From the IMG/VR virus record IMGVR_UViG_3300044705_000115, positions 62,001 to 126,000 of that record: a stretch of DNA of 64,000 nucleotides; one strand, 5' to 3'. The position numbers were made by a program, and so were the translations under genes. Positions 1 through 64,000 of the stretch are shown here, one piece after another (the first letter of the stretch is position 1; every line of letters begins with the position of its first letter). Source of the DNA: a virus. Below the pieces are notes generated by a model that did not search any database, was not told where the DNA came from, and saw nothing but the letters and a program-made list of their open reading frames with translations.

Positions 1-1058
1 TCGCTCTTCGCCCATGCCCGGCGGTAGCTATCCGGCGTGTGACCGCCGGGCGGGCGCGGCACCGCCACCTTGGCCGAGCCGGCGCGGCCACGCTTCTTGG
101 TGTTCACGGCCAGCAGGTCGCCGACGGCATCTTTCAGGTCGTGGCTGACTGCTGCGGCGAAGCCGCCGACTTTGGGCATGAACTCCCCGCCCTTGACCGT
201 GCCTTTGGCGAAGCGCCGGTCGTAGGGGGCCTCGATCAGGTTCATGGCGACGCGGTGATCCTCCATCGCCTCGACTAGGCGCCGCAGTTCGTCCTCGTCG
301 GTGACCGCCTCGCGCAACTCGGCGAAGCGTTCCTGAAGCTGGCGGGCCAGTGCGATCCCGTCCTCGGGCGGCGGAGGCGTGAAGTCGTGCGGCAGGAAGC
401 CCTCGCTGATCGCTTCATCCAACCCGTAGAGGCGGCAGGGGCAGTTGGGGTGGCGCGGAGGGTGGATGACGTCCAGCACCGCCCACGGCCAGAACTTCCC
501 CGCCATCACCAGGCAGTCGATCGTGTGCGACTTCACGAACGGGCTGAGCCGCCAGTAGGCGCCGAGCGGCGAGGTCCGCTTCAGCGACTCGCGCTCCTGG
601 GCGGAGATGGAGCGGCTGAGCATCGCTTCCTGCCGCTGGCGGATGTAGCGGAACTCGCGTTCGAGCAGTACTCGCAGGGCGGCTTCGGGGTCGTTGGAGG
701 AGAGCAGCGCCTTCGGGATGTCGCGCTCGAGCCGCGCTTCCATCTTGCGGATGAACTGCGCCCCGCGGTCGGCCTCCTCCTGGGCCAGCTTGCGCAGCAG
801 GTCTTCTGGCTCGGCCGGGAACTGCCGGCGGAGCGTCTGCCACAGCCAGAAGATGTCGTCGGAGCCGTTCCCCCAGAACTTCCGCAGCGCCTCGATCGAA
901 GCGGCGGTGGTGGCGGCGAGCGCGGCTGGCTCGAGGACGGCGGCCCCGGTCGCCGGGATCGCGGTCGCCGCCGCGGCGGTTGCGGCTCCTGCACCGGCCG
1001 CTCCGGCGGCCCCAGCGCCCGAGCTGCGTGGTTCTTCGGCGCGGCGAGGCTGCGGCAT
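1..1058 (-). CDS. Phage head morphogenesis protein (Mu gpF / SPP1 gp7 type), 3' end cut off by the window
   Basis: Minor head protein that in related phages sits at the portal vertex and takes part in capsid assembly and DNA ejection. About 352 codons are visible from ATG 1058, and the frame is still open at position 1. The first 60 residues are Ala/Pro-rich, followed by a helical domain and then the segment IHPPRHPNCPCRLYGL near residues 200-215. This matches the His/Cys motif HPxC.C that ends the Mu gpF domain. The upstream in-frame codon is the TGA of the preceding zinc-ribbon gene and no other start lies between, which fixes the start. It lies downstream of terminase and portal, the usual place for this gene. 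Family call good; C-terminus unknown. Confidence 0.8.
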   Translation of the reverse strand, partial: MPQPRRAEEPRSSGAGAAGAAGAGAATAAAATAIPATGAAVLEPAALAATTAASIEALRKFWGNGSDDIFWLWQTLRRQFPAEPEDLLRKLAQEEADRGAQFIRKMEARLERDIPKALLSSNDPEAALRVLLEREFRYIRQRQEAMLSRSISAQERESLKRTSPLGAYWRLSPFVKSHTIDCLVMAGKFWPWAVLDVIHPPRHPNCPCRLYGLDEAISEGFLPHDFTPPPPEDGIALARQLQERFAELREAVTDEDELRRLVEAMEDHRVAMNLIEAPYDRRFAKGTVKGGEFMPKVGGFAAAVSHDLKDAVGDLLAVNTKKRGRAGSAKVAVPRPPGGHTPDSYRRAWAKS

Positions 1059-1094
1059 CGCAGCAGAGGATAGGCGCGGGGGCGGGCTCTTACC

Positions 1095-1370
1095 TCAGCC
1101 GCACGCTACGCAGAGTACATCCGAGCGCAGTGGCGAGGCGCATCGCTTGCAGACGCCGTAGTCCGGCTTGCAGTCCGGGCAGAGCCATTCGCTGTTCTCG
1201 ACTCGGGCGCAGATGCCGCAGACCGGGCGCTGGCAACCGAAGCAACGGAATGCCTCGTCGTGGTCCTCGCCGTCGCCCTCGCGGTGACAGATCACACAGG
1301 GTCGCCCTTCCAGTCCGTCCCCTCGACGGGCCGCAGGTCTGTGCTGGCCTTCGCCGCGCATCCGGCACAC
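1095..1370 (-). CDS. Small protein with three zinc-ribbon knuckle pairs
   Basis: 91 residues. Six CxxC knuckles can be read in order: CVIC, CFGC, CGIC, CPDC, CKRC and CVAC. They would fold as three zinc ribbons in the last 68 residues. A GTG overlapping the upstream stop as GTGA would be the neatest start, but it would delete the first Cys, so ATG 1370 (or ATG 1361) is preferred, with a 79-nt overlap of the upstream gene. It belongs to a run of Cys-rich small proteins upstream of the head morphogenesis gene. Function unknown; nucleic-acid or protein binding is an inference from the knuckles only. Confidence 0.6.
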   Translation of the reverse strand: MCRMRGEGQHRPAARRGDGLEGRPCVICHREGDGEDHDEAFRCFGCQRPVCGICARVENSEWLCPDCKPDYGVCKRCASPLRSDVLCVACG

Positions 1371-1582
1371 CAGATGTGGTAGCGGCGGTGCGGTTTGGCG
1401 ATCAGGTACGGCTCGCCCTCGGCGAGTCCCTTCAACTCGACGCTCGGTGGCAGTTTCGCGTAAGAGCCGCAGAGCGTCGGGAGCATGGCGCGGCTGTTGC
1501 GCCGCCCGGCGAAGCTTGGACTGCCGAAATAGGCCGGGTCGGACGGGAGGTGGATGACGATGGGGTCATCCACTGGGCGCAC
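1292..1582 (-). CDS. Hypothetical protein with a CxxC pair
   Basis: 96 residues from GTG 1582, overlapping the upstream gene by 17 nt. It contains one knuckle (WCAGC) near residue 71 and no other motif I recognise. It is sandwiched between two zinc-ribbon genes in one minus-strand operon. I cannot name a family. Confidence 0.5.
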   Translation of the reverse strand: MRPVDDPIVIHLPSDPAYFGSPSFAGRRNSRAMLPTLCGSYAKLPPSVELKGLAEGEPYLIAKPHRRYHIWCAGCAAKASTDLRPVEGTDWKGDPV

Positions 1583-1826
1583 ACCTCGGGCAGAACTCGC
1601 CGCGCTCGTTGGTGGTCCAGCCCTCCGGCAGCGCTGGCTCGCTGACGCGCTTGATGGAGCCGCAGGAATCGCACATCACGCTCATCGTCTCGGAGCCCGC
1701 GCCGGCGCCGCGGCGAATCGCCTCGGCTCGCATAGAGGCGAAGCGCTCCTCAACCGTCTCCTCGCCGGTCGCCTTCATCTCGATGGTGCCAGTGTCTAAG
1801 TGGAGGATGTTTCGCTTGGTCGGCAT
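1566..1826 (-). CDS. Small zinc-ribbon protein
   Basis: 86 residues from ATG 1826. The C-terminal half carries CDSC and CPRC, one complete zinc ribbon; the N-terminal half (MPTKRNILHLDTG) looks like a beta hairpin followed by a helix. First gene of a three-gene run leading into the head morphogenesis gene. Its start faces the plus-strand tRNA-Glu gene across a 115-bp intergenic region. Function unknown. Confidence 0.55.
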   Translation of the reverse strand: MPTKRNILHLDTGTIEMKATGEETVEERFASMRAEAIRRGAGAGSETMSVMCDSCGSIKRVSEPALPEGWTTNERGEFCPRCAPSG

Positions 1827-1905
1827 CGCGCTATCCTAGCCGCCATGCTCCTCAGCTACGGAACCCGGCCCCGCTCCGAGAGCGCTCCCGGCCCGCTGGA
1901 ACGCT

Positions 1906-1924
1906 AGCGCGGCTCGACCGCGCT
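1906..1924. terminator. Short GC-rich hairpin between divergent units
   Basis: Perfect 7-bp inverted repeat AGCGCGG/CCGCGCT with a 5-nt loop, in the 115 bp between the zinc-ribbon gene and tRNA-Glu. No T-run follows on either strand, so termination is only a guess. Confidence 0.25.
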
Positions 1925-1941
1925 TCCTCAGCAGTACTCAT

Positions 1942-2036
1942 GCGTCCGTAGCTCAGATCGGTTAGAGGCACGGCAACGTGTCCAGAGCGTCGCCCTTTCA
2001 AGGCGAAGGTCGCGGGTTCGACTCCCGTCGGGCGCA
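1942..2036 (+). tRNA. tRNA-Glu (UUC) with a 20-nt insertion in the D arm
   Basis: Acceptor stem GCGTCCG/CGGGCGC with discriminator A, anticodon stem TCGCC/GGCGA around loop CTTTCAA (anticodon TTC, Glu), and T arm GCGGG-TTCGACT-CCCGT are all intact. The D arm is interrupted. After GCTC AGATCGGTTA GAG there are 20 extra nt (GCACGGCAACGTGTCCAGAG) before the expected C-G. Removing them restores a perfect D stem (GCTC/GAGC) and a normal tRNA of 75 nt. The extra piece ends with a copy of AGAG, as after a small duplication, and can form a CACG-GCAA-CGTG hairpin with a GNRA loop. No CCA is encoded. It is the only plus-strand tRNA of the cluster. It may be an expanded D arm, a processed insertion, or a dead gene. 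Confidence 0.75.
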
Positions 2037-2051
2037 CTATCCTTCCTTCTC

Positions 2052-2064
2052 CCGACCAAGGAGG
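2052..2064 (+). promoter_or_regulatory. Start-associated motif CCGACCAAGGAGG
   Basis: Ends 7 nt before ATG 2072 and contains the Shine-Dalgarno AAGGAGG. The same 13 nt precede several minus-strand genes (near 21246, 32491 and 35107). Confidence 0.6.
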
Positions 2065-2071
2065 AAGACGA

Positions 2072-2566
2072 ATGAGCGAGCAGTACCGCAGCTACACCGA
2101 GAAGGCCAAACTCTTCGCGGCGACGCTCTATGACGGCAGAGAGGGCGAGGATGACCCGCTGCCCCACGCCATGATGATCACCGACGACGGCGAGGTCTCG
2201 ATGTTCGCCATCGACGGCGCCTTCATGGCCAGCGCAATCAGCAAGAGCTTCATGGTCGCGGCCATCGCCCATGATGTGGAGAAGCACAAACCGGCCTTCT
2301 TCGCTTGGCTCATACCGATCTGGGCAATTCAGGGTCACCCCAGCGATGAGCCGCCAGCGCCGGACTTCTCCAAAGACCCGCGACGGCGCGAGTACATCCA
2401 GGTCATGACCTTCAGCCCAGAGCAGGCTGAGGTCTGGATCGCCGAGATCAAACGTGACCCAGTGCGCCTTGAGCCGTGGAATGCAGACAACGGCGGCAAG
2501 GCTGAGACCAAATTCGATGGACGCTTCGCCGACCCGATCATCGAGTCGATTAGCCGCAGCAGTTAG
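2072..2566 (+). CDS. Hypothetical protein, plus strand
   Basis: 164 residues, soluble and mixed-charge, with a hydrophobic middle (FFAWLIPIWAIQG) that is too polar at its flanks to be a clear membrane segment. The start is well supported by AAGGAGG 7 nt upstream inside the recurrent start-associated motif. It is one of only two convincing protein genes on the plus strand, directly downstream of tRNA-Glu and perhaps cotranscribed with it. No catalytic motif is recognised. Its isolated orientation suggests an accessory or early gene. Confidence 0.65.
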   Translation: MSEQYRSYTEKAKLFAATLYDGREGEDDPLPHAMMITDDGEVSMFAIDGAFMASAISKSFMVAAIAHDVEKHKPAFFAWLIPIWAIQGHPSDEPPAPDFSKDPRRREYIQVMTFSPEQAEVWIAEIKRDPVRLEPWNADNGGKAETKFDGRFADPIIESISRSS

Positions 2567-2793
2567 GCTCGCCTGCGGGCGATGGTGTAGCCGCGCAAGG
2601 TGGAACTGGGCTTGGCGGCCCAGCACACGAAGCGTCATCGGTCGGGCCAGATGTGAGGCGCTGGGCGTCGATCTGCTGGCACAGCCACCGACCGGAGCGG
2701 CAACCTAGCCCCTTCTTCGTCCGCAGCATGTAGCTTGCGAATCTGCTCGGTGGTGGCCCATACTCCCGCCCGCCGCCACCGAGCAAAAACCTA

Positions 2794-2866
2794 CCCGCCC
2801 GGCAGGACTCGAACCTGCGATCTACGGCTTCGGAAGCCGTCGTCTTCTCCTCTGGACCACGGGCGG
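2794..2866 (-). tRNA. tRNA-Arg (CCG)
   Basis: Acceptor CCGCCCG/CGGGCGG, anticodon stem ACGGC/GCCGT around loop TTCCGAA (anticodon CCG, reads CGG), T arm GCAGG-TTCGAGT-CCTGC. 73 nt; no CCA encoded. Confidence 0.9.
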
Positions 2867-2872
2867 AGAAGA

Positions 2873-2944
2873 GGGATTGCCAACCGCCGGACTAGTCGCT
2901 CATCCCTCAAAGGCGGGACTTTTCTCTGTAGCGGCGGCAATCCC
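2873..2944. repeat. Inverted repeat bracketing a tRNA spacer
   Basis: GGGATTGCC (2873-2881) and GGCAATCCC (2936-2944) are perfect 9-bp arms flanking the spacer between tRNA-Arg(CCG) and tRNA-Arg(CCT). CCGCCG/CGGCGG extends the pairing after a small bulge. It could form a stem in the tRNA precursor. Confidence 0.5.
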
Positions 2945-2945
2945 A

Positions 2946-3018
2946 AGCGCCCGGTGGGACTCGAACCCACATCATCCCGACTTAGGAGGTCGGTGCTGGT
3001 CCTTTCAGCTACGGGCGC
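2946..3018 (-). tRNA. tRNA-Arg (CCU)
   Basis: Acceptor GCGCCCG/CGGGCGC, anticodon stem CCGAC/GTCGG around loop CTCCTAA (anticodon CCT, reads AGG), T arm GTGGG-TTCGAGT-CCCAC. 73 nt with discriminator T; no CCA encoded. Confidence 0.9.
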
Positions 3019-3023
3019 AGGAA

Positions 3024-3275
3024 CTACGCGGCGATGTCGGCTGGCTCGCCAGCCCTCTGCCGTCGTCTCTCCATCGCCTGTGCCTCGGGTGCGCCGAACC
3101 CAGCGCAGTCGCCATAGCGCAGCCGGTCGAAGTCGATCGGAGCGAGGTCCGCCTCGGCGCCATGCTCGCGGCCTTCGTCACGGCGCTGCCGAGCGGTCAC
3201 GGGCTTGCCAGCCATGCGCTGTTCGGCGCGGCGGTTGACGCCTTCGACTCGGTGCTGATGGCGGATGCGCTTCAT
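3024..3275 (-). CDS. Small basic hypothetical protein between two tRNA genes
   Basis: 83 residues from ATG 3275, fitting between tRNA-Val (ends 3277) and tRNA-Arg(CCU) (starts 3018) with only 1- and 5-nt gaps. Rich in Arg, Glu and Ala; no recognised motif. An upstream extension would run through the tRNA and is rejected. It could be a fortuitous open frame in a processed tRNA transcript, so confidence is limited. Confidence 0.35.
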   Translation of the reverse strand: MKRIRHQHRVEGVNRRAEQRMAGKPVTARQRRDEGREHGAEADLAPIDFDRLRYGDCAGFGAPEAQAMERRRQRAGEPADIAA

Positions 3276-3276
3276 A

Positions 3277-3351
3277 TGCCCAATCGAGGACTCGAACCTC
3301 GGCTGACCCGGTATGTAACACCGGCGCTCTCCCAAACTGAGCTAATCGGGC
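3277..3351 (-). tRNA. tRNA-Val (UAC)
   Basis: Acceptor GCCCGAT/ATTGGGC with discriminator A, anticodon stem CCGGT/ACCGG around loop GTTACAT (anticodon TAC), T arm with TTCGAGT loop. 75 nt; no CCA encoded. Confidence 0.9.
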
Positions 3352-3440
3352 GGGTCGCCTTCGATACCCCGATGGTCCCCGAAGGGAGCCAGTACCGAAG
3401 GCGAAGGCGAGTGTAGCCGCTGCACGGCTAACTGTGTGAG

Positions 3441-3512
3441 CGCCCCCGGCAGGAATCGAACCTGCGATGTGGGCTTCGTAGACCCATGCCTTGTCCTCTT
3501 GGCTACGGAGGC
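3441..3512 (-). tRNA. tRNA-Arg (ACG)
   Basis: Acceptor GCCTCCG/CGGGGGC, anticodon stem TGGGT/GCCCA around loop CTACGAA (anticodon ACG, reads CGU and, after A34 editing, CGC/CGA), T loop TTCGATT. 72 nt. First of the four minus-strand tRNA genes in transcription order. Confidence 0.9.
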
Positions 3513-3573
3513 TGAGCGAGGATAGCGGGCGACGAAAGGACGAGCAAACGCCGCCCGCCTGCTGCACTATGCC

Positions 3574-3762
3574 TTAGCGCTCGGCCGCCAGGATCAGCTT
3601 GTGAAGCACGCCGAGCAGCCCGTGCCACGCAGCCTTGTCGCCACCGCCCAGCGCCGCGCCGAACTCCTCTGAGACCGGCATCTCGATCCGGTACCACATG
3701 CGGCTTCCTTCCTGCGGTGGCGCGAAGACGTAGATCGTGCGCCTAGTCGCCTGATCGCTCAT
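3574..3762 (-). CDS. Small hypothetical protein
   Basis: 62 residues; starts inside the end of the preceding gene (20-nt overlap), typical of this operon. It has an aromatic N-terminal strand (TIYVFAPP) and a C-terminal helix ending LHKLILAAER. Last protein gene of the portal operon before the tRNA genes. No family recognised. Confidence 0.5.
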   Translation of the reverse strand: MSDQATRRTIYVFAPPQEGSRMWYRIEMPVSEEFGAALGGGDKAAWHGLLGVLHKLILAAER

Positions 3763-4003
3763 CGGCCAGGAAGACGCCTAGGACGGCGCCGATCATGCAC
3801 CAGGAAATGCAGGACTCGTCGTCCGTGAGTTGGGCGATGCGACGCCGCAGCTCATCGTGTTCCCGCTGGCTGAGGCCCGCGCCCTGAGCGAGCAGCGCCA
3901 CCGCCTCTTCGACCTCGCCCTTCGGCCGGCCAGCAGAGACATGGATGAAGTCCTCGATCCGGCGGATCGCCTCTCGAACGTGCTTGGCATCCTCAATCGC
4001 CAA
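3743..4003 (-). CDS. Small helical hypothetical protein
   Basis: 86 residues. Two amphipathic helices rich in Glu/Arg (residues 5-70) are followed by a short hydrophobic stretch (CMIGAVLGVFLA, about 68-80). Overlaps both neighbours by 11-20 nt. Too short for a confident membrane call. Function unknown. Confidence 0.5.
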   Translation of the reverse strand: MAIEDAKHVREAIRRIEDFIHVSAGRPKGEVEEAVALLAQGAGLSQREHDELRRRIAQLTDDESCISWCMIGAVLGVFLADERSGD

Positions 4004-4322
4004 CCGCGCTCGCCCTTGCGGTTACCTGACCCTCGGCGATCCCGACTTTTTCCTCGGACTCCCATCGGTAGGGCCAAACGCCCGATCCATCCACGCTGAG
4101 GTCAACGTGGTAGGCGCCAGCCGCCGAGCGAACAACCTCGGAGTCGGTGCCGTAGGCCAGCGTTTTGCGGGCCTCGCCAGGCGGCACGAACAGGAAGCGG
4201 ACCACTGGCGGGTCAACCGCAGCGCCGCTCGCCAGGTCGGTGAAGACGCACGAGATACGCACCAGCTCGCCCTCGGCGACAGGCGTGCGCGGCGAAGTTG
4301 CCTCAGCCCTGATCGCTTCCAT
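3993..4322 (-). CDS. Hypothetical beta-sandwich (Ig-like) virion protein
   Basis: 109 residues that read as alternating beta strands, with a C-terminal segment (AGAYHVDLSVDGSGVWPY) resembling Ig-like or YtkA-like domains. Lies directly after the portal gene with a 20-nt overlap, so a small virion or head-neck role is plausible. Fold by eye only. Confidence 0.5.
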   Translation of the reverse strand: MEAIRAEATSPRTPVAEGELVRISCVFTDLASGAAVDPPVVRFLFVPPGEARKTLAYGTDSEVVRSAAGAYHVDLSVDGSGVWPYRWESEEKVGIAEGQVTARASAVGD

Positions 4323-6447
4323 TGCCGTTCGCCTGGGTGAACCGCTTCAGCGCTTCCTCGGCGGCGGAGATGACCTCGACGCCGAAGCGCTGCTCAAGCT
4401 CATCGACCCGCTCGTTGCTGGCGTCCTGGGCGGCTGCCGGGAGCTGGGCGAAGTTGGCCTCCGCCAGGCGCCGGGCCTCCGGCACGACAGCGGGGACGGG
4501 GCGCAGGAACATGGGGATCCCTCCGCGGCCGAGAACGATGGACTCGGCGAGCATCGAGCCATAGGGCCGTTTCGCCGCTTCCTCCGGCGTCTGGGATTTC
4601 ATCCGGCCCCCATAGGGGTTTTCGGCCCCTTCTTCTTCGCCGCCGCCTTCGCCAGTGCCGGGTTCTGCGCCGGGCGGCGGTTCGCGCTGCGCCGCCATGG
4701 CGGCCGCGAGCGCGGGGTCTTCGTAGCCCGGCGGGAAGACGCGCTCGACGATCGCCTGGGCGTCTTCGACCTCGAGGCCATCGGTGAGCGCGACGCCGAG
4801 CAGGACGCGGCTGAGCTCGGTGTTGGTGCCGTTGGGATCGAAGGTCTTGGCGATCCCTTCCACGGCCGTTACCAGTTCGCCCAGCATCCGACGCAGCGGC
4901 GAGGGCATCGACAGCTCGTAGGACAGGTCGCGCTCGGTGTCTTCTTCGTCTTCGACCGCCTCGGCATGGGCTTCGGTCAGCGACAGGTTGCCCTGCTGCT
5001 GAGGCGGGCCGCCAGGTGCCGCCATCTGCGCCTGCGCCTGGGCCGCCTGTGCCGCAGCGCCTTCGCGCTTGGCCTTCTTGGCTTCCTCCTCTTCGCGCTT
5101 CTTGGCGATCTCCTCAGCATCGAGTTCTTTGCTGATCTTGCCCGCATCGACGGCCCGCTGGATCACGCGGTCGGTAAACCAGCGGAAAAGTCCCTCGAAG
5201 ACCTCCTGCCGTCCTTCAACGGTCTTCAGCACGGGAAGCTCCATCGAGGTCGCGGTGGCCAGGTTGGCCGATCCGGCGTCGCCCAAGTAGTGCTGCGGGA
5301 AGTGGGTGGCGGCGCTGATCTGCGAGCGGATCATCTGGCCGTCGGTCTCGGCGTTGCCCGCGCCCGAGTCGAGCTTGAACGGTTCCATCGTGACCGTGTC
5401 GTTCTCGTTGAGGATGCTGGCCGCCTTGGGGCCGGGCGGCACTTCTGCCAGCCGGTCACGATCGACTGCGGCGCCAAGGGTCGAGCGGCGCGAGAGCGCT
5501 TTCATCGCCATGCGCTCGATCTGGTTCGGCGTCCCCTGCGCCTTCCGTTTCATGATCAGCGCCGCGGCGGCCCGGGCCATGTCCACCCGCGCCTCCATGA
5601 AGTTGTTGTAGGCGGTGAACCAGCGCAGCGTCCGGTCCATCACCGGATGGCCGAAGCCAGCCTCGGTGGTCTTGTTGACGTAGAGGTGGAAGACCTTGCC
5701 CTTGCCGGTCTTCGCCGGCGGCGCTTTTTCGAGGGCGGCGCCGCGCTCTTCCTCGGCGACTTCGACATTCTCCCAGTGTTCGTAGTAGCGCACCGGCCGG
5801 TTCTGGATGATGTCGCGGTCGCGTTCGAGCTCGACTTTCGCCTGGTCGTTGACGAAATCCCATTTGACGATCTTGCGCCGGGCGACGTAGTAGAGGATGC
5901 GCTGCCGGAACTCCTCGTCCCGCACCACGTTCTCAACGGCGTCGTGTTCGAGGATGCCGACTTTGACCTTGCCGTCGGCGCCGTCGTCGAAGAGCAGGAA
6001 GAAGATGTTGCTCTGGGTCGAGAGATCGACGCCGAGCGCCATCTGCGCTGCGTAGGTGGTCAGGATGAGCTTGTTGTCTGGGTCGTCCCAGGCTTCATCC
6101 ACGATCTCCTGCACCTTGGGGTCAGCGCACTTCGGCTTCGGCACGCCGCGGCCGAAGGTGAAGTCGTTGAGGAGATCGACGGCGCCACCAGCCTGCGGGT
6201 CTTTCTGCCATGCGACGCGGCTCCGCTGCGCGAGTTTGCGGCGCTCGACCGCCTGCAGGTCTTGCTCGTTGCCGCCGAAGTAGTCCAGCGCGGAGTAGGC
6301 CAGCAGATCCATTTCGCGCTGCATCGCGCGGCGCTCGACATCGCTGGCCTCGAGCAGCGCCAGCTCATCTCCGCGGCGCAGCGTGTAGCCGGTGCGCTCT
6401 TCGGCGGCCTCGCGCAGACGGTTGAGTGCGCCGCCTTCCCTAGCCAC
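4303..6447 (-). CDS. Portal protein
   Basis: 714 residues. Forms the dodecameric channel at one capsid vertex, docks the terminase and guides DNA in and out. The N-terminal 470 residues show typical portal features: a helical start, a central wing domain with clip-like segments, and the region NLATATSMELPVLKTVEGRQ (about 420-440) leading into a long stem/crown helix. The C-terminal 230 residues are an acidic, Lys/Glu/Ala-rich extension (EEEEAKKAKREGAAAQAA and on) not needed for a portal core; it may be a barrel or an internal scaffold-like tail. The gene overlaps the next upstream gene by 8 nt and lies three small genes after the large terminase. Context and length support the call; exact portal subfamily not determined. 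Confidence 0.85.
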   Translation of the reverse strand: MAREGGALNRLREAAEERTGYTLRRGDELALLEASDVERRAMQREMDLLAYSALDYFGGNEQDLQAVERRKLAQRSRVAWQKDPQAGGAVDLLNDFTFGRGVPKPKCADPKVQEIVDEAWDDPDNKLILTTYAAQMALGVDLSTQSNIFFLLFDDGADGKVKVGILEHDAVENVVRDEEFRQRILYYVARRKIVKWDFVNDQAKVELERDRDIIQNRPVRYYEHWENVEVAEEERGAALEKAPPAKTGKGKVFHLYVNKTTEAGFGHPVMDRTLRWFTAYNNFMEARVDMARAAAALIMKRKAQGTPNQIERMAMKALSRRSTLGAAVDRDRLAEVPPGPKAASILNENDTVTMEPFKLDSGAGNAETDGQMIRSQISAATHFPQHYLGDAGSANLATATSMELPVLKTVEGRQEVFEGLFRWFTDRVIQRAVDAGKISKELDAEEIAKKREEEEAKKAKREGAAAQAAQAQAQMAAPGGPPQQQGNLSLTEAHAEAVEDEEDTERDLSYELSMPSPLRRMLGELVTAVEGIAKTFDPNGTNTELSRVLLGVALTDGLEVEDAQAIVERVFPPGYEDPALAAAMAAQREPPPGAEPGTGEGGGEEEGAENPYGGRMKSQTPEEAAKRPYGSMLAESIVLGRGGIPMFLRPVPAVVPEARRLAEANFAQLPAAAQDASNERVDELEQRFGVEVISAAEEALKRFTQANGNGSDQG

Positions 6448-6742
6448 CGGAGGTCACTGCCTGCCGCTTGACGCGCCGGCCGACGCCATCGGCGCCCTGC
6501 TCGGCGAGGTCTGTGAGGATGCTCGCCGCCTCCTTGAAAGCGGTCATCGCTGGCTCGTCATCGACGAGGTTCGCGGCCGCCAGCAAGCCCGCAGCGTGCA
6601 TCTCCAAGAGCGCCTGCCGCGAGCTGGCCTTGACGCCCTTCTCGTAGCCAAGCCGTTCCCCTTCTTCGCATCCCTGGTCACGGGCCTGTTTGAGAACCTT
6701 GCGGGCGTCCGCCGCGATCTGCCGCTGCGCCTCAGTCGCCAC
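6440..6742 (-). CDS. Small helical protein between terminase and portal
   Basis: 100 residues, almost entirely helical and rich in Ala, Glu and Lys; no Cys. Overlaps the portal start and the preceding gene. No family recognised. Its place between terminase and portal suggests a packaging or head-related role, by context only. Confidence 0.55.
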   Translation of the reverse strand: MATEAQRQIAADARKVLKQARDQGCEEGERLGYEKGVKASSRQALLEMHAAGLLAAANLVDDEPAMTAFKEAASILTDLAEQGADGVGRRVKRQAVTSGG

Positions 6743-6923
6743 GTTTCCTCCTCTTCACTGGACGCCAGCTCTTCGCCGCCTCCTCGGTCAGGGTGTCGGT
6801 CTCCTCGGTGACAGCGTCTTCGACCAGCAGCGAGCCAGCCTTGTTGTAGCCCTTGACTTCGACCATCCGCTTCCCGTTCTCGAGGAAGTCCCCAGCCTCG
6901 GGTTTGCTCGCGGTCGCGGTCAT
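6732..6923 (-). CDS. Small hypothetical protein
   Basis: 63 residues from ATG 6923, which overlaps the upstream stop as ATGA; this decides the start over an upstream in-frame ATG at 6968. Likely a small beta fold (KRMVEVKGYNKAGSLLVED) with a basic tail (KRRKRGD). Function unknown. Confidence 0.5.
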   Translation of the reverse strand: MTATASKPEAGDFLENGKRMVEVKGYNKAGSLLVEDAVTEETDTLTEEAAKSWRPVKRRKRGD

Positions 6924-7159
6924 CGGACGGGCGTCTCCCCAGGAACCAGCTCGCGCTGCCGCGCCCACTGGCGCTCTTTCTCGGCCCGCCAGGTCGGGCA
7001 GTCGGTGTAGCAGTTCAGGCAGAAGGCCGAGAGGGTTCGCGGGTTAGTGGCGGCCCCGATCAGGCTCTTCTCGACCCTGCACTCGACCGTCGGACCCTCC
7101 TCCGTCTCGGCTACGAGGCGGCCTGCCGGGCACTTGACATCGAGCTTTGCTGCGGCCAC
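6920..7159 (-). CDS. Small Cys-rich protein
   Basis: 79 residues with cysteines spaced as KC, EC, FCLNC and DC, enough for a single zinc site. Lies 41 nt after the large terminase gene, the first of three tiny genes before the portal gene. No family recognised. Confidence 0.5.
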   Translation of the reverse strand: MAAAKLDVKCPAGRLVAETEEGPTVECRVEKSLIGAATNPRTLSAFCLNCYTDCPTWRAEKERQWARQRELVPGETPVR

Positions 7160-7200
7160 TTGCCGGAGAGACTAGGGCAGCAGGCGGTCGAACGCAGCGG

Positions 7201-8967
7201 CTACTCGCCGAAACCGGCCTGGTACTCCTCGTCGCGGAAGCCCGGGTCGTAGCGCTGGGCGTCGTACTCGTCGAGTTCTGCCCGCTCGAACTCCAGCATC
7301 TCGTCGAGCGGCTGGAAGACATCTCGCGTGTCCGCATCGACCCCCTGCCGGTAGTGCCAGAGCTCGGTCGCAACCACGTCGTAGACCTCGGCGTGGGTGT
7401 AGTCGTTGGGGCCGGTCTTGCGGTAGTGGACTTTGGTGCGGCCGAACTCGTCAGTTTCCGCCTCGCGCACCTCGCCCTGCAACTCGTCCTTGTAGCCCTC
7501 CGGCAGCGCTTCGGGATCGCATTCGCGGCCCCCAGGAAGCTCGTTGAGCTGGCGCCGGATCAGGTCGTAGGTCGCGTCGATGGCCTCGACCCTGCGCACC
7601 GTCGCCAAGATCAGCTCCTCATCGACAGCGAAGACCTGTTTCTGGTTCTGCGCGTAGGCGACCAGATAGACCCGGCCAGGGAAGCGCTCGGCCAGCCGGC
7701 GGCTCATCCGCTCCTCGGGCGCGTGGTCGATCGCGCACATGTTCACGTTGAAGCGCCGCATCAGCGACTCAAGCTCGTTGAAGGTATCGACGCGCCCGAT
7801 CCACAGCGCCCGCTTGCGCTGGTCCTCGTAGTGCTCACTGATCCGCACGTTCATCGCCCGCGCCGAAGCGACATCGACGCCCATCGTCACGAGGTTGGCC
7901 GTCTGCCGGCCACCGTCCTTCGGCTCGAGCGAGTAGGCACGGCAGGCGGCGGCGATGGCGGCATCGGAAAGGCGCCCCTCCTCGTCGGCGTAGGCGAGGC
8001 CCAGGTCCTTGTTGAAGTGCGTCTTCTTGTCGGTCGGGTTCGTCTTCTTCGAGGCTTTGATGATTTCCCGAACGTTGGTGTTGGGTTTGACTAGGCGCGG
8101 GATGTGGTAGCCGCGAATGTCGATGTCGGGATGCTCGGCGACCCATTCGCCCTGCCGAACATCGAGCGGCTTGCGGCACTTTGAGCAGATGACCGTGGCC
8201 GTCTCTAGATCGACGTTGTCGGGGAACTCGATGTGCTGCCAGTTGCGGCAGGCCGCGCACTTGACCATCCAGCGCCGCATGTCCGATTCCTCGTAGAGCC
8301 GGTCGATCCCCCAGTTCGGGGTCGAGGGGACGCCGACGCGCCGGATCAAGGCGATGTCAGAGCCGGAGATGCGGCGCTCGGCGTCGGGGATGTTCTCCTG
8401 CGTGAGGGTGTCGTACTCGTCCAGCGCGAGGACATCTGCATCGACCGAGTCCAGCGCGGTTTTGGTCTCCGAGCCGCGGAAGTAGACCATGCCCAGCCCG
8501 ATCTGCCGCAGCCCCTTGTTCTGGACATGCGCTGGCGGCACGCGGCCACGCAGGTACTCAGACCCTAGGATCGCCTGCTTGACGCGAGCGTCAGCGAAGT
8601 CGTACATCTGGGCGAGTTTCGGGAAGACGTAGAGCGCGACTAGGGCGCCGATGTCGGCGTGGTACATGACCCAGCGGGTCAGGTAGGCGGAGATGCCGAG
8701 CTGGGTCGCCTTTTTGATCACCATCTCCTTCTCGTAGGCGCCCTCGGCGTACAGCTCGCGCTGGAAGGGGAAGCGGTCGAAGTCGAGCGTCCCCGATTTC
8801 GGCTCAGGTACGCGCAGCGCCCAGTCGAGGAACGGCGTGCGCTGGTTCTTGCGGTCAGCCTGCTGGGTTTCCCAAAGCTCCAGCACCGCCTTCAGCGGGT
8901 CGATGTGGGGCGCCGTGGTCGCGCCCGTCGCCTGGGCACCGAAGCGCGTGGTCAGGGGGCCAGCCAT
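7201..8967 (-). CDS. terL: Terminase large subunit (lambda gpA / GpA superfamily)
   Basis: 588 residues; ATP-driven DNA packaging motor and headful or site-specific nuclease. The ATPase half shows a GpA-type degenerate Walker A (KKATQLGIS, about 85-93) and Walker B DVLALDEYD (about 178-186). A CxxC...CxxC zinc site (CAAC near 237, CSKC near 261) separates it from the nuclease half, as in lambda gpA relatives. The RNase H-like nuclease shows GVDVAS (Asp 365), AIDHAP (Asp 414) and HAEVYD (His 525/Asp 530). The ATG overlaps the small-subunit stop by one base. Strong call. Confidence 0.93.
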   Translation of the reverse strand: MAGPLTTRFGAQATGATTAPHIDPLKAVLELWETQQADRKNQRTPFLDWALRVPEPKSGTLDFDRFPFQRELYAEGAYEKEMVIKKATQLGISAYLTRWVMYHADIGALVALYVFPKLAQMYDFADARVKQAILGSEYLRGRVPPAHVQNKGLRQIGLGMVYFRGSETKTALDSVDADVLALDEYDTLTQENIPDAERRISGSDIALIRRVGVPSTPNWGIDRLYEESDMRRWMVKCAACRNWQHIEFPDNVDLETATVICSKCRKPLDVRQGEWVAEHPDIDIRGYHIPRLVKPNTNVREIIKASKKTNPTDKKTHFNKDLGLAYADEEGRLSDAAIAAACRAYSLEPKDGGRQTANLVTMGVDVASARAMNVRISEHYEDQRKRALWIGRVDTFNELESLMRRFNVNMCAIDHAPEERMSRRLAERFPGRVYLVAYAQNQKQVFAVDEELILATVRRVEAIDATYDLIRRQLNELPGGRECDPEALPEGYKDELQGEVREAETDEFGRTKVHYRKTGPNDYTHAEVYDVVATELWHYRQGVDADTRDVFQPLDEMLEFERAELDEYDAQRYDPGFRDEEYQAGFGE

Positions 8968-9455
8968 CAGTTGCCCGCGAACTGCGAGATGGCCGTCATG
9001 ACCTTCTCGACGGTCTCCTCGGGAACCTGCTCCTCGGTGAAGACGCGAAGAACAGTCGCAGCGAAGGCCCGGACATCCATGTCAACCTTCAGCGTCCCCA
9101 GATCGTTCGGCAGGACGCCCGTGGCCTGCATCAGCGAGGTCATCTTGTCGAGCGCGTCGATCCTCGCCTTGATCGCCCCCACGCGCACGTTGTCGTTTTT
9201 GGTCGTCGACGAGACGAGCGCCAGCTCCTCGATCGAGCCGCGCAACTCGAAGAGAACCTGCTCGACGACCTCAATCGGGTCGATGGTCTTCAGGTTGGGC
9301 TGCGACTCCCGCCACTGCGCCATGACTTCGCGGACGGTCGACTCGTCCACGTTGAAGGTGTCGGCGACAGTGGCATCCGAGAGAGACCGCGCCTTCGCCG
9401 CAACGATCTGCCTATCCCGCTCGACTTTCTCGGCGGCGTTCTTCGCTCGGGCCAC
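8967..9455 (-). CDS. terS: Terminase small subunit-like DNA-binding protein
   Basis: 162 residues. The N-terminal 50 residues form a helix-turn-helix (SLSDATVADTFNVDESTVRE), followed by long helices suitable for oligomerisation, as in small terminases. Position immediately upstream of the large subunit supports the role of recognising packaging sites. GTG start at 9455 with no Shine-Dalgarno; a TANNNT hexamer (TAACAT) lies 6 nt upstream, so it may be leaderless. Call by fold and context. Confidence 0.7.
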   Translation of the reverse strand: MARAKNAAEKVERDRQIVAAKARSLSDATVADTFNVDESTVREVMAQWRESQPNLKTIDPIEVVEQVLFELRGSIEELALVSSTTKNDNVRVGAIKARIDALDKMTSLMQATGVLPNDLGTLKVDMDVRAFAATVLRVFTEEQVPEETVEKVMTAISQFAGN

Positions 9456-9479
9456 GCTGCGATGTTACGCAGCAGACCC
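9456..9479 (-). promoter_or_regulatory. Candidate leaderless promoter for the terminase operon
   Basis: On the minus strand reads GGGTCTGCTGCG-TAACAT-CGCAGC-GTG. The first block matches the 44-bp element near 58813 (GGGGTCTGCTGCG...), and the TANNNT-6 nt-start spacing is that of actinobacterial leaderless promoters. Confidence 0.4.
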
Positions 9480-9484
9480 GCCAG

Positions 9485-9787
9485 CTACTCCGCCGCAGCC
9501 TGCTCCTTGATCTCGCGGAGGAAGGGGCAATCGTCTTCATGGCCCAGCATGATCTGGCCCATGCCCGGCAAGAGGCGTTTGAATGTCACGGTCGGATTGG
9601 CGCAGGTGCATCCGCGCTCTTTGGCCGCCGCCACCATCTCTTTCGCCGCCTGCTTCTGACCCTCAAGACCGGCTGGGACTTCGATCCCGCCGATCTCGGG
9701 GTCGGGCGTAACGGCCGTTCCGCGAGCCAGCAGCGCCGATGCCTCCTTCGCCTCTCTATCGCGCCGGATACGCGCCGCCTTGCCCAT
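9485..9787 (-). CDS. Hypothetical protein
   Basis: 100 residues from ATG 9787, which overlaps the upstream TAA by one base (TAATG). The N-terminus is basic (MGKAARIRRDREAKEA); cysteines occur at CTC and CPF in the second half. Last gene before the terminase operon. No family recognised. Confidence 0.55.
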   Translation of the reverse strand: MGKAARIRRDREAKEASALLARGTAVTPDPEIGGIEVPAGLEGQKQAAKEMVAAAKERGCTCANPTVTFKRLLPGMGQIMLGHEDDCPFLREIKEQAAAE

Positions 9788-10038
9788 TAGCTCCTCCTCG
9801 GATCGACGGGACGCCCGCATCGCTCGCAGCGAAGTCCCTTGGTTTCATGGCCCCAGCGATCACAGGTCTTCTCCGCCGCGCCGGCGTGGCCGATACGGGC
9901 GAACCAGAAGAAGTAGTGCGCGAGAGCGCGGAAGCGCAGGAACGCTCTATGCGTGTAGGGCTGATAGCCCTCGCCGTCAGCGAAGCGCTCCAGCGCCTCC
10001 GGGCTCGGCTCGCGCAGGTTCTCGTAGGTGTCAGGCAC
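9787..10038 (-). CDS. Small zinc-ribbon-like hypothetical protein
   Basis: 83 residues from GTG 10038 (8-nt overlap with the upstream gene). An aromatic central helix (FLRFRALAHYFFWFARIGH) precedes a C-terminal CxxC (RCERC) and a further Cys. Function unknown. Confidence 0.5.
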   Translation of the reverse strand: MPDTYENLREPSPEALERFADGEGYQPYTHRAFLRFRALAHYFFWFARIGHAGAAEKTCDRWGHETKGLRCERCGRPVDPRRS

Positions 10039-10321
10039 CGAGCATCGGCGGCTTGTCGGTGTCGCCTCGCTTGGCCGCCACAAGTATTTCGACGGTGGCT
10101 CGGCGAGCCTCCGCAGAGTCGAGGATGCTGACCTCTACGTCGAGGAAGCCGTCACGGTGCTGCGGGTCCTTCTTGACCTCGGCCACCGTCACCGTGGCAC
10201 CGACCTCGAAACGCGCATTCTCAGTCGGTGCCTGGACGAAGCGCAGGATGTCGCCCTTGCTGATCGGCTTGTCCTCGAACTGGGCGGCTTCCAGCGACAG
10301 CACCGTGACGACAGGACTCAT
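10031..10321 (-). CDS. Hypothetical protein
   Basis: 96 residues from ATG 10321, which overlaps the upstream stop as ATGA; the longer start at 10342 is rejected. Predicted mostly beta (TVLSLEAAQF, ATVTVAEVKK). No motif recognised. Confidence 0.5.
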   Translation of the reverse strand: MSPVVTVLSLEAAQFEDKPISKGDILRFVQAPTENARFEVGATVTVAEVKKDPQHRDGFLDVEVSILDSAEARRATVEILVAAKRGDTDKPPMLGA

Positions 10322-11217
10322 GCCGCCTGCGCCTCCTCCCACGCCTCCTCCAGCGCCTCCTCGGTCATCGGGTCGCCATAGCGCTCGGAGCCCACGAGGG
10401 GGGCCATCGCGCCAGCCATCTTGAAGACACCAGCACCGCCCGATTCTGCCTCCGGCTCAGGCCGCAGCCAAACCAGCGCGAGCGCGTAGGCGAAGTCGTA
10501 GGTGTTGCCGGAGTGGTCGTCGGAGAGGTCGGGCATCAGATCACGGCGTTTCTGCTTGGCCTCGGGGGAGTAGTTGAACTCGGCGCTGCCGAGCGCGTTC
10601 CACCAAGTCAGCCAGATCAGCTCCGGGATCGGCGGCTTCTCCAGCCCCGCATCGACCTTGCCCTGCCAGTACTCCTCGGCCTCGGAGATGTCGCCCTTGG
10701 CCGCCTCCATGGCCGCCCTGCCGAAAACTGCGGCCTGCTCGCAGCAGAACAACTCGTAGCCGCCGAACTTCCAGCCCCAGCTCGGATCGCGCATGTACTT
10801 GGCTATGCGGCGACGGAACTCGATGGGCAGAGCGGCGACCCGCTCCTCGAATTCTGCTTTGCCACCGCGCTCCCACTCCAGCGCTTTGGCCAAATCCTTC
10901 TGCCGGTTCTCCTCCTCCTGCGCTGCGTAATGCTCCTCGGGGGTATTGAAGAAGACGACGGTGCCGCGCAGGGCCATGCCGAGAATGAGGCTCCCGTGCA
11001 CCGTGTAGAGCCGCACCCGATCACCCTTCTCTGGCGGCTCGATTCCGGGGACATCCGGCATCCCGAAGCCGGTTGAATCCTCGGTGGTAATCGTCCAGCC
11101 ACCGCCCGACGTGTACTCCTCAGCGCTCTTGATGATGAGGTCCTTGGCTTCGTAATCGCCATCGGCCAAGCGGTCCTCTGGTAGGCCGCTGCGAGGGAAG
11201 TCAGTCTTGTCTGGCAT
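10318..11217 (-). CDS. Hypothetical phage protein, 299 aa
   Basis: No family recognised. The first 100 residues look like a beta domain, residues 110-180 are charged helices, and a Trp-rich helical segment (LIWLTWWNALGSAEF) follows. DLSDDHSGNTYDFAYAL then leads into an acidic C-terminus. No signal peptide or catalytic triad is evident. It overlaps its neighbours by 4-17 nt in a run of unknown genes between the ParB-like gene and the terminase. Confidence 0.55.
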   Translation of the reverse strand: MPDKTDFPRSGLPEDRLADGDYEAKDLIIKSAEEYTSGGGWTITTEDSTGFGMPDVPGIEPPEKGDRVRLYTVHGSLILGMALRGTVVFFNTPEEHYAAQEEENRQKDLAKALEWERGGKAEFEERVAALPIEFRRRIAKYMRDPSWGWKFGGYELFCCEQAAVFGRAAMEAAKGDISEAEEYWQGKVDAGLEKPPIPELIWLTWWNALGSAEFNYSPEAKQKRRDLMPDLSDDHSGNTYDFAYALALVWLRPEPEAESGGAGVFKMAGAMAPLVGSERYGDPMTEEALEEAWEEAQAA

Positions 11218-11491
11218 TTCGCATCCTTTGCATGTTCATCGTCTCGTTGCCGCACAGCTCGCATTCGGCCACACAGCGCATTGACTCGTGGATGAAGCGC
11301 CGCAAACCCTCGCTCTCGCCAGCCCTGACTCCACAGCTAGTGCAGACCCGCTCCTCGAAGTAGCGAGCCTCGATGCCCTGCTTGCGGTCGGGTTTCAGAA
11401 CCCTCGCGCCCGCGCCAACACCGATCTCGTTGAACTTCGTGTTGCTTCTCGGCCTAGCTCCGTCGAACGGTCCACCGACGAGTTCGATCAC
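11201..11491 (-). CDS. Small protein with LVGGPFDGA motif and zinc knuckles
   Basis: 96 residues from GTG 11491. Begins MIELVGGPFDGA, a signature common in tiny actinophage proteins of unknown function, and continues with two knuckles (CTSC, CELC) that would make a zinc ribbon. Preceded by a copy of the start-associated motif, which suggests the start of its own transcript. Confidence 0.55.
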   Translation of the reverse strand: MIELVGGPFDGARPRSNTKFNEIGVGAGARVLKPDRKQGIEARYFEERVCTSCGVRAGESEGLRRFIHESMRCVAECELCGNETMNMQRMRNARQD

Positions 11492-11497
11492 TTGCGG

Positions 11498-11510
11498 TCT
11501 CCTTGGTCGT
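11498..11510 (-). promoter_or_regulatory. Start-associated motif (ACGACCAAGGAGA)
   Basis: Lies 6 nt upstream of GTG 11491 on the minus strand. A GTAGTCT box just upstream recurs before the copy near 21246. Confidence 0.5.
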
Positions 11511-11519
11511 CGCCAAAGA

Positions 11520-12203
11520 CTACGCCATTTTCTCGTAATCGCGGCACAGCTTCACGAGCGCTTTGGCGCGATCTCCGGTCTCTGCGACAAGGTGGCCGAT
11601 CACGCGCTCGACGACTTCGTGGTCGCGCTTCATCAGCACGAACTGGATCACCTCGGGCGCCTCGCGCTCCTCGCGCTCGACCGATTCGCGGACTTTCTCC
11701 GGCAGCGCGTCGGTGAAGCTGGCGAGCGAGAGGCTGTCCTTGATCGCCGCCGAGTCCATCCCTAGGCGCCGGGCAAGCTCGTCCTCGGGAATGCGCTGGT
11801 TCAGGTCGGCCAGCAGCAGAGCCAGTTTGATCGGGATGAATTCGCCCCGCAGGTTGTTCATCGAGACCATCGCCAACGCCGCCTCGTCGTCGGTGTCGGG
11901 GCTGACGACGACGGCGGGGATAGTCTCCGCCGCGAGTTCGCGCAGCGCCCGCCAGCGATGCTCGCCGTCGATGATCTCGTAGCGCTGCTGACCCGACGGC
12001 GCCTCGCCGACCTCGTGGTGCATGACCTTCTCGCGCACGAGGATCGGCTGCTTGAAACCATGCTCGCGGATGTCCCGCTTCAGCGTTTCCATCTTGTCCT
12101 CGGGCAACTCGTTCGGGTTGCGAGGATTGGGGTCGATCAAGTCGATCTGCAGCGTCTGAACCTCCAGCTCGACATGCCGCAGATCCTCAAGGCTCTTAGC
12201 CAC
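11520..12203 (-). CDS. ParB/Sulfiredoxin-fold domain protein
   Basis: 227 residues from GTG 12203 with GGAGGAAGC upstream. The N-terminal 110 residues show the ParB N-domain: DLIDPNPRNPNEL, HGFKQPILVR and the signature IIDGEHRWRAL (about 76-86). A helical domain with a possible helix-turn-helix (EDELARRLGMDSAAIKDSL) follows. No ParA partner or parS site was seen, so plasmid-type partition is not supported; phage ParB-like proteins may instead act as regulators or nucleases. Confidence 0.75.
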   Translation of the reverse strand: MAKSLEDLRHVELEVQTLQIDLIDPNPRNPNELPEDKMETLKRDIREHGFKQPILVREKVMHHEVGEAPSGQQRYEIIDGEHRWRALRELAAETIPAVVVSPDTDDEAALAMVSMNNLRGEFIPIKLALLLADLNQRIPEDELARRLGMDSAAIKDSLSLASFTDALPEKVRESVEREEREAPEVIQFVLMKRDHEVVERVIGHLVAETGDRAKALVKLCRDYEKMA

Positions 12204-12666
12204 GCTTCCTCCATTCGATTTTCAGCGGCTCAGCCGCTCGGTACTTGAAGCCGGTCAGGCCCTCGTCATCGGCGACCAGCCAGTAGCCAGTCGTGATGAG
12301 CAGGCCCATCTCTGGCGGTTCTTTCGCTGGCGGCGGGAGCGTGGAGATCCCTGCCGCCTGCTTCACGACGTAGGGACGGCCACTGAGCCAGGGACAGACA
12401 TCGAGGGCGAAGGCCATGCAGTCAGGGTGTGCGGGAGGCTCGCCGAAGGTTCGTCGCTCGATGCTGTACTCGGTGCCGACGAAGGCAATCTTCCTGCCCA
12501 GTCCCTTGCCGCAGAGCTGGCAGAGCCTCAGCGCACCGCAGCGGGCACGGGCAACCTCATCGTGAACCTTGAAGTCGGGGATGCCGTCGATGACAGCGGT
12601 CACCACAGGCACTGGGAAACGCCCGACATGCGGGCGCTCCCGAAGTGCCTGTGGCTCCTCGACCAT
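12196..12666 (-). CDS. Hypothetical protein of a conserved actinobacterial/phage type
   Basis: 156 residues. Conserved-looking core CGALRLCQLCGKGLG followed by FGEPPAHPDCMAFALDVCPW, a Cys/His arrangement (CxxC, later HPDC and CP) that could bind one metal. Similar small proteins occur in high-GC actinobacteria and their phages, but I know no function. Overlaps the ParB-like gene by 8 nt. Confidence 0.55.
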   Translation of the reverse strand: MVEEPQALRERPHVGRFPVPVVTAVIDGIPDFKVHDEVARARCGALRLCQLCGKGLGRKIAFVGTEYSIERRTFGEPPAHPDCMAFALDVCPWLSGRPYVVKQAAGISTLPPPAKEPPEMGLLITTGYWLVADDEGLTGFKYRAAEPLKIEWRKRG

Positions 12667-12989
12667 CAGTCGTCGGAACCGCCGCCACCGGCAGTCGCCG
12701 CCGGCGAACGGCGCTGGCGCGTCCCCACCGTCGATGCCTGGCCGAACTCGTCGACGATCTTCGTCGTCCGGTTGCGCGGCACCACCGGGAAGTTCCTCTG
12801 GGCCGGTGCAGCGTAGGTGCCGCCCTTTTCCTCCTCGCCGAAGCCCTCGGTCGCGGCGACGATCGCGTCGTTGCCGTTGGCCGCAGTCTCGGCCCCGATC
12901 TCGACCCAGACCCGCTTGCCCTCCGCGAGCGCCTTGGCCACGGCCTCTTCGTCGCCCTGCTTCAGCACCACGTACTCGGTGTCAGCCAC
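12666..12989 (-). CDS. Hypothetical protein with disordered tail
   Basis: 107 residues from GTG 12989. The N-terminal 40 residues look like a small alpha/beta unit (EYVVLKQGDEEAVAKALAEG); the C-terminal 40 are Arg/Thr/Gly-rich and probably disordered. Its leader shares 18 identical nt with the leader of the collagen-like gene. No function assigned. Confidence 0.5.
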   Translation of the reverse strand: MADTEYVVLKQGDEEAVAKALAEGKRVWVEIGAETAANGNDAIVAATEGFGEEEKGGTYAAPAQRNFPVVPRNRTTKIVDEFGQASTVGTRQRRSPAATAGGGGSDD

Positions 12990-13007
12990 CTTCTCGTCCT
13001 TTCGTTG
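12990..13007 (-). promoter_or_regulatory. Repeated leader CAACGAAAGGACGAGAAG
   Basis: Eighteen nt directly before GTG 12989, identical to 21322-21339 directly before the plus-strand collagen-like gene. Contains AAAGGA as the ribosome binding site. Confidence 0.5.
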
Positions 13008-13011
13008 TGGC

Positions 13012-14043
13012 TCACGTCGCGCACAAGATGTACTCGTGGCTCGTGGCCTTGGTGTGGTCGTTCTCCTTGCTGGTGATGTGGCCGTAGCGGATCGCGTGCA
13101 TCTGCACCGTCCGCCCGCGCTCCCTCATCAGCTCTGCAAGCTCCTCGGCGTCAACGCCCTTGCCCCCGACCGAGACGACCCAGGCGGCGATGTGCCCTGC
13201 TGCATCGAAGACCTCGGCGAGGTGCCGCCAGCCTCCGGCGCGGCTGAAACGGCTCGGGCCTGTGGGCGGCGTTTCGTTCTGCAGGATGCCGTCGAGCGCC
13301 CAGTAGTTGCGCTCGTACGTCTCGGTCTCCGGGTAGGGAGGGTCGAGGTAGAGGACATCCGGCGTCTCGGGAAGCAGGTCGAACAGGCCCAGCACATCGG
13401 CCCGGAACATGCGGTTGTCCTGGCCGTTGGAGAAGACCCCCTGCCCCATCGCAGCGAGGGCGAGCAGCATCATCCTCCGGGGCCTGGTCAGCGCTGGCAC
13501 ACGGTCGATCTGAGTTGGCGTCATCGCGTCCCACTCGCCCTTCCGCGCGTGGCTGACGCCGAGCGAGCGCACCTGGCCCCACATCGAGAGCCGAGTCGCA
13601 GTCTTCAGCATCAGCGAGCGCATCAGCGCCGCCCGCGCGGGGTTCTCGTACTCCAGCGCTGCCTTGGCGATCTGGGCCAGCAGTTCGCGGGCGCCGTCGG
13701 GCCACGGCAGGTCCTTAACCGGCGGGAGCCACCAGTCGTTGACGTTCTGCTCGAGCGCAATCGCAGCGTCGCTCTCGGTCAACTTCACGCTGTCGTTCTC
13801 GACGAACGCCTGGCCCACAGCCTCGCTGCGGCGGCTGACATCGTTGGCGAAGACGCGGTAGCCCAGGCGCTTGCCCGTCAACGCCACCGAGCATCCGCCA
13901 GCGAAGGCATCGCACAGCACGTACCCCTGGCCGGGCGGGAAGCCAGCCTCGGAGATGGCAGCGAAGATCGGCTGGGCCAGCTCACGCTTGCTGCCGAGAT
14001 ACTGCGGCAAGGCATCGAGGCAGGCCAACGCTGACTTAGGCAT
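13012..14043 (-). CDS. DNA N6-adenine methyltransferase, D12 (Dam) class
   Basis: 343 residues. Transfers methyl from AdoMet to adenine in DNA. Shows the N-terminal PQYLGSKR (about 13-20), AdoMet motif I DAFAGGCSVA (45-54) and catalytic motif IV DPPY (234-237) in the order of the D12 class. Residues 90-210 form the recognition insert. No matching restriction enzyme is adjacent, so it is probably an orphan enzyme for self-protection from host restriction or for regulation. Overlaps the MazG-like gene by 8 nt. Strong call. Confidence 0.88.
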   Translation of the reverse strand: MPKSALACLDALPQYLGSKRELAQPIFAAISEAGFPPGQGYVLCDAFAGGCSVALTGKRLGYRVFANDVSRRSEAVGQAFVENDSVKLTESDAAIALEQNVNDWWLPPVKDLPWPDGARELLAQIAKAALEYENPARAALMRSLMLKTATRLSMWGQVRSLGVSHARKGEWDAMTPTQIDRVPALTRPRRMMLLALAAMGQGVFSNGQDNRMFRADVLGLFDLLPETPDVLYLDPPYPETETYERNYWALDGILQNETPPTGPSRFSRAGGWRHLAEVFDAAGHIAAWVVSVGGKGVDAEELAELMRERGRTVQMHAIRYGHITSKENDHTKATSHEYILCAT

Positions 14044-14311
14044 CCATCCACTCCGCCGTCCGCAGAAGAACCGCTGCTGCCTGGATCAACTCCTCGCGCG
14101 TCTGCGACCAGTCGGCGTGGTCGCACATCGGCGTCGGGCACTTGCAGCGCCCCTTCCGCCACGCTTTCAGCGCCTCCTCGACCTCGTCTTCGGCGGCGGC
14201 GATACCGAGCCGCACGCCGTCCCTCGTCGGCGGATAGCCGCTCGGGTGAACCTCGTCCTGCCGAACCATCTCGGCCATGACCTCGCCGAACAGGTCGAGC
14301 CTGTCAGCCAT
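14036..14311 (-). CDS. MazG-like nucleotide pyrophosphohydrolase-type protein
   Basis: 91 residues. The layout GIAAAEDEVEEALKAWRKG then TREELIQAAAVLLR resembles the two metal-binding helices of the small MazG-like proteins common in actinophages, which hydrolyse (d)NTPs or ppGpp-like nucleotides. A CKCPTPMCDH loop between the helices could bind zinc. Leader carries ACGAAAGGAGAG. Function inferred. Confidence 0.5.
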   Translation of the reverse strand: MADRLDLFGEVMAEMVRQDEVHPSGYPPTRDGVRLGIAAAEDEVEEALKAWRKGRCKCPTPMCDHADWSQTREELIQAAAVLLRTAEWMDA

Positions 14312-16346
14312 CAGGGTCTCTCCTTTCGTCGCAGGCCGCGATCCGCGACCCGATGAAGCTGATCACCGGCACGGTCACTGCGTCGCCCATCGCGGCGTAG
14401 CGGTGCGCGTCGGGCTGTGGATCGTGCGGGACGCCGCCAGCGCCGTCGGTGACCAGCATGTCGGCCTCGGTCGGCGGGTGGGAGTTGTTGCGCGGGTTCG
14501 ACCGCAGCGTCGGTGCGGCGTCAGCCACGAGCGGCGTGCCGCGGCCAGTGCCGTCCTCGCTGGCATCGTGGCCCTCGGAGGTCAGCGCGTGTGCGACCGC
14601 GCCGGCGCCTGTCTCGTCGCAGGTCGGCGCGACCTCTGCCTGAACGCCGATTCCATTCGCCCCCTGCTGCGCGGTGCGGATCGAGTGAACCGGACCGACA
14701 GCGTGCGGCTTGCCAGTCATCAGGCCGAAGGACTGGCCATCGTCGCGGACACCGATCCCTGCATCGCGGAGACGGATGCGCCCTTCGGCGTCGGGCGATG
14801 GCGTCAAGGAGTCGCCCGAGCGCCCGATCGCGTCGGTATGGATGCACGACGGCTCGACGGCAAGCGTTCCGTTCAGCCTGCCATCGACGAGCGTGCGGGC
14901 ATGGTCAGCCTCTTCCCAGCTCTCGTAGTCCTCGTCGTGGTTTGCAGCATGGCGCTTGGTGTAGGCGACCAGCTCCCAGTTCGGCGGATACCCGAGCTGG
15001 TAGTAGCTCGGCGTATCGGCGAGGCTCGGGCCATCAGGGATCGTCCAGCCATCCGGGAAGCCCTGCAGCCGCTCGCACTCGGTCGGCGTGAGACGCCGCA
15101 CCTGAGAGCCAGCGGCGAGGCGCGTGTCCTGGTGGCTGCCGGGATCCGCTGACAGCGACATCGCCTGATCGACCTCGCGCACCTCCTCGCGCTGGTTCTG
15201 GACGAAGGCGGTGGGGGCGGCCGCGCCCTTCCCGACCCGAAGCGCGGGCGACATGTCATCGAGGGGCGCAGCGTCTCCCTGGGTGCCGTCGAAAGCGACG
15301 AGGTTGACATCGTCCTCCTGCCGTCGACCCGGCTCTGAGACGCCATCGCCTGTCGCGCTGCCGCGGGTCAGCGGCGCAGCTACCTCCGGCGATCCTTCGA
15401 CGATCACGGCATCGTCCGCGTCGGAGGTGACGCCCTTCTGGTAGCGCTTGGTCAGCGCCGGGGCGATGGTGAGTGGCTGGCTATCGGTGCGCGACCCCGG
15501 CTTGCCGTTGCGGTCCAGGGAGCCGTTGGCCAGCAGCGTGTCGGCTACGTCAGGCTCATCTGCGACGAGCCATCCGGCCTCGGCGTCTGGGAGGTCGGCG
15601 CCGCTGTTCCCGAATCGGCTGGTGAGGGACTGGCTGACTCCTCCGGGGGTACCGACTGCGCCAGCGCCCTTAGGCTCGCCTCGAGGGCGGCGGGCAGCGC
15701 CCGGTCGCGCTTCTGCGCTCGCCGCAGAATCCCCCTCGCCGCCCGCCCGCTCAAGTAGAACCTCGGATGGCACCGGGCCACCAAGACAGCCGACAACGAA
15801 CAGGCGATGGCGTCGTTGGGGGACTCCGAAGTGTTGAGAGTTGAGGGTGCGCCATACGGCCCCTCCCCACGGCCCAGCGGCCACACCTGAGCGTGTCCAT
15901 CCTCCGGCGGGAACATGGCACTCGGCGCCCACGAAGGCGCCCAGGACGAGTGCGAAGTCCAGGCCGCCGTTCGAGGAGAGGGCACCTGGCACGTTCTCCC
16001 AGAGGGTCCAGCGAGGAACGAGGGAATTGCGGAGTCGGATGAAGTGCCAGAAGAGGCCCGAGCGCTCGCCTTCGAGTCCACTGCGCTTGCCGGCGACGCT
16101 GAGGTCTTGGCAGGGCGTTCCTCCGACGAGGCAGTCGATCGGGTCGAGGGCATCTGGATCAAGCTCCGTGATGTCGGGGTGGACAGGGATGTCGGGCCAG
16201 TGGCGGCCTAGGATCGCGCGGCGCTGCGGAAGCACCTCGCACATCCACCGCACGTCGAAGCGGGCGGACGCACGATGAAGGCCGAGCTCGAAGCCGCCAA
16301 CGCCGCTGCAGACCGAGCCGACGCGCAGTTTCTCCTGGTCGGACAC
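14304..16346 (-). CDS. DNA cytosine-5 methyltransferase (Dcm class) with a very long variable region
   Basis: 680 residues from GTG 16346. Motif I GSVCSGVGGFE (10-20), catalytic TPCQ (77-80, nucleophile Cys 79), ENV (WENVPG, about 116-121) and QRRHR (about 177-181) are intact. Motif IX-like LTPTECERLQGFPDGW sits near 420-435. The motif X-like MGDAVTVPVISFIG is displaced to the extreme C-terminus. The recognition region and a second insert together add about 350 residues rich in Asp, Gly and Pro, with recurrent phrases such as GTGRGTPLV, PTLRSNPRNNS and GDAAPLDDMSPALR, as in other large phage Dcm enzymes. Orphan: no restriction partner nearby. Confidence 0.87.
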   Translation of the reverse strand: MSDQEKLRVGSVCSGVGGFELGLHRASARFDVRWMCEVLPQRRAILGRHWPDIPVHPDITELDPDALDPIDCLVGGTPCQDLSVAGKRSGLEGERSGLFWHFIRLRNSLVPRWTLWENVPGALSSNGGLDFALVLGAFVGAECHVPAGGWTRSGVAAGPWGGAVWRTLNSQHFGVPQRRHRLFVVGCLGGPVPSEVLLERAGGEGDSAASAEARPGAARRPRGEPKGAGAVGTPGGVSQSLTSRFGNSGADLPDAEAGWLVADEPDVADTLLANGSLDRNGKPGSRTDSQPLTIAPALTKRYQKGVTSDADDAVIVEGSPEVAAPLTRGSATGDGVSEPGRRQEDDVNLVAFDGTQGDAAPLDDMSPALRVGKGAAAPTAFVQNQREEVREVDQAMSLSADPGSHQDTRLAAGSQVRRLTPTECERLQGFPDGWTIPDGPSLADTPSYYQLGYPPNWELVAYTKRHAANHDEDYESWEEADHARTLVDGRLNGTLAVEPSCIHTDAIGRSGDSLTPSPDAEGRIRLRDAGIGVRDDGQSFGLMTGKPHAVGPVHSIRTAQQGANGIGVQAEVAPTCDETGAGAVAHALTSEGHDASEDGTGRGTPLVADAAPTLRSNPRNNSHPPTEADMLVTDGAGGVPHDPQPDAHRYAAMGDAVTVPVISFIGSRIAACDERRDPDG

Positions 16347-16379
16347 TGGGCCGGAAGCTACCTAGGGGAGCGGACGCGG

Positions 16380-16409
16380 GACGCCGCTGATTCCGCATCT
16401 TGCGGCGTC
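16380..16409 (-). terminator. Hairpin between membrane-protein and methyltransferase genes
   Basis: Perfect 8-bp arms GACGCCGC/GCGGCGTC with a 14-nt loop, overlapping the stop of the upstream gene. No T-run, so an attenuator or RNA-processing stem is equally possible. Confidence 0.35.
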
Positions 16410-17247
16410 AGCAGTTGACCTTGACCGCCGGCGTGCAGACATGCGCCGGAAGGTTGCCGGGAAGGGCTTCGATTTCCACCGGAGCGCCTTTTTCCGGCAG
16501 GACTTTGATGCCGACCGCAGAGCTTCCGGGGCCACCCTGGGAGTCGCCGTCTTCGTTCTGATCACCGCCTTCGCTGGGGGCGGTGGCTGGCGGCACCGCT
16601 GGCGCAGCGGCGGGCGGCGGGCTGGGCACTGGCGTACTCGGAGTCGGCTGGTGGTTCTCGCCGCCGCCCTTGGAGCCGCCCTTTCCGTTCCCGCCGCTTC
16701 CGCCGCCAGCACCGCCGCCTGCGGGCTGGTGAGGGCTACTGGTCGCGGGATTCTCGCTGGGCGCCTGCTCGGGAGCGCTGGTGGCCGGGCCGGCGCGGCT
16801 GTTGCCAGTTCCTTCACTCGCCGAAGTGCTGCGCGGAGACGCTGGCGGGGGCTGCGGGTGGATGCATTCGACATCGACCCCGTGCCCGTTGATCAGCATC
16901 ACCTCAGCCGCCTTCTTGACGAGAATGCAGCTCTGCAGGCTGGTCACGAGGGCGATCGCCTGGGAGAAGTTGCGGTGGCACTGCTTCGGTTCGATCGGGC
17001 GCCCGGTCTTCTCGTCCGGCGTGCAGGGCGATTCCTGCAGAACGCGGATGTTCTGCTTGGTGACGTTGATGTCGTGGCCCTGCTTCTCGACTTCGGCGCT
17101 GAGGACGTATGCCTTGATGCCGGAGTAGACCGCGAAGCCGACGAAGACGACGATCAGCAGGCCCGTGATGGTCACATGGTGGCGGTCGTAGAAGGCCGCA
17201 GATTTCGGGAAACGCTCGCGGAGACGGGACTGGAGTTTGCCGAGCAT
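16408..17247 (-). CDS. Membrane-anchored protein with Pro/Gly-rich low-complexity domain
   Basis: 279 residues. An N-terminal signal anchor (ITGLLIVVFVGFAVYSGIKAY, about 28-48) follows a basic cytoplasmic start. Residues 55-135 form a helical, Cys-containing domain (PCT, QCH, SC, EC), and 140-250 are Pro/Gly/Ser-rich and disordered. A short ordered tail ends VCTPAVKVNC. The topology suggests an outward-facing protein of the host envelope, with disulfides. The next two genes also encode membrane proteins. Function unknown; superinfection exclusion or lysis control are possibilities only. Confidence 0.6.
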   Translation of the reverse strand: MLGKLQSRLRERFPKSAAFYDRHHVTITGLLIVVFVGFAVYSGIKAYVLSAEVEKQGHDINVTKQNIRVLQESPCTPDEKTGRPIEPKQCHRNFSQAIALVTSLQSCILVKKAAEVMLINGHGVDVECIHPQPPPASPRSTSASEGTGNSRAGPATSAPEQAPSENPATSSPHQPAGGGAGGGSGGNGKGGSKGGGENHQPTPSTPVPSPPPAAAPAVPPATAPSEGGDQNEDGDSQGGPGSSAVGIKVLPEKGAPVEIEALPGNLPAHVCTPAVKVNC

Positions 17248-17250
17248 GGA

Positions 17251-17649
17251 TCAGCTTCCGAACCAAGGGAGGGGACTGGGAGACGCCGCAGCACAAGAGA
17301 TAGTGACACCACCGTACGTCGTCTGGAAGCCGGTTTCCGCTGCAGATTCGATGAGCGCTTCGACTCCCTCTTCGGCGGCTTCAAGCGCGTTGTTCCAGGC
17401 GAAAACCTCGGAGCGGATGCCCCGCTGTTCGTAGATGGCGATCTGCAGCTTCGCCTGGGCTTCGTCGGCCTGGTGATCGCGCAATGCCCCGAGACGCGCT
17501 GCATTGCCGCGTTCACAACCCTGCCGATTCAGATCGACGAGCTGGGTGGAGATGCCAGCGAGGACGGCGTAAACGACCAAGCCGAAGAGCAGGCTCAGCG
17601 TGAGCCGGCGCATCGTTGTCGGGTGCCTATCAGCGAAGCGGCGCAGCAC
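17251..17649 (-). CDS. Small membrane-anchored protein
   Basis: 132 residues. N-terminal anchor LSLLFGLVVYAVLAGIS (about 18-34) after a basic start, then an exported helical domain with a single Cys pair (QGC near 45, SCA near 119). Three nt separate it from the next gene. Layout matches its downstream neighbour, so the two may act together. No family recognised. Confidence 0.55.
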   Translation of the reverse strand: MLRRFADRHPTTMRRLTLSLLFGLVVYAVLAGISTQLVDLNRQGCERGNAARLGALRDHQADEAQAKLQIAIYEQRGIRSEVFAWNNALEAAEEGVEALIESAAETGFQTTYGGVTISCAAASPSPLPWFGS

Positions 17650-17793
17650 CTAGAACCTCGCGCCGAGCAGCAGGGCGATGAGGTAGATGACGCCAAGCGC
17701 CAGCGCGAAGCTTGCATGGCTCAGTAGCCACGCCGTCGTTCCTGGGTAGCGGACACGCGCCTTCTTGACGCGCTCAACGGCTGGCGTCCTCAT
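17650..17793 (-). CDS. Tiny single-span membrane protein
   Basis: 47 residues from ATG 17793; basic N-terminus (MRTPAVERVKKARVRY) and one C-terminal membrane segment (FALALGVIYLIALLLG). The longer in-frame start at 17892 lies inside the previous gene and is rejected. Overlaps the previous gene by 20 nt. Function unknown. Confidence 0.5.
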   Translation of the reverse strand: MRTPAVERVKKARVRYPGTTAWLLSHASFALALGVIYLIALLLGARF

Positions 17794-18085
17794 CTTCGTC
17801 GTCGCCGCCGAAGTCGATCGTGATTCGTTTACGCCGCTTCTTGCGCTCGGCCCTCTCGTCAGGAGAGTCCCCGCTTTCGCGCCGGCGCTCATCGGATTTC
17901 AGCCAGACTGGCAGGCCGATGAGCGCGGACGCGAGCGTGGCGATGAACGGCACCGCGCCCGTGGCGAACTGTCCGCGGCCCAACTGGTAGACGAGGAAGA
18001 GACCCGCAACCGGGCATACGACATCCCTGATCAGACGCCGGACCCCGGCGACTAGAAGCTCGAGGAACCGTTCGAGTCCGCTCAC
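17774..18085 (-). CDS. Small membrane protein with charged C-terminus
   Basis: 103 residues from GTG 18085. Two hydrophobic segments (VVCPVAGLFLVYQLG, then VPFIATLASALIGLPVW) are followed by a strongly charged tail (ERAERKKRRKRITIDF, then DDEDED). The topology is holin-like, but it is far from the lysis cassette. First gene of the membrane-protein group. Function unknown. Confidence 0.55.
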   Translation of the reverse strand: MSGLERFLELLVAGVRRLIRDVVCPVAGLFLVYQLGRGQFATGAVPFIATLASALIGLPVWLKSDERRRESGDSPDERAERKKRRKRITIDFGGDDEDEDASR

Positions 18086-18115
18086 TCACTCGCCCGCCGC
18101 CGCAGCTCGCCCGTC

Positions 18116-18131
18116 CATGAAGGACAGATTA
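18116..18131 (-). promoter_or_regulatory. Possible leaderless promoter with a 10-codon leader
   Basis: TAATCT (18126-18131) lies 7 nt upstream of ATG 18118, which would encode MDGRAAAAGE and stop at TGA directly before GTG 18085 (TGAGTG). Speculative. Confidence 0.25.
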
Positions 18132-18172
18132 GATGCCGCAGCAGCAGGCTCCCGCGAATGAACTTTCTGTCG

Positions 18173-18382
18173 CTATTCGGTGATACCGAGCTTTTTCGCC
18201 ATTGCTTCTACGTCCCTGCGGAGCCACACGGTCGTCGCCTTCAACTCCTGCAGCGGTTCGGGCATCTTCCCCGCCTTCTGCCATCGACTGATCTGTGGAA
18301 CCCCCTTCTTCAGGATCTCCGCCGCCTCAGCCGCGCCGACGATGTCCTTGCGGTTCCTCCTGATCTTTACTTCCCTTTCCAT
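18173..18382 (-). CDS. AlpA/MerR-like small DNA-binding protein
   Basis: 69 residues. Layout DIVGAAEAAEILKKGVPQISRWQKAGKMPEPL followed by VWLRRDVEAMAKKLG is the winged helix-turn-helix of AlpA, excisionase and MerR-like regulators. Good ribosome site GAGGAGAGG before ATG 18382. It could be an excisionase or a transcription factor; no integrase is present in the window to decide. Confidence 0.65.
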   Translation of the reverse strand: MEREVKIRRNRKDIVGAAEAAEILKKGVPQISRWQKAGKMPEPLQELKATTVWLRRDVEAMAKKLGITE

Positions 18383-18684
18383 TCCTCTCCTCTGCCCGGT
18401 CCGACGACAGTCGGCCCGCGATCAGACTCGGCCCAGTCGTAGATAGCCACTGCCGAGTCGGTGACTTTGTCGACGACGACGAGGTTTGGAACCTCCGGGT
18501 TCCACGGCCCCCAGACCTCCGGCCACCACGCGATCTCATCGAACTCCTCGCCGACCTTGGGCGGCTGCGGGGATGGCTCGTCGAAAACGATGGCCCTCGC
18601 TTCCTGCTCACGTCCCTTCTTGCGGGCGAACAGGTAGACGCCGAGCAGCAAGCCGATCCCGCAGATACCGATTACGCCGGGCAT
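18367..18684 (-). CDS. Small protein with N-terminal membrane anchor
   Basis: 105 residues. Begins with a hydrophobic helix (VIGICGIGLLLGVYLFARKKG, residues 4-24), then a soluble Trp-rich part (EIAWWPEVWGPWNPEV) facing the cytoplasm or exterior. Starts one base into the end of the HD-hydrolase gene and overlaps the AlpA-like gene by 16 nt. No family recognised. Confidence 0.5.
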   Translation of the reverse strand: MPGVIGICGIGLLLGVYLFARKKGREQEARAIVFDEPSPQPPKVGEEFDEIAWWPEVWGPWNPEVPNLVVVDKVTDSAVAIYDWAESDRGPTVVGPGRGEEWKGK

Positions 18685-19142
18685 CAGCCAGCGCCCCCCT
18701 CAAGCAGTTCCAGAGTCCGCAGATACTTCCTGCTGAGGTGCGCCGCCTGCTTCGGCGGCAGCTTGCCCTGGCGCTCGGGGGAGAGGTTGTGTTTGAGATC
18801 GGCCACCTTGACGACGCTCGCAAGGAAGTTCTCTCGCACCCGCAGGACGTAATCCTCGTAAGGCTCGCCCGGATTTTGCGTGATCGCGCGGAGCGCAGAT
18901 GCCTGCTTTGGGGTCAACCAGCGGGGGTCTGCATAGGAGACATTCGGCCGCTCGAAGTCAACGATTTCGAGTTCGGTGTCCTCGAAGACATCGTGCAGCA
19001 GAGCCACGACCCGATAGTCCTCGCCGAGTCCGCGGACGGCTTCCTCGACAGCGACCGGATGGAACAGGTACGGCTCGCCGACCTTGTCGGTCTGCCCGGC
19101 GTGGGCATCGAGCATCAGCAGGTAGGCGTCCCGGCGATTCAC
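18684..19142 (-). CDS. HD-domain phosphohydrolase of the ppGpp-hydrolase (SpoT/MESH1) type
   Basis: 152 residues, one compact HD domain. Metal ligands follow the SpoT/MESH1 order: His 28 in LFHPVAV, His 50-Asp 51 in ALLHDVFEDTE, and Asp 115 in VKVADLKHNL. The EDT after HD and the late DLKHNL are typical of enzymes that remove the 3' diphosphate of (p)ppGpp. No synthetase or TGS/ACT domain is attached. A phage copy could blunt the stringent response or clear alarmone-like defence signals; that role is inferred. Overlaps the GHKL-ATPase gene by 4 nt (ATGA). Confidence 0.75.
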   Translation of the reverse strand: MNRRDAYLLMLDAHAGQTDKVGEPYLFHPVAVEEAVRGLGEDYRVVALLHDVFEDTELEIVDFERPNVSYADPRWLTPKQASALRAITQNPGEPYEDYVLRVRENFLASVVKVADLKHNLSPERQGKLPPKQAAHLSRKYLRTLELLEGGAG

Positions 19143-20668
19143 AGCGCGACCTCCTTGGCAGCGTCGTCCTTCAGGTCAGGCTCGGCGACCAGCGCCGCCG
19201 CCAGCCTCGCTCCGACCTTGCAGCAGGCGTCGTAGAACTCCTTGCTCAGGTGTTCCGCTGCCCACTGGTGGGCAAACTCGTGGATCAGTAGTTCGTGGGC
19301 GCGGTCGGAGACCTGCGACCCCTCCATTGCCTCCTCGAAGAAACGGTAGCCGAGCGCGGTGAAGTTGAAGGTCAACTCCGCCCTCGTCGGGCTGATCCTC
19401 TTCCAAGTGGCGTTGAACGGCCAGTCCCCGCGCTTCTTGGGCTGGGCGATCTTCACCGTGAGGTCGCTGACATCGAGGATGCGATGCGCCAGCTCCTTCG
19501 CGTAAGCAGCGAGTTCGGCGACGTAGGTCGGCCAACTCTCCTCCGGCATCAGGTTCAGCAGGTCGTCTCCGGCGTCCGGCTTGGGCGACGGGGTGACCTG
19601 ACCAGCAGGCAGCGCGGAGGCCGAACCCTTGACGGCCTTCCAACCCTCTTTCGAGAAGGCGCCTGCGGGGATGACCGTGTAGCCCTTGCTGACGGCGATC
19701 TTTTCGGCCTCGCGGTCGCTCGGGTCTGCGGTGACCACCTTGGCGCCGTACCGGGCAGTGACCACCGACTGAACCGCTGCTGGCGCGACAGCCTCGTCCT
19801 CAAGAGCGTCATCAACCCAGCGCTCGCTTGCGGTCTCTGCGTCGAGTTCGGCGTGTATCGCGTTGAGGACTGCCGCCCGCACATCGCGCAGGTAGCTCGG
19901 CGGCACGTTGTCGCGGTCGGTGTTCAGCGGCACCTTCTGGCTCACGTTTACGTGGTAGGAGTCGCCGGTTTCGACCACCGGTATCCCGAGCTCGTAGAGC
20001 ATCCCCTTCTCGTCTCCGGTCGGCTCGAAGACCTGCACCCAGGTCTTGCGCGTGGTCGGACGCAGGTAGCCCTCCTCGTCGGCCCGCTCCGTCCGCAGGC
20101 TGATCTGAAAGCTGTAGCGCGACTCCCTAGGGGGGATCTTCTTCCCGTTGAAGGTCGTCTTGACACCTGACGGCGGTATCAGCCGGAACATCAGCCGCTC
20201 GACCGCCTTGACCTCCTCGGGCGTCAGCCGCACGAACCCCCGGAAGGCGCTGCCTTTCGTCGTCGGGCGCGTCTTGTCCATTTCGCGGCCCTCGGCGGTG
20301 AACTTGACCAAGCCGGTCGTGGTCTGGATGGTGGCCGATTCGCACATGGCGATGACCAGCTTCTCGCCGAGATTGAAGCGCCCGCGTTTGGTCGGGTCGT
20401 CCTTCTTCTTGGAGTCGGCGAACAGGGTGTAGGCGTGGGCGATGTCGGCGAAGCCGTCCGGCGAGTCGTCGGTGACTTCGATCAGGTAGATCGCGTCCTC
20501 GCTCTCGGGAACGCCCTCTTGGAAGTCCAGCGCAACTTCAACGTTCTCGACCTTCTCGTCCCAAGCGTTCTGCACCAGCTCGGCGACAGCGAACTCCTTG
20601 CCTTTGCGCTGCAGGAGCTTCGCCAACCCCTCTTTATCGACCTCGAAGGTCGGCAGTTTCTCAGCCAT
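19139..20668 (-). CDS. GHKL-type ATPase fused to a zinc-metallopeptidase-like C-terminus
   Basis: 509 residues. The N-terminal 250 residues show a Bergerat ATP fold: N box ELVQNAWDE (30-38), DDSPDGF (67-73, like the DxGxG box) and GRFNLGEK (96-103, lid), then beta-rich transducer-like segments. Residues 255-420 include an alpha/beta stretch (KVVTADPSDREAEKIAVSKG). The last 50 residues carry HEFAH (463-467) and a further His at 473 (HEFAHxxxxxH), the zincin signature. Hsp90/MutL-like ATPase plus peptidase in one chain is uncommon. It is translationally coupled to the HD hydrolase. Substrate unknown; ATPase call firm, peptidase activity inferred from the motif. Confidence 0.75.
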   Translation of the reverse strand: MAEKLPTFEVDKEGLAKLLQRKGKEFAVAELVQNAWDEKVENVEVALDFQEGVPESEDAIYLIEVTDDSPDGFADIAHAYTLFADSKKKDDPTKRGRFNLGEKLVIAMCESATIQTTTGLVKFTAEGREMDKTRPTTKGSAFRGFVRLTPEEVKAVERLMFRLIPPSGVKTTFNGKKIPPRESRYSFQISLRTERADEEGYLRPTTRKTWVQVFEPTGDEKGMLYELGIPVVETGDSYHVNVSQKVPLNTDRDNVPPSYLRDVRAAVLNAIHAELDAETASERWVDDALEDEAVAPAAVQSVVTARYGAKVVTADPSDREAEKIAVSKGYTVIPAGAFSKEGWKAVKGSASALPAGQVTPSPKPDAGDDLLNLMPEESWPTYVAELAAYAKELAHRILDVSDLTVKIAQPKKRGDWPFNATWKRISPTRAELTFNFTALGYRFFEEAMEGSQVSDRAHELLIHEFAHQWAAEHLSKEFYDACCKVGARLAAALVAEPDLKDDAAKEVAL

Positions 20669-20936
20669 GCTTCCTCCATCCCATTTTCTTGACTCGAAGC
20701 TTCGCGTTGATCGGCACCCATTCCTCCAAGCTCTCCGCGAGCTTTCGCCGCTGGCGCCAGTTCAGCCCCCGCACGTAGAGAGTCGCGTCGCCCTTGAAGG
20801 GGTCGCCGTGAATAACTTCCGCTTCGGTGGCACCGACGATGAACGCCTCACGCATCGCGTCTTCCGCAGTGAGAACGCCCATCGTCGGTCTTGCCCCGAA
20901 GAGGTTCCGCCAGAACTGCTCTCGCGTCGAGCGCAC
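20661..20936 (-). CDS. Small hypothetical protein upstream of the GHKL ATPase
   Basis: 91 residues from GTG 20936, one base after the stop of the HARE-HTH gene, and overlapping the ATPase start by 8 nt. Mixed alpha/beta with a basic C-terminus (RVKKMGWRKHG). No motif recognised; probably part of the same functional cassette. Confidence 0.5.
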   Translation of the reverse strand: MRSTREQFWRNLFGARPTMGVLTAEDAMREAFIVGATEAEVIHGDPFKGDATLYVRGLNWRQRRKLAESLEEWVPINAKLRVKKMGWRKHG

Positions 20937-20937
20937 C

Positions 20938-21240
20938 CTACTCAGCCGCGCTCGCGGTTCCCTCGCCCTCCTTGTGGCGCTCGATCAGGTCGTAGACGCC
21001 GGGGCCGGTTCGGACGAAGGTGTCCTGCCGCGCCGCGCAGGTCGCCAGCTTCGCCGAAACGCTCTGCGCCGGGGTCTTGCCCTTGGTCACGACCTTGCCC
21101 TCGTCGAGCATCCGTTTCGTGATCTCCTGGTAGTGGAGCGGCCCCTTGGCCCGCGCGATGACGCGGCGGGCGCCCTCTTTCATGTCGATGCCTTTGGTCG
21201 TCTTGGCCTTGGCTTTCGACGGTTTCTTGGTGGTAGGCAT
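20938..21240 (-). CDS. HARE-HTH domain protein
   Basis: 100 residues from ATG 21240. After a Lys-rich start, residues 20-88 match the HARE-HTH (HB1, ASXL, restriction endonuclease) winged helix: ARRVIARAKGPLHYQEITKR, then SVSAKLATCAARQDTFVRTG and GVYDLIE. The domain binds DNA and is often linked to restriction or modified-DNA recognition. The start-associated motif sits right upstream, so it is probably the first gene of the transcript that runs through the GHKL ATPase and HD hydrolase. A longer in-frame start would run antisense through the collagen-like gene and is rejected. Confidence 0.75.
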   Translation of the reverse strand: MPTTKKPSKAKAKTTKGIDMKEGARRVIARAKGPLHYQEITKRMLDEGKVVTKGKTPAQSVSAKLATCAARQDTFVRTGPGVYDLIERHKEGEGTASAAE

Positions 21241-21245
21241 GTCGG

Positions 21246-21258
21246 CCTCCTTGGTCGG
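21246..21258 (-). promoter_or_regulatory. Start-associated motif CCGACCAAGGAGG
   Basis: Exact copy on the minus strand, 5 nt upstream of ATG 21240. GTAGTCT lies upstream, as before the copy near 11498. Confidence 0.6.
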
Positions 21259-21309
21259 GTTACTGCTGCACAGACTACACGATCCTGCTAACTTTGTTGG
21301 CGCTTCACC

Positions 21310-21339
21310 CCGACCAAGGATCAACGAAAGGACGAGAAG
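21310..21339 (+). promoter_or_regulatory. Composite leader of the collagen-like gene
   Basis: CCGACCAAGGA (21310-21320) followed by CAACGAAAGGACGAGAAG (21322-21339) directly before ATG 21340. TGCTAACTT upstream (about 21282-21290) could be an extended -10. Faces the minus-strand start at 21240 across a 99-bp divergent region. Confidence 0.5.
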
Positions 21340-22467
21340 ATGATGAAGCGACTGATGTTGCTCGTGATCGCGGCGCTGGCGGTTCTCGCCGTGCCGGCGA
21401 CCGCATCGGCGGCCAACCACAAGCCGAAGGTCTGCCCGGCGGGCAAGCACCGCAACGGCCCCAAGTGCGTCAAGAACCACACTACGCGCGGACCCGCTGG
21501 CCCCCAAGGTCCGGCTGGCGCCAACGGCAAGGATGGCAAGGACGGCTCGAACGGCAAGGACGGAGCCAACGGGATCAACGGCAAGGACGGAAAAGACGGA
21601 GCCAACGGTGCCGATGGACATGACGGTGCCACGGGCGCTACTGGCGCCACCGGTCCGGCCGGACCTACTGGGCCGACTGGCCCTGCGGGACCGACTGGTC
21701 CAACTGGCCCCTCCGGTCCTACCGGACCCGCTGGCCCTACCGGGCCGACTGGCCCCACGGGTCCGACCGGCCCTACCGGTCCGACTGGGCCGCAGGGTCC
21801 GCCCGCACCCCCGACCTACGGCAATAACCACTGGTCGCAGGTTGATCGCAACACCGAAGGGGACGCCAACGCCTTCCTGCGCGGCGGCCCTCTCGGGGGT
21901 GGCTTCGGCGCAAGTCAGGCGCCGCCGCTGGGCGAAGGCTCGCTCGGCTTCAATGTCGCCAACGGAACCAGCAAGGTCGATTTCGGCAACGAAACCGACT
22001 ACAACGGGAAGACGGTCGCCAGCCTGACGAAGGTCGGCTACTGGGTCTTCACGACGGCCGAAAACATCGGCTTCGCTGGCGGCGCTGTGAACATGCCGTC
22101 GATCCGGTTCGAGATCAACCCGCAGGGCGCTGGCAGCACGACGACGACCTACTCGACGCTCGTGTTCACGCCAACCGCCAACTCAGCCCCGAATACGTGG
22201 ACGCACATCGACGCGACCACCGAAGGGCTTTGGGGTCTGACCGGTGGCCAGTTCAACTCGCCCCCGACCTCGGCGAACTGCGGCCTCAACGGGCCGCGCT
22301 GCACCTTCGCCGAAGTCCAGGCTTTCCTTGCGACCGGAACCGGCGCGACGATCTACACCGCCGCTGTCGGCAAGGGCAAGGACTACCAGTTCCACGGTGC
22401 CGTCGATTCGCTCGAAATCGGCAACGACACCGTTAACTTCGAGCCGAACGGGGTGCTGGTCGAATAG
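21340..22467 (+). CDS. Secreted collagen-like protein
   Basis: 375 residues. A clear signal peptide (basic MMKR, hydrophobic core, ATASA cleavage site near 24) is followed by a small Cys pair (VCPAG, KCVK). Residues 51-156 are an unbroken Gly-X-Y tract, first GKDG/GANG repeats, then GPTGPTG repeats. The C-terminal 215 residues form a beta-rich domain with CGLNGPRC and the ending [14 protein letters not shown], which resembles a domain of extracellular proteins in soil bacteria (ending like TTYDFEP). A signal peptide means export by the host, unusual for virion collagen fibres. Own start motif and a downstream hairpin make it a self-contained plus-strand unit (moron). Confidence 0.85.
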
Positions 22468-22496
22468 ACCGGCACGGCTCGAAGAAGGGGAACAAC

Positions 22497-22524
22497 AGAG
22501 AGGGGGCCGCATGGCCCCCTCTCT
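22497..22524. terminator. Strong hairpin after the collagen-like gene
   Basis: Perfect 12-bp arms AGAGAGGGGGCC/GGCCCCCTCTCT with loop GCAT, between the converging collagen-like gene and the 100-aa minus-strand gene. No long T-run; it probably serves both directions. Confidence 0.65.
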
Positions 22525-22534
22525 GCTGCAGGAA

Positions 22535-22837
22535 CTAGCCGTTCGACTTGTCCTGCCACAGCACGAGGATTTTGCCTTCGCTCGTGTTCGTGGAGGTTTT
22601 GAACTTCCCCGCCGCCGGGATCGTCGGGGAGGCGACAGCGGCGAGTTCCGACGCTTTGCCTTCTTTGCCGACGAGGACGGCACCGACGATGGTGTCCTCG
22701 GTGGCGGCGCCGGTCAGCGTGAGTTCGGCGTTCGCCGCCCCGCCCGTCACGACGCTCAGTTTGAGGGAGCCGGGGAGGAACGCCGCGAGCGACGCTGCCA
22801 CCTGATCGGGCAGACCCTCGGTTACCAGTTTTGCCAT
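22535..22837 (-). CDS. Small beta-rich hypothetical protein
   Basis: 100 residues; regular beta pattern (AELTLTGAATEDTIVGAVLV, then GKFKTSTNTSEGKILVLWQD) reminiscent of small phage head-decoration proteins, but located at the end of the replication operon. Its stop lies close to the bidirectional hairpin. Family not recognised. Confidence 0.5.
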   Translation of the reverse strand: MAKLVTEGLPDQVAASLAAFLPGSLKLSVVTGGAANAELTLTGAATEDTIVGAVLVGKEGKASELAAVASPTIPAAGKFKTSTNTSEGKILVLWQDKSNG

Positions 22838-22882
22838 TACTTCCTCCGTATACGGGGGTGGTGTCTAGACCGCAGCAGGGTC

Positions 22883-23095
22883 TCAGGAGCCGCGGACGCG
22901 CTCGATGCGGACGGGATGGTCGGTGTAGTACTTCATCGCCCGCGATAGCTTGTGCGCCTCTCTCCGCGCCTCCTTGAAGCGATCTGGGAAGGACAGAACC
23001 AGCTCGCCGTCTTCGAGCCTCGGTCGGGCGGAGAGGATCGCGGCCGCCGCCACCGGGAAGTCGGCCTCCATGCGGAGCGCGAGGCCGCGCTGCAC
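22883..23095 (-). CDS. Small hypothetical protein
   Basis: 70 residues from GTG 23095, chosen because AAGGAGG lies 8 nt upstream; an ATG at 23152 would overlap the helicase gene by 41 nt. Ala-rich helix, then FPDRFKEARREAHKLSRAMK and an Arg-rich end. No motif recognised. Confidence 0.5.
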   Translation of the reverse strand: MQRGLALRMEADFPVAAAAILSARPRLEDGELVLSFPDRFKEARREAHKLSRAMKYYTDHPVRIERVRGS

Positions 23096-23111
23096 GTTGA
23101 CCGCCTCCTTC

Positions 23112-24971
23112 TCAGGCGGGGAGGTTTCCCTTTTCACGCTGCCGCTTGACATGGGCCGCCAGCTTCTTGATCCGGTCGGCGCCGTCGTCGCCCGCGCCTT
23201 CCAGCAGGGGACGGTCGGGGTTGACCATCGGTTCGCTCTGCATCCGCTTCAGGTTGTTGACCTCGGCGAGGACGGGGTCGCTGCCCTCGTTGGAGATGAG
23301 GAAGTAGGCGATGGTCTCTTCGATGTCCTCGTAGTCCAGCCCGGCGTCCTCAAGGCGGTCGCGGCGCAGGCGGCCGATGTCCTGGTCGTGGACGCCAGGC
23401 GACCAGTCGAGCTCGCCGAAGACGCAGACCCGGCACACGTTCTGGATGCCATTCAGTCCGGCGCCCGCCCGCAGCGACATGATCAAGACGCGGCTGGCGT
23501 TCTCGTTGGGAGCTTCGTAGACGACCTCGCCGTCCTCATCGACCTCGACATGCATGTTGGGTTCGATGAACCGTTCGGCCGAGACCTGTTTGACCTTGTT
23601 GGTCTCGTTGCCGGTGTAGAAGACCGGGTTGTAGTCGGCCAGCATCTCGCGCCAGATGTCGTAAACATCGTGATGCCAGCCAAAGAGGACGACCTTCTCC
23701 TCGGAATCCAGCAGCATCTTCACGAACTCGGCGACGTAGCGAGCCTTGGCCACGCCGGTCGCGTGGCGCATTTTGATGTCGATTTCGCCGGATGCCCGGA
23801 AGACCTCCTTGTGGTTGTCCGACTGCAGGATCGTGTCGGCGAGGTCGATGACGCCAGCGGTCAGCTTGAAGAGGATCTTCGGGTCGGTCTCGACGGCGTG
23901 GACGATCCGCTGCGTCTGCGGCAGTTCCTTGCCGACCTCGGCGCGGGTGCGCCGGAGCAGGATGCCCTGGTTGCGGAGGTAGGAACCCAGCGCCTCCGGG
24001 TCGCGCACCTTGAGTTTGTCGCCCGAGTCGCCCGCGCCCCACTCGGTGATGAACTCCTCGCGGGTGCCAAGGATGTCGCGGTCGAGGATCGAGACGACGT
24101 TGTGAATCTCGCCGCCGTAGTTGTAGACCGGCGTCGCGGTGCATCCAGCCCGGTAGACCGCGCCATCGGCGATGCGGGCGGCCGAGTCGTACTTGGCGGT
24201 GCCGTGGCGACGGAGTTCCTGAATTTCGTCGAACAGCACCGTCCTCACGACGCCGGACAGATACTCGGCCCAGCCAGCGATTTTCGCGTAGTTCATGATC
24301 AGCACATCGGGCTGGCGGCCAGCCATATCGCGTTTGGTCGCCGGGTCGTAGGGGGTCGTCTGGACGACGATGTGGCCGAGCAGGTCGGGGAAGGCGAAGC
24401 GCAGCTCGTCGAGCCACTGCTGCGTCAGGTGGGTCAGCGTCACCACAAGCGCTGGCAGCGCGTCTTCGGCCTGGAGGGTGAGGAGCAGGCTGAACGTCTT
24501 GCCCAGCCCCAGGTCATCGACCAGCAGCAGGCGCTTGTTGGCGATGATCAGGTTGGCGGCGGTGCGCTGGTAGTCGTAGGGCTCGCGCTCGGGAACGCGG
24601 CTGCCCAGTTTCGGTTCGCCGCCGGCGAGGATGCTGGTGACGACTTCCTCCTGCTTGATGTGGTCGCGCGTGCCTTCCTTCAGCCGCGAGCGAGCCGCCC
24701 CGTTCATTTCCAGCGGGTAGCGCTGCATGACCCAGGAGAGGTCGCGGCAGACCTCGTCGCTGTCGGCGATGAAGATGCGCCCGCGTTTGCCGCGGTCGAT
24801 CCGCATGAAGACGCGCTTGATCCGCATCATCACATCGGGCGTGGCTTTGATCTCCCAGTAGCCCCGGTCCCGCACGAGGACTTCCTTCGGGTAGTAGATG
24901 AGTTCCCCGAAGGTCTTCCGCAGCACGGCCCGCTGGGCGCGGGTCGAGTCGAGCGAGATGACCTCAGCCAC
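23112..24971 (-). CDS. SNF2/SF2-type helicase
   Basis: 619 residues. Residues 130-330 form the first RecA lobe: YDYQRTAAN, Walker A DDLGLGKT (152-159), HLTQQW motif Ia, DEIQ in place of DEAH (248-251) and TATPVYNYGGE motif III. The second lobe shows VVLFGWHHDVYD, IMSLRAGAGLNGIQ (motif V) and QDIGRLRRDR (motif VI, usually QxxGRxxR). The first 110 residues may bind DNA or an accessory domain. It probably remodels or unwinds DNA at replication forks; no separate replicative helicase is seen, though a DnaC-type loader is encoded nearby and could recruit the host DnaB. ATG overlaps the upstream stop by one base. Confidence 0.85.
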   Translation of the reverse strand: MAEVISLDSTRAQRAVLRKTFGELIYYPKEVLVRDRGYWEIKATPDVMMRIKRVFMRIDRGKRGRIFIADSDEVCRDLSWVMQRYPLEMNGAARSRLKEGTRDHIKQEEVVTSILAGGEPKLGSRVPEREPYDYQRTAANLIIANKRLLLVDDLGLGKTFSLLLTLQAEDALPALVVTLTHLTQQWLDELRFAFPDLLGHIVVQTTPYDPATKRDMAGRQPDVLIMNYAKIAGWAEYLSGVVRTVLFDEIQELRRHGTAKYDSAARIADGAVYRAGCTATPVYNYGGEIHNVVSILDRDILGTREEFITEWGAGDSGDKLKVRDPEALGSYLRNQGILLRRTRAEVGKELPQTQRIVHAVETDPKILFKLTAGVIDLADTILQSDNHKEVFRASGEIDIKMRHATGVAKARYVAEFVKMLLDSEEKVVLFGWHHDVYDIWREMLADYNPVFYTGNETNKVKQVSAERFIEPNMHVEVDEDGEVVYEAPNENASRVLIMSLRAGAGLNGIQNVCRVCVFGELDWSPGVHDQDIGRLRRDRLEDAGLDYEDIEETIAYFLISNEGSDPVLAEVNNLKRMQSEPMVNPDRPLLEGAGDDGADRIKKLAAHVKRQREKGNLPA

Positions 24972-25321
24972 TACAGGCCCGCACCAGCGAGGACGACGAC
25001 CTCCACGGGCTTGCCCGAGATGGTCTCGGGGATCGCGCCGTGCTTCGGCGTCATGGCGACCACCAGCACGCCGTCCACTTCTTCGCCCTCGATGTAGCGG
25101 CGCACCTGGCGTTCCACGCTTGAGCGGGAGCAGGTCACCTTGACCTCGATCGCCATGCCCTCGACGAGGAAGTCGAGCCGACCGCCGCGCACGCGCACCT
25201 CGCGCTCAAACGGCACCTCGGCGAGGCGCAGCGCCTCGGCGATCCCGTCCTGCAGGTCGTACTCATCCGCAAACCGATACCGGTTTGACCGGATGATCTC
25301 GGCGAGCTCCGAGAGCGTCAT
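24971..25321 (-). CDS. Small PD-(D/E)XK nuclease-like protein
   Basis: 116 residues. LQDGIAEALRLAEVPFEREVRVRGGRLDFLVEG followed by IEVKV gives the E...D-(x)n-ExK layout of minimal PD-(D/E)XK nucleases (Asp in RLDF, Glu-Val-Lys in IEVKV). Directly upstream of and overlapping the helicase gene, so a helicase-nuclease pair in DNA repair or replication is plausible. Subfamily (VRR-NUC-like or Holliday-junction-like) not determined. Confidence 0.7.
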   Translation of the reverse strand: MTLSELAEIIRSNRYRFADEYDLQDGIAEALRLAEVPFEREVRVRGGRLDFLVEGMAIEVKVTCSRSSVERQVRRYIEGEEVDGVLVVAMTPKHGAIPETISGKPVEVVVLAGAGL

Positions 25322-25379
25322 GCGATTCGAGCTGGCCGGAGGCTCCCAGGCCCCCGGCCCGCTCCCTTGGTCGCAAGTT

Positions 25380-25958
25380 CTAGGCGGCGAGCAGGGTCTC
25401 CTGGCCCACCGGGTCGGTCGGTTCGGCCAACCCCGCCTCGAGGGCCGTCTGCGCCTCCATCAGCCCGACATGGATGATGCAGCAGGCGTGGGAGAAGTAG
25501 TCCTTCCGGTCGGCGCCATCGACGACCAGCTTGTCGTCGAGGTACACGACGCCGGTCAGCGCGTCCTGCACCGCGCGGCGCAGCTTGTCGGAGTCGCCGG
25601 TCTGCGTCCGGTGCGGATAGGCGGGCGCGTCGGGCCGCAGCAGATGCGAGAAGCGCCCGGTACGGTAGTGCGACTTCGGCCGCGGCTCGAGCGAGAGGAT
25701 TTCCACCCAAACCGCGCCGTCGAGCAGAGGTCGGTTCCCCCAGGCCGCAGCGGCCTGGTTCGCCACCCTCTCCATCCACGGCTTCGTGTGGCTGTTCGCG
25801 TGGCGCTGCCGGAAGATCGGGCGCCTGGTCTTCGGGTCGAGGACGGGCCGGACGACGCCGTCGCCGTCCTTCCTCATCACCGGGTCTGCCGTCTTCGAGC
25901 CAGCCGGAGCGGCCTGCCCGGCGACGGTCATTTCGAGCAGTACTGGACCTCGCTTCAT
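25380..25958 (-). CDS. rusA: RusA-family Holliday junction resolvase
   Basis: 192 residues from ATG 25958. Metal-dependent nuclease that cuts Holliday junctions during phage recombination and before packaging. RusA features: a beta strand with AAPAGSKTA near the N-terminus, KPDLD-like block replaced by QTGDSDKLRRAVQDALTGVVYLDDKLVVDG (about 135-165) with the paired acidic residues of the active site. The middle (about 25-110) has an insert rich in Arg/Pro. Sits between the DnaC-like and nuclease genes. Confidence 0.8.
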   Translation of the reverse strand: MKRGPVLLEMTVAGQAAPAGSKTADPVMRKDGDGVVRPVLDPKTRRPIFRQRHANSHTKPWMERVANQAAAAWGNRPLLDGAVWVEILSLEPRPKSHYRTGRFSHLLRPDAPAYPHRTQTGDSDKLRRAVQDALTGVVYLDDKLVVDGADRKDYFSHACCIIHVGLMEAQTALEAGLAEPTDPVGQETLLAA

Positions 25959-25991
25959 AGTCAAAAATGGTGATTGCCGCAGCGGACACCA

Positions 25992-26843
25992 TCAGCCTTC
26001 CCGCCTGTCTTCGCCGATGATTCGCCTGCCCTGGCAGTAACCCGCGATCCGAGAGGCGATGGGCGAGCCGAGCAAGTCCTTCAGTTCCGGGAAGCGCATG
26101 TTCGTCGTCAGCAGCAGCGGTTTGCCGTCGCTGGCACGGCCGTCGATCGCCTCAAAGAGCAGGTCAAGGGCGAACTCGGTCGGCTTGACCTTGTCGATCT
26201 CGTCCAGCACCAGGCCCATGCCGCCGGCGATGACCTTCTGCGCGTCGCGGCGAGCGTCGGAGTCGAAGTCGCCTCGGCTGTTGCGGATCAGCTTCGGCAC
26301 CGAGACCCAGCGGATCGGCATGATCGGCTTGGAGTCCAGCGGCAGCGCGTTCACGCGGTGATAGATCAAGCCCTGGGCCGCCACGGCGGCCAGCCGCGAC
26401 TTGCCGACACCGACGCGGCCAGCGAGAACCAGCCCCTTGATCTCGCCCCGCGCCCACGCTTCCGCCGACTCGATTGCCGCCACGCGGGTCGCTGTGGCTT
26501 CTGCAGCGGTGGCAACGACGGTCTCTTTGCCGGTGCGCTGGTCGCGGTGGACGACATCCTCGGGCTCCTCGCGCTCCATGTCGCGCCAGCGCAGGCCGCG
26601 CATCCGCTCTGGGAAGCGGGCATCGGCGACAGCGGAGGCGTAGATGCCGCGCTTCATCTCGCGCAGTTCCTTCGCCATGCGCTCGCCGCCGTCGTCGCAC
26701 TCGTCGCAGACGAGGACTTCGTCGAGCATCCGCTTCCACGGTTCGACGAGCGTGTCGTAGTCCTCGACCTCGACGGGCTTTCCGCAGCGGTTGCAGACCG
26801 GCACGGACTCGGCGGCCTCCTCGATCACATCGTGGACGCTCAC
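25992..26843 (-). CDS. DnaC/DnaI-type helicase-loader ATPase
   Basis: 283 residues from GTG 26843, overlapping the initiator stop as GTGA; this decides against the longer 331-residue reading. The N-terminal zinc site (CNRC near 18, CDEC near 47) resembles DnaI. The AAA+ domain has Walker A AGRVGVGKSRLA and Walker B GLVLDEIDKVK, then sensor-1 LLLTTNMRFPEL and an Arg-finger region SRIAGYCQGRR. It would load the host replicative helicase at the phage origin delivered by the upstream initiator protein, as lambda P or DnaC do. Confidence 0.85.
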   Translation of the reverse strand: MSVHDVIEEAAESVPVCNRCGKPVEVEDYDTLVEPWKRMLDEVLVCDECDDGGERMAKELREMKRGIYASAVADARFPERMRGLRWRDMEREEPEDVVHRDQRTGKETVVATAAEATATRVAAIESAEAWARGEIKGLVLAGRVGVGKSRLAAVAAQGLIYHRVNALPLDSKPIMPIRWVSVPKLIRNSRGDFDSDARRDAQKVIAGGMGLVLDEIDKVKPTEFALDLLFEAIDGRASDGKPLLLTTNMRFPELKDLLGSPIASRIAGYCQGRRIIGEDRREG

Positions 26844-27724
26844 CAGTCCGGTTCGCTCCTCCGCCGACCGGGCGTGTCGATGCTGCGGCGGGCAGTTCGG
26901 CTCGAGCGGGCCACGCCGTCGTTGACCACGGCCCCCTGCCACGCCTTCGGCCCGAAGATGTTGCCGACCCGGGCCGGGCCGGTCCACCAGGGGTTGTCGA
27001 AGTTCCGATCAACGATGGCCCGAAGCTCCTCGGCCGTGATGCCCTCGGATTCGCGGAGACGTTCGACGATCCGTTTCAGCGATTCGGTGGCGCCGTTGGC
27101 GCGGCCAAGGAGTCGGAGGCGAGAGCCATTCCGCTCGTTGAACTGCTGCAGAGCAGCATCGGCCAGGGCCAACTCCTCCTCGGTGACTTTCAGCCTGCCG
27201 ACAGTCGGCAACGGGAGGTTGCGGCGCCGTTTGCCAATGGCCGACGCCGTGTCTTTCAAGTCGTCTTTCAGGTTCCTTTCAGATGCCTTATTAGTGCGCC
27301 CCCCAGAATTTGGACTTTGCTGCGGGTCAGATTTGGACTTTGCTGCACCAGAATTTGGACTTTGGTCAGCCGACGAAGGGGGGTGCGGGAATTTGGACTC
27401 TGCTGCTTCTGAGTGGTTGGAGCCATTGCCGTTCGCTGCCTCAAAGGGGTGGACGACGATCACATCGTTGGCCCTCCCTCGGCCCTCCTTCTTGGACTGC
27501 GGGCGTTTGCTGATCGCGCCGATCCGCTTCAGCTTTTTCAGCGAGTTGATGACCTGGGAGCGGCTGGCGACATTCTCATCGACGAAGCCCTGGATGCCGT
27601 GCCAGCACTCCCTGTCCCCGTTGGCCCAGAAGGAGGCTTTGAGCAGCACGACCTTGTCCGAGTCGGTCAACTCCGTTCCGCTCTTGATCAGCGCCCATGC
27701 CTCTTTCTCCACCGCGAAACTCAC
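26840..27724 (-). CDS. Replication initiator with N-terminal winged helix (lambda O analogue)
   Basis: 294 residues from GTG 27724. Residues 1-95 form a winged helix-turn-helix (DSDKVVLLKASFWANG, SRSQVINSLKKLKRIGAISK), as in phage replisome organisers. Residues 100-160 are Ser/Asn/Lys-rich and disordered and coincide with four DNA iterons. The C-terminal 120 residues are helical (ELALADAALQQFNERNG, ATESLKRIVERLRESEG, NPWWTGPARVG) and probably contact the helicase loader encoded next. Internal iterons plus a following loader gene reproduce the lambda O-P arrangement. Similarity is in layout, not sequence. Confidence 0.75.
   Translation of the reverse strand: MSFAVEKEAWALIKSGTELTDSDKVVLLKASFWANGDRECWHGIQGFVDENVASRSQVINSLKKLKRIGAISKRPQSKKEGRGRANDVIVVHPFEAANGNGSNHSEAAESKFPHPPSSADQSPNSGAAKSKSDPQQSPNSGGRTNKASERNLKDDLKDTASAIGKRRRNLPLPTVGRLKVTEEELALADAALQQFNERNGSRLRLLGRANGATESLKRIVERLRESEGITAEELRAIVDRNFDNPWWTGPARVGNIFGPKAWQGAVVNDGVARSSRTARRSIDTPGRRRSEPDW
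27306..27406. repeat. Four iterons, candidate replication origin
   Basis: Direct repeats of AATTTGGACTTTGCTGC on the plus strand begin at about 27307, 27330, 27352 and 27390 (spacing of the TTTGGAC core 23, 22 and 38 bp). Copy 2 has AGATTTGG, copy 3 diverges after ACTTTG, and copy 4 has ACTCTGCTGC. They lie in the middle of the initiator gene, like the lambda origin in gene O. They are AT-richer than the surrounding DNA. Confidence 0.7.
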
Positions 27725-27797
27725 GCGCCTCTACCTACCTGCTGCGGGTAGACGAGGAAGGACATGATCGCGGGATTTGCGCCGGGAACCTGTGCGT

Positions 27798-28169
27798 CTA
27801 CTCCTCCTCCATGAACTTCGCCTTGTGGACCCGTTCGACGCCGATGATCCCCGCGCCTTTGGCCTTGATGTCCTTGAAGTTCGGCAGGCCGACCTCGAAG
27901 ACGCCGCTGGCGATGACGGTGCCGTCGGCGTCGGCGACGCTGACCGTGAGCCGGTTGCCAGCGTGGAGGTCCTTACGCACCGGCAGGTCGCCAGCGAGCT
28001 TGACCGAGCCGCTGATGAAGGCATCGCGCTCGCTCAGCTCGGGCCGGTGGCGAACCTCAAGGGAGAGCTGGGTCGGCACTCCGCTGTCGGGGCCGCGCCA
28101 GCGCCGGCGGCGCTTCTCGGCCAGGTCCTCGATTGAGTCGGCGCCGGGGCGGTCGGAGTCATCGGGCAT
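27798..28169 (-). CDS. Hypothetical protein
   Basis: 123 residues from ATG 28169 with an upstream AGGAGGAAG. Short basic helix (EDLAEKRRRRWRG), then a beta-rich domain (LSLEVRHRPEL, LTVSVADADGTVIASGVFEV) ending EEE. 11-nt overlap with the HNH gene. A role in replication is suggested only by its position. Confidence 0.5.
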   Translation of the reverse strand: MPDDSDRPGADSIEDLAEKRRRRWRGPDSGVPTQLSLEVRHRPELSERDAFISGSVKLAGDLPVRKDLHAGNRLTVSVADADGTVIASGVFEVGLPNFKDIKAKGAGIIGVERVHKAKFMEEE

Positions 28170-28644
28170 GTTCTTCCTCCTCTGTGTGTTCTCTTTCGAG
28201 CGCGTAGAGGAGATCGTGGATCTCCGCCACGAGCAGGGCATTCGGTGCTTTTGCGGTCACGACCGCAATTCCGAGACGACGCATCCCGGAGTGATGGTCG
28301 CCGTGACAGGTGGTGCAGAGAGGCATCCGCCATCGCGGGTCCCAGGCGACCGCGAAGACCTCCCATTCCGAGTAGCCGCGGTCTCGCAGGATTCGTTCGA
28401 TGACCTGTCTCCGCAGCACATGGTGGGCGTGCAGTTTTACCGCTGGCGCAGCAAGTCCGCAAGAGGCGCATTGTCGTCGCCGCGCATCTCCCAGGAACAG
28501 CCCCATCAGCGACCGCTCGATCTTCGTCAGCTTCGGTTTCGTCTTCCGCCGGAGCGGCGTCTTGCGCTTCAAGGGAGCGCCCCTTTTGAGCGGCGTTTTG
28601 CGCTGGAGGGGTTTCCCTCGCCGGAGGGGGCCGGAGCGCTTCAC
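28159..28644 (-). CDS. HNH endonuclease with basic N-terminal repeats
   Basis: 161 residues. The HNH/zinc core reads CASCG...HAHHVLRR...CTTCHGDHHSG (about 59-122), with two CxxC pairs and the His-His catalytic pair. The first 40 residues repeat KTPLKR/APLKRK-like units and would bind DNA nonspecifically; such KTPL/RK repeats also occur at the start of phage NinG- and recombination-type proteins. Overlaps the downstream methyltransferase gene by 4 nt. It may nick DNA in recombination or packaging. Confidence 0.75.
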   Translation of the reverse strand: MKRSGPLRRGKPLQRKTPLKRGAPLKRKTPLRRKTKPKLTKIERSLMGLFLGDARRRQCASCGLAAPAVKLHAHHVLRRQVIERILRDRGYSEWEVFAVAWDPRWRMPLCTTCHGDHHSGMRRLGIAVVTAKAPNALLVAEIHDLLYALEREHTEEEEHAR

Positions 28645-30353
28645 GCGGGCGCTCCGTCGCTCTCAGGCGCCTCTGCGGGGACGTTCATCAGCGGCGCGTC
28701 GTCTCGCAGCCGCTTCCTCGCCTGCTCCGCGTACTCAGGGTTGAGCTCGACGCCCACGAAGGAGCGACCGAGCCGCAGCGCCACGAGGCCCGTCGTACCG
28801 GCGCCAGCGAACGGGTCGAGGACGACAGCAGGCATGGTGGGGGCGGGTACCCAGTCAGGAGGGTCGACTGGCTCCAGCCGCCCCTCCTCGATCAGCGTGG
28901 CGAGGACGCGCTGCGGCAACGGTCGGCCACCGCCGGCATCGAGCCGCAGGTAGTGCGCCCACGCCTCGTAACTCAGCTCGAAGCGTTCGCGTAGCGCCAG
29001 CGCCTCATCAGCCGAGAGGAGTCGGAGCTGCCTGGCGTAGCCGCGCTGCTGGAAGCGGGTGATGGTCGAGCGCCCGGCGCCCGCCCCGCGTGGCCGCGAG
29101 AACCCCGCCCGCCCCACATCGAGGGAGGGATCGTCGGTGCCACCTTCGCCAGTCGGTGACTCGATCAGGTCGAGATCATCCGGTTTCAGGCCGCCGGAGC
29201 CGCACGAGCATCCCGGCCGCCAGCCCAGCGTCTCGACCTTCGTCTCGTAGCGCCAGTGGCCGACACCCTGGGCACCGATCCGGCCAGCATCGTCCTGCGC
29301 CCAGCCACCCTCGACTGGCTCGCTATCGACCGTGCGCTCGCGGGCGACCATCCGCACCCACGGCGTCCCGCAGACGACGCAGACGCCGCCTTCGGGCGTC
29401 CCCGCCCTCAGGCACGGCTCGACCAGCTTCGGCGGGAAGGTGGCGAAGTGGGCGTCCTTGTAGGGGACGGTGGCGATCTCCCAGACCGACCGCTTGTTGC
29501 GGCCACCGGGCGGCAGCGCCTTCTCTGCCGAGTTGGCGAGGTCGTGGCGACCCGGCCCGTCCTCCCACTTGTGGCCCTCGTTGTGCCATGTCCGCTGCAC
29601 GCGCTTGACCGAGACCGGCTTGTGCGGCTCGCGGATCGCATCGCGGTCGTAGAAGTAGCAACCCGACTTCGCCAGCAGGAAGACCTGCTCGTGCGCCTTG
29701 GTCGGCCGGTCGCGCACGGACTCAGGCATCGGGTTCGGCTTGGCCCAGATGACCTCGGAGCGCAGGTACCAGCCGTCCTCCTGGAGGGCGAAGGCGACCC
29801 GCCACGGGATGCCGATCAGGTCCTTGGGCTTGAGGCCGGGGACGTTGGCGCCGCTGCGTTCGATCCCGTCGTGGCGTGGCAGGCCGGCCTGCTTCGACCC
29901 GCCGGCGTGGCCCCCGTCGCGCCCGGCGTTGTAGCTGTCGCCGATGTTGAGCCAGACGGTGCCGTCGTCGCGCAGGACGCGGCGGACCTCGCGGAAGACG
30001 GCGACGAGCTCTGCGACGTACTCGCGCGGCGATCCCTCCAGGCCGATCTGCTCGTCAGCCCTGACCGCGCCGCACTTCCCGCAGAGCTCGCCGTAGGCGA
30101 CATCCTCAATCTCCGCGACCTTGTGGCCGCCGCCGCGCGTCGATACGGGGCTTTCGGCCAGCCCGAGTCCTCGCCGCATCTCACCCTTGATGTGGTCGCA
30201 GTCGGGGTCGCCTCCCTCCCAGGAGCCGGTTCCGTAGTCGCGCAGACCGAAGTAGGGAGGCGAGGTAACGACGCAATGGACTGATTCGTCGGGCAGCGCC
30301 CGCAGTGCCTCGCGGCAGTCGCCGACGATGATCCTCCACGACTGCTCTTTCAA
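28641..30353 (-). CDS. DNA N4-cytosine/N6-adenine methyltransferase, beta class (first copy)
   Basis: 570 residues. Beta-class order: catalytic SPPY (31-34) at the N-terminus and AdoMet motif DPFAGAGTTG (513-522) at the C-terminus. Between them lie GLKPKDLIGIPWRVAFAL, typical of this class, and two Cys-rich inserts (LCGKC, then CVVC...CSCG) that could bind zinc. About 230 residues longer than a minimal enzyme. Orphan, next to an HNH nuclease gene but without a recognisable restriction partner. Target not predictable from sequence. Confidence 0.88.
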   Translation of the reverse strand: MKEQSWRIIVGDCREALRALPDESVHCVVTSPPYFGLRDYGTGSWEGGDPDCDHIKGEMRRGLGLAESPVSTRGGGHKVAEIEDVAYGELCGKCGAVRADEQIGLEGSPREYVAELVAVFREVRRVLRDDGTVWLNIGDSYNAGRDGGHAGGSKQAGLPRHDGIERSGANVPGLKPKDLIGIPWRVAFALQEDGWYLRSEVIWAKPNPMPESVRDRPTKAHEQVFLLAKSGCYFYDRDAIREPHKPVSVKRVQRTWHNEGHKWEDGPGRHDLANSAEKALPPGGRNKRSVWEIATVPYKDAHFATFPPKLVEPCLRAGTPEGGVCVVCGTPWVRMVARERTVDSEPVEGGWAQDDAGRIGAQGVGHWRYETKVETLGWRPGCSCGSGGLKPDDLDLIESPTGEGGTDDPSLDVGRAGFSRPRGAGAGRSTITRFQQRGYARQLRLLSADEALALRERFELSYEAWAHYLRLDAGGGRPLPQRVLATLIEEGRLEPVDPPDWVPAPTMPAVVLDPFAGAGTTGLVALRLGRSFVGVELNPEYAEQARKRLRDDAPLMNVPAEAPESDGAPA

Positions 30354-30814
30354 GCGAGCGCCCTATCGGTTGGCACGTAAAGGGTGCGCTCGCTGCCTGC
30401 TTCGACGGTCGTTCCCGCCGGTTCGACCCAGCCACCGCGTTCCAGCTCGCTCATCCTCGTGCTGATGCTGTTCAGCGGGATCGTCAGCTTCTCGGCGATC
30501 ACGGACGCGGTCATGCCCGCGAAGAAGACGTAGCGCGACCTTTCCTCGACCAGCATGTCGAGGATGCGCCCGCGCTGCGATTCGCGCTTGGGCTTGTTGC
30601 GGAGCGCCGCCGTCTTCGAGGTCTTCGGGTCGCTCGACCGCGCCTTCGGGGTGTCCAGCAGCGAGTCTTGGCCCGATGCTTCGGGCGAGATGACGAAGCT
30701 CTGGCCGTGTCGAATGCCGAGTTCTTCCAGCGCCCGCGCGAGGTCGTGCCGGTAGGTGGCCAACTCTTCTGGGGTGGCGCCGCGGTCAGGCCGGCGCAGG
30801 GTTCGATGCTCCAT
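30350..30814 (-). CDS. Winged-helix DNA-binding protein
   Basis: 154 residues. Disordered first half (RSSDPKTSKTAALRNKPKRE), then a winged helix in the second half: RGRILDMLVEE, ASVIAEKLTIPLNSISTRMSEL, GGWVEPAG. Sits between two beta-class methyltransferase genes, so it could regulate them or serve as a replication accessory. The phrase DPKTSKTAALRN also occurs in other phage HTH proteins. Confidence 0.6.
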   Translation of the reverse strand: MEHRTLRRPDRGATPEELATYRHDLARALEELGIRHGQSFVISPEASGQDSLLDTPKARSSDPKTSKTAALRNKPKRESQRGRILDMLVEERSRYVFFAGMTASVIAEKLTIPLNSISTRMSELERGGWVEPAGTTVEAGSERTLYVPTDRALA

Positions 30815-30826
30815 TCGTCTTCCTCC

Positions 30827-32251
30827 TCAATCGAGCAGGCTTGCTTGGCCCGCTGCTTTCGCCATTTCCTCGCGCTCCGCCGAGCGAAGCGCGTCCTCCG
30901 TCGAGAGTTCGTAGCCCGCGTAGGGCGCCCAGCGCTCAATCCGGGCCTCGGCGATCCGCACGTACTCCTCGGATTTCTCGAAGCCGATGAAGTCGAAGCT
31001 GTCCAGTACTGCAGCGATACCGGTCGAGCCGCTGCCCGTGAAGGGATCAAGCAGGAGGCCGCCTGGCGGCGTGACCAGGCGGCAGAGCCACCGCATCAGC
31101 TCGACCGGCTTCACCGTCGGGTGGGAGTTGCGGGCGTAGCGGTCGGTGCCGTCGGCCTGGAAGGTTCCGGGCGACTCGTCGCCCGATGACCAGCGCAGCA
31201 TCTTCTTCTCGAAGTCAGCGAGGCCAAGGTCGCGCTCGAGGCGACCGACCTTCGGGCAGAAGAAGAAACGGCTCGCTCCGCCGACATCGCCCATCAGCCG
31301 GGGGCCGCCGTTGCCGCCGCTGGTCACCGAGTCATAGACGGAGTTCGAGCCGCGCTTGTCTGGGTAGCCGCCGCCGCTGCGCTCACCGCTCTGGACATCC
31401 AGTTGCTCTGCCGCCCCTTCGTCGAGGATCAGGTTCGCTGGCCAGCGCCCCTGCGCCTCGTAGTTCTTGCGCTCGACCATCGAGAAGTCGCCGTAGACCT
31501 GATTGCCGCCCGGCTCGGTGCCGAAGTCTGCGTGGCGGTTCTTGTCCTTCGTCTCCCGTTCGTCGCCAGCGGAGGCGAAGGGGATGCGCGAGCGGTCGAT
31601 GTTGATCGCGCCCGTGCCGTGCGCGGACACGTTGTCGATGACCGTTCCCTGCAGCGGCTTGCGGGCGACCACGATTGGCTCGTGCGCGGGCTTCAGCGCC
31701 GTCCCGCGCCCCTCGCCCGCGTCTTTGCTCTTGGGGAAGCCCTGCGCGTAGAGCCACATGATCGTGTCCCTGATCTCGAACCCGGCGTCCTCAATCCCCG
31801 CTGCGAGGCGGTGGTAGGTGCGCGAGCCGCCGAAGGCGAGTAGGTGGCCACCTGGCCTCAGAACCCGCAGCGACTCTTCGGCCCAGCGCCTATGCCATTC
31901 CTGCATAGTCCGGGCACGAGCTACGGCGCGGTCGCCCTCGTTGAAAGCCTCGCCCCGAACGCGCCAGTCAGGAGCCTCGCACTGACAGCGTTTCTTCCCA
32001 CGTCGACGACCGCCGCAGGCTGCACAGGTCGGGTTGGCGGTCTCGCCGCCGAAGCTCGGCCACTCGGTTGGACGCTCGCCAAGGCCGGGCTTCGACATCC
32101 CGCCTCCGTCGCGCCATGCGTCGATCCTGTCCCAGTCCTTGCCCATGAACTCCAGCCCATAGGGAGGGTCAGTGACCACGGCATCGACGGAATCCTCGGC
32201 TAGATCGGCCATCCCCTCGACGCAGTCGCCGTTGACGATGCGCCAACTCAT
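30827..32251 (-). CDS. DNA N4-cytosine/N6-adenine methyltransferase, beta class (second copy)
   Basis: 474 residues. TDPPYG (27-32) and DPFTGSGSTG (402-411) in beta-class order, with HPTVKPVELMRWL directly before motif I as usual. A zinc-like insert CAACGGRRRGKKRCQC (about 78-93) follows the catalytic motif. Residues 215-330 are the recognition region (NIDRSRIPF, GRWPANLILD). Not a duplicate of the 570-residue enzyme: inserts and recognition regions differ. Overlaps the next upstream gene by 4 nt. Confidence 0.88.
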   Translation of the reverse strand: MSWRIVNGDCVEGMADLAEDSVDAVVTDPPYGLEFMGKDWDRIDAWRDGGGMSKPGLGERPTEWPSFGGETANPTCAACGGRRRGKKRCQCEAPDWRVRGEAFNEGDRAVARARTMQEWHRRWAEESLRVLRPGGHLLAFGGSRTYHRLAAGIEDAGFEIRDTIMWLYAQGFPKSKDAGEGRGTALKPAHEPIVVARKPLQGTVIDNVSAHGTGAINIDRSRIPFASAGDERETKDKNRHADFGTEPGGNQVYGDFSMVERKNYEAQGRWPANLILDEGAAEQLDVQSGERSGGGYPDKRGSNSVYDSVTSGGNGGPRLMGDVGGASRFFFCPKVGRLERDLGLADFEKKMLRWSSGDESPGTFQADGTDRYARNSHPTVKPVELMRWLCRLVTPPGGLLLDPFTGSGSTGIAAVLDSFDFIGFEKSEEYVRIAEARIERWAPYAGYELSTEDALRSAEREEMAKAAGQASLLD

Positions 32252-32484
32252 CTCTCGTCCGGGCGCAACTCCTCGGGCGGGATGAAGTCGGGGACGATCA
32301 GCCGATCTGCTCCCCCAGTCCGCCCGGCGATCGCATCGCCGATTTTCTCCGACATCTCCCCGATCGGCACCGCGATCTGGGCAACGGGCATCTGGAAGAT
32401 CGGGTCGAGCGCCTGGATGACGCGGAACTTCACGCGCTCCCCCTCGGGCGACTCGCTCTCGACTTCCCCGATTCTGATGAGCAC
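32248..32484 (-). CDS. Small hypothetical protein
   Basis: 78 residues from GTG 32484; beta-rich (MLIRIGEVESESPEGERVKF) then a helix. The start-associated motif sits 6 nt upstream and suggests the start of a transcript that runs into the methyltransferase genes. Function unknown. Confidence 0.5.
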   Translation of the reverse strand: MLIRIGEVESESPEGERVKFRVIQALDPIFQMPVAQIAVPIGEMSEKIGDAIAGRTGGADRLIVPDFIPPEELRPDER

Positions 32485-32490
32485 GGCGAT

Positions 32491-32503
32491 CCTCCTTGGT
32501 CGG
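32491..32503 (-). promoter_or_regulatory. Start-associated motif CCGACCAAGGAGG
   Basis: Exact copy on the minus strand, 6 nt before GTG 32484. GTAGGTT lies upstream of it. Confidence 0.6.
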
Positions 32504-32563
32504 TAGGCGGCGAACCTACTCGGAGGACCGGACGGCGCGGGGCTGCGATCCCGCTATCTGCGG

Positions 32564-33877
32564 CTAGAAAGGCGGGTCGTCATCGTCGGTCGCAGCGGGT
32601 TTCTCGATCCGCTTAACTGACTCCTCGAGGGCGTTCATCAGCGAGGCATCCTCGGGCGTCTCCTCGACGTTTTCGGCGGTGTGCTGCGTGAACTTGGTGA
32701 AGGGCTTCTCGACGTAGAGTTCGTCGAGATCCACATTCGGACCGGCGAGCGCCAGCGCCGCCTCCAGCTCCTCCCGCGTCGGCCGCGACTTCCGCTTCGC
32801 TGGCTTGTAGCCCCAGACCCGGTTCGGATCCTTGGCGTGCTTGATCGGAATCGGCCCCCGCACATCGCCCCATGCCTTCATCGCGTTCTGGCGCTGCTTC
32901 AGAGCCGCTTCCGCCACCAGGGCCTCAGCGGCGTACCTTTCGGCGGTCTCGGCGTCAGTGATGGCGCCGCGCACGCGAGCGTCGGGGAAGATCGGGCACG
33001 ACGACGGGCGCGGGCAGAAGGAGCAGTGCTTGCCCGGCGAGGGAACCCACAGCTCCAGCCGCTCACGCTCGCCCGTCTCCTCATCGACCTTCGGCGGCCA
33101 GTTGCCATGCTCGACCGCCCGGTCGAAGCGCTCGACCAAGGCGGCGATTTCCTCGCGGATGTCGGGCAGGTCGTCGCGGGTGATGGACGCCTGGCGCGTG
33201 TTGCCGGTGCCGACCGTGCTGCCGGGGTCATGGCGGACGTAGTGCTCGCGCAGCGTCACCTCGCGCACCGACGGGTAGCGTTCGAGGACGAGGAAGCCGT
33301 AGAAGCGCTGCTGGAAGTAGCCCTGCTCCGACAGCTCCTTCGGCGCCGGCAGCGCCCAGGTGTCTTTCCAGTCGAGGACGACTGCGTGGTCGGGTTCGGG
33401 CAGGAAGAGGGCGTCGATCTGGCCGGTCATCCGCCGCGGCACCATGATCAGGCCCTCAGGCGAGTCCCACTCGTACTCGACCACCGCCTCCAGCCGCTCC
33501 TCGACGCTCGCCAGCTTGTCGATCTCGAAGGCGTTGTCCTTGGCGAACTTGATCACGACCCAGCGCAGGTCCTTGATCTGGGAGAAGGGGATGTTGATCT
33601 GGTCGCGCGGCTCGACATCGTGCTGCCGCAGGCACTCCCGCAGAAGCTCCAGCGCGACATCGGGCGGGATCGAGTTTTCGCCCGCCTGCTCCATCGCTTC
33701 GAGGGCCTTGGCGGCGAAGCGGTGGAAGAGGATGCCGCGGCCCTGGGGGTGGCCGTTCCAATCCTGCTCGTGGTCGATGTAGAACTTCGACGAGAGGGCG
33801 CAGTCGTCGAACTTGCTCAGCAACGACTGGCGGACAGTCGGGAACTTCTCTACAGCAGTGGGGTAGGGCAGGTTCAC
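32564..33877 (-). CDS. Cas4/RecB-type PD-(D/E)XK exonuclease
   Basis: 437 residues from GTG 33877, chosen because CCGACCGAGGAG lies 5 nt upstream. Nuclease core: GILFHRFAAKALE (His motif), GQIDALFLPEPDHAVVLDWK (Asp...Asp-x-Lys) and the QxxxY-like QRFYGFLVLERY. The cluster CSFCPRPSSC (about 285-295) resembles the Cys set of Cas4/AddB nucleases, which may hold an Fe-S cluster; the upstream fourth Cys is not obvious. Lies next to the RecT-like gene. Together they would form the two-component recombination system (5'-3' resection plus annealing) typical of phages. Confidence 0.8.
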   Translation of the reverse strand: MNLPYPTAVEKFPTVRQSLLSKFDDCALSSKFYIDHEQDWNGHPQGRGILFHRFAAKALEAMEQAGENSIPPDVALELLRECLRQHDVEPRDQINIPFSQIKDLRWVVIKFAKDNAFEIDKLASVEERLEAVVEYEWDSPEGLIMVPRRMTGQIDALFLPEPDHAVVLDWKDTWALPAPKELSEQGYFQQRFYGFLVLERYPSVREVTLREHYVRHDPGSTVGTGNTRQASITRDDLPDIREEIAALVERFDRAVEHGNWPPKVDEETGERERLELWVPSPGKHCSFCPRPSSCPIFPDARVRGAITDAETAERYAAEALVAEAALKQRQNAMKAWGDVRGPIPIKHAKDPNRVWGYKPAKRKSRPTREELEAALALAGPNVDLDELYVEKPFTKFTQHTAENVEETPEDASLMNALEESVKRIEKPAATDDDDPPF

Positions 33878-33882
33878 GGCGG

Positions 33883-33894
33883 CTCCTCGGTCGG
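33883..33894 (-). promoter_or_regulatory. Variant start-associated motif CCGACCGAGGAG
   Basis: One mismatch to the consensus (A to G), 5 nt before GTG 33877; it decides the start of the exonuclease. Confidence 0.5.
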
Positions 33895-33940
33895 TTGAAT
33901 GCCATCCAAGGCGCTGCACCGGACGTACTGCTGCGGCAAG

Positions 33941-33980
33941 AAAAAGGCCCGCCGTCTCGTGGATCGGCGGGCCTATTTTT
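33941..33980. terminator. Bidirectional intrinsic terminator between recT-like and exonuclease genes
   Basis: Perfect 10-bp arms AGGCCCGCCG/CGGCGGGCCT with a 10-nt loop, preceded by AAGAAAA and followed by ATTTTT. Either strand therefore reads as a GC stem plus U tract. It lies downstream of the RecT-like gene in the minus direction. Confidence 0.85.
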
Positions 33981-34001
33981 GTCCAGACTTTGGATGAAAA
34001 G

Positions 34002-35102
34002 CTACGACGCAGCGGCAGCTACGGTGGCCCCCTCACCCTCCTCGCCGACGATCTCGACCGCGTCGCCGTCGATCGGCTCGGGAGGAGCCTCGCCGCCGAG
34101 CTCGGCGATGAACGACGCCAGCTCATTGACCAGCGCCTCGGGATCGGCGGCGAGGGCCTGCAGCTTCGCCGGGCGATAAGAGCCGGGCTTGAGCTGGTTG
34201 GCCATCTCGGCCAGCGTGGCGATGTAGCTCGCCCTCGGCTCGGGGCCGAAGTCGATGTTCGAGAAGGCCAGCTCGCGCGTCTTGCCGGTCTCGACATCGG
34301 TGAGCATCTTCCGCTCCTTTTCGATCTCGTCCTCGCCGACCACGCCGCTGATTGAGAAGGCTTTGCGCAGCGCGTAGGTCTCCGCGCACTTCAAGATCAT
34401 CGCGCTCGGCGTTTTCTGCCACGGCCCCTCGCGGTCCTGTTTGTACTCGCCCATCGGCGCGAAGAAGTAGGTCTCCCCATGTCCCTCGCGCACCACCCGC
34501 GCCCAGGCGCCGATGATCGGGCCACGGCCCACCGGCTCCCCGTTGGGGCCGGACTTGCTCGGATCGCTCTGCGTCGAGTAGCTGTGCTTGATCGACCGCT
34601 CGCCGTTCTCGAAGACATTCGAGAACTCGTCGTTGGCGTGGACGACATCGCCGTCCATCCGCACGAAGCTCGGCTCCTTGTGGGCATGGGCGAGCAGCCC
34701 GTCGCGCGAGACGATGATCTGCACGCGGCCCTTCATCTTCGCTGCGTAAATCTGCCTGGCGAAGGGGTCGAGTTCGTAGCGAGCGGCGACCTCCAAGAAC
34801 ATCACCAGCTCGGCGTTGTTGCAGTCGGCGGCGACCGTGTTCCTGATCGCAACAACCTGCTGCTGATCGAAGCCCAGGCGGGCTGGCACCGTGATGGCGG
34901 AGCCACCAACCTGCTCGAGCGCCTGCCGCTCCTTCGGCGCCTCGGCCTCGGTGACGCTGCCATCCTGGGCGATTTCGATGTAGGTGTCGTCCTTCGTGCG
35001 GGCGAGGATGTTGTCGCCCTTGCCGCCGGTTACGCGACCGGCCTCATGCTCCGCGAGAGCCTTCTTCTGCTCCGCGTTGGCCTCGATTACATCGTCGGCC
35101 AT
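34002..35102 (-). CDS. recT: RecT-family single-strand annealing protein
   Basis: 366 residues. Core about 60-260: NAELVMFLEVAARYELDPFARQIYAAK is the conserved start of the RecT/Bet fold. It continues with QIIVSRDGLLAHAHKEPSF, WARVVREGHGETYFF and KTPSAMILKCAETYALRKAF, which carries the KxxEvxALRKAFP-like signature. It anneals complementary strands and works with the exonuclease encoded just downstream. The N-terminal 50 and C-terminal 80 residues are acidic and probably disordered. Start-associated motif 4 nt upstream. Confidence 0.88.
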   Translation of the reverse strand: MADDVIEANAEQKKALAEHEAGRVTGGKGDNILARTKDDTYIEIAQDGSVTEAEAPKERQALEQVGGSAITVPARLGFDQQQVVAIRNTVAADCNNAELVMFLEVAARYELDPFARQIYAAKMKGRVQIIVSRDGLLAHAHKEPSFVRMDGDVVHANDEFSNVFENGERSIKHSYSTQSDPSKSGPNGEPVGRGPIIGAWARVVREGHGETYFFAPMGEYKQDREGPWQKTPSAMILKCAETYALRKAFSISGVVGEDEIEKERKMLTDVETGKTRELAFSNIDFGPEPRASYIATLAEMANQLKPGSYRPAKLQALAADPEALVNELASFIAELGGEAPPEPIDGDAVEIVGEEGEGATVAAAAS

Positions 35103-35106
35103 CGGT

Positions 35107-35119
35107 CCTCCTTGGTCGG
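35107..35119 (-). promoter_or_regulatory. Start-associated motif CCGACCAAGGAGG
   Basis: Exact copy on the minus strand before ATG 35102. GTAGTGT lies about 22 nt upstream and may be a -10. Confidence 0.6.
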
Positions 35120-35159
35120 GGGTAAGGAGGCACCCACACTACGCTGCGGCCCAGACGAA

Positions 35160-35194
35160 GACGGGCCGCCTCATGGTGGTGAAGGCGGCCCGTC
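35160..35194. terminator. Strong hairpin separating the late operon from the recombination genes
   Basis: Perfect 12-bp arms GACGGGCCGCCT/AGGCGGCCCGTC with an 11-nt loop. On the minus strand it is followed by TTCGTCT. It lies in the 251-bp gap between the last lysis gene and the RecT-like gene. Confidence 0.7.
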
Positions 35195-35353
35195 GGATGA
35201 AGACCGTGGAGCGTCTGTCCCTCGGCGTCAGGTCTTGCCTGCCGCCGTCAATGTCCGACCAAGGACGGGGCATAGCTCGTCTCCGTTCTTCCTGCTCACA
35301 GGCTAGCGAAATACCTCGGATGGTTTGACCAATTGCTCAGGAAGAATCGCCTG
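35195..35353. other. Intergenic region with an orphan start-associated motif
   Basis: The rest of the 251-bp gap after the last lysis gene. Plus-strand CCGACCAAGGA at 35255-35265 has no convincing gene behind it; only a 25-codon frame from ATG 35252 overlaps it. Otherwise nothing recognised. Confidence 0.35.
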
Positions 35354-35977
35354 CTATTGGGCGAGTCTGTGGTGCCGCAGGCCGACCAGCGTCGCGTTCG
35401 GCGTCAGCTCGTAGACCTTCAAAGCGAGGCCGCCAGTGCCCCAAGAGGACGCCTCGACAGCTTCCAGGCCGACCCTCGGCTTGGCGTTGACATGCAGGGC
35501 GTGGCGGATCGGGCGGTAGCCGAACTTGTTCGCCCGGGCGCCGTCGTTGAGCGTCTTCGCGGTCGCGTGGACGCCGTCCATGAAGGACTGGTAGTTCTGC
35601 ACATCGGCCCAGTTGAACCGCGTCGAGCCCGGCATATGGAGCGTCGTGTTGAGCGGGTTGAAGCGCCCCGCATCGCCCTCCGCCTGCATCCAGCTCATCA
35701 GCATCACGAGGTTGTTCGGCGTCATCTTGGCGCCGATCAGGGGCAGCAGGAAGTGGGCGAACTGCCCCCGCGTGCGAGCACCGCTGAGCGCCGTGCCGGC
35801 GCGGCTGAGCAGGCGCGGCTTGACTGCCGGTTCCAGCGGACGTTCATGCAGTTCTCGCTGGCGGCGCGGGGGGCCGCTCTTAAACGTCACTGCGTCCCCC
35901 GCGATCTGGTCGGAAGTGACGGCGCCCTCGGCGATCTTCTTGGCCGAGACAGCGTCGTCATCGAGCGGCTTGCTCAT
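35354..35977 (-). CDS. Lysozyme-like protein with a fibre-type N-terminus (lysis cassette)
   Basis: 207 residues. Residues 1-28 repeat DAVSAKKIAEGAVTSDQIAG, the same AV..xxIA pattern as the tail fibre. From about 60 on, QFAHFLLPLIGAKMTPNNL, WMQAEGDAGRFNPLNTT, GSTRFNWADVQNYQSFMDG and SSWGTGG follow the common phage lysozyme-like module, with an AEG catalytic Glu and a WGTG end. Last gene of the late operon, after endolysin and holin (ATGA overlap). It could be a second endolysin or a virion-bound murein hydrolase; the fibre repeat favours the virion. Confidence 0.65.
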   Translation of the reverse strand: MSKPLDDDAVSAKKIAEGAVTSDQIAGDAVTFKSGPPRRQRELHERPLEPAVKPRLLSRAGTALSGARTRGQFAHFLLPLIGAKMTPNNLVMLMSWMQAEGDAGRFNPLNTTLHMPGSTRFNWADVQNYQSFMDGVHATAKTLNDGARANKFGYRPIRHALHVNAKPRVGLEAVEASSWGTGGLALKVYELTPNATLVGLRHHRLAQ

Positions 35978-36336
35978 CGCTTCAGAACGGTGCGGTGGCC
36001 GTCGTTCCCGACGTACCAGATGGCGATGACCGAGAGGCCGGTGCCGATGATGGTGATGATTTCCATTTCCAGCGACGGGTTCTCGATTCCGAAGAACTTG
36101 AGTAGCGAGAAGACAGCGCCGATTGCTGCGGTGATCGCCTTGGAGGCATCCTGCTCGGAGAACTGAGGAGCCATGAAGACGCCGACCACCATCAGTCCGT
36201 CAGCCGTGAGTACCTGCACGGCGTGGGCGAAGCTCGGGTCGTAGTGGAGGATGTAAGCGAGGGCGGTGCCGATGAAGAGGGCGAGTGCGAGCAGCGTCTT
36301 CCTCACCTTGGGAAGCGGGTAGCCGAAAATGGTCAC
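35974..36336 (-). CDS. Holin
   Basis: 120 residues from GTG 36336, overlapping the endolysin stop as GTGA. Three hydrophobic stretches: KTLLALALFIGTALAYILHY (about 13-32), a middle LMVVGVFMA, and IITIIGTGLSVIAIWYVG (about 93-110), with a charged C-terminus (GHRTVLKR). Would permeabilise the cytoplasmic membrane at the end of infection. Placement directly after a VanY endolysin gene supports the call. A shortened variant of the start-associated motif (CCGACAAGGAG) lies upstream. Confidence 0.75.
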   Translation of the reverse strand: MTIFGYPLPKVRKTLLALALFIGTALAYILHYDPSFAHAVQVLTADGLMVVGVFMAPQFSEQDASKAITAAIGAVFSLLKFFGIENPSLEMEIITIIGTGLSVIAIWYVGNDGHRTVLKR

Positions 36337-37076
36337 TGAGTCTCCTTGTCGGTGTGGGGATTGGTCGGCTTTCCATGCCGAATCTGAGCGGCTGTCTCGC
36401 GGATAGCGATGCCGAGACGCCGCTTGCGCTTGCCCTTGCGGGCGATGTACTGCTTGTGGAAGACCTCGCTGATCTTGTGGGCGGTCTTTTCGCCGATGAC
36501 TCCATCGACCTTCAAGCCGTGGTCGCGCTGCAGCCTCCGCACCGCGACCTCGACATCGTCTTTGAACTTGCCGCCGGGCCGCCCCGTGGGACGTTTCAGG
36601 TAGACAGGGCCGCCGGGCCGGTGGATGAAGGCCAGCCGGCGGTTGTACCAGCGCACGCGCTTGCCCCTGTCGCCCTTCCGAAGCGCGATGAAGGGAGGGA
36701 TTTCCTTGCAGGAGACGCTGCCGTCGTAGTTGACATGCCACCACTCGCTCCAGGCTTCGGTCTTGCGCCAACCGAACCGGCCGCCGTGGTCGTCGATCCA
36801 CGCACGCATCCATTCAGCAGCGAGATCGACCGCGAGGCCCCAGCCGTGGTTGCTGGTTCCTGGCCGGGCGGCGAGGTTGCCACGCCCGGAGATGTAGAGG
36901 TTCCAGAATTCGACCTGCTCGTCGTAGGTGCGGTAGCTCGAGCGCGGGCCGCTCGGCACGCATCCGGCCGAAGCGGGGCCGCCGGGTTTGTTCCAGCAGG
37001 CGGCGGCGGGCTTCGCCAGTTCGCCACCGGGGATGGGCGCCAGTTCGGAGGGCGCCAGTTTCCCGTTTGAGGCCAT
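36333..37076 (-). CDS. Endolysin: VanY-type D,D-carboxypeptidase/endopeptidase with peptidoglycan-binding C-terminus
   Basis: 247 residues from ATG 37076, about 40 nt after the fibre stop; longer in-frame starts overlap the fibre gene. M15/VanY zinc peptidase: SNHGWGLAVD (75-84, His 77 and Asp 84 as ligands) and EWWH (111-114, Glu 111 catalytic, His 114 ligand). Residues about 160-210 (VEVAVRRLQRDHGLKVDGVI) match a PG_binding_1 repeat. The basic tail (RKGKRKRRLG) may aid envelope binding. No signal peptide; release would depend on the holin encoded next. Cleaves peptide cross-links of host peptidoglycan. Confidence 0.88.
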   Translation of the reverse strand: MASNGKLAPSELAPIPGGELAKPAAACWNKPGGPASAGCVPSGPRSSYRTYDEQVEFWNLYISGRGNLAARPGTSNHGWGLAVDLAAEWMRAWIDDHGGRFGWRKTEAWSEWWHVNYDGSVSCKEIPPFIALRKGDRGKRVRWYNRRLAFIHRPGGPVYLKRPTGRPGGKFKDDVEVAVRRLQRDHGLKVDGVIGEKTAHKISEVFHKQYIARKGKRKRRLGIAIRETAAQIRHGKPTNPHTDKETQ

Positions 37077-37116
37077 CGCGGGGAGGCTCCCACTGCTGCC
37101 GGACGGATTTGCTGCG

Positions 37117-38271
37117 CTACTGAGAGAAGACCATGTAGGCGAAGCCAGTGGGGGCGAAGGCGGCCTCGACGCCGCCCGTGCCACGCGCCCTCAGGGTGAT
37201 CGTGTGCGAGCCTGAGGCCAGCGCCGCCCTCATCGAGATACCAGCGCCCGTGCGAACGATTCCCGGCACCGTGGTTGCCTGTTCCCAGCCGAAGTTGCCG
37301 CCGCGCCCCTGAGCCACGCCGTCGATGTAGAAGTCGTAGAGAACCTGGCCTGCGTTGTTGAAGCCCCCGCGCTGGCCACAGTGAACGACGCCGCGGAGAT
37401 GCACGGCGCTGGCGGTTGCGAGGGTGAAGGTGGCGGAGGCGAAAATCGCGTATTCGCTGCTCAGCCACGCTTCGCCGCCCGTGTAGATCGCCTCGCCCTC
37501 GGTGATCTTGATCTTGCGGGAGGTGACGGCAGCGTCTTTGACCCTCGTTTCTTCCACCGCCGAGGTCGCCAGCTCGGATGCACCCACCGCTGCGGCCGCG
37601 ATCTCCGGCGCCCCGACCGCGTCGGTTGCGATCTCGCTGGACCCCACCGCGTTTTCGGCGATGTGTTTCGCTTCGACAGCGTCGGTGGCGATTTTGGTCG
37701 GCCCCACGGCGCCCGCTGCGATCTCCGGCGATCCGACAGAGTTCGCCTTGAGCTGGGGTACCCAGGCAGCGCCTTCGCGGGTCCATTCGATGTCGCCACT
37801 CCCAGAGAGCGATCCGTCCTCAAGCTGGGAACCATTGACGGACGAGACGACCTGGCGGAAGGCGGCGATTTTTTCCGAGGCGACGATGACGTAACCGATC
37901 AGCCGGTAGATCGCCGTCGATGGCGTTTCGCCGGTTTTTTTGATCTGCAGGCTGAACGTGTGAACCGTTTTGTCGGGTTCTTCGATGCCCCCGGTGAAGT
38001 CGTTGTCCGAGGCCGTGACGAAGACCGGGTGTTCGCCGTTGGCGAGTCCACCGGGCAGCACCGCCGTCGTTTCGGTGGTGCGGTAGCGGTAGCGGCCGTC
38101 GATGGCGATGCTCTGCTGGTCGTCGCCTTCGCCAGCGGTGATCTTCAGCGTCGTGTTGTTGAGGATCAGCACGCGGAAGTTCGGCGCTGCGCCTGACAGA
38201 AGCTCCTGAATCGGAGCGGTGAAGCCAGCGTGAAGGATGTCGCCGTGTTTGAGGTTGATGTGCTGGGTCAT
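37117..38271 (-). CDS. Tail fibre protein with repeated AVG..IA units
   Basis: 384 residues. The N-terminal 130 residues are a beta domain that would attach to the baseplate. Residues about 170-245 repeat a 7-8-residue unit (AVGSPEIAAGAVGPTKIATD and so on), typical of trimeric beta-helical or coiled phage fibres. The C-terminal 130 residues form a receptor-binding-like beta domain (AIFASATFTLATASAVHLRG ... GFAYMVFSQ). Follows the tail protein I gene, the xkdV position. AGGAGCG ribosome site before ATG 38271. Confidence 0.75.
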   Translation of the reverse strand: MTQHINLKHGDILHAGFTAPIQELLSGAAPNFRVLILNNTTLKITAGEGDDQQSIAIDGRYRYRTTETTAVLPGGLANGEHPVFVTASDNDFTGGIEEPDKTVHTFSLQIKKTGETPSTAIYRLIGYVIVASEKIAAFRQVVSSVNGSQLEDGSLSGSGDIEWTREGAAWVPQLKANSVGSPEIAAGAVGPTKIATDAVEAKHIAENAVGSSEIATDAVGAPEIAAAAVGASELATSAVEETRVKDAAVTSRKIKITEGEAIYTGGEAWLSSEYAIFASATFTLATASAVHLRGVVHCGQRGGFNNAGQVLYDFYIDGVAQGRGGNFGWEQATTVPGIVRTGAGISMRAALASGSHTITLRARGTGGVEAAFAPTGFAYMVFSQ

Positions 38272-38279
38272 CTGCGCTC

Positions 38280-38813
38280 CTACATGAGGTCGCCCAGCCG
38301 CGAGACACCGACGATGAATCCTTCGTCGTACTGCAGGGCGAGGTTGAGATGGGCGGGGGTCACAGCATCGGCCAGTGCTTCCACCTGGCCGACCGTGAAG
38401 GATTCAGCCGCGTAGGGGATCGTGATGCGGAGGTCGTAGGCGCCGGGATCGTTCTCCTGGTGCTCCCAAACGGTCGCGCCGAGGGCGATGTTGAGCAGGA
38501 TGATCCAGTCTTCGCCGGACCCCGACAGCCGCGCCTTCTCGTAGGCCGCGACGATGTTGCGGCGCTGTTCGAGCGAGACCCCGTACGGTTCGACCGGGAT
38601 GCCAAGCTGCTCCTCTCGCAGGCCGAGCTGTCCGTAGTCGTCCGCTGCGTGCTGCGGAAACCACTGCTTGCGAACGACATTCATGAACTCCTCAAGGCGC
38701 TGAAGCTCGCGGGCCAGCGGGTCGATGATGGCTTGGGCCGCCGGGTCGTCGCTGTAGTAGTGGGGCATCATCCCCATCAGGGCCTCTCCGGCGTCTGAGA
38801 GTTCGGCGGGCAT
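38280..38813 (-). CDS. Tail protein I / XkdU-like (DUF2313-type) baseplate protein
   Basis: 177 residues. Begins with a helix and MPHYYSDDPAAQAIIDPLARELQRLEEF, then LGIPVEPYGVSLEQRRNIVAAY and ends with AHLNLALQYDEGF. This pattern (start DPxxxxxL, then LGxxxxPxxxxxxRRxxI) is that of XkdU/tail protein I, which links the baseplate J ring to the fibres. ATGA overlap with the baseplate J gene. Confidence 0.75.
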   Translation of the reverse strand: MPAELSDAGEALMGMMPHYYSDDPAAQAIIDPLARELQRLEEFMNVVRKQWFPQHAADDYGQLGLREEQLGIPVEPYGVSLEQRRNIVAAYEKARLSGSGEDWIILLNIALGATVWEHQENDPGAYDLRITIPYAAESFTVGQVEALADAVTPAHLNLALQYDEGFIVGVSRLGDLM

Positions 38814-39970
38814 CAGACTTCCAGGCTCACCGTGCCGAGCTGGGCCACTTCGCTCGAGCCGATGACGACCGTGCCAGCGACTTCGTTGAGTTTCACCGAA
38901 ACGATGTCGTGGACGCCTTCGACCAGGAAGAAGCGGCTCTCGGTCTTGTTGAGCAGGACATCGTCACCGGGGGCGAGGCGGTCGATGTATTCCGAGAGCA
39001 CCCTTTCGAGGTCGGAGCGCACCGCAATCGTGCCGCCCGTGCCATCGAGCGTGTAGCCGTTGCTGAGTTCGACTTTCGCTTTGACATTGACCGTTTTCGA
39101 GGTCGGGGTCGCCACCGTGACCACAGCACCGACCGGCGCCTTGCCAGCGCCCTCGCCAGGGATCGGGTCGAGTTCGTTCTGCAGCGATTCCACAACGGAG
39201 GCGCTGACCGGGTTGTTTTCTTCGTCGGTGATGACCACCTTCACCGTGCCGGCGCCAGCCCACAGAGGGATCACGGTCACGAAGCCGATGCCTTCATGGG
39301 CCAGTGCCCAGCGTTTGTAGTCAGCCACGTTTCCAGCGCCCTGCGCAGCGCCGAGCTCAAGCAGGAGTCGGGCGCGGTAGGAAGCATCGCTCTCCACATC
39401 GGCGCCCCCCGTGATTGCTTCGTCGTTGGCAACGCTTTCTACGCCTTCAATCGGCGAGAGCAGGAAAGCGGCCGCGCCCGCAGCTACATTCGACGCAGCC
39501 CCAGCTTCCTCCGCTTTGACCGGTAGCGTGAGTTCGCCGCTGGCGCCGATGGTTCCCGAGCCAGTCGTGAGATAGCTCGGAGGATCCTCGTCTGGGTCGG
39601 TCTGCGCGGTGCCGATCTGAGCACCGACGCCGATGATCGTCCCTTCGTCGCCTTTGAAGGTGACCTCGCCGGTCGCGTATGCCTTGTCTTTGCGCGGCAC
39701 GTCGATCGTTTCGCCGTGATCGTCGAGGTTTTCGCCCCAGGAGTAGGCGACATAGATCGCCGCCGGTACCTCCGCTGAGGCGAAGTCCCAGAGACGCGCG
39801 ATCTCCAGCACGAGAGGCTGCGTGAGGTCGTAGTAGAAGCCGCCCGGCGTCGTGTCGATGAAGCGGGCATCGTCTGGGTCAAGACCAGCGTTGGCATCGG
39901 CATCGACCCGCGCCCGCACTTCGGCGAGCGTGACCGGCACGAGGGGAATCCGGGTCGTCAGATCAGGCAC
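38813..39970 (-). CDS. Baseplate assembly protein J (XkdT-like)
   Basis: 385 residues. DARFIDTTPGGFYYDLTQPLVLEIARLWD near the start, a central beta domain (ASNVAAGAAAFLLSPIEGVESVAND about 155-185, then GGADVESDASYRARLLLELG) and VKVVITDEENNPVSASVVESLQ are the usual blocks of the baseplate J family. It builds the wedge ring of contractile tails. Gene order gp25/DUF2634, J, I is conserved in PBSX-like phages. Confidence 0.88.
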   Translation of the reverse strand: MPDLTTRIPLVPVTLAEVRARVDADANAGLDPDDARFIDTTPGGFYYDLTQPLVLEIARLWDFASAEVPAAIYVAYSWGENLDDHGETIDVPRKDKAYATGEVTFKGDEGTIIGVGAQIGTAQTDPDEDPPSYLTTGSGTIGASGELTLPVKAEEAGAASNVAAGAAAFLLSPIEGVESVANDEAITGGADVESDASYRARLLLELGAAQGAGNVADYKRWALAHEGIGFVTVIPLWAGAGTVKVVITDEENNPVSASVVESLQNELDPIPGEGAGKAPVGAVVTVATPTSKTVNVKAKVELSNGYTLDGTGGTIAVRSDLERVLSEYIDRLAPGDDVLLNKTESRFFLVEGVHDIVSVKLNEVAGTVVIGSSEVAQLGTVSLEV

Positions 39971-40512
39971 TAGAGGCTCAGTCCTTCTTCGATGGCGAGG
40001 GTGGTCGCGTCGTCAAGGACGACCTCAAAGCGCACAAGCAGCGCCTCATCGTCTTCGGCGTCCTGTTCGGCCTGGAAGTTTTCGATGCCGCTGATCGCTG
40101 GGTGGAACAGCAGTGCGTCGGCGATCCTTTCCTCGAGCGAGGCGATGTCGGCGGAGTCGAACTGGTCGCCGAAGACATCGGTGGGGCTATCGAGGCCGTA
40201 GGAAGGCGGGTGGATGACGCAGCCGCCGCGGGGCGAGCGCAGGCACTTCTCGATCCAGTAGCGGAGGGTCTGGGTGCGCCTAGTCTCGATCGGCTGGTGG
40301 CCAGCCATGACGAAGCGGTGGGCAGAGAAGTCGAATGCCCAACTACGGCCTAGCGGCGTCGGGGCAGGCTCGGTCGTGACGACGAGATCGTCGGCATCGA
40401 CCGCCGCTTCCCCAGCTTCAAACGCCTCGTCGATCGTGGCGGGAAGCTCGTCCTCCGAGAAGAGTTCGGGGTTGGCTTCGCCCTGTTCGACGGTTTCCAG
40501 CTCGTCAGCCAT
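39970..40512 (-). CDS. Baseplate wedge protein, gp25/DUF2634 (XkdS) type
   Basis: 180 residues. An acidic N-terminal 65 residues precede a gp25-like domain: WAFDFSAHRFVMAGHQPIE, ETRRTQTLRYWIEKCLRSPR, HPPSYGLDSPTDVFG and VRFEVVLDDATTLAIEEG. These match the DUF2634/XkdS order that shares the T4 gp25 lysozyme-like wedge fold. Stop overlaps the baseplate J start. Confidence 0.75.
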   Translation of the reverse strand: MADELETVEQGEANPELFSEDELPATIDEAFEAGEAAVDADDLVVTTEPAPTPLGRSWAFDFSAHRFVMAGHQPIETRRTQTLRYWIEKCLRSPRGGCVIHPPSYGLDSPTDVFGDQFDSADIASLEERIADALLFHPAISGIENFQAEQDAEDDEALLVRFEVVLDDATTLAIEEGLSL

Positions 40513-40563
40513 GCTGCGCCTAGTCTAGGTGCGGCTGCTGCGGAAACCCCCAGTCGAACATCG

Positions 40564-42225
40564 TCAGGCAGTAGTGGCGTCTTCGCCGATGATCCCGATT
40601 TCCTGCAGGATCGTGATGAGGCTCGACATCGCCGTTCCCGTCGAGCGCGAGCCGGTGATTTTCTTTTTCGCCTGCGGTCCGGCCCCGTTGATCCCGAGTT
40701 TGCCTTCGACTTCGAGGTCTTTGGAGACCGACAGCTTGGCGATGATCCGCAGGACTTCAGCGCCGTTGCGCTGCAGGAAGGTGTCGGCGCCCGTGGAGCC
40801 CGGCCCCCACCCCATCTGGCCACTCGTTTCGAGCTGGAACCGCGAGTGAGCCTCTGCGGCTTTCAAGGTCTGCAGCGCGATGGTTCCGGTTTCGGCAGTC
40901 TGGATCAGCACTGGATTGCTGGCAGAGGTCGGCGGCGTGTAGCTGGCGCCGCCGTAGACCTTGAGGTCGATGGTCGCCGAGGTGGAAGGCGTGCCGACGA
41001 TGACCGAGCCAGATGCCTGTTCGACCAGCGCGGAGATGCGCGAGTTGCCCGAGTCCCCCAGGGTGAAGTCGAAGGCGCCTTCGGTGCAGCCGACTACCTT
41101 GACCGCGTTGATGATCCAGTTGTAGCCCTTGCCCGTGGCCCACTTGAATCCCTTTTTGCCATGCGCGGATTCGTCAACGAAGACCTTGCCGCCCAGCCAG
41201 AGGCCGTTGTCGCCCTCGAGGAAGACATTTGCGGTGACAGCACCCTCCGCCTCGCAGTTGACCGCCTCGACATCGGACTTGATCTCCATCGCGTATTTGC
41301 ACTCACCCCAGGCATGGACATTGGTCATCTTCGTCGCGTAGCCCGTGGTGTCGATCAGGATGTTGGTCAGCGTGTGGCTGGCGTCCTTGGCGATCGCAAC
41401 CACATTCGTCAGGTGCCAGTCGTGTCCGGCGATGCGGATGTTGCGCCCGCCCGCGAGCCAGCTCTTCGTGTTGGTGATGAAGGAGTCCATTCCCCCTTCG
41501 GTGTCCACCCCATCGACCGTCTGCTGCAGATTGATGTTGTCGGTGGCGCAGTTGTAGACCTGGATGCCGTCGATGCGGAAGCGGCTTCCGTCGATCTTCA
41601 GCCCAGAACCCGAGGAGTTGTGCGCCTTGTTGCCGTCGATCGTGAGATCGGTGATGGAGAAGTCGACGATGCTGGCTGAGCCATAGCCTTCGCTCGTAAT
41701 CACATCGGTGTTGGCGCCATCGGGGAGCGCGAGGATAGTCGCGCCAAGGCCAACGCCGGCGAGATGCACGCCGGACTGCAGCACAACATCGGCGACGAGG
41801 AACCTGCCTGCCGGGAACAGGAGCGTGCCGCCGGTCGCGGCCATCGCTTCGATCCCGCTGTTGAAGGCTGCGGAGTCGTCGGTACTCCCGTCGCCCTTGG
41901 CGCCGAATTCCCGGACATCCGCCGCCGGCGAGCTTTCTTTCACATCGGCGAGGCTCAGCACATCGTGGGCGATCCAGTCGCCGTTGTGCAGGCGCGTGAC
42001 GATCAGTCCGTCGCCCGCCGCGATCCCGATCTTCCGGTCATAGCGACGCACATTCTGAGTGAAGAGCAGGTCGTCTTCTGTCAGCTTGTGTTTGGAGTCG
42101 GTGAGTACCGCGATCAGCGGATTGGTCTTGCGGACGACCGCGACCCGGATGCCCGGCTTGCGGTTCGCAACGTCGTGGGCGTTGCGGCGGATCGAACGGG
42201 CCAGCTCTCGGCTCGCTTCGCTCAT
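40564..42225 (-). CDS. DUF2577 (XkdR)-like baseplate domain fused to a pectate-lyase-type tailspike
   Basis: 553 residues. Residues 1-92 (RSIRRNAHDVANRK, IRVAVVRKTNPLIAVLTDSK, AAGDGLIVTRLHNGDWIAHD) fit the small OB-like XkdR/DUF2577 protein expected at this place in the cluster. Then DVREFGAKGDGSTDDSAAF (about 101-119) opens a Pectate_lyase_3 right-handed beta-helix running to about residue 430, with typical stacked strands (VDFSITDLTIDGNKA and so on). The last 100 residues (RFQLETSGQMGWGPG, NGAEVLRI) resemble a fibre C-terminus with a trimerising end. Probable depolymerase tailspike for host surface glycans. Confidence 0.75.
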   Translation of the reverse strand: MSEASRELARSIRRNAHDVANRKPGIRVAVVRKTNPLIAVLTDSKHKLTEDDLLFTQNVRRYDRKIGIAAGDGLIVTRLHNGDWIAHDVLSLADVKESSPAADVREFGAKGDGSTDDSAAFNSGIEAMAATGGTLLFPAGRFLVADVVLQSGVHLAGVGLGATILALPDGANTDVITSEGYGSASIVDFSITDLTIDGNKAHNSSGSGLKIDGSRFRIDGIQVYNCATDNINLQQTVDGVDTEGGMDSFITNTKSWLAGGRNIRIAGHDWHLTNVVAIAKDASHTLTNILIDTTGYATKMTNVHAWGECKYAMEIKSDVEAVNCEAEGAVTANVFLEGDNGLWLGGKVFVDESAHGKKGFKWATGKGYNWIINAVKVVGCTEGAFDFTLGDSGNSRISALVEQASGSVIVGTPSTSATIDLKVYGGASYTPPTSASNPVLIQTAETGTIALQTLKAAEAHSRFQLETSGQMGWGPGSTGADTFLQRNGAEVLRIIAKLSVSKDLEVEGKLGINGAGPQAKKKITGSRSTGTAMSSLITILQEIGIIGEDATTA

Positions 42226-43274
42226 TCTGCGCCCGCCGAAAGCACTGCGACCCGGACGTTGATCGCGTCGGTAGAGAGCGGCGCAAGCTCAAGGAAGAGG
42301 CGCCGCGTCAGGCTGATGTCGTCCTCTTCGTCCAGTTCGGCTTCGCCGAGGACGTAGGCGTTGACCGACTTGCCGAGGAAGGTGGAGACCTTGACCCGCT
42401 CGCCGATAAGTTCGGCGAAGCGCCCGTCCCGCTGTACGAGGGCGAAGGAGCCGCGCTCGGGGTTGAGCAGCGTTCCGTGCCAAGAGCAGGAGGCGACGGT
42501 TGAGGTGGCGTCCTGGGGCGGGTCCATGCCCAGGATGCTCTGCGCGTACTCGAACGGGTAGCGCCCGATCTGGATGTCGTCGATGTCCGGCAGCTCCGGC
42601 GCGGTGAAGTAGGTGGCGAAGATCCTGTACTCGCCCGCTTCGGAGGTCGGTTCTTCGGGCTGGTTGCGGATCACAGCAGCGCTCGACTGCAGGACTTCGG
42701 AACTGGCTGGGATCACGCCAGCGCCGCCCGTGACCCCTTTCAGCTTCGTCGCTTCCTTGCTCGTGTAGTTGATGACCTGGCCGCCGACCGTTGCCCTGCC
42801 AGCGGAGTCAAAGCCAGTGGTCGAGACGACTTTGAGTTCGGTGACTGGGAGGGTCACTTTTTCACTCGTCGTCGTGTTGACCGGGCCGTACTTGTCGGTG
42901 CCGTGGGCGCGGGTGCCGATGCCAGAGATGGTCGAGATGCGGGCGGCGCCCGGCGAGCCTGCGATGACACCGAACTCGTAGTTGCCCGGAGGCAAGGCGA
43001 CCGGCGCAGCGAAGCGCAGGTCGAACCATGCCCGTTCGGCGCCGAGAGGGACGATGGCCTCCAGACTTTCCCCTGCCAGCGCCCCGCTGCCGTTGTAGAT
43101 GATGCCCTTGATCGGCTGGCCGTCGCCGATGGCGCCAGGGGCCTGTCCGTCGAGCTCGGCCGAGAGCTTCGTGATCAGCATCGCCTTATCGACCGTGAAT
43201 GAGGTCAGGAACTTCTGATCTGGCGTCAGGACTTTGGTGCCAGTGAAGCCCCTGCGAAAGCCGAGGATGGGCAT
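42222..43274 (-). CDS. Minor tail/baseplate protein
   Basis: 350 residues from ATG 43274, which overlaps the hub stop as ATGA (a longer reading is rejected). Beta-rich: residues 1-110 form a jelly-roll-like part (FDLRFAAPVALPPGNYEFGV), the middle has EKVTLPVTELKVVSTTGFDS, and the end LDEEDDISLTRRLFLELAPLSTDAINV recalls actinophage minor tail proteins. Extra gene relative to PBSX between hub and spike, so possibly a host-specific baseplate addition. Confidence 0.6.
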   Translation of the reverse strand: MPILGFRRGFTGTKVLTPDQKFLTSFTVDKAMLITKLSAELDGQAPGAIGDGQPIKGIIYNGSGALAGESLEAIVPLGAERAWFDLRFAAPVALPPGNYEFGVIAGSPGAARISTISGIGTRAHGTDKYGPVNTTTSEKVTLPVTELKVVSTTGFDSAGRATVGGQVINYTSKEATKLKGVTGGAGVIPASSEVLQSSAAVIRNQPEEPTSEAGEYRIFATYFTAPELPDIDDIQIGRYPFEYAQSILGMDPPQDATSTVASCSWHGTLLNPERGSFALVQRDGRFAELIGERVKVSTFLGKSVNAYVLGEAELDEEDDISLTRRLFLELAPLSTDAINVRVAVLSAGAE

Positions 43275-44662
43275 CAGGCGGCCCTCGCGGGGAACTGGGT
43301 GCCGCCGTCCTTGCGGTTCTCGGCCCGCGTCGGCTGCAGGCGCTTTGAGCCACCGCAGAAGCCAGGCGGCGTGCGCCCGTGCTTGCGGGCTTTCTCGCAC
43401 TGCTTTTCCTGAATTTCTTCGCCCTTCTTGTCGATGTAGGGGTCGGAGAACTTGCAGGTCACGGACATGGTGTATTCGCCGTTGGCGACGGAATGGCTGA
43501 CGCCGGTCACATAGACGAGTTCCGTCAGGCCCATCTCCGGCAGCCGCAGCTTCACCGCATCGCCGCGGAAGAGGGTGGAGATGCCCGGATGGTCGAAGGT
43601 GACTTCCCGCAGAGGCCGCATCGACTTCACCAACTCGGCCTTCCCTTCTTTGCGAGCTTCGGTCTTCGAGTTGACGGGGTCTTCGAGGCTGATGTTGCGG
43701 TGGATGTAGCCGTAGCGGGCAGCGGCCTTCTTGGCGACCACATCGACTTCCAGCTTGCTCACCTTCGTCCCCTTCTTGGTTTTGTCTTTCGAGGACGATT
43801 TTTTCTCGGCGCCTTTGGTCGTTCCTCGCACATGCGCTGCGGTGGCGAGATTCTTGCGCAGGCTCCGCTGGATCGTCGCCTCGAGGAGCGCCTGGCCCAC
43901 GATCAGCATCGTCTTGGAGCGCCGCAGCGCGACGACCTGAAGCTCCCCGCCGCGCATCCGCACGACGAATTTGCGGCCGGAGTAGTTCCGCTCGAGCTTG
44001 TACGCCTTCATGATCACATCGAGCGGGCTGGCGTTCATCTCGGTCAGGTTGTTGATCCGCTTGAAGCCCTTCGCCAGCTTGCCCACCTTCACGCCGTAGG
44101 TGCGGCAGACCTCGCGGGTGATCTGATCGGCGGTCCAGCCGGTCGCCCGGTATTTGGTCGCATCGCTCTGCTTCTTGCCCTTCGACTTGCGGAAGGAGAA
44201 GTCGTCACGCGATTTGGCGAGCCAAGCAAGCTCATCGGCGAGGTTGAAGACATGGGTGCCGGTGCTGCCGGTGATGTTGGAATCGAGGATGCGCATGTCC
44301 CAGATGCGCCGGTACTTGCCGCCCTGACGCGGCGCTGCCTCCAGCCGGATTGAGTGGCCCTCGTAGACCGCCAGTGGCTTGCGGCCCTCCGACTTCTGCA
44401 GCGTCAACGTGCCGCGCAGGATCGGCGAGGCATCTTCCCAGGTCACCGCATCGACGTACTCGTCCAGGCCCACTTTGCGGTCCTTGGGATCCTTCATCTC
44501 GCCACGGAAGACGGTCACGCGGAAGCGCTCCTCGCCGTAGCGGACATCGGGGGCGGCGGCCTGCCAGTAGTCCGGCAGGGCGTCGCGCTTGTTGCGCCCG
44601 CGCCCGCTGGCGCCATTGTCCTTGCGGGCGAGGCTCTTGGCCGGGCCTACCGCTGCACTCAC
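43274..44662 (-). CDS. Tail hub protein, XkdQ / gpD (late control D) type
   Basis: 462 residues. The hub ring that closes the tube and holds the spike. Blocks consistent with XkdQ/YqbQ: VTVFRGEMKDPKDRKVGLDEYVDAVTWED, AVYEGHSIRLEAAP, WTADQITREVCRTYGVKVGKLA, NNLTEMNASPLDVIMKAYKLE and the C-terminal ISTLFRGDAVKLRLPEMGLTELVYV. Two Lys-rich inserts (SFRKSKGKKQS; KKSSSKDKTKKGTK) and a Cys-containing C-terminal tail are additions. Starts 4 nt inside the LysM gene. Confidence 0.8.
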   Translation of the reverse strand: MSAAVGPAKSLARKDNGASGRGRNKRDALPDYWQAAAPDVRYGEERFRVTVFRGEMKDPKDRKVGLDEYVDAVTWEDASPILRGTLTLQKSEGRKPLAVYEGHSIRLEAAPRQGGKYRRIWDMRILDSNITGSTGTHVFNLADELAWLAKSRDDFSFRKSKGKKQSDATKYRATGWTADQITREVCRTYGVKVGKLAKGFKRINNLTEMNASPLDVIMKAYKLERNYSGRKFVVRMRGGELQVVALRRSKTMLIVGQALLEATIQRSLRKNLATAAHVRGTTKGAEKKSSSKDKTKKGTKVSKLEVDVVAKKAAARYGYIHRNISLEDPVNSKTEARKEGKAELVKSMRPLREVTFDHPGISTLFRGDAVKLRLPEMGLTELVYVTGVSHSVANGEYTMSVTCKFSDPYIDKKGEEIQEKQCEKARKHGRTPPGFCGGSKRLQPTRAENRKDGGTQFPARAA

Positions 44663-45477
44663 GGCGCTTCCACCCCCCCAGTCTTGTGATCGACGAGCCT
44701 AGGGATGTGGAGCTTGCGAACCCGTTTGCCGTTCTTGTCGAGCTCGTTGAGGTCACGCCCAGGGGCGAAGTCCTTGATGCCGTTGTCCATGACGATTGCA
44801 CGCCACAGGGTCGGGTCGCCGTAGTAGTAGAGCGCCAGCTTGGAGAGCGTCGCGGGGTTGCCAGCGACGACCTTGCCCGAGCCTTCCTCGACGCCCCTGC
44901 CGTCCTTTTCGAGCTTCACCGTCGCCGGCGTCTTGTCTCCCTGCCCGTCTTCGCCCGAGTAGCCGCGCTGTTCTGCGGTCTGTTCACGCCACTCGACGAA
45001 GGAGAGGTCGAAGTAGCGGGCGTCGATCTCCCCAGCCCTCTCTTCGACAGCGACCGAGCGCAGGGTCACCGGCAGCCGCAGGTCATTTCCTTCCCACCAG
45101 CCCGAGCGGGCGACGAACATCATCGGCGAGCCGAGCTGGGCGAGATCCTTGAGTTCCTGGGCGACCCGCTGCGGATGAGGGGCATTCGGCCGCGCCCGCT
45201 CCCAGCTCACCCAGGTCGGCTGATAGTCGACGACGATGGTGCGCATCTCGAAGGAGAGGAGCTGTCGCCCCCCGAGCCGCGAGAACTGCCCGCGGGAGAG
45301 CGTGTCGAAGTCGTTGAAGGTCGTCGCCTGCGTCCAGCCGAAGGCTTCGAGCGGCGCCACCTGGAAGTTGAGCGGCTGTTTGAGGACGCCCTTCTTGGTG
45401 TGCTTGAAGCGCTGCAGGGTGACGCGCAGACCATCGGTCTGCCAGCGGCCCTGCCGAGAGAGCGGCGGGCGCGGCAT
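44659..45477 (-). CDS. LysM-containing tail protein (XkdP-like)
   Basis: 272 residues. The C-terminal part contains a LysM-like block, GKVVAGNPATLSKLALYYYGDPTLWRAIVMDN, with a closing KLHIPRL. The N-terminal 150 residues are a beta domain. In PBSX-like phages the LysM protein follows the tape measure and sits at the tube-baseplate junction, where it may touch peptidoglycan. Start overlaps the tape-measure stop by one base. Confidence 0.8.
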   Translation of the reverse strand: MPRPPLSRQGRWQTDGLRVTLQRFKHTKKGVLKQPLNFQVAPLEAFGWTQATTFNDFDTLSRGQFSRLGGRQLLSFEMRTIVVDYQPTWVSWERARPNAPHPQRVAQELKDLAQLGSPMMFVARSGWWEGNDLRLPVTLRSVAVEERAGEIDARYFDLSFVEWREQTAEQRGYSGEDGQGDKTPATVKLEKDGRGVEEGSGKVVAGNPATLSKLALYYYGDPTLWRAIVMDNGIKDFAPGRDLNELDKNGKRVRKLHIPRLVDHKTGGVEAP

Positions 45478-48400
45478 CAGTCCAGCACCTCGTCATCCCC
45501 GGTGTCGGGCTCGAGGTCGAGGTCGGAGGCGAGGTCGTTGAATGCCTGGTTCACCTCGCGCACGATCTGCTTGCGGATGTCGCCGGGTCGGTGGTTGTGA
45601 ACGGTCACGCTGCCGATACGCAGGCCGCCGCCGCCCGCCGTACCCCGGCCCTTCGGCCGCACGCTGGCGACCTCAGCCCCGCCGTCGCCGATTCCGAGCA
45701 GGGTCGGGCGGTGCGCTTCGACGGTGCCGCCCGTGCCGAACCAGCCAGCGAAGGAGGGCAGACGTCCCCCCTTGCCGAAGCCCTGCCGGAAGGCCACGCG
45801 AGCGCCAGCTTCGCGGTCGCTAAGCGCGGGGATGCCAGGCCGCTCCCACTCGTTCATGAAGAGGGCGGCTGCGGCCTCAGGACTCGCCGATTTGTTCAGC
45901 GCCGGGATCAAGCCCTGGCCGCCGTGGGAGAGCATGAAGAGCGTCTGGAAGATCGGGTTTTCCCATTTCGATCCGCCGGCGGCCTTCAGATTGGCGAGGC
46001 TGATCGCGCCGCTCGTAAAGCCCCACAGCCCGCCGCCGCCCGTTCCTTCCGCACCGGGGTCCATGCCGGACTCGCGCCATGCGTTGCCGATGATCCCCGC
46101 TGCGGCGATTTTGTTCGCGCCATGAGCGAAGAGCACCTGGGCGATCGCCCGTTCCACGGCGGCGCGGGAGCCGCCGATCTTGCCGCCCGCGCCGAGCATC
46201 ACTTCCGAGCCGACGCCTTTCAGGCTGGCCGCCTGGGCGATCCTGTGGTTCAGGCCTGCGGCCATCGCGCTCATCCCCGCCTGTGCGAGGGCGCCGGGGA
46301 CGCCGCCGAGTTTCGAGCTCGGCGCCTTGACCCGTTTGAAGCCGCCGCTGGCGCCCATCATCAGGCCGCGCACCGCGCTCGCCCCAGTCGGGCCGCCTGG
46401 GTAGAAGCCGATGTGGACATGGTCGCTGTGGCCGCCGATCGAGCCGGGGTGCTTGGTGCCTTCGTCGATGAAGTAGGGATAGGGGTCGTAGAACAGCTCG
46501 TTGAGGCCGTGGCCGAGGTAGCGCTGCTCGGCGGCGCGGCGGAAGCTGTACATCAGGTTCGGCGCCCCGGATACGTCGTAGGCGAGGCCCGAGTAGTGCA
46601 GGGAGTCGGAGACATGGCCGCTGCTCGGGATGCCGCCGAAGCCAGGGCCGCCGCTAACGCTCAACCCCATGCCCGCTGCGTAGCGACCGACCGATTCGAT
46701 CCCGCCGCCGAAGGCCGGGCGCCGACCGCCGCGGGCGTAGGTGAGTTCGGAATGCGGGCGTCCCTCGCCCGCGACCATGTGGCCGAGGCTCGTGCCGAAC
46801 GCTCCGAGCATTTCGTTGGCACTGCGCTCGGTGTGCTTGTTCACGACCAGCTCGCCAGCGGCCCCAACGCCGCCGCCGCCGAGCGCGTAGCGGTCCTGGT
46901 TGCCGAAGCCGCCGATGCGGTAGCCACCGTAGGCGTAGCCGTGTGCCTTGTTGAAGGCGCGTTCGTTCTGGGACGGGCGGGCACCGTTGCCTGACGGGCC
47001 TTTGGTCGCGTCGGAGCGGGCTTCGCGCCCGGCGGAGCCACCCTGCTCCATGCCCTTGACGATGTTGGTCGCCTGGGTGTGGTTGTAGCCCATCGCCATC
47101 AGGGAGCCGAGCGCCTGCTGCTGGAGCTTGGTGAAGGAGGTCGAGACTTCCTCCTGCGCCCTCTCCGCCTGGCTCGACATCGCGTCGGCGATGCCCTTCC
47201 ATTCCTTCGCCGTGCCGCTGTAGATGTGGCCATTGATGATTTCGACGTTGTGGCCCATCAGCGCGAACTCGGCTTCGATGGCAGCGACAGCGGATTCGTA
47301 GAGGCCCTTCAGTTTCGGGTTCTGTTTGGCGGCTTCGCGGTACCAGGACAGCTCGGCGCGGGCGAGAACCTTGGCCCCCTGCGGCCCGATCTTCCCCATT
47401 TCTTCCATGATCGGGCCGAGCATTTTCTGCCCTGCTTTGCGCACGCCTTCGTTCTTGGTGCGGATCTCGAATGCTTTGGAGAAGTCTTCGACAGCGGCGG
47501 CGCCAGCGGCGGCTGAGCGTTCATGGATGACGCCGTCGAGCCGGTCCATGACCTTTTCGATGTATTCCTGGGCCGGGCCGAGGTCGCCGCCCTGCTTGCC
47601 GAATTCTTTCGCCACTTTCCCGAGGCGCCGCTTGGTGGCGATGGCACCGCTGCGGGTTTCCGGCACTTCACCGAGGATGCCGCTGACCCGTTTCTGGGTG
47701 AATTCGAGGACTTTCTGCTGCCGTTCGCTCGGCGGTTCGGGCATGGGGATGATCCCGAAGCTGGCCTGGGAGAGACCTGCGGCGGCCCTTTCGGGCAGGT
47801 TGCCGTTGTAGGTCAGCGCCCCGATGCCGCCGAGGATCGCTGACGCTGGCGCCAGGAAACGTCCGGCCGCACCGATGCCCGCCATCAGGCCGCGACCCGC
47901 TCCGATTGCCAGTGCTCCTCCCTGGGCGGCGGCCGATGCGCTCGTCGAGTAGCCCGCTGCGCGGGCCTGCTGGAAGGTGGTGCTGTAGCCCGGCGTCAAT
48001 CCGCGGCCCCCGAAGACTTTGGGCAGGCCGAATCGACCCGCCACGCCGCCGGCGATGCCCGCCACTACCCCGCCCCTGCCAGCCCCGATCGGCCCGCTGC
48101 CCACCGGAACCGTCCCAGCGCTGCGCTGCGCGGCGGTGGCACGGCCCGCTTCGGTGGCGATCAGGCCCCAGTCGGCCGCGATCATCCTCAGACGCGATCC
48201 GAGGCTATTCAGGGCCACGGCGCCCAGCACCCCCACAATCAGGTTGCTGAGGCCGGGGATGGCTTCGAGGAGGCCGTTGACGGCTTCCAGCAGCATGTTC
48301 ATCAGTTCGAGGACGCTGAGCAGGGCCGAGGAGCCGCCGCCGAGGGTGTCGAAGAGCCGGATGAGCTGTTCGAGGGTCTTCGCCAGCGCCGGTCCGTACT

Positions 48401-49751
48401 TTTCGCCGATCGTCTGGAACAGGTCCTCGAGCGGTTCGAGCGCCTTGGTCAGCATGTCCATCGTGTGAGCGAGGCCACCCCCAGTACCGAGCCGGATGAA
48501 CGCCTTGCTCAGCTCGCCCACGAATTTGAAGATCGAGTCGAGGTTGGCTTTCAGGCTGTCGAAGTAGTCGCGGAGCTGGTTCTGACCCGAGAGCGAGTTG
48601 GCGAAGTTGTCCCAGCGTTCCGTCGCCTTGTCGGCCGATTCCCAGAGTTCATCGCCGAGCGGCCGCGCCGCTTTGCCGATCCCGCGCAGCGTCCCCCACA
48701 GGTTCGAGAGGATCGAGCCGAAGGTTTCCAGCGAGGCGCGGGTGCGGTCGAAGTAGGAGCGCAGTTCGCCCGTTCGCCGGCCAGTCAGCGCCGACTGCTC
48801 CAGCATCTGCGACCAGCCGAGGATCGTTTTCGAGAGCCATTCGGTGAACGGCTCGGCGGCGACGGCGATGTGGCGGAACGCCTCGACCACGTTGATCAAC
48901 GCCGAGCCGAGCCGGTTCAGGACAGTAAGACCCTGCTTGCCGACCGACTGCAGGTCGGAGAGGAAGCCTTTGGTCGTGAAGGCGCCAGCAGCCCTTTCAG
49001 CGATGCCGCCTAGCGTCGAGCCGCCCTGACGGAGCAGGTTTTTCGCCGTCGGGACGCCCCGCTGTAGCTGCGAGAGAGCCGCCGTCAGGCCTGGGAACAG
49101 CCCCGCCTGGGCGCTCGATTTCAGTTCGTTGGTGACCGGTTTCAGTTCTTTCAGGACGCGCACGAATTCGCGCCCCTGCGGGGTCAGCGCTGCCATCGCG
49201 CCTTTCGTCCCTTTGAGCGCCCTGTCGATCCCCGAGAAGGCGAGTTTGGCCGCGCCCACAGCGATCCCGATCCCGAGGAAGGTCGCGGGGAGGGCACCGG
49301 CAACGCCAACGAGGTCGGTCAGTTTGGGGATCAGCGCCGCTGCGCCGCCCGCCAGCGCACTCACCCCCTGCACGAGCGCCACGACGCCGCTGATGATCAG
49401 CGGCAGTTTCATGGCCTGGAAAATCTTGCCGATGGAGGCCAGCGAGATCCCGACGCGGCCGAGTTTCGTACTCAGCCGGTCGGAATCGTCGCCAGCGCCC
49501 TGCAGCGTCTTGCGGAGCCTGCCGCCGCCGCCGCTGTCGCCAGCGAAGGTGCGGGAGTCGCGGTCGATCGTCTTGATCTGGCGATCAACATCCTCCATCT
49601 GCTTGAGCTGCTTGTCGCTGCCGACATTGTCGAGACGGCTCCCGAGTTTGTCGATCGCATCGTCGGTTTTTTTCGCCTGCAGCTCCATTTTCCGCATGGG
49701 GCCGCTGGCGCCGTCGATGATCTTGAAAAGCCCCTCGACCGTCGCTGCCAT
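45477..49751 (-). CDS. Tape measure protein with M15-type peptidase and tail-lysozyme domains
   Basis: 1424 residues, the longest helical tail gene, in the tape-measure position. The N-terminal half has coiled-coil and TMP repeats and hydrophobic stretches (ISGVVALVQGVSALAGGAAALIP). C-terminal domains: an M15-like zinc peptidase with SLHYSGLAYD (1050-1059) and SDHVHIGF (to 1116), the paired HxxxxxxD and HxH of the family. A tail-lysozyme-like domain follows (about 1197-1325: AAGIIGNAWRESG with Glu 1227, LWGFT, GIPALSDREAGARVAF). Both would open peptidoglycan during DNA injection. Tail length scales with the helical part, which cannot be separated exactly here. Confidence 0.9.
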   Translation of the reverse strand: MAATVEGLFKIIDGASGPMRKMELQAKKTDDAIDKLGSRLDNVGSDKQLKQMEDVDRQIKTIDRDSRTFAGDSGGGGRLRKTLQGAGDDSDRLSTKLGRVGISLASIGKIFQAMKLPLIISGVVALVQGVSALAGGAAALIPKLTDLVGVAGALPATFLGIGIAVGAAKLAFSGIDRALKGTKGAMAALTPQGREFVRVLKELKPVTNELKSSAQAGLFPGLTAALSQLQRGVPTAKNLLRQGGSTLGGIAERAAGAFTTKGFLSDLQSVGKQGLTVLNRLGSALINVVEAFRHIAVAAEPFTEWLSKTILGWSQMLEQSALTGRRTGELRSYFDRTRASLETFGSILSNLWGTLRGIGKAARPLGDELWESADKATERWDNFANSLSGQNQLRDYFDSLKANLDSIFKFVGELSKAFIRLGTGGGLAHTMDMLTKALEPLEDLFQTIGEKYGPALAKTLEQLIRLFDTLGGGSSALLSVLELMNMLLEAVNGLLEAIPGLSNLIVGVLGAVALNSLGSRLRMIAADWGLIATEAGRATAAQRSAGTVPVGSGPIGAGRGGVVAGIAGGVAGRFGLPKVFGGRGLTPGYSTTFQQARAAGYSTSASAAAQGGALAIGAGRGLMAGIGAAGRFLAPASAILGGIGALTYNGNLPERAAAGLSQASFGIIPMPEPPSERQQKVLEFTQKRVSGILGEVPETRSGAIATKRRLGKVAKEFGKQGGDLGPAQEYIEKVMDRLDGVIHERSAAAGAAAVEDFSKAFEIRTKNEGVRKAGQKMLGPIMEEMGKIGPQGAKVLARAELSWYREAAKQNPKLKGLYESAVAAIEAEFALMGHNVEIINGHIYSGTAKEWKGIADAMSSQAERAQEEVSTSFTKLQQQALGSLMAMGYNHTQATNIVKGMEQGGSAGREARSDATKGPSGNGARPSQNERAFNKAHGYAYGGYRIGGFGNQDRYALGGGGVGAAGELVVNKHTERSANEMLGAFGTSLGHMVAGEGRPHSELTYARGGRRPAFGGGIESVGRYAAGMGLSVSGGPGFGGIPSSGHVSDSLHYSGLAYDVSGAPNLMYSFRRAAEQRYLGHGLNELFYDPYPYFIDEGTKHPGSIGGHSDHVHIGFYPGGPTGASAVRGLMMGASGGFKRVKAPSSKLGGVPGALAQAGMSAMAAGLNHRIAQAASLKGVGSEVMLGAGGKIGGSRAAVERAIAQVLFAHGANKIAAAGIIGNAWRESGMDPGAEGTGGGGLWGFTSGAISLANLKAAGGSKWENPIFQTLFMLSHGGQGLIPALNKSASPEAAAALFMNEWERPGIPALSDREAGARVAFRQGFGKGGRLPSFAGWFGTGGTVEAHRPTLLGIGDGGAEVASVRPKGRGTAGGGGLRIGSVTVHNHRPGDIRKQIVREVNQAFNDLASDLDLEPDTGDDEVLD

Positions 49752-50083
49752 CAGCTCCCCCTCTGCGCGGTGCGGCTCGGCTTGTTGCCGCCTTCGAGCT
49801 CATTGAGACCGATGGCGCAGCCGTAGGTGAACGCCTTGACCCGTCCGGGGTAGGGCGGCAGCCGCGGCTCGCTCAGCTCGTCGGTCGGCAGGAAGATGAA
49901 GTGCCGGTTCCCGCACATGGCGCACTCCGTCGCCCCCGGTTTCAGGGGCAGCGAGTAGCACGCCGGGCACGGGTGTGGCGCCGTCGTCCTCCGGTACTGA
50001 TCGTCGAGGCCGTTGTAGAGGCGGTAGGGGTCGTGCCCTGCTTTCCAAGCCAGTGCCAGGACAAGTGCCTCTCCCCCCCGCAT
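49751..50083 (-). CDS. Tail assembly chaperone, frameshift extension (XkdN second part)
   Basis: 110 residues if read from ATG 50083, but better seen as the C-terminal extension of the upstream chaperone. The frame is -1 relative to that gene and begins just after its slippery site. Carries ALAWKAGHDPYRLYNG, a pattern typical of second chaperone parts, and a CPAC...CAMC zinc ribbon. Ends at the tape-measure ATG. The fusion protein would bind the tape measure during tube polymerisation. Confidence 0.75.
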   Translation of the reverse strand: MRGGEALVLALAWKAGHDPYRLYNGLDDQYRRTTAPHPCPACYSLPLKPGATECAMCGNRHFIFLPTDELSEPRLPPYPGRVKAFTYGCAIGLNELEGGNKPSRTAQRGS

Positions 50084-50085
50084 TA

Positions 50086-50769
50086 CTAGTTTTTTGCGGC
50101 CCTCTCCGCGTCGCGTACGTCCTCGTCGTTGAAGCCCGAGAGCGTCATGATCCGGCCGGCGATCTGGGCGATGTAGCCGGGCTTGGACTGGAACTTCGCC
50201 CGCAGAGCATCGACGGGGTCGCCGGGGAAGCGGCCCTGCTCGTTGAGGATGCGGGTCGCCTCCTTGATGTCGGGATCGACCGTACCCTCGACGACGATTT
50301 CGAGGTTGACCTTGTACTCGTCGCTTTCGCCGGTCGTCCGCGCCAGGCGCGTGTTCTGGGCCTTTTTGCGGATCGCCCGCATGACCTCCATCGGCACCGG
50401 CTTGATGGTCCAGGGGATCATCCGCTCGTTCTCCTGGGTGCCGAAGTTGAGTTCGAGCGTCTGCGTCTCCTCACCGACCGCAGCGGGGTCCTCGTTGAGG
50501 AACCAGTCCAGCGCCGAGGCCGCCTCGCCGTCGCGCAGCTTGCGGTCGTCCCGGGCCGCCGCCACGGCGGCCGCGCCGGCGCGGCTCTCCGCCTCGTCCT
50601 CGCCGTCGCTGAGGTCTTTCAGGCCGCCCTGCTGGTTCTCGTAGGCCCTCGCCAGGTCCGCGTCGCTCGGCGCGTCCTGCGTGGCCGTGGGAGCCTCAGA
50701 GAGGTCTAGCGCACCGCCCTCAGCGGTGCTGTCGTCGGTGTCGTCGATCCTGGTGGTGATGTCGTCCAT
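50086..50769 (-). CDS. Tail assembly chaperone (XkdN-like, gpG analogue)
   Basis: 227 residues from ATG 50769 with AAAGGAGG upstream. An acidic N-terminal 90 residues are followed by a domain with ETQTLELNFGTQENERMIPW, TIKPVPMEVMRAIRKKAQ and SKPGYIAQIAGRIMTLSGFNDED. The last codons are GCA AAA AAC TAG; slipping back one base at A AAA AAC joins the 110-codon frame downstream and gives a longer chaperone. Sits between tube and tape measure, the usual place. Overlaps the preceding gene by 64 nt in another frame. Confidence 0.82.
   Translation of the reverse strand: MDDITTRIDDTDDSTAEGGALDLSEAPTATQDAPSDADLARAYENQQGGLKDLSDGEDEAESRAGAAAVAAARDDRKLRDGEAASALDWFLNEDPAAVGEETQTLELNFGTQENERMIPWTIKPVPMEVMRAIRKKAQNTRLARTTGESDEYKVNLEIVVEGTVDPDIKEATRILNEQGRFPGDPVDALRAKFQSKPGYIAQIAGRIMTLSGFNDEDVRDAERAAKN
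50089..50095 (-). promoter_or_regulatory. Programmed -1 ribosomal frameshift site A AAA AAC
   Basis: Minus-strand codons GCA AAA AAC TAG: the heptamer is in the correct X XXY YYZ phase, directly before the zero-frame stop, and the -1 frame is open through 49751. Confidence 0.8.
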
Positions 50770-51017
50770 GAGTCGCCTCCTTTGGCGGCTGGTGGGTCGT
50801 TGGAATCAGGCATCGACTCCGACGGGCCAGTGGCAGCGTCAGGGTCGAGTGGCCGTGCATCTGCGGACGGTTTCTCGGGACCGTCCGGCCCGTACATCGA
50901 CTCGATCTCAAGGTCGGCCATGACCTCAAGAAGCTCGCGTGCGCCGTGGCTCCGCTTGGTGCGGATGTGGGCGCGAAGGTGCAGCCATGCCCGCTCGTAA
51001 TCGACGAGCTCGCTCAT
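50706..51017 (-). CDS. Small protein between tube and chaperone
   Basis: 103 residues. The N-terminal 40 are helical (MSELVDYERAWLHLRAHIR, GARELLEVMADL); the rest is acidic and Pro/Ser-rich and runs 64 nt into the chaperone gene in another frame. No slippery heptamer was found in the overlap, so it is read as a separate gene. It may be an accessory chaperone. Function unknown. Confidence 0.5.
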   Translation of the reverse strand: MSELVDYERAWLHLRAHIRTKRSHGARELLEVMADLEIESMYGPDGPEKPSADARPLDPDAATGPSESMPDSNDPPAAKGGDSWTTSPPGSTTPTTAPLRAVR

Positions 51018-51038
51018 GGCTTTGCTGAGCGCGAGCCG

Positions 51039-51608
51039 CTACGCGGTCGCGCCCGTGGGGACGCCTTTGGAGTATTCGTACTGGATGGCCGGGAGGCCGG
51101 TCGTCGCATCCGTGGTGCCCGTCCGCACGAAGGCGGTGATGGGCTTCTCGTTCTCGAAGGTGAACGGGAACTCGAGGTCGCGGATGTCGTCGCCGATGTT
51201 GAACCCGAGCGGCAGACGCCAGAGCAGGCAGCCATCCAGCCGCCATTTCTCTTCGCCCAGCGCCTCCGGGTCGTTGTAGCCGACCAGCAGCGAGAAGGGT
51301 TTGAGAACGGAGTTGACGGTGCCGCGCATCGCCCGCCGTTCTTCGATGTTGGTGGAGATGAAGTTGTAGACCTGCAGCTCCCACTTGGCGTCGATCTTCT
51401 GGACACGGAAGGTTCCCTCGCGGGACTCCCGGCCAGGCTTGTAGCCCTGCTTCGTCGAGCCGACGATCGGCACCTCAAGGCGGTTGACCTCGACGGTGGC
51501 GCTGACTTCGGTGACCTCTGCGAGCAGGTTGCCAGCCGCGTCGAACGCCGCGCCCCACATCCCGCCCATGCGGAAAAGCCCCTCGTTGTTGACCAGTGGA
51601 GAAGGCAT
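51039..51608 (-). CDS. Tail tube protein (XkdM / DUF2001 type)
   Basis: 189 residues. Beta pattern of the inner tube: GNLLAEVTEVSATVEVNRLEVPIVG, GTFRVQKIDAKWELQVYNF, then VLKPFSLLVGYNDP and FEFPFTFEN-like strands. Follows the sheath gene, as in all contractile tails. Its leader (CCAAGGATCACGAAAGGA) resembles the composite leader of the collagen-like gene. The ring of this protein forms the DNA channel. Confidence 0.82.
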   Translation of the reverse strand: MPSPLVNNEGLFRMGGMWGAAFDAAGNLLAEVTEVSATVEVNRLEVPIVGSTKQGYKPGRESREGTFRVQKIDAKWELQVYNFISTNIEERRAMRGTVNSVLKPFSLLVGYNDPEALGEEKWRLDGCLLWRLPLGFNIGDDIRDLEFPFTFENEKPITAFVRTGTTDATTGLPAIQYEYSKGVPTGATA

Positions 51609-51646
51609 GTAGTCAGATTCCTTTCGTGATCCTTGGGTGCGCGGCT

Positions 51647-53128
51647 CTAGCCGATCGTGAGGGTCACGTAGACCTGCTTGAGGGCGCGTCCGAACTTGAG
51701 TTCCATCGCCAGGGCGACGAACTCGTCATCGTCGGAAGGCGGCGGGTCCTGGTCGATGCCGACCTTCCATCCGGGCTGGATCACTCCGAGCTTTTCGCGT
51801 TCCGCGAGGAGGCTCTTGGCCTCCGATACCACCGCGTCGCGGGTGTCGTCGTTGACCGGCCGGCGTCCGAGGATTTCCCTGCGGAAGTAGGCCGCGAGGT
51901 CCGTCTGAATCCCGTGCATGGTGCGCACGTACTTCGGCTCGCGGTAGATGAAGTAGGGCTTCTTGGGTTCGCCATCAGCGTCCACTTCCGTCCAGGTGGA
52001 GTGGCCGACTTTGATGTGAGTCGGAGCTTCGGGGTCGTCGTCGCGTGCGACCACGAGAACGCCCGCGTCGTAGGCCGAGGCGATCTCGGCGTCGGTCGGC
52101 CCGGTGACGATTTCGAGGGCCGCCAGCCGCGCGTAGGTGAGCGCTGCGTACTCGCCCTTCGCCGCGAGGATGCCCGCGATGCGCGGGGCAAGCTGCGAGG
52201 TCGAGAGTTCGATCTCGGTCCCTTCCGGCCCGAGGTCGGGCGAGCGGTAGGTGCCGACGCCGAAGACGATGACCTCCGGGTCGGCGATTTCTTCGGCGCG
52301 GTCTTCGGCGTCTTCCAGCGTCTCGCCGAGTTCACCGCCGATGACGGCCATGAAGCGCTTGTTCTTGTTGTCGTTCTGGTCGCGGAGCCAGGTCTGCAGC
52401 GAGACCTGGATCGCGTTATCGACGAGATCGAAGGGGGCGATGACGCCGAACGGTTCCAGCGCAATCGCATCGAAGGCGTTGGTCCAGTCTTCGGCGACCG
52501 GCGTGTCACCGTCGTCGCCGCCGGTCAGCGCGGAAGCGGTGACGGTCGTCAGTTTGGTGCCGGTTTTCTGGACTTCGGCGGTGACCCAGTTGGACCGTTT
52601 GTTGATCAGTTCGCCGAGGCGAGTGATGTCGGTCGCCGTGTAGGTGTATTCCTCAAGGACGCTGGTGCCGTCGAGGAGCAGGAGGTCCTGTTTGCTGGCG
52701 TCGCCAGCGTGGGCGCGGGTCGTGACCGCGAGGCTGTTGGCGCGGGTGCCGTTGTAGCGGGCGACCAGTTTGAGCGCGTTTTCGGGCGCTTCTTTGGCGT
52801 TGGTGAGCTGTTTGCTCGCCTTCGCGGCGCCGCTGTCGCCGAAGCGGTAGACGAGAACGCCGCCCGCCCCGTAGCGGCCTTTCAGGCCCTCGCCGATGAA
52901 CGCCTGCTTGACCGCCAGGTAGCCCGGCGTGTCGTCGGAGTAGCCGTAGAGGGCCTGGTACTCGGCGAATGAGCCGACCAGACGCGCCTCCTCGAACGGA
53001 CCCCAGTCGTTGATGATCGGGATCGCAACCGTGGCGCCGGGCGCCGGCGGCACGACGCTCGGCGTCGTGACGTTGAAGTTGAAGTAGCTGTCGGGCAGCT
53101 TGGGGCGGTTGTCCTTCGAGAACGGCAC
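51647..53128 (-). CDS. Contractile tail sheath protein (XkdK type)
   Basis: 493 residues. Sheath blocks: N-terminal PGATVAIPIINDWGPFEEARLVGSF, VKQAFIGEGLKG; a central inserted domain; then IAGILAAKGEYAALTYARLAALEIVTG and a C-terminal QTDLAAYFRREILGRRPVNDDTRDAVVSE leading to the final beta arm FVALAMELKFGRALKQVYVTLTIG, which links neighbouring subunits. Its presence shows a myovirus morphology. The central insert of about 170 residues is of the variable type. Confidence 0.9.
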   Translation of the reverse strand: MPFSKDNRPKLPDSYFNFNVTTPSVVPPAPGATVAIPIINDWGPFEEARLVGSFAEYQALYGYSDDTPGYLAVKQAFIGEGLKGRYGAGGVLVYRFGDSGAAKASKQLTNAKEAPENALKLVARYNGTRANSLAVTTRAHAGDASKQDLLLLDGTSVLEEYTYTATDITRLGELINKRSNWVTAEVQKTGTKLTTVTASALTGGDDGDTPVAEDWTNAFDAIALEPFGVIAPFDLVDNAIQVSLQTWLRDQNDNKNKRFMAVIGGELGETLEDAEDRAEEIADPEVIVFGVGTYRSPDLGPEGTEIELSTSQLAPRIAGILAAKGEYAALTYARLAALEIVTGPTDAEIASAYDAGVLVVARDDDPEAPTHIKVGHSTWTEVDADGEPKKPYFIYREPKYVRTMHGIQTDLAAYFRREILGRRPVNDDTRDAVVSEAKSLLAEREKLGVIQPGWKVGIDQDPPPSDDDEFVALAMELKFGRALKQVYVTLTIG

Positions 53129-53131
53129 GGG

Positions 53132-53353
53132 CTAGGCTCCCTTCTTCGCCTTGCGCTTGAGGAACTTGTCGATGGCGGCCTGCGCCTCCTCGACGGTCAG
53201 GTCGGAGTCGCCGTGTCCGTAGTCAGCGAGAGCGCCCGCAACGACATGGGGGCCGACGCCGAAGAACTTGTGGGCGGCGGCGATCAGCCGGTCACGGTCG
53301 ACCTTTTCGGCCTCCGGCTCAGCCTTCGCTTTCGCTGCTTTCTCGTCTGCCAT
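53132..53353 (-). CDS. Small head-tail region protein
   Basis: 73 residues from ATG 53353 with AGGAGCG upstream. Lys/Ala/Glu-rich start (MADEKAAKAKAEPEAEK) then a helical unit FFGVGPHVVAGALADYGHGDSDLTVEEAQ ending KRKAKKGA. Four nt before the sheath gene. First gene after the duplicated 44-bp element. Possibly a neck or sheath-start protein; not recognised. Confidence 0.55.
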   Translation of the reverse strand: MADEKAAKAKAEPEAEKVDRDRLIAAAHKFFGVGPHVVAGALADYGHGDSDLTVEEAQAAIDKFLKRKAKKGA

Positions 53354-53395
53354 GTCGCTCCTGAAGTTCGGTTTGACGTTGCTGCGCTGTCGCAA

Positions 53396-53439
53396 GCGAA
53401 GGTAGCAGCGCAGCAGCGGCCAACCCTGGAAAAAACTTC
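53396..53439 (-). promoter_or_regulatory. Duplicated 44-bp late element, tail copy
   Basis: Matches 58813-58856 at 39 of 44 positions. On the minus strand: GAAGTTTTTTCCAGGG, 7 nt, CTGCTGCGCTGC, then TACCTT (TANNNT). Transcription would start about 37 nt before ATG 53353. Confidence 0.6.
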
Positions 53440-53443
53440 TCCC

Positions 53444-54001
53444 TCAGGAGCCGTCGATCTCAGACTCAAGCGACTGCGTGATCCGCAGTTTCTGGGCCAG
53501 CCGCGAGCCGGTCGGAAGCTCGGCTGAGCGGCGCCAACCGACCCTCATCTCGCCCGTGACGGTCCATTTCTTCTCGTCTTCGGGTGACTGTGCGCGGTTG
53601 ATCGAGAGGTCGAGAACGCGGAGGTAGTCGGGGTAGCGACGCAGCAAAGACCCCTCGTCGATCGCCACCCCCTCAAAGTCGTAGAGCGGGATGCGGTAGG
53701 GGCGGCCCGCGCCGATCCCCACCTGGATCGCCTGCCACAGGCGCTCCTCGGCGGCCATGACGTTGTCGAAGGTGGCTTCCACGCTCTCGCCTTCGGCGGG
53801 GTAAACGTAGACCGCGATGGGCTGGGTCAGATCAGCGGTGTGGCGGCTGCCGCCAGAGAGCAGCGGGCCTGCGGTTCGCACCGCGATCCCTGGCCGCGAG
53901 AAGGCACCTTCCTGGGCGAAGAAGCCGACCTCCCAGTCATCGCCGAAGGCTTCGGACATGTAGCGGGAGATGCTGCGGAGGGCGTCGCGGACGGTTCTCA
54001 T
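53444..54001 (-). CDS. Tail completion / tail terminator-like protein
   Basis: 185 residues. Pattern of head-tail joining or terminator proteins: an N-terminal helix (TVRDALRSISRYMSEAFG), WEVGFFAQEGAFSRPGIAVRT, PIAVYVYPAEG and RRYPDYLRVLDLSINRAQSPED. Last of the connector genes before the element and the sheath cassette. Family not certain. Confidence 0.6.
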   Translation of the reverse strand: MRTVRDALRSISRYMSEAFGDDWEVGFFAQEGAFSRPGIAVRTAGPLLSGGSRHTADLTQPIAVYVYPAEGESVEATFDNVMAAEERLWQAIQVGIGAGRPYRIPLYDFEGVAIDEGSLLRRYPDYLRVLDLSINRAQSPEDEKKWTVTGEMRVGWRRSAELPTGSRLAQKLRITQSLESEIDGS

Positions 54002-54510
54002 GTCAACTCGGCGTAGGGGTTCTGGCGGGCGGTCTCACGCGCCCAGTTGGATAGCGCGGGCCTGACGATGCCCTCAATCTCGACTTCCAGCTTCGCAGCG
54101 GACTCGGCCAGCATGTGATGACCCTCCGAGCCGGGGTGCATGACCGACTTGGCGAAGACATCGGCGCCGTCGGCACCGACCCAGTGCAGCGTGCCGCCAG
54201 GGGTTTTCGGCAGGATCAAGTACTTGCGATGCTCAGGCCCCCAGAGACCGGTGCCGTGCTCGACGTAGGGCGCGTAGTCGATCTCGGTGTACCACTCGGC
54301 GCCGTAGCCTGCGCCGGGGTAGGTGGTGCCGACGACCTTGTGGGCGCGGCTCTCCTTCCACGAACGCTTCAGGTCGCCAGTCTCGACCGGCGTGGCTTTC
54401 GCCGCCTGCTCCTTGCCGAAGCGCACGCCCAGACGCACCATGTTCTTGATCGCGCCATTGATCGGGCCGGTGTCGAACCAGGGGTGCAGCTTGCCGCCGA
54501 TGTAGGCCAT
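53998..54510 (-). CDS. HK97 gp10-like head-tail/tail completion protein
   Basis: 170 residues. AAKATPVETGDLKRSWKES (about 33-51) is the conserved ATPVDTGxLRxS signature of HK97 gp10 proteins, followed by WYTEIDYAPYVEHGT, also typical. Acts in head completion or tail attachment. Overlaps neighbours by 1-4 nt. Confidence 0.85.
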   Translation of the reverse strand: MAYIGGKLHPWFDTGPINGAIKNMVRLGVRFGKEQAAKATPVETGDLKRSWKESRAHKVVGTTYPGAGYGAEWYTEIDYAPYVEHGTGLWGPEHRKYLILPKTPGGTLHWVGADGADVFAKSVMHPGSEGHHMLAESAAKLEVEIEGIVRPALSNWARETARQNPYAELT

Positions 54511-54935
54511 CAGCCGGTTCTCGCGGGCGAGGCGGGCGACTCCGTGACCCGTTTGAGCCGGAGCTGCCAGCCGATTACCTTGCGCTTCTTGCGAATCTGT
54601 TTCGGCTCGCCATCGACCATGAAGATGCCGACCTCGTTCCAGCCGCGGTCGGTGGACTCGGCCAGCTCCCGCGATTCGACGACGATCTTGTCGTCGATCT
54701 GGAAGCGCAGCGGATTGCGCTCGGCGTCTACTCGATCAGTGGTCAGCGAAGGCACCTCGACCACGCTCACGCTCTGGGCGGCGTCGCGGCCCTTGGGGGC
54801 ATCGGTGATCTCCAGGCGGCAGCGGAAGATCGGCTGCTGGCGGGGGTGGTAGATCGTCCGGCCTTCGACGCGCTTGGCATCGGCCTCCTCGCGGACGATG
54901 CGGGCGCGATCCTTGAGCGCCGTCCTCAGCGCCAT
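54510..54935 (-). CDS. Head-tail adaptor-like protein
   Basis: 141 residues, beta-rich in the second half (QIDDKIVVESREL, WNEVGIFMVDGEPKQIRKKRKVIGWQLRLKRV). Position between the connector and the gp10-like gene corresponds to a head-closure (gpII or SPP1 gp16-like) protein. Family by context. Confidence 0.6.
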   Translation of the reverse strand: MALRTALKDRARIVREEADAKRVEGRTIYHPRQQPIFRCRLEITDAPKGRDAAQSVSVVEVPSLTTDRVDAERNPLRFQIDDKIVVESRELAESTDRGWNEVGIFMVDGEPKQIRKKRKVIGWQLRLKRVTESPASPARTG

Positions 54936-54938
54936 CGT

Positions 54939-55466
54939 CTACGCCCCGAAGGCCCAGGGGTCGATGCGGTCGAGGATGTCGCCCTCGTGCCAATCGACTT
55001 CGCTGACGCTGGTGTACGGGCGGTGAATTCCAGCCAGGACTTCCTGCCAGTATTCCCGTTTTTCTTCGGTCATCAGCAGCTCCAGCAGGTTGTTGAGATG
55101 CGGCCAGGGGTTCAGCGGCTTGCCCGCGAATTTGGTCGCCCGCTCGCTGTTGACTCGCGTCTCCGAGTAGGAGCCAGCGGAAAAGCTCTGCACCATGTCG
55201 ATGTCACCAGCGGTTTCAGCCTCGTCCTCCTGGGACTTGATGACGAGCTGTTCGGTGCGGCGCTGCACCGCCTCCTGGGCCGTCGTGACGAGTTCTTCGG
55301 GCATCGTCGCATCGAGTGGGCGACCGGTCACGAAGACGATGTAGTCCCTCGCTCGAGCGACCTGGAAGTCGAGCGGGTCTTCGCCGGTCGCCGGTTTTTC
55401 ATAGCCGAGTCCGTCGAAGTCGAGTTTCGACCAAGCCCTGATCTGTGTCGTCGTCGGTGCTTCCAC
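54939..55466 (-). CDS. Head-tail connector protein (HK97 gp6-like)
   Basis: 175 residues, mostly helical: IRAWSKLDFDGLGYE, VARARDYIVFVTGRPLDATM, VTTAQEAVQRRTEQLVIKS and VQSFSAGSYSETRVN, the last being a common phrase in phage connector proteins (SFSAGSYSE). Forms the adaptor ring below the portal. Confidence 0.78.
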   Translation of the reverse strand: MEAPTTTQIRAWSKLDFDGLGYEKPATGEDPLDFQVARARDYIVFVTGRPLDATMPEELVTTAQEAVQRRTEQLVIKSQEDEAETAGDIDMVQSFSAGSYSETRVNSERATKFAGKPLNPWPHLNNLLELLMTEEKREYWQEVLAGIHRPYTSVSEVDWHEGDILDRIDPWAFGA

Positions 55467-55486
55467 TTCTCCTCCTAAACGACGAA

Positions 55487-55510
55487 GGGGCCGGGCCGCA
55501 GCCCGACCCC
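55487..55510 (-). terminator. Hairpin between head and connector genes
   Basis: GGGGCCGGG/CCCGACCCC with one mismatch and a 6-nt loop, in the 69-bp gap after the gene following the capsid. Likely an attenuator that keeps capsid expression higher than connector expression. Confidence 0.5.
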
Positions 55511-55535
55511 TCCGGGTTCAGCTATGTACCGGCGC

Positions 55536-56042
55536 CTAGCCCTTGGCTTCGGCCCTCGCGGCAGCGGCCTTGGCGACATCCTGTTTGGTGTACGTCCCCT
55601 TGGCGCCCGAGCCCTCGGCGACGTACTGCCCGATGATCTCGGGCGTCAGGTTCTTGTCGTCGGCGAACTTCTCCGCTGCGTCAGAGGAGAAGAACGGGGT
55701 GTCCGTGACCTCCTCGGCCTCGCCGACATCGAAGGCGCTGCGGGGCAGCTCCTCCTTGCGGACGCGGCCATCGGCAGCTTCGATGACAGCGACGACATGG
55801 GCGCCGCGCACCGCCGTCGAGACGATCTTCTGATCGCCCTTCAGGTTCAGCGCCTCAGCGACATCGGCATCGTCCAGCAGAGCCGTGGCGTTCTGATCGA
55901 CCTCCTGCACCTGCGCTGCACGGAGCGAGTCCGTGTAGCGCTGGCGCGAAGCGGCGACCATGTCCTCGGCTTTGCCAGCGCCCTGACCGAACTTGTCGGT
56001 CAGCTCGGCGTATGCGGCCTGTGCGTCGTTTCCGCGCGGCAC
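55536..56042 (-). CDS. Head protein with E3-binding-like C-terminal domain
   Basis: 168 residues directly after the capsid gene. The first half is helical (MVAASRQRYTDSLRAAQVQE) with a beta segment (VRGAHVVAVIEAADGRVRKEEL). Residues about 120-160, SSDAAEKFADDKNLTPEIIG followed by GSGAKGTYTKQDV, copy the peripheral subunit-binding domain of acyltransferases (A..LA..., GTG..GRITKEDV). Such domains appear in phage structural proteins as small protein-binding modules. Role unknown, virion likely. Confidence 0.6.
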   Translation of the reverse strand: MPRGNDAQAAYAELTDKFGQGAGKAEDMVAASRQRYTDSLRAAQVQEVDQNATALLDDADVAEALNLKGDQKIVSTAVRGAHVVAVIEAADGRVRKEELPRSAFDVGEAEEVTDTPFFSSDAAEKFADDKNLTPEIIGQYVAEGSGAKGTYTKQDVAKAAAARAEAKG

Positions 56043-57085
56043 TAGGCGACCACCGAACGGTAGGCGCCAGCGGGGTCGATGACCCCGACGCCGAAGTCGA
56101 GCCGCACCTTGAAGTCGACCGAGTCGAGCTCCCAGGTGTAGGGGTCCGGGCCGTCGTACTGCGAGGAGGTCTCCGGGTTCTTCTTGAAGACCTGCGGTTC
56201 CTCACGGCCCCCCAGGAAGCCGACAGCGAAGGCCGGCACGTCGCTCGGGCTGGCGAACATGTACCAGTCGTTCGAGTCGCTCCAGTAGGGGTCGCGGATG
56301 ACGGCGTCTGCGGGGAGGATGCCCTGCAGCGGGTTGTCGCGGCCCTTGTCGAACACGGCGCTTCCGGCGCCGGCCGCGCCCGTGTAGGCGCTGCTCACGC
56401 CCGTTTCGCTCGAGCCGATGATGCGCTTGGCGATCAGCTCCATGCGGGCGTTCTTGACCGAGATGAGCTGCGGTTTGATGACGATGTGGCGACCGTCGCC
56501 GTCGAGCTGGTTTTCCATCGTGGAGATGGCCGTCGCCAGCGAGTCCTCGGAGAGGGCCGTGGTCACCTGATTGCCGCGGGCTTCCGAGAATGTCGGGTTG
56601 CCGTCCGGCGCCGTCGGGTTGCCCTCGATGTAGGCCGTGACCGCCTCCGACACGAAGATCGCGGCGGCGTAGCCCATGTCGGCGGGGTTGCTGGAGAGCA
56701 GGTCGCCGGATTCGTCGTTGATGATCGTCTGCCGCGTGATCGCGTAGACGCCCCCGTAGGTGTCGATGACGAGGGTTGCCGACGGACGCTCGGTGCGCGT
56801 CAGTTCGGGGTACTCGCCGTGGTCACCCACGTAGCCGATGCCGTTCAGACCCCACAGGCCCTTGATCCGACGCTCACGGAAGTCCGTGGCGTTCTCGATC
56901 CGAGCGTAGCGGCGGTACTGAGGGCTGACTTTGGTGTAGCCCTGGTAGACCGAAGTCTTGATCGGGCCGAACAGGAACTCCGGGAAGTCCGCCTTGGAAG
57001 CGGCCTCCTGCAGGCGTCCTGAATGCCAGTCCTTGTACGCCTCGAAGAGGAGGACGGGCCGACCGTAATCGCCGTATTTGGACAT
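56042..57085 (-). CDS. Major capsid protein (Mu gpT-like, HK97 fold)
   Basis: 347 residues. The layout fits Mu-type major head subunits: RRYARIENATDFRERRIKG, an E-loop/N-arm region, TYGGVYAITRQTIINDESGDLLS (backbone helix entry), then NPTFSEARGNQVTTALSEDS, KPQLISVKNARMELIAKR and GTG-like loops, ending DFKVRLDFGVGVIDPAGAY, the A-domain beta hairpin typical of the fold. Downstream of protease/scaffold and decoration genes, which confirms the role. Confidence 0.88.
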   Translation of the reverse strand: MSKYGDYGRPVLLFEAYKDWHSGRLQEAASKADFPEFLFGPIKTSVYQGYTKVSPQYRRYARIENATDFRERRIKGLWGLNGIGYVGDHGEYPELTRTERPSATLVIDTYGGVYAITRQTIINDESGDLLSSNPADMGYAAAIFVSEAVTAYIEGNPTAPDGNPTFSEARGNQVTTALSEDSLATAISTMENQLDGDGRHIVIKPQLISVKNARMELIAKRIIGSSETGVSSAYTGAAGAGSAVFDKGRDNPLQGILPADAVIRDPYWSDSNDWYMFASPSDVPAFAVGFLGGREEPQVFKKNPETSSQYDGPDPYTWELDSVDFKVRLDFGVGVIDPAGAYRSVVA

Positions 57086-57121
57086 TGGGTTGAGTCTCGC
57101 TTTCTTGCTTCCGGCGCCGGC

Positions 57122-57502
57122 CTAGAAGCTGTCCTTCTTATCCAGGTCGATGCGGACCGCCCCAGCGGGGGTACCGCGTTCGCCTGCGACCTCGACGACC
57201 CGCCCGAACTTCTGGTTCGAGCCTTCGGTCTCGGTGAGTTTGTTTTCGTTCGTGATGAAGACTTTGTCGCCGACTTCGAGGCCGGAGATGGTCGTCACCT
57301 GAACGACGCCCTTGACGATGAGGAGGAATTCCTCATTGTCGGCGATGACGTTCTGCACCGCCATGCCGTCAGCGAAGCTGGGCGCTTTCTGTTTGACGGC
57401 AACGCCTACGAATTTGCCGTTGCCGAACGGCTGGCCGTGGGTCAGCGTGCCACCGGTTTTGTTGGTGACGTACTGCGACTCGCCGGGACGCTTGTAAGGC
57501 AT
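57122..57502 (-). CDS. Head decoration protein (DUF2190-like)
   Basis: 126 residues, almost all beta: YVTNKTGGTLTHGQPFG, KFVGVAVKQKAPSFADG, EEFLLIVKGVVQVTTISG and GRVVEVAGERGTPAGAVRIDL. This is the DUF2190 pattern (decoration/cement protein encoded next to protease and capsid). Small gene in a typical place. Confidence 0.75.
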   Translation of the reverse strand: MPYKRPGESQYVTNKTGGTLTHGQPFGNGKFVGVAVKQKAPSFADGMAVQNVIADNEEFLLIVKGVVQVTTISGLEVGDKVFITNENKLTETEGSNQKFGRVVEVAGERGTPAGAVRIDLDKKDSF

Positions 57503-57537
57503 CTTGGTCTTGCTCCTTCTGGGCTAGGCCAGCACCG

Positions 57538-58809
57538 CTAGGCGGTGTAGACCTTGTCCGGATCCTTGACGCCCGCCTCCTGCAGGAACTCCTGCCAGTA
57601 CGGGGTCTCGCTTGCCTCGGCGGAATCGCCGCCGTCGCCGCCGTCGCCGTCGCCCTGACCCTCGATGCGGGTCGGCTTGGCCTCGGCGAGCCGGTTCTTC
57701 GACTTCTCGATGTCGGCCTCGACGGCCTCGGTCAGGAACGCCTCGGCGCCCTTCGTGACCTCGCCCTCGTCATCGACCTCATCGACCTGATCGAGCTTTG
57801 CGGTCGGCTTGCCCTCGACGAGCTTGTAGTCGTCTTTGAGGTCGGCCTTCCAGGTGTCGGGAAGATCGGTTGCCTCGATCATCCGGTGCGCGGTGTCGCG
57901 CAGGTCGCGGAGCTGGACCTGACGGTCGGCTTCGGCCTTGGCCTCGGCACGAATCACATCGGCTCCCTCGCGCAGACCGGCCTCCACAAGCCCGGTGACG
58001 TACTCCTGCACGCCACTCTTCGGGTCCTGCAGCGCCTCCTGCAGCTCCTCGGGGGTGATTGCCACTTCGTCGCCTCCTTTGGGCGTGTTGTCGTCGCCGG
58101 CGGCCTCAAGCAGCCCCGAGCGCTTGTCGCGGAGGTAGTCCGCAAGCTCTGTGTCAGTCAGCGCCTCCAGCACGGAGAGCGGGTCGTCGCCCTCGGCAGC
58201 GCCGAGCTCGTTGATCGCCGCCTCCATCAGCTCGACGACCTTGCCGCCAGCGCCGCCCTCGGACACCCAGTCGACGGAACCGCCGTTCTGGATTCCCTCG
58301 ACGACCCAGACCTGCTGCCCGTCCACGTTGCCGGGATGGACAGCGGTGGCGTCAGCGTTGATCGAAGCCTCGAGGATGCGCGGGTCCTCTTCGAGGAGCT
58401 TGCGCACCATGCCGACCGGCCGAACCCGCGCCTGGATCGCGCCCTGGCCGAAGCGGCCTTCGGCGGGAACATCCGGGTTCCACCAGCTCTCCTCAATCCG
58501 GCCACCGATGTGCCGGATCGGGCGCGGCAGGCCGTTGCGGGCCTTGATCGCGCGGGGATCCTCGTGGTCGGCGAACATGCGCCAGCCAGGTACGCGCTCG
58601 CCGCCCTCTTCGTGGTCGCCGAAGATGTGGGCGTAGTCCTCCAGCATCTTCGCCTCGTAGAGATGGCGGCCGCGGCCCAGGCCAACGGTCGGCCGGATCA
58701 CGTTGATGACGACGGTGCCGTCGTCCTGAAGTCCGCCGGGTACCCCGGCGATCGACTCCTGAAGACGGAGGGCAGAAGCGGGGATCGAAGCTGCTGCGGA
58801 ATCAGGCAT
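57538..58809 (-). CDS. Prohead protease with C-terminal scaffold
   Basis: 423 residues. Residues 1-210 follow the actinophage prohead protease pattern: VINVIRPTVGLGRGRHLYEAKML, GWRMFADHED (His of the active site), LGGRIEESWWNPD, GQGAIQARVRPVG and LEASINADATAVHPG (likely Ser nucleophile in ASINA), then VDWVSEGGAGG. Residues 220-420 are acidic and helical (EELQEALQDPKSGVQEYV), the usual scaffold. Cleaves scaffold and capsid during maturation. ATG follows the 44-bp element by 3 nt; no Shine-Dalgarno, so translation may be leaderless. Confidence 0.87.
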   Translation of the reverse strand: MPDSAAASIPASALRLQESIAGVPGGLQDDGTVVINVIRPTVGLGRGRHLYEAKMLEDYAHIFGDHEEGGERVPGWRMFADHEDPRAIKARNGLPRPIRHIGGRIEESWWNPDVPAEGRFGQGAIQARVRPVGMVRKLLEEDPRILEASINADATAVHPGNVDGQQVWVVEGIQNGGSVDWVSEGGAGGKVVELMEAAINELGAAEGDDPLSVLEALTDTELADYLRDKRSGLLEAAGDDNTPKGGDEVAITPEELQEALQDPKSGVQEYVTGLVEAGLREGADVIRAEAKAEADRQVQLRDLRDTAHRMIEATDLPDTWKADLKDDYKLVEGKPTAKLDQVDEVDDEGEVTKGAEAFLTEAVEADIEKSKNRLAEAKPTRIEGQGDGDGGDGGDSAEASETPYWQEFLQEAGVKDPDKVYTA

Positions 58810-58812
58810 GGG

Positions 58813-58856
58813 GCGAAGGTAGCAGCGCAGCAGACCCCTACCCTGAAAAAAACTTC
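58813..58856 (-). promoter_or_regulatory. Duplicated 44-bp late element, head copy
   Basis: On the minus strand it ends TACCTT-CGC, leaving CGCCCC between the TANNNT hexamer and ATG 58809. Six nt is the spacing of actinobacterial leaderless promoters. The GAAGTTTTTT and CAGGG blocks are shared with 53396-53439. Confidence 0.65.
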
Positions 58857-58864
58857 GAGGTGAA

Positions 58865-59179
58865 CTACGAATCGACGCTGGCCGATTCGACCCACAGGGT
58901 CGTCTGTTCTCCGCCAGTCGCCGGTTTGCCGATCACACGGAGTTCGGGCCAGTAGTCGGACACCGACAGCACTTTCGCAGCGCCGCTGGCGACCGTTTCT
59001 TCGTTGCCGATGTTCACGAAGTCGGTGCCGTTGATCGTCCCCTGGAGCTGGACTTTCGCCGATTTCGCCCCCGTGTTGCGGATCAGTACCGTCGCAGCGC
59101 GGGTGTTGACCTTGCGAATCCTGAAGGAGTAGCCAGCGTCTACGGTCGCGTGACTCTCCTTGGTGGTCGTATCGAACAT
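58865..59179 (-). CDS. Small beta-rich virion protein
   Basis: 104 residues: FRIRKVNTRAATVLIRNTG, AKVQLQGTINGTDFVNIG, ELRVIGKPATGGEQTTLWV. Reads as a small beta-sandwich of the kind used as head fibres or decoration. Located between the giant PG-binding protein and the protease. AGGAGGGCCG before ATG 59179. Family not recognised. Confidence 0.6.
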   Translation of the reverse strand: MFDTTTKESHATVDAGYSFRIRKVNTRAATVLIRNTGAKSAKVQLQGTINGTDFVNIGNEETVASGAAKVLSVSDYWPELRVIGKPATGGEQTTLWVESASVDS

Positions 59180-59187
59180 CGGCCCTC

Positions 59188-62100
59188 CTAGACCGTTCCA
59201 GCCGTCTTCAGTTCAGACGGGCTGAGGTTTGCGGCCTTGATGACAGCAGCGATGACGGACGGCTTCTCGTTCTCGCGGTCGAAGACGATGCCCTGGGTCT
59301 CAAGCTTGTCGAGGGCGGCGCCGATAGAGGTCGCAGTCCAGGGATCGCCGAGCTGGTCGGCGGCGTCCAGAAGGTTGACCTTCTCCTTCGTGTTCTCGGC
59401 AGGACTCGGCGTATCGCTCGATGTAGGAGACACATCTTCGGCCTGCAGCGCCTTGACTTTGCCAGCAGCCTCGTCCGGCTCCCAGAACTCACCAACCGTC
59501 TGCCCGTTCTGGGAGACAACGTAGCTTGAGCCGATGCCGTTCTTCTTCTCCGAGCCGTAGCCCGTATGCGGTTCCTTCTTGACCGTCACGTAGTTGGGGA
59601 AGTTGGCGGCATCGCCGTTCTTCATGCCCTTCAGGTGCGTCGTTGCGGGGTCGAGTTCGGAGGCAATGTCCTCGGGCGGCGGCGGGATCGGCGTCCCTTT
59701 CGGTTCAGGCTTTCCCTGCTTCACGACCACCGGGCCTTTGTCGGCTGGCTCGGGCTTCTTGTTCGGGTCGCCACCGACCCGTTTGATGCGGAATTTCGCC
59801 GCCCGCACCTGGGCGGCAGCCTTGGCCTTCGTCTGCTTGTCGGCATCGGCCGGGAGGTTGTCGAAGTCGGCTTTCTTCTTCTCGTAGGCGGCCCAGGCGG
59901 AGGCGATCTTCTCCTCCTTCGACTTGCCGCTGACAGCCTTTTTCGGCGCTTTCAGCTCAGCCGTTTTCTTCGCCTGCGAATCGCTGCGGCTGGACAGCTC
60001 GGCGGTGATGGCCTTGATCGCCTCCGTGTCATCGGGGTGCGACTTCATTTCCACCGCGAGTTTCAGCAGCTTCTCGTCGGACATCGCCTTGAAGTTGCGG
60101 AGGTTCCCGGCCTTGGAGCGGGCGGGTGAGCTGGGCGCCATGCCAGCGTTCTCCAGCGAGCCTTTCAGCGCCGAGTAGAGGGCGTCATCGTTGGTGGCGG
60201 CGGGAGCTGGCGTCGGTGCCGAAGAGGATGGAGAGCCGTTGGGGTTGCTCGGACCGATGAACGGCGGTGCGAACTCCCTGTGGAAGACCTTCGCTTTGCC
60301 GCCATCGACGGGCTTGGCGACGATGAAGTCGCCGCTGGTCGGCTTGTGCCATACGTATGCCTGGTCGTGCTTGCCGACGTAGAAGGTGTCGCCGGCCGAC
60401 ATCTCTTTGAGCGACTTTTCCCCTGCGTTCGGCGCGTAGCCCTCGGGCGGCGCGTACTGGACGGCGGGCTGCGGCATCAGCCGCTCGCCCGTGACCTGTG
60501 CGTAGTCGTTGGAGGCCGCTTCCTTGGCAGCGCTCGAGCGGGAGTTGTCGAAGGCCAGTTTCGCCCGCCGCTTCTTCTCGGCGATGGCAGTCAGGAAGAC
60601 CGAGCGGTCACGGCCCGACTTCGGCAGACCGTTCGCATCAACGGAGTCGGAGATGAGGCTGTCGAGCTCAGCATTGCTCGCGCCGTGGAAGTCGATCAGT
60701 GCCCGCTGCGGAGATTCATCAGCGGCGCCCGCATCGCCCGTGCGAAGGAAGCGCTCGCCGCGTTCGGTGGCGAGGTCGTAGTTGCGGTTCGCGGCGCCGT
60801 AGCCGCTCTTGTCGGCCCAGGCGCGATCCCCGCTCATGTCATCGAGGTGATCCTGAACGGCACCGTCATCGCCGCGGGCGATCGCGTCGTTGATGTGGTC
60901 GAGGTGGTTCTGAGAGACGACCTCTGCGGTCATCGCGGCCTTGTTCGGGTCGCCAGGCGGGAGCGGCGAGCGGCGGGCGGGCGGCTCCGGGAAATGCCGC
61001 GCCTTGGAGCCAGCCGGAGCGGCGGTGCGCACGGACGCGAGTGCGCCCTTCTCGGGGCCGTCGTTGATGCGGGCGATGCCCCGACCCCCGACGCTGTGCT
61101 CGACCGTCGCGGAAACTTTGCCGCTGCCGCTGCGGTGGGGCAGGTTGATCTTCTCGCCGGGCTTGAGAATCTGGCCCCGCCCTTTCGGTGCGAAGGTGCC
61201 ATCGGCCAGCCGGTAGAAGTCGCGGACTCCGCCGAAGAGACCCCGCAGAGATGCCTCCACGAGGGCGGCCTGCCGCAGCGACCGCTCGGCCGCGAGGGCG
61301 ACCACGTAGGCGCCAGTGTCGCCCGCGCCTTTCGCCGCCATGCGCCGCAGAACCGCCTCGTTCAGTTCGCGCTCCGCCTTGGTGCTGTCCTTCTTCGGCT
61401 TCTCCTTCGCCGACATCCGGTCGAGCAGACGCCCGGTCTTGGGCCCGACGACGCCATCGGCCTTCAGGCCGTAGCGCCGCTGCACCGCCTTGACCTTGCG
61501 CTCGGTTTCCGGTCCGAAGCGGCCATCGACCTCGGCGCCGATGGTCTTCTGCAGGTGCTTGACGCTCGCGTCCGGCTCCTCGTCGGCGACGCCGGTTCCC
61601 TTCGTCAGCACGCCGCTGGCGAGGCTCGGGGTGTCTTCGTCCTCCTCCCCCTCGGCATCCCCTAGTTCCTCGTTGGCGCCCTCGTCCTCTTTCGGCGGGG
61701 CTTCGCCGTCCTCGGTCTTCCCCTTCGACTTCGCCTCCGGCTTTGCCTTGGCTGGCGCCGCAGCTTTCCTGTTCTCGCCCTCGTCGCCCTCCGGCGCCGG
61801 CGGCGCCCCTGCCTCCTCAGCGTCTTCTTCATCGACCCCGCTGGCCTTCTGACGCGCTTTCGAGACCTCTTCGGGATCGGTGCCGCGCAGGGCAACCTTC
61901 GTGGCGCTGCCGACCTCGCCGTCGTCTTTCAGCCCGTGGTCGCGCTGGAACTCCGCGACGGCGCTCTGGGTCTTCTCTCCGTAGCGCCCGTCGTTGGCGC
62001 CCGCGTCGTAGCCAAGCTCGGCGAGACGGTTCTGCAGGAAGCCAGTCGCCTCGTCGGGCTGACCGTTCATCCCAGCCCCGTACTTGCGGTGGAAGTCGTC

Positions 62101-63690
62101 CTGAGCGACCGCCTCAAGGATGGACTCGCGCATCTTTTCTTCGCGCTTGCGTTCGCGCTCGATCCGCGCCCGTTCTTCTTCGCGCTGCTTTTCGGTGCGC
62201 TTCGACGCCTGGCGCTGTTCGCGCACTTCCTGATGCTGAGCCTGGCGCTGGTGGCGCTTCTTCTGCTGCCCGCCTGCCTGGTGCTGGGTGAGCCAGTCCC
62301 AGTCGGACTGCGTGAAGGCGCCGGGCGCCGGCGGCGTCTTGTCGCCGCGCAGGGCAGCGAGCGTCTGCGTGCCGACGATCCCGTCCACCTCAAGGCCGTG
62401 GTTGCGCTGGAATTCTTCGACCCGCGCTTTGGTCTTTTCGTCGTAGCTGCCACTGGTGGCGATACCGAGTTTGCGCTGGATCAGGTCGGCGACTTTCGTC
62501 GGCAGCGAGGAGCTTTCGCCGAAGACCGAGCCAGCGCCACCGTTCGCCGAACCGCTCGTGGAGGAGCTGGCGGAGTTCGATGACTTCGAGGAGGAGGAGG
62601 AGGAGGAGGAGGCTTTCTTCGCTTCTTTCCGGGCTTTGTTGGCCTTGTTCCGGGCCTTTTCGGCGGCGTCTTCGGCGGCCATGTGGCCAGCGGTGAACCG
62701 TGCCCGCGTCTTGCGGAGGGCCGAGCGCTGGTGCGCCAGCAGCGGCCCGCCGACAGCGGAGGTGCCGTTGATGGCGCCAGCGGTCTGAGAGCCGACTACC
62801 CCATCGACACTCAGGCCCTTCTGCTTCTGGAAGGCTTCGACCTTCTTCTTCGTTTCCAGCCCGAAGCGGCCATCGGGTTTGGCTCCGACCGCACGCTGCA
62901 CGCCCTTGACCTCCGGCCCGGAGGATCCCGAGCGGATGAACTGGCCACCGGTCGGCTGGCCCCGCCCGGCTCGAGGATGTTTGCCCTCGTCAAACGGAAG
63001 TGGTGCCCCGCTGCGCCCCTTCGCCTGCGGGCCGCGCCGGCCCGGCGCTGGCGGCCCGGCCTTTTCCGGGCGAACCAGCGGCGGCACGCCCAGCGCCTCG
63101 AGGACAACTCGGAGGTCGGCGATCTCCTGGCCGAGCATCGACTGCGCCCGCGCCAGCTCGCGCGAGTCGGCGTTGCCGCGGCCAAGCTGCATCCGTGCGC
63201 CACCCTCGACCAGCGCCAGCGCGGAGGCGACGCGGGCGGCGCGGTTCTTGGTGCCACGACCCTTGAGGCCCATCGCCATGCCCTCGGCGAGGCTCAGGCG
63301 ATGGCGGAAGTCACCGACCAGCGACGCGACCTCATCGGCACCGAGAACCAGGCTGTCGTCTTCGCTGGTGGCCTCGCTGAGTTTCGACTTGCCCCGTTTC
63401 GCCATCCATTCGGCGACAGCCTTCTGCGCCTTGGCGACGGTGTCCGGCTTCAGTTTCGAGCCGTTGTGGTTGACACCGGTTGACCACTTCTTGACGGTGT
63501 TGACGGCAATGGCGATCGCCGTCCCGATGTCTTTGCCTTTCTCGTAGTGGAGATGTTTGGCGATCCGTTCGATGTAGTTCGGCAGGCCGCCAGCCCGATC
63601 CACCCAGTTCTGCTTGCCCGGCACCCTCTCCAGCTTCGGGTAGACGGTGGAGCTGACCTCCTGCAGCGAGTTCTGCTCCGCAGCGGGCAT
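59188..63690 (-). CDS. Giant virion-associated protein with four peptidoglycan-binding repeats
   Basis: 1500 residues. The N-terminal 30-100 (DRAGGLPNYIERIAKHLHY, GTAIAIAVNTVKKWSTG, PDTVAKAQKAVAEWM) is a module common in phage head-associated polyproteins near the protease. KHPRAGRGQPTGGQF follows near 237. Four PG_binding_1 repeats occur at about 256-309, 397-448, 550-602 and 708-758, each ending HGLxxDGxVG-like. They are separated by a poly-Ser/Lys linker (360-380), a Glu/Arg coiled coil (475-530) and acidic linkers. From about 810 on there is a beta module (YRLADGTFAPKGRGQILKPG) and a long charged, Pro/Lys-rich tail. It may be packaged and ejected, or mark the virion surface for cell-wall contact. 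No catalytic motif recognised. Confidence 0.7.
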   Translation of the reverse strand: MPAAEQNSLQEVSSTVYPKLERVPGKQNWVDRAGGLPNYIERIAKHLHYEKGKDIGTAIAIAVNTVKKWSTGVNHNGSKLKPDTVAKAQKAVAEWMAKRGKSKLSEATSEDDSLVLGADEVASLVGDFRHRLSLAEGMAMGLKGRGTKNRAARVASALALVEGGARMQLGRGNADSRELARAQSMLGQEIADLRVVLEALGVPPLVRPEKAGPPAPGRRGPQAKGRSGAPLPFDEGKHPRAGRGQPTGGQFIRSGSSGPEVKGVQRAVGAKPDGRFGLETKKKVEAFQKQKGLSVDGVVGSQTAGAINGTSAVGGPLLAHQRSALRKTRARFTAGHMAAEDAAEKARNKANKARKEAKKASSSSSSSSKSSNSASSSTSGSANGGAGSVFGESSSLPTKVADLIQRKLGIATSGSYDEKTKARVEEFQRNHGLEVDGIVGTQTLAALRGDKTPPAPGAFTQSDWDWLTQHQAGGQQKKRHQRQAQHQEVREQRQASKRTEKQREEERARIERERKREEKMRESILEAVAQDDFHRKYGAGMNGQPDEATGFLQNRLAELGYDAGANDGRYGEKTQSAVAEFQRDHGLKDDGEVGSATKVALRGTDPEEVSKARQKASGVDEEDAEEAGAPPAPEGDEGENRKAAAPAKAKPEAKSKGKTEDGEAPPKEDEGANEELGDAEGEEDEDTPSLASGVLTKGTGVADEEPDASVKHLQKTIGAEVDGRFGPETERKVKAVQRRYGLKADGVVGPKTGRLLDRMSAKEKPKKDSTKAERELNEAVLRRMAAKGAGDTGAYVVALAAERSLRQAALVEASLRGLFGGVRDFYRLADGTFAPKGRGQILKPGEKINLPHRSGSGKVSATVEHSVGGRGIARINDGPEKGALASVRTAAPAGSKARHFPEPPARRSPLPPGDPNKAAMTAEVVSQNHLDHINDAIARGDDGAVQDHLDDMSGDRAWADKSGYGAANRNYDLATERGERFLRTGDAGAADESPQRALIDFHGASNAELDSLISDSVDANGLPKSGRDRSVFLTAIAEKKRRAKLAFDNSRSSAAKEAASNDYAQVTGERLMPQPAVQYAPPEGYAPNAGEKSLKEMSAGDTFYVGKHDQAYVWHKPTSGDFIVAKPVDGGKAKVFHREFAPPFIGPSNPNGSPSSSAPTPAPAATNDDALYSALKGSLENAGMAPSSPARSKAGNLRNFKAMSDEKLLKLAVEMKSHPDDTEAIKAITAELSSRSDSQAKKTAELKAPKKAVSGKSKEEKIASAWAAYEKKKADFDNLPADADKQTKAKAAAQVRAAKFRIKRVGGDPNKKPEPADKGPVVVKQGKPEPKGTPIPPPPEDIASELDPATTHLKGMKNGDAANFPNYVTVKKEPHTGYGSEKKNGIGSSYVVSQNGQTVGEFWEPDEAAGKVKALQAEDVSPTSSDTPSPAENTKEKVNLLDAADQLGDPWTATSIGAALDKLETQGIVFDRENEKPSVIAAVIKAANLSPSELKTAGTV

Positions 63691-63721
63691 GTGCTGCGAA
63701 GCGTAAGCGATCTAGCGGCTG

Positions 63722-63868
63722 CTACCCCTCGTTGGACTTGCCCTGAATCTGGCCCACGACGAAGCGGACGATCCCGGAGAGGATGACGTAGATCGCGTAG
63801 ACGACCAGCGCCGCGACCAGCAGGATCGCCGTGAGGAAGGCGTCTACCGCTCTGGCGAGGAGGTACAT
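63722..63868 (-). CDS. Small single-span membrane protein
   Basis: 48 residues from ATG 63868, with GAGGAG 5 nt upstream. One long hydrophobic helix (AFLTAILLVAALVVYAIYVIL) and a short polar tail. A longer in-frame start at 63925 overlaps the upstream gene by 55 nt and is rejected. Starts 3 nt after that gene. Role unknown. Confidence 0.55.
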   Translation of the reverse strand: MYLLARAVDAFLTAILLVAALVVYAIYVILSGIVRFVVGQIQGKSNEG

Positions 63869-63870
63869 CG

Positions 63871-64000
63871 TCACTCCTCGGACAGGATCGGCTGGATGAA
63901 ACGCCGGTCGTAGCCATCCTCCCAAGGGAAGACCCCGACCGTGTCGGGCCAGATGATCTGCAGCGCTGGGAAGTACTCGTAGGCGTTCCAGCGCAGGGCG
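63871..64000 (-). CDS. DUF4262-like protein, 5' end outside the window
   Basis: Only the last 42 codons are inside. They read RWNAYEYFPALQIIWPDTVG, then VFPWEDGYDRRFIQPILSEE. ALQIIWPD...FPWE.GY...QPIL matches the C-terminal end of DUF4262 proteins (QLVWPDxxGRFPWE...QPLL). Such proteins occur in actinobacteria and their phages with unknown function. The start and domain length cannot be seen. Confidence 0.55.
   Translation of the reverse strand, partial: ALRWNAYEYFPALQIIWPDTVGVFPWEDGYDRRFIQPILSEE

Follow-up and report, generated by a model that had tools for sequence, protein, structure and literature searches.

A widespread, unnamed protein family joins a GHKL ATPase to a putative Wss1/SprT-like domain: a possible ATP-gated clamp protease of phages

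Introduction

A run of closely packed viral genes raises the question of whether genes that are read together also work together. The DNA analysed here, a 64-kb stretch of a tailed phage referred to as the window, carries such a run on its minus strand. A first-pass annotation had proposed that four of these genes, which encode a HARE-HTH protein, a 91-aa protein (p91), a 509-aa protein with a GHKL ATPase and a C-terminal metallopeptidase motif, and a SpoT/MESH1-like HD hydrolase, form one set with a possible role in defence or counter-defence. We asked whether this set is kept as a unit in relatives and what the 509-aa protein, hereafter the fusion, may do.

Six coupled genes lie behind one start-associated motif

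The four open reading frames are present on the minus strand where they had been placed, and the start-associated motif was found ahead of the HARE gene (Table 1). This motif, CCGACCAAGGA, occurs at nine sites at no more than one mismatch, compared with 1.67 expected from shuffles, and one site is located directly before the HARE start. The end-to-end order and coupling of the four genes also stood, but the extent of the run had to be revised: a 105-aa and a 69-aa gene come after the HD gene, so that six genes are coupled instead of four. According to the ORF coordinates, HARE and p91 are spaced by 1 nt, whereas p91 and the fusion overlap by 8 nt, the fusion and HD by 4 nt, HD and the 105-aa gene by 1 nt, and the 105-aa and 69-aa genes by 16 nt. 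The fusion's neighbourhood in the window includes DNA methyltransferase, helicase and DnaC-like loader genes, and tail sheath, tape measure and baseplate genes occupy 38813-53128.

Table 1. Features of the gene run, with window positions and the basis of each assignment
Feature	Position	Strand	Basis
69-aa HTH protein, excisionase-like	18173..18382	-	phrog_66 E 3e-5, phrog_4691 E 3.5e-4
105-aa protein, single N-terminal hydrophobic stretch, coupled to HD	18367..18684	-	sequence inspected by eye
HD-superfamily small alarmone hydrolase, 152 aa	18684..19142	-	phrog_990 E 1.1e-34; solved chain 7smg
GHKL ATPase-transducer-linker-zincin fusion, 509 aa	19139..20668	-	AlphaFold models, structural matches, conserved active sites
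Zincin domain, about residues 377-509 (H463, E464, H467, H473)	19139..19540	-	separate domain model and alignments
GHKL (Bergerat) ATPase and transducer, residues 1-281	19826..20668	-	coordinates derived from residue numbers
p91, 91-aa protein of unknown function	20661..20936	-	no Pfam/PHROGs/PADLOC match
HARE-HTH small DNA-binding protein, 100 aa	20938..21240	-	ATG start; Pfam HARE-HTH E 2.2e-11
Start-associated motif with Shine-Dalgarno core, before HARE gene	21248..21258	-	motif count

The four-gene set is kept in one close relative

The search for relatives of the fusion yielded no fewer than 162 viral stretches, together with 37 loci in bacteria or archaea, and 13 of these 37 loci have a neighbour gene in common with a viral locus. 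Among isolated phages a relative is present only in LR745208.1, where it is unannotated (one of 50,697 records). For further comparison, 80 of the 162 viral stretches were retained; family models were counted in 50 of the 80, picked mainly for longer contigs, and all of these records may be fragments.

The full four-gene set is kept only in the closest relative, L007, whose fusion is 68% identical and whose gene order is the same except for a 61-aa gene inserted before HD. When 122 other loci were searched by tblastn, relatives of HD and p91 beside the fusion were found in L007 alone, the p91 relative being 40% identical, and relatives of HARE in L007 and L008. The latter locus has the fusion, an HTH gene and, at a distance of about 3 kb, a HARE gene, but no HD gene. 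Family models gave a similar picture, with the HARE family in 2 and the phrog_990 HD family in 7 of the 50 fusion-carrying viral records; HD is adjacent to the fusion only in L007, and by coordinates the six other HD genes are about 18 kb or more away. The commonest neighbour families of the fusion reach at most 7 of 100 dereplicated groups. Single-query scans of viral contigs with HARE, HD and p91 returned no relative, though they missed L007's relatives of all three as well. One of the commonest neighbour clusters, the LRQLYYQF proteins, was considered as a topoisomerase VI A partner, and Pfam and PDB searches did not support this.

The proposal that a HARE sensor, a protease effector and alarmone clearing make up one defence or counter-defence system did not hold up in this search, which found no co-occurrence of the four genes beyond L007. 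In its favour are the coupled translation of the genes in the window, the order shared with L007 and the purifying selection that is apparent on all four genes from the NG86 dN/dS values against L007 (fusion 0.248/0.935, HD 0.399/1.718, HARE 0.212/0.787, p91 0.600/1.462). However, the set was not found together in any other relative searched, L008 lacks HD, and none of the four proteins has a PADLOC match up to E 0.1, and we consider a single system very improbable. HARE, p91 and HD look like lineage-specific cargo in the fusion's transcription unit, that is, local company. Adjacency alone is thus a poor ground for calling a phage gene run a system.

The individual assignments of these partners fared better. 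The HARE-HTH identity was confirmed by Pfam PF05066 (44.4 bits, cut-off 25.9). The same model also matches control bacteria, namely Bacillus subtilis, whose RNA polymerase delta subunit presumably belongs to this family, Thermus composti and Lactococcus lactis; a HARE domain alone therefore does not signify sensing of DNA modification. In the phages collection, neither HARE nor p91 gave a tblastn match, and for p91 the Pfam and PHROGs families likewise gave nothing at E ≤ 1. The call of a SpoT/MESH1-like hydrolase was substantiated by phrog_990 and by the closest solved chain, 7smg, named a (p)ppApp hydrolase (E 1.3e-17), which aligns over residues 8-147 with the HD, ED and late Asp motifs matched; Pfam HD_4 (E 8.2e-5) is below its cut-off. 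The protein fits the MESH1/SpoT-like small alarmone hydrolases with nothing unusual, has matches in 317 of 50,697 phage records (E ≤ 0.01), and in all likelihood breaks down signals of the (p)ppApp/(p)ppGpp type by itself. Counter-defence has already been proposed for phage HD-alarmone hydrolases in PMC7824862. As for the two downstream genes, tblastn found a weak relative of the 105-aa protein in L007 and relatives of the 69-aa protein in L007 and L008.

The N-terminal half is a GHKL ATPase with a transducer domain

The AlphaFold model of the whole 509-aa protein (mean pLDDT 93.1, pTM 0.86) comprises a GHKL ATPase with its transducer, a linker domain (about residues 286-370) and a C-terminal zincin. 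In VIA, the ATPase and transducer matched topo II, GyrB, MutL, MORC2 and TRAP1 with Z of 14.8-15.7, most top alignments spanning model residues 5 to about 281-309, and Foldseek returned 58 matches for this part at E ≤ 0.001. The fusion has its fold and catalytic residues in common with MutL, MORC, type II topoisomerases and Hsp90 (TRAP1) from residue 5 to about 281; these proteins have their own C-terminal parts, whose place is taken in the fusion by the zincin.

Conservation was examined in alignments built from 115 ORFs, reduced to 99 references after removal of groups of ≥90% identity plus L002-L004 and L006. Alignment A2 has 95 rows including the window protein (L051, L080, L094, L109 and L122 further omitted), A3 has 93 (L114 and L119 omitted), and A4 consists of 52 rows selected by hand, L052 and L075 not among them, and the invariance of its zinc residues therefore reflects the selection in part. 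N34, D67, G72, G96, K103 and Q244 are present in all 95 aligned members and G101 in 94; position 245 is Lys or Arg in all 95, and position 30 is Glu except for Asp in two. These residues and the GHKL-type model bear out the Bergerat boxes that had been noticed in the sequence.

Profile searches gave weaker matches. Pfam HATPase_c_3 matched with E 1.7e-4 and 22.1 bits, below its cut-off of 25; the NCBIfam sacsin N-terminal domain matches 93 of 95 members, although the window protein scores 25.6, below the cut-off of 50; and the whole-protein profile gave only borderline matches to solved structures (sacsin 0.0071, MutL 0.013). Of the Pfam, NCBIfam, PHROGs and PADLOC models scanned, none spans the GHKL-zincin fusion, and a literature search found no GHKL ATPase-metalloprotease fusion. 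The fusion belongs to a protein family, widespread but without a name, in which a GHKL clamp is joined to a putative Wss1/SprT-like domain.

The C-terminal half has zincin residues and a probable Wss1/SprT-like fold

The motif HEFAHQWAAEH occupies residues 463-473. When modelled separately, the C-terminal domain reached a pLDDT of 95.6, and its first-ranked VIA match was Wss1 (5xbn; Z 7.8, rmsd 3.3, 110 residues), followed lower down by selecase (6.5), jannalysin (6.0), abylysin (5.7) and SPRTN 6mdw (5.7); such values call for caution, as Z < 8 may reflect merely a common arrangement. Hsp90 C-terminal domains are also among the matches (Z about 5), and Foldseek gave none for this domain at E ≤ 0.001. 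In the sequence-profile search against solved structures, myroilysin, which we take to be an astacin-like metzincin, came first (E 0.012), ahead of abylysin and WLM proteins; the HExxH and third His align in register with abylysin 4jiu (E 0.053) and WLM protein 5jig (E 0.16). The HExxHx5H spacing is compatible with metzincins too. Pfam WLM matches 8 and YgjP-like 4 of 95 members, with a best E of about 1.5e-4. In the AlphaFold model the HExxH is in predicted helix 455-466 and the third His immediately before helix 476-495. The zincin-type C-terminus was thereby upheld, with its HExxH helix positioned as in zincins. Wss1, the best structural match, and SPRTN are minigluzincins (WLM, SprT) which, unlike the 509-aa protein, have no GHKL ATPase fused. 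DNA-acting proteins among the fold neighbours are MutL, MORC and topoisomerases for the ATPase half and Wss1 and SPRTN for the zincin half.

The HExxH Glu and three His are complete in 93 of 95 members, and both active sites in 92. L052 and L075 have lost the zinc site and kept the ATPase, which suggests an ATPase able to function when the protease is lost. These two members raise the alternative that the zincin part is no protease and binds metal or a partner structurally while the ATPase does the work. Two other phage families would fit this: a second family near the fusion, the phrog_8203 type, has EExxH in five members inspected, and the phrog_6077-type proteins of L136 and L139 have no HExxH. 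Yuaviruses such as M6, with a phrog_8203-type gene, are the closest isolated phages that carry a related GHKL gene. On the other hand, the catalytic Glu and three His are kept in all but two members, even though many rows are no more than about 20-40% identical over the rest of the domain, and we regard a purely structural role as quite unlikely.

The fusion may be an ATP-gated clamp protease

The architecture of a GHKL ATPase, a MutL/MORC/topoisomerase/Hsp90-like transducer, a linker and a zincin with an intact HExxHxxxxxH site, probably a Wss1/SprT-like minigluzincin, is well supported by sequence and model; protease activity and its target we infer. We propose, with a probability of roughly 0.4, that the 509-aa protein serves the phage as an ATP-gated clamp protease whose likeliest clients would be DNA-bound or crosslinked proteins, host or defence proteins included. 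As in GHKL relatives, two N-terminal ATPase domains would close over a substrate upon ATP binding, closure would deliver the client protein to the zincin, which would cleave it, and ATP hydrolysis would reset the clamp; clients could be removed in this way during takeover and replication. DNA-bound or crosslinked clients seem likeliest by analogy, since proteins that act on DNA are among the closest folds of either half. The wide spread of the family, the conservation of both active sites and the fusion's setting among DNA-metabolism genes also speak for the clamp-protease reading. To our knowledge, a GHKL engine has no known use for proteolysis. Tentatively, and with more doubt, the fusion might represent a new class of ATP-dependent protease in which a GHKL/Hsp90-type clamp, not an AAA+ ring, feeds a built-in minigluzincin. 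PMC4559962 describes Wss1 as activated by DNA binding and as a partner of the AAA ATPase Cdc48. If the architecture works as it appears, phages have invented a one-gene ATP-driven protease with a GHKL engine. This would tie the long-standing puzzle of rIIA and other phage GHKL proteins to work on DNA-protein crosslink proteases, and offer a compact protein for testing both.

Alternatively, the fusion might be a counter-defence protease that, like T4 rIIA, neutralises one particular host protein of defence or exclusion, in this case by cleavage and with DNA not involved, a possible reading that we find somewhat doubtful. The T4 rIIA family likewise consists of phage proteins with an N-terminal GHKL ATPase and a differing C-terminal domain, RIIA proteins are among the BFVD structural matches of the fusion, and the fusion is patchily distributed without fixed neighbours. 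PMC7824862 regards rIIA orthologues, in which GHKL is combined with a variable C-terminus, as a poorly understood form of counter-defence, and suggests cleavage of host proteins by the patchily distributed SprT-like peptidases of phages. However, hhalign of T4 rIIA with the fusion gave a probability of 34% for the ATPase part alone, and no rIIA PHROG matched among six fusion members scanned (E ≤ 1); membership of the rIIA family was rejected on these grounds. Both active sites are also highly conserved across many phage groups, which would be less expected if host targets differ.

The resemblance to Hsp90 raises another alternative, a chaperone or virion-maturation protease whose clamp folds or holds phage structural proteins while the zincin trims them. 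Alignments with TRAP1 and GRP94 extend over most of the model, for instance across residues 1-497 with 376 aligned, yet with a high rmsd of 9.0. Phage metallopeptidase-chaperone pairings have been proposed for virion assembly (PMC7824862), but the fusion is located among DNA-metabolism genes, away from the tail and baseplate genes, and we judge this role unlikely.

A strong phrog_6077-type GHKL gene, from a different family of unnamed phage GHKL proteins like the fusion, is present in 8 of the 50 fusion records, 1.0-15.4 kb from the fusion. As part of the tentative new-class proposal, phages could use several GHKL-zincin-like families, at times as near neighbours within a genome. In isolated phages, HExxH was absent in the three phrog_6077-type members inspected of 112 records. 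Among the eight nearby proteins, six have a C-terminal HExxH as well, so the fusion and the phrog_6077-type protein may form a mixed clamp.

An unnamed family of GHKL ATPase-zincin fusion proteins

The 509-aa protein of the window, in which a GHKL ATPase-transducer is joined through a linker to a C-terminal zincin, belongs to a real, widespread and unnamed family. An alignment-based scan recovered 162 relatives out of 188 pattern matches on viral contigs, with 80 of these relatives carried forward, and 37 out of 76 on bacterial and archaeal genome contigs, where several are partial and nine show no more than 25-35% identity over the ATPase part. Among 50,697 phage records, one has a relative (LR745208.1, 485 kb, unannotated). 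None of the models scanned in Pfam, PHROGs, NCBIfam and PADLOC names the fusion, matches being weak and domain-level. No description of a GHKL, Bergerat or HATPase ATPase fused to a metalloprotease or zincin was found among the open-access papers searched. The sole paper found there with GHKL beside metallopeptidase or zincin, PMC7824862, covers both as separate proteins.

The whole-protein model (AlphaFold2, 95-row alignment of the window protein and dereplicated references) reached a mean pLDDT of 93.1 and a pTM of 0.86. VIA on this model identified residues 5 to ~281-309 as a GHKL ATPase-transducer module by fold (Z 14.8-15.7 to topoisomerase II, GyrB, MutL, MORC2 and TRAP1). In this half, the positions that are expected to serve catalysis in GHKL enzymes are retained. 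Position 30 is Glu in 93/95 members and Asp in two, 88 members carry Lys and seven Arg at position 245, and N34, D67, G72, G96, K103 and Q244 are conserved in all 95.

Residues 286-509, modelled separately (pLDDT 95.6), matched Wss1 best in VIA (Z 7.8, rmsd 3.3, 110 residues), followed by selecase, BepA, jannalysin, Ste24p, abylysin and SPRTN (Z 5.7-6.5); Foldseek alone gave no match at E <= 0.001. Pfam detected WLM in 8/95 members and YgjP-like in 4/95. In sequence alignments, HExxH and the third His line up with those of abylysin and of a WLM protein, although both matches have weak E-values and rank behind myroilysin. The zinc site (H463, E464, H467, H473) is intact in 93/95 members, with third-His spacing differing in ~13 further members. 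An alternative is that the zincin part is non-catalytic; two members, at loci L052 and L075, have lost the zinc site and keep the ATPase residues. Both active sites are intact in 92/95, the third exception being L105, with G101 substituted.

The domain anatomy of the model suggests that the fusion protein would act as a clamp closed by ATP, with a putative protease at the far end. Because the ATPase half resembles MutL, MORC and topoisomerases and the zincin half resembles Wss1/SPRTN, the analogy points to DNA-bound proteins as possible clients. The same anatomy might instead serve a counter-defence protease following the logic of rIIA, or a chaperone-protease for assembly.

The cassette is confined to one phage group

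The HARE-HTH, p91, 509-aa and HD hydrolase genes lie end to end as the first-pass annotation described, and the run extends past the HD gene by two more genes, of 105 aa and 69 aa. The proposal that the four form one system did not hold up: when 123 loci (the window's own and 122 others) were searched by tblastn with the window genes, the full set was kept only in L007, the closest relative. HD and p91 relatives occurred in L007 only, and HARE relatives in L007 and L008. L007 (68% identity) preserves the order HARE, p91, fusion, HD, 105-aa-like and HTH, with an extra 61-aa gene. At L008 (49% identity), the HARE gene is ~3 kb off, the HTH gene follows the fusion, and neither tblastn nor the family model found HD. 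In 50 fusion-bearing records chosen from the 80 viral loci, family models detected HARE in 2 and phrog_990 HD in 7. Given these counts, the cassette is a trait of a single phage group. The nearest solved structure to the HD protein is the (p)ppApp hydrolase 7smg (E 1.3e-17); a similar protein is encoded in 317 of the 50,697 phage records.

Other GHKL proteins near the fusion

Two more GHKL families lie close to the fusion at some loci. Strong phrog_6077-type genes (E <= 1e-50) were present in 8/50 records, including the near duplicates L017 and L018, and by their coordinates lie 1.0-15.4 kb away from the fusion; a total of 18/50 counts weak matches too, several being the fusion itself or the phrog_8203 type. 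A C-terminal HExxH is found in six of the eight and absent in two; the members of L136 and L139 are without it. The chance probability of seven such distances is ~1e-6 by a rough, post hoc hand estimate. Strong phrog_8203-type genes were found in 4/50 records. In the members read, EExxH replaces HExxH at the C-terminus and, by eye, the G box precedes the N box, an apparent circular permutation; that of Yuavirus AN14 is annotated as a metallopeptidase.

The source phage

The window covers bases 62001-126000 of a 130,043-base record, and its terminase, tail and baseplate genes identify the source, at the level of gene content, as a contractile-tailed phage. The start-associated motif has nine sites in the window and forms divergent pairs at gene starts. 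A divergent 375-aa ORF carries collagen-like GPTGPT repeats. The phrog_67 match of a 570-aa DNA methyltransferase (564 residues vs 240 profile positions) suggests a long insertion. Four of five tRNA genes are tRNA-Arg, and a 1500-aa protein has several endolysin-type matches.

Coordinates of features in the window and at other loci
Feature	Locus	Position (strand)
Terminase	window	7201-8967
Tail sheath	window	51647-53128
Tape measure	window	45477-49751
Baseplate	window	38813-39970
Start-associated motif, divergent pair 1	window	21248-21258 (-) and 21310-21320 (+)
Start-associated motif, divergent pair 2	window	35109-35119 (-) and 35255-35265 (+)
375-aa ORF	window	21340-22467 (+)
DNA methyltransferase	window	28641-30353 (-)
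tRNA genes	window	1942-3512
1500-aa protein	window	59188-63690 (-)
Fusion, zinc site lost	L052	5977-7491
Fusion, zinc site lost	L075	5394-6878
phrog_6077-type ending in HExxH, near fusion	L030	8529-9968
phrog_6077-type ending in HExxH, near fusion	L010, L032, L042, L088, L137, L138	
phrog_8203-type, permuted, EExxH	L093	1768-3288
phrog_8203-type, permuted, EExxH	L128 (Yuavirus AN14)	2986-4164

Follow-up and report, generated by a model that had tools for sequence, protein, structure and literature searches.

A repeated box and -10 element upstream of head and tail genes as putative late promoters in a family of uncultivated tailed phages

The DNA analysed here, in the following called the window, is a stretch of 64,000 nucleotides that spans bases 62001-126000 in a phage record of 130,043 bp (G000), which is probably a complete genome as the ends of the record share a 127-bp overlap. 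Two copies of a 44-bp element are found in the window, at 53396-53439 and 58813-58856, and a third copy lies outside it, at 15173-15215 of the G000 record. Downstream of the 58813 copy is a head cassette that encodes a 423-aa protein, a 126-aa protein and then the major capsid protein (phrog_133, two genes after the gene starting at 58809), and downstream of the 53396 copy is a tail cassette that encodes a 73-aa protein and then the tail sheath (Table 1). The third copy is located upstream of a gene whose 149-aa product weakly resembles tail-fibre families. The initial annotation placed the two copies in the window before late cassettes, namely sheath genes and a prohead protease. The former assignment is confirmed by the match of the sheath gene to phrog_279, but the 423-aa product had no family match above the cut-off, and the label prohead protease is therefore positional only. 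Gene calls in G000 and in its relative G001 were made with a simple script and not with an established gene finder. We also note that window 59188-63690 encodes a 1500-aa protein with several peptidoglycan-binding domains.

Table 1. Positions in the window of the putative late promoters and of associated features in G000.
Feature	Position	Strand	Details
Upstream box, putative head-cassette late promoter	58841..58856	-	GAAGTTTTTTTCAGGG, about -47 to -32
-10 hexamer TACCTT, putative head promoter	58816..58821	-	TGC in front (extended -10)
Head-cassette gene, 423 aa	57538..58809	-	ATG 58809; predicted leaderless, predicted transcription start 58809
Upstream box, putative tail-cassette late promoter	53424..53439	-	GAAGTTTTTTCCAGGG
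-10 hexamer TACCTT, putative tail promoter	53399..53404	-	predicted transcription start near 53392
Predicted 5' leader, ~39 nt	53354..53392	-	ends in AGGAGCGAC before ATG 53353
73-aa gene opening the tail-sheath cassette	53132..53353	-	phrog_1939; orthologue precedes sheath in relatives
Tail sheath gene	51647..53128	-	phrog_279, E=2.6e-59
Weaker putative member	63691..63741	-	box CAAGTCCAACGAGGGG; -10 TACGCT (63700-63705); 16.2 bits, model lacking G000
Possible member before baseplate-wedge-like gene (ATG 40512)	40513..40563	-	-10 TAGACT, 9 nt to ATG
Possible member	18119..18167	-	box AAAGTTCATTCGCGGG; -10 TAATCT; 18.7 bits; 7 nt before ATG 18118
-10 TAACAT at terminase small-subunit position	9462..9467	-	6 nt before GTG 9455; box absent
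69-aa HTH protein, candidate regulator (guess)	18173..18382	-	HTH_17 E=0.0038, below Pfam cut-off

The duplication of the 44-bp element is real. The two copies in the window are identical at 39 of 44 positions, and both read 5' to 3' on the minus strand. When the 51-nt head copy was used as query, window 53389-53439 scored 40/51 and G000:15164-15214 scored 36/51, whereas the next best 51-mer in the whole 130-kb genome reached only 28/51. The BLAST E-values were 3.4e-11 for the second copy and 4.8e-6 for the third. The likeness ends at the edges of the element, with 17/44 identities in the upstream flank and 8/30 in the downstream flank.

The relative G001 (134,735 bp) was found via its sheath protein, which is 74% identical to that of G000, and more relatives were obtained from protein scans; gene order is the same wherever a contig spans the region. 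Cultured phages showed no DNA similarity, and the protein matches in them are distant. The link to actinobacteria that was proposed at the outset is supported by one relative found within an Actinobacteria MAG, which is the sole host evidence.

Searching viral contigs for the pattern of the G000 box gave 25 stretches. We aligned 31 distinct putative head promoters of the family on their -10 and found two conserved blocks, a box at approximately -47 to -32 and TAnnnT at -12 to -7, with little conservation between them. The TAnnnT is the best conserved part of the alignment, but the 31 sequences were preselected for a -10 near the start codon, which in part predetermines this column; the box played no role in the selection. 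The shared box stands at a fixed distance from the -10 before several late genes, and in G000 and G001 it lies one base further upstream than in the family alignment. The T-tract, which had been suggested as a block for binding of a late activator, does not hold as an essential part, since relatives have CAATC or CCATCTG at that place; among the sequences compared it is private to the G000 phage.

In the head copy TACCTT is followed by CGCCCC and then by ATG 58809, a distance of 6 nt without a Shine-Dalgarno sequence, precisely as first described. The head orthologue in G001 has the same 6-nt geometry, also without a Shine-Dalgarno sequence, although its -10 is TACGGT. Across the family, TAnnnT is found 6-9 nt before an ATG or GTG without a Shine-Dalgarno sequence in 28 of 34 distinct head genes, which are related loci and not independent cases, as compared to 0/43 capsid genes and 0/29 sheath genes counted by the same rule. 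Among the six exceptions, two genes have a Shine-Dalgarno sequence and one has no usable start; L057 has its -10 at a distance of 11 nt, and no TAnnnT is present there in the L058 group or L137.

The leaderless geometry that was initially ascribed to the element is supported by these counts at 58809 and not at 53396, where a Shine-Dalgarno leader is predicted. This leader contains AGGAG before the likely start ATG 53353, and no start codon lies at leaderless distance. We rejected TTG 53395 as a leaderless tail start, as it is only 3 nt past the -10 and the orthologues favor the ATG led by a Shine-Dalgarno sequence. The G001 tail gene has the same arrangement (AGGAGAGAC-ATG), and a Shine-Dalgarno leader is found at the tail gene of G000, G001 and most relatives. 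Across the G000 and G001 genomes, the spacing of TAnnnT is bimodal, either 6-9 nt from starts without a Shine-Dalgarno sequence or 24-36 nt from starts with one, which suggests that these phages make general use of leaderless starts. As such starts also occur where the box is lacking, they are no hallmark of the element. As a separate observation, the tail leaders of L055, L056, L103, L115, L122 and others may contain a conserved hairpin, CTGTG-GGGTT-CACAG, before the Shine-Dalgarno sequence, and the L122 hairpin, CTTGCG-GGGTT-CGCAAG, is one apparent compensatory variant.

When the element was sought in relatives, as the initial annotation had proposed, pairs were found at the same genes in G001 and others; G001 carries the element at the same two genes as G000 and the box at two more places, which gives four equivalents. 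Compared over -46 to -31 (16 positions), the boxes agree at 13-15/16 within G000 and at 14-15/16 within G001, while orthologous copies agree at 8-10/16 between the phages. The G000 head box, for example, matches the tail copy at 15/16, the third copy at 14/16 and the G001 orthologue at 8/16. For the head and tail spacers, in contrast, G000 and G001 resemble each other (13-14/18) as much as copies within one phage do (14/18). That the boxes are alike within a phage and differ between phages fits a phage-specific regulator, and it argues against the copies being a recombination scar. Two near-identical copies that flank the head and neck gene block could in principle recombine, and the copies might be a recombination scar, a mobile repeat, or sites of replication or packaging with no role in transcription. 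We consider this very improbable: the pairs that relatives carry at these genes differ in sequence, and every copy reads along the coding strand and keeps a constant spacing to the -10 and the start codon. In the sequences of G000 and G001 the boxes have changed in concert, and the comparison suggests the same for a few other genomes. The head copy was best paired with its own tail copy in 8 of the 22 genomes tested; within the large CATCTG clade the own tail copy is mostly not the best match of a head copy, which we ascribe to one box being common to the clade.

Motif models built from the selected set of 31, and omitting the scanned genome's own head copy, rank the head and tail sites first in G002 and G004. 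Other sites found with these models precede genes for a collar-type fibre, for tail-fibre-associated proteins and for peptidoglycan-binding proteins by 47-53 nt, and some lie shortly upstream of baseplate genes. In G000 the head copy scores 12.0 bits and the third copy 11.6 bits, both below the shuffled maximum of 14.8, so that these two rest on the repeat itself. Between the -10 at 63700-63705 and ATG 63690, where the 1500-aa peptidoglycan-binding gene begins, there are 9 nt, and the orthologous site in G001 scores 21.5 bits. The site at 40513..40563 scores 11.5 bits, below the shuffled maximum, and finds support in its G001 orthologue, which has a AAAGTCAATC box and scores 15.8 bits. ATG 18118 opens a 10-codon ORF adjoining the next gene. 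Model matches at G001 7174 and G000 74223 look like chance. We note further that predicted leaderless ORFs of 10 codons (window 18086-18118) and 9 codons (G001 near 11185) extend up to or into the next start, suggestive of translational coupling, and that G004:669-1061, with late-promoter geometry, encodes a protein whose C-terminal half matches the phage toxin family phrog_353 (E=3.4e-16).

The terminase start at 9455 was at first thought to carry a related sequence. Its TAACAT-6 nt-GTG arrangement does exist (TAACAT-CGCAGC-GTG, with TACGAT-TGCTGC-GTG in the G001 orthologue), but neither gene has an upstream box. We do not count the site as a member, as it shares only CTGCTGCG and the -10 with the element, and both are common in G000. 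Together with its complement, CTGCTGCG is approximately 12 times denser between genes than within them (0.61 vs 0.05 per kb in G000), in both orientations.

A gene for a multisubunit RNA polymerase was not found in a search with a positive control, and a search for a T7-type polymerase gave no match, but its control was silent too. Given the negative result for the multisubunit enzyme and an ordinary -10, we assume that the host polymerase is used. Since the box overlaps the -35 region and keeps a constant distance to the -10, an alternative sigma factor from host or phage could recognise it as its -35; G002 encodes a sigma-factor-like protein (G002:112840-113517), and weak region-4-like matches occur in G001, G004 and G005. 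However, sigma region 2 was not found in G000, G001, G004 and G005, the G002 gene is absent from the other four genomes, including G004, although the box is common to G002 and G004, and the box extends to -46, upstream of the usual -35, why we find an alternative sigma factor unlikely. As no sigma factor is common to the genomes, we prefer an activator. The box could also be an operator where a repressor keeps the late genes off early in infection; a box of this kind could arise with any protein that binds a specific sequence, and this one overlaps the site of the polymerase. With no recognisable -35 left for unaided initiation, and with a fixed position relative to the -10, we regard an operator, on these indirect grounds, as quite improbable.

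The proposal that a late regulator binds the element is supported, for the box as a putative site, by its fixed distance and its concerted change in G000 and G001. Candidates for such a regulator are the 69-aa HTH protein (Table 1), which matches the excisionase/regulator family phrog_66 (E=3e-5) and is found in all five genomes, and a 154-aa winged-helix protein at 30350-30814, present in four of five genomes. Any link between either of these proteins and the box is a guess. A search for WhiB gave no match in six records.

We favor the interpretation, first put forward in the initial annotation, that the elements are late promoters, which we hold to be probable, with a box bound by an activator, a leaderless head transcript and a leadered tail transcript. 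Comparison supports the promoter reading by the occurrence at the same genes, the fixed geometry and the association with virion genes. The repeats, their geometry, their conservation at orthologous genes and this association are properties of the sequences themselves, from which we infer transcription of the elements, its start points, the host polymerase and the activator; late timing is deduced from the virion genes only. The elements would constitute a late-promoter set in an uncultivated tailed-phage family, probably of Actinobacteria. Instead of the normal -35 there would be a box of 13-16 bp, located at about -46 to -31 and followed by a spacer and a TAnnnT -10, which the host RNA polymerase would read, and the box would most likely be bound by a phage-encoded late activator. 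If the preference of this activator drifts, the copies in one phage would change together. In the head cassette transcription would start from the A of ATG 58809 and give a leaderless mRNA, and in the tail cassette it would start near 53392 and give a short leader with a Shine-Dalgarno sequence. A more far-reaching version, which we regard as possible but doubtful, is that each phage has a private late code, where the box co-evolves with one regulator, and that the head mRNA is leaderless and several other virion mRNAs likewise bypass the Shine-Dalgarno sequence.

We found no account of these promoters in the open-licence literature. The late promoters of phage Mu (lys, I, P and mom) have a site for the activator C by the -35 region together with non-consensus -35 and -10 sequences (PMC4461284). 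As in Mu, several late promoters of one phage have a common putative activator site, whereas the sequences and hosts are different and the position of the box near -38 is just similar. In mycobacteria, an ATG or GTG at the 5'-end suffices for translation and nearly one quarter of transcripts are leaderless (PMC4633059); those are cellular genes with mapped starts, while the phage starts described here are predicted. The SAS and ESAS of cluster K mycobacteriophages are repeated upstream motifs conserved among orthologous genes, and their consensus varies from one subcluster to another (PMC3203893). SAS, however, lie 3-7 nt from the starts of non-structural genes and come with a Shine-Dalgarno sequence, while the 44-bp element ends at the -10 and contains none, and the G000 CCGACCAAGGAGG motif resembles SAS more than the element does. 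The 50-bp motif of Gordonia phage Vardy (cluster DJ) may be a further parallel.

With these elements, an uncultivated phage family would gain a defined late promoter, several box variants that occur naturally and few candidate regulators, which together make regulator-site co-evolution testable. The head operon would also serve as a conserved example of predicted leaderless mRNA, and start codons in these genomes could be picked by a rule.

Two other motifs were observed. CCGACCAAGGAGG is a Shine-Dalgarno leader motif found upstream of about 20 genes each in G000 and G001, where it sits at or near the predicted 5'-end of the mRNA in a manner reminiscent of the start-associated sequences of cluster K. 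In G000, a repeated TGCTAACTTTGTTGGCACCCGACCAAGGAGG, found for example at genome positions 41883-42500 and 83240-83340, could possibly represent a second promoter class.
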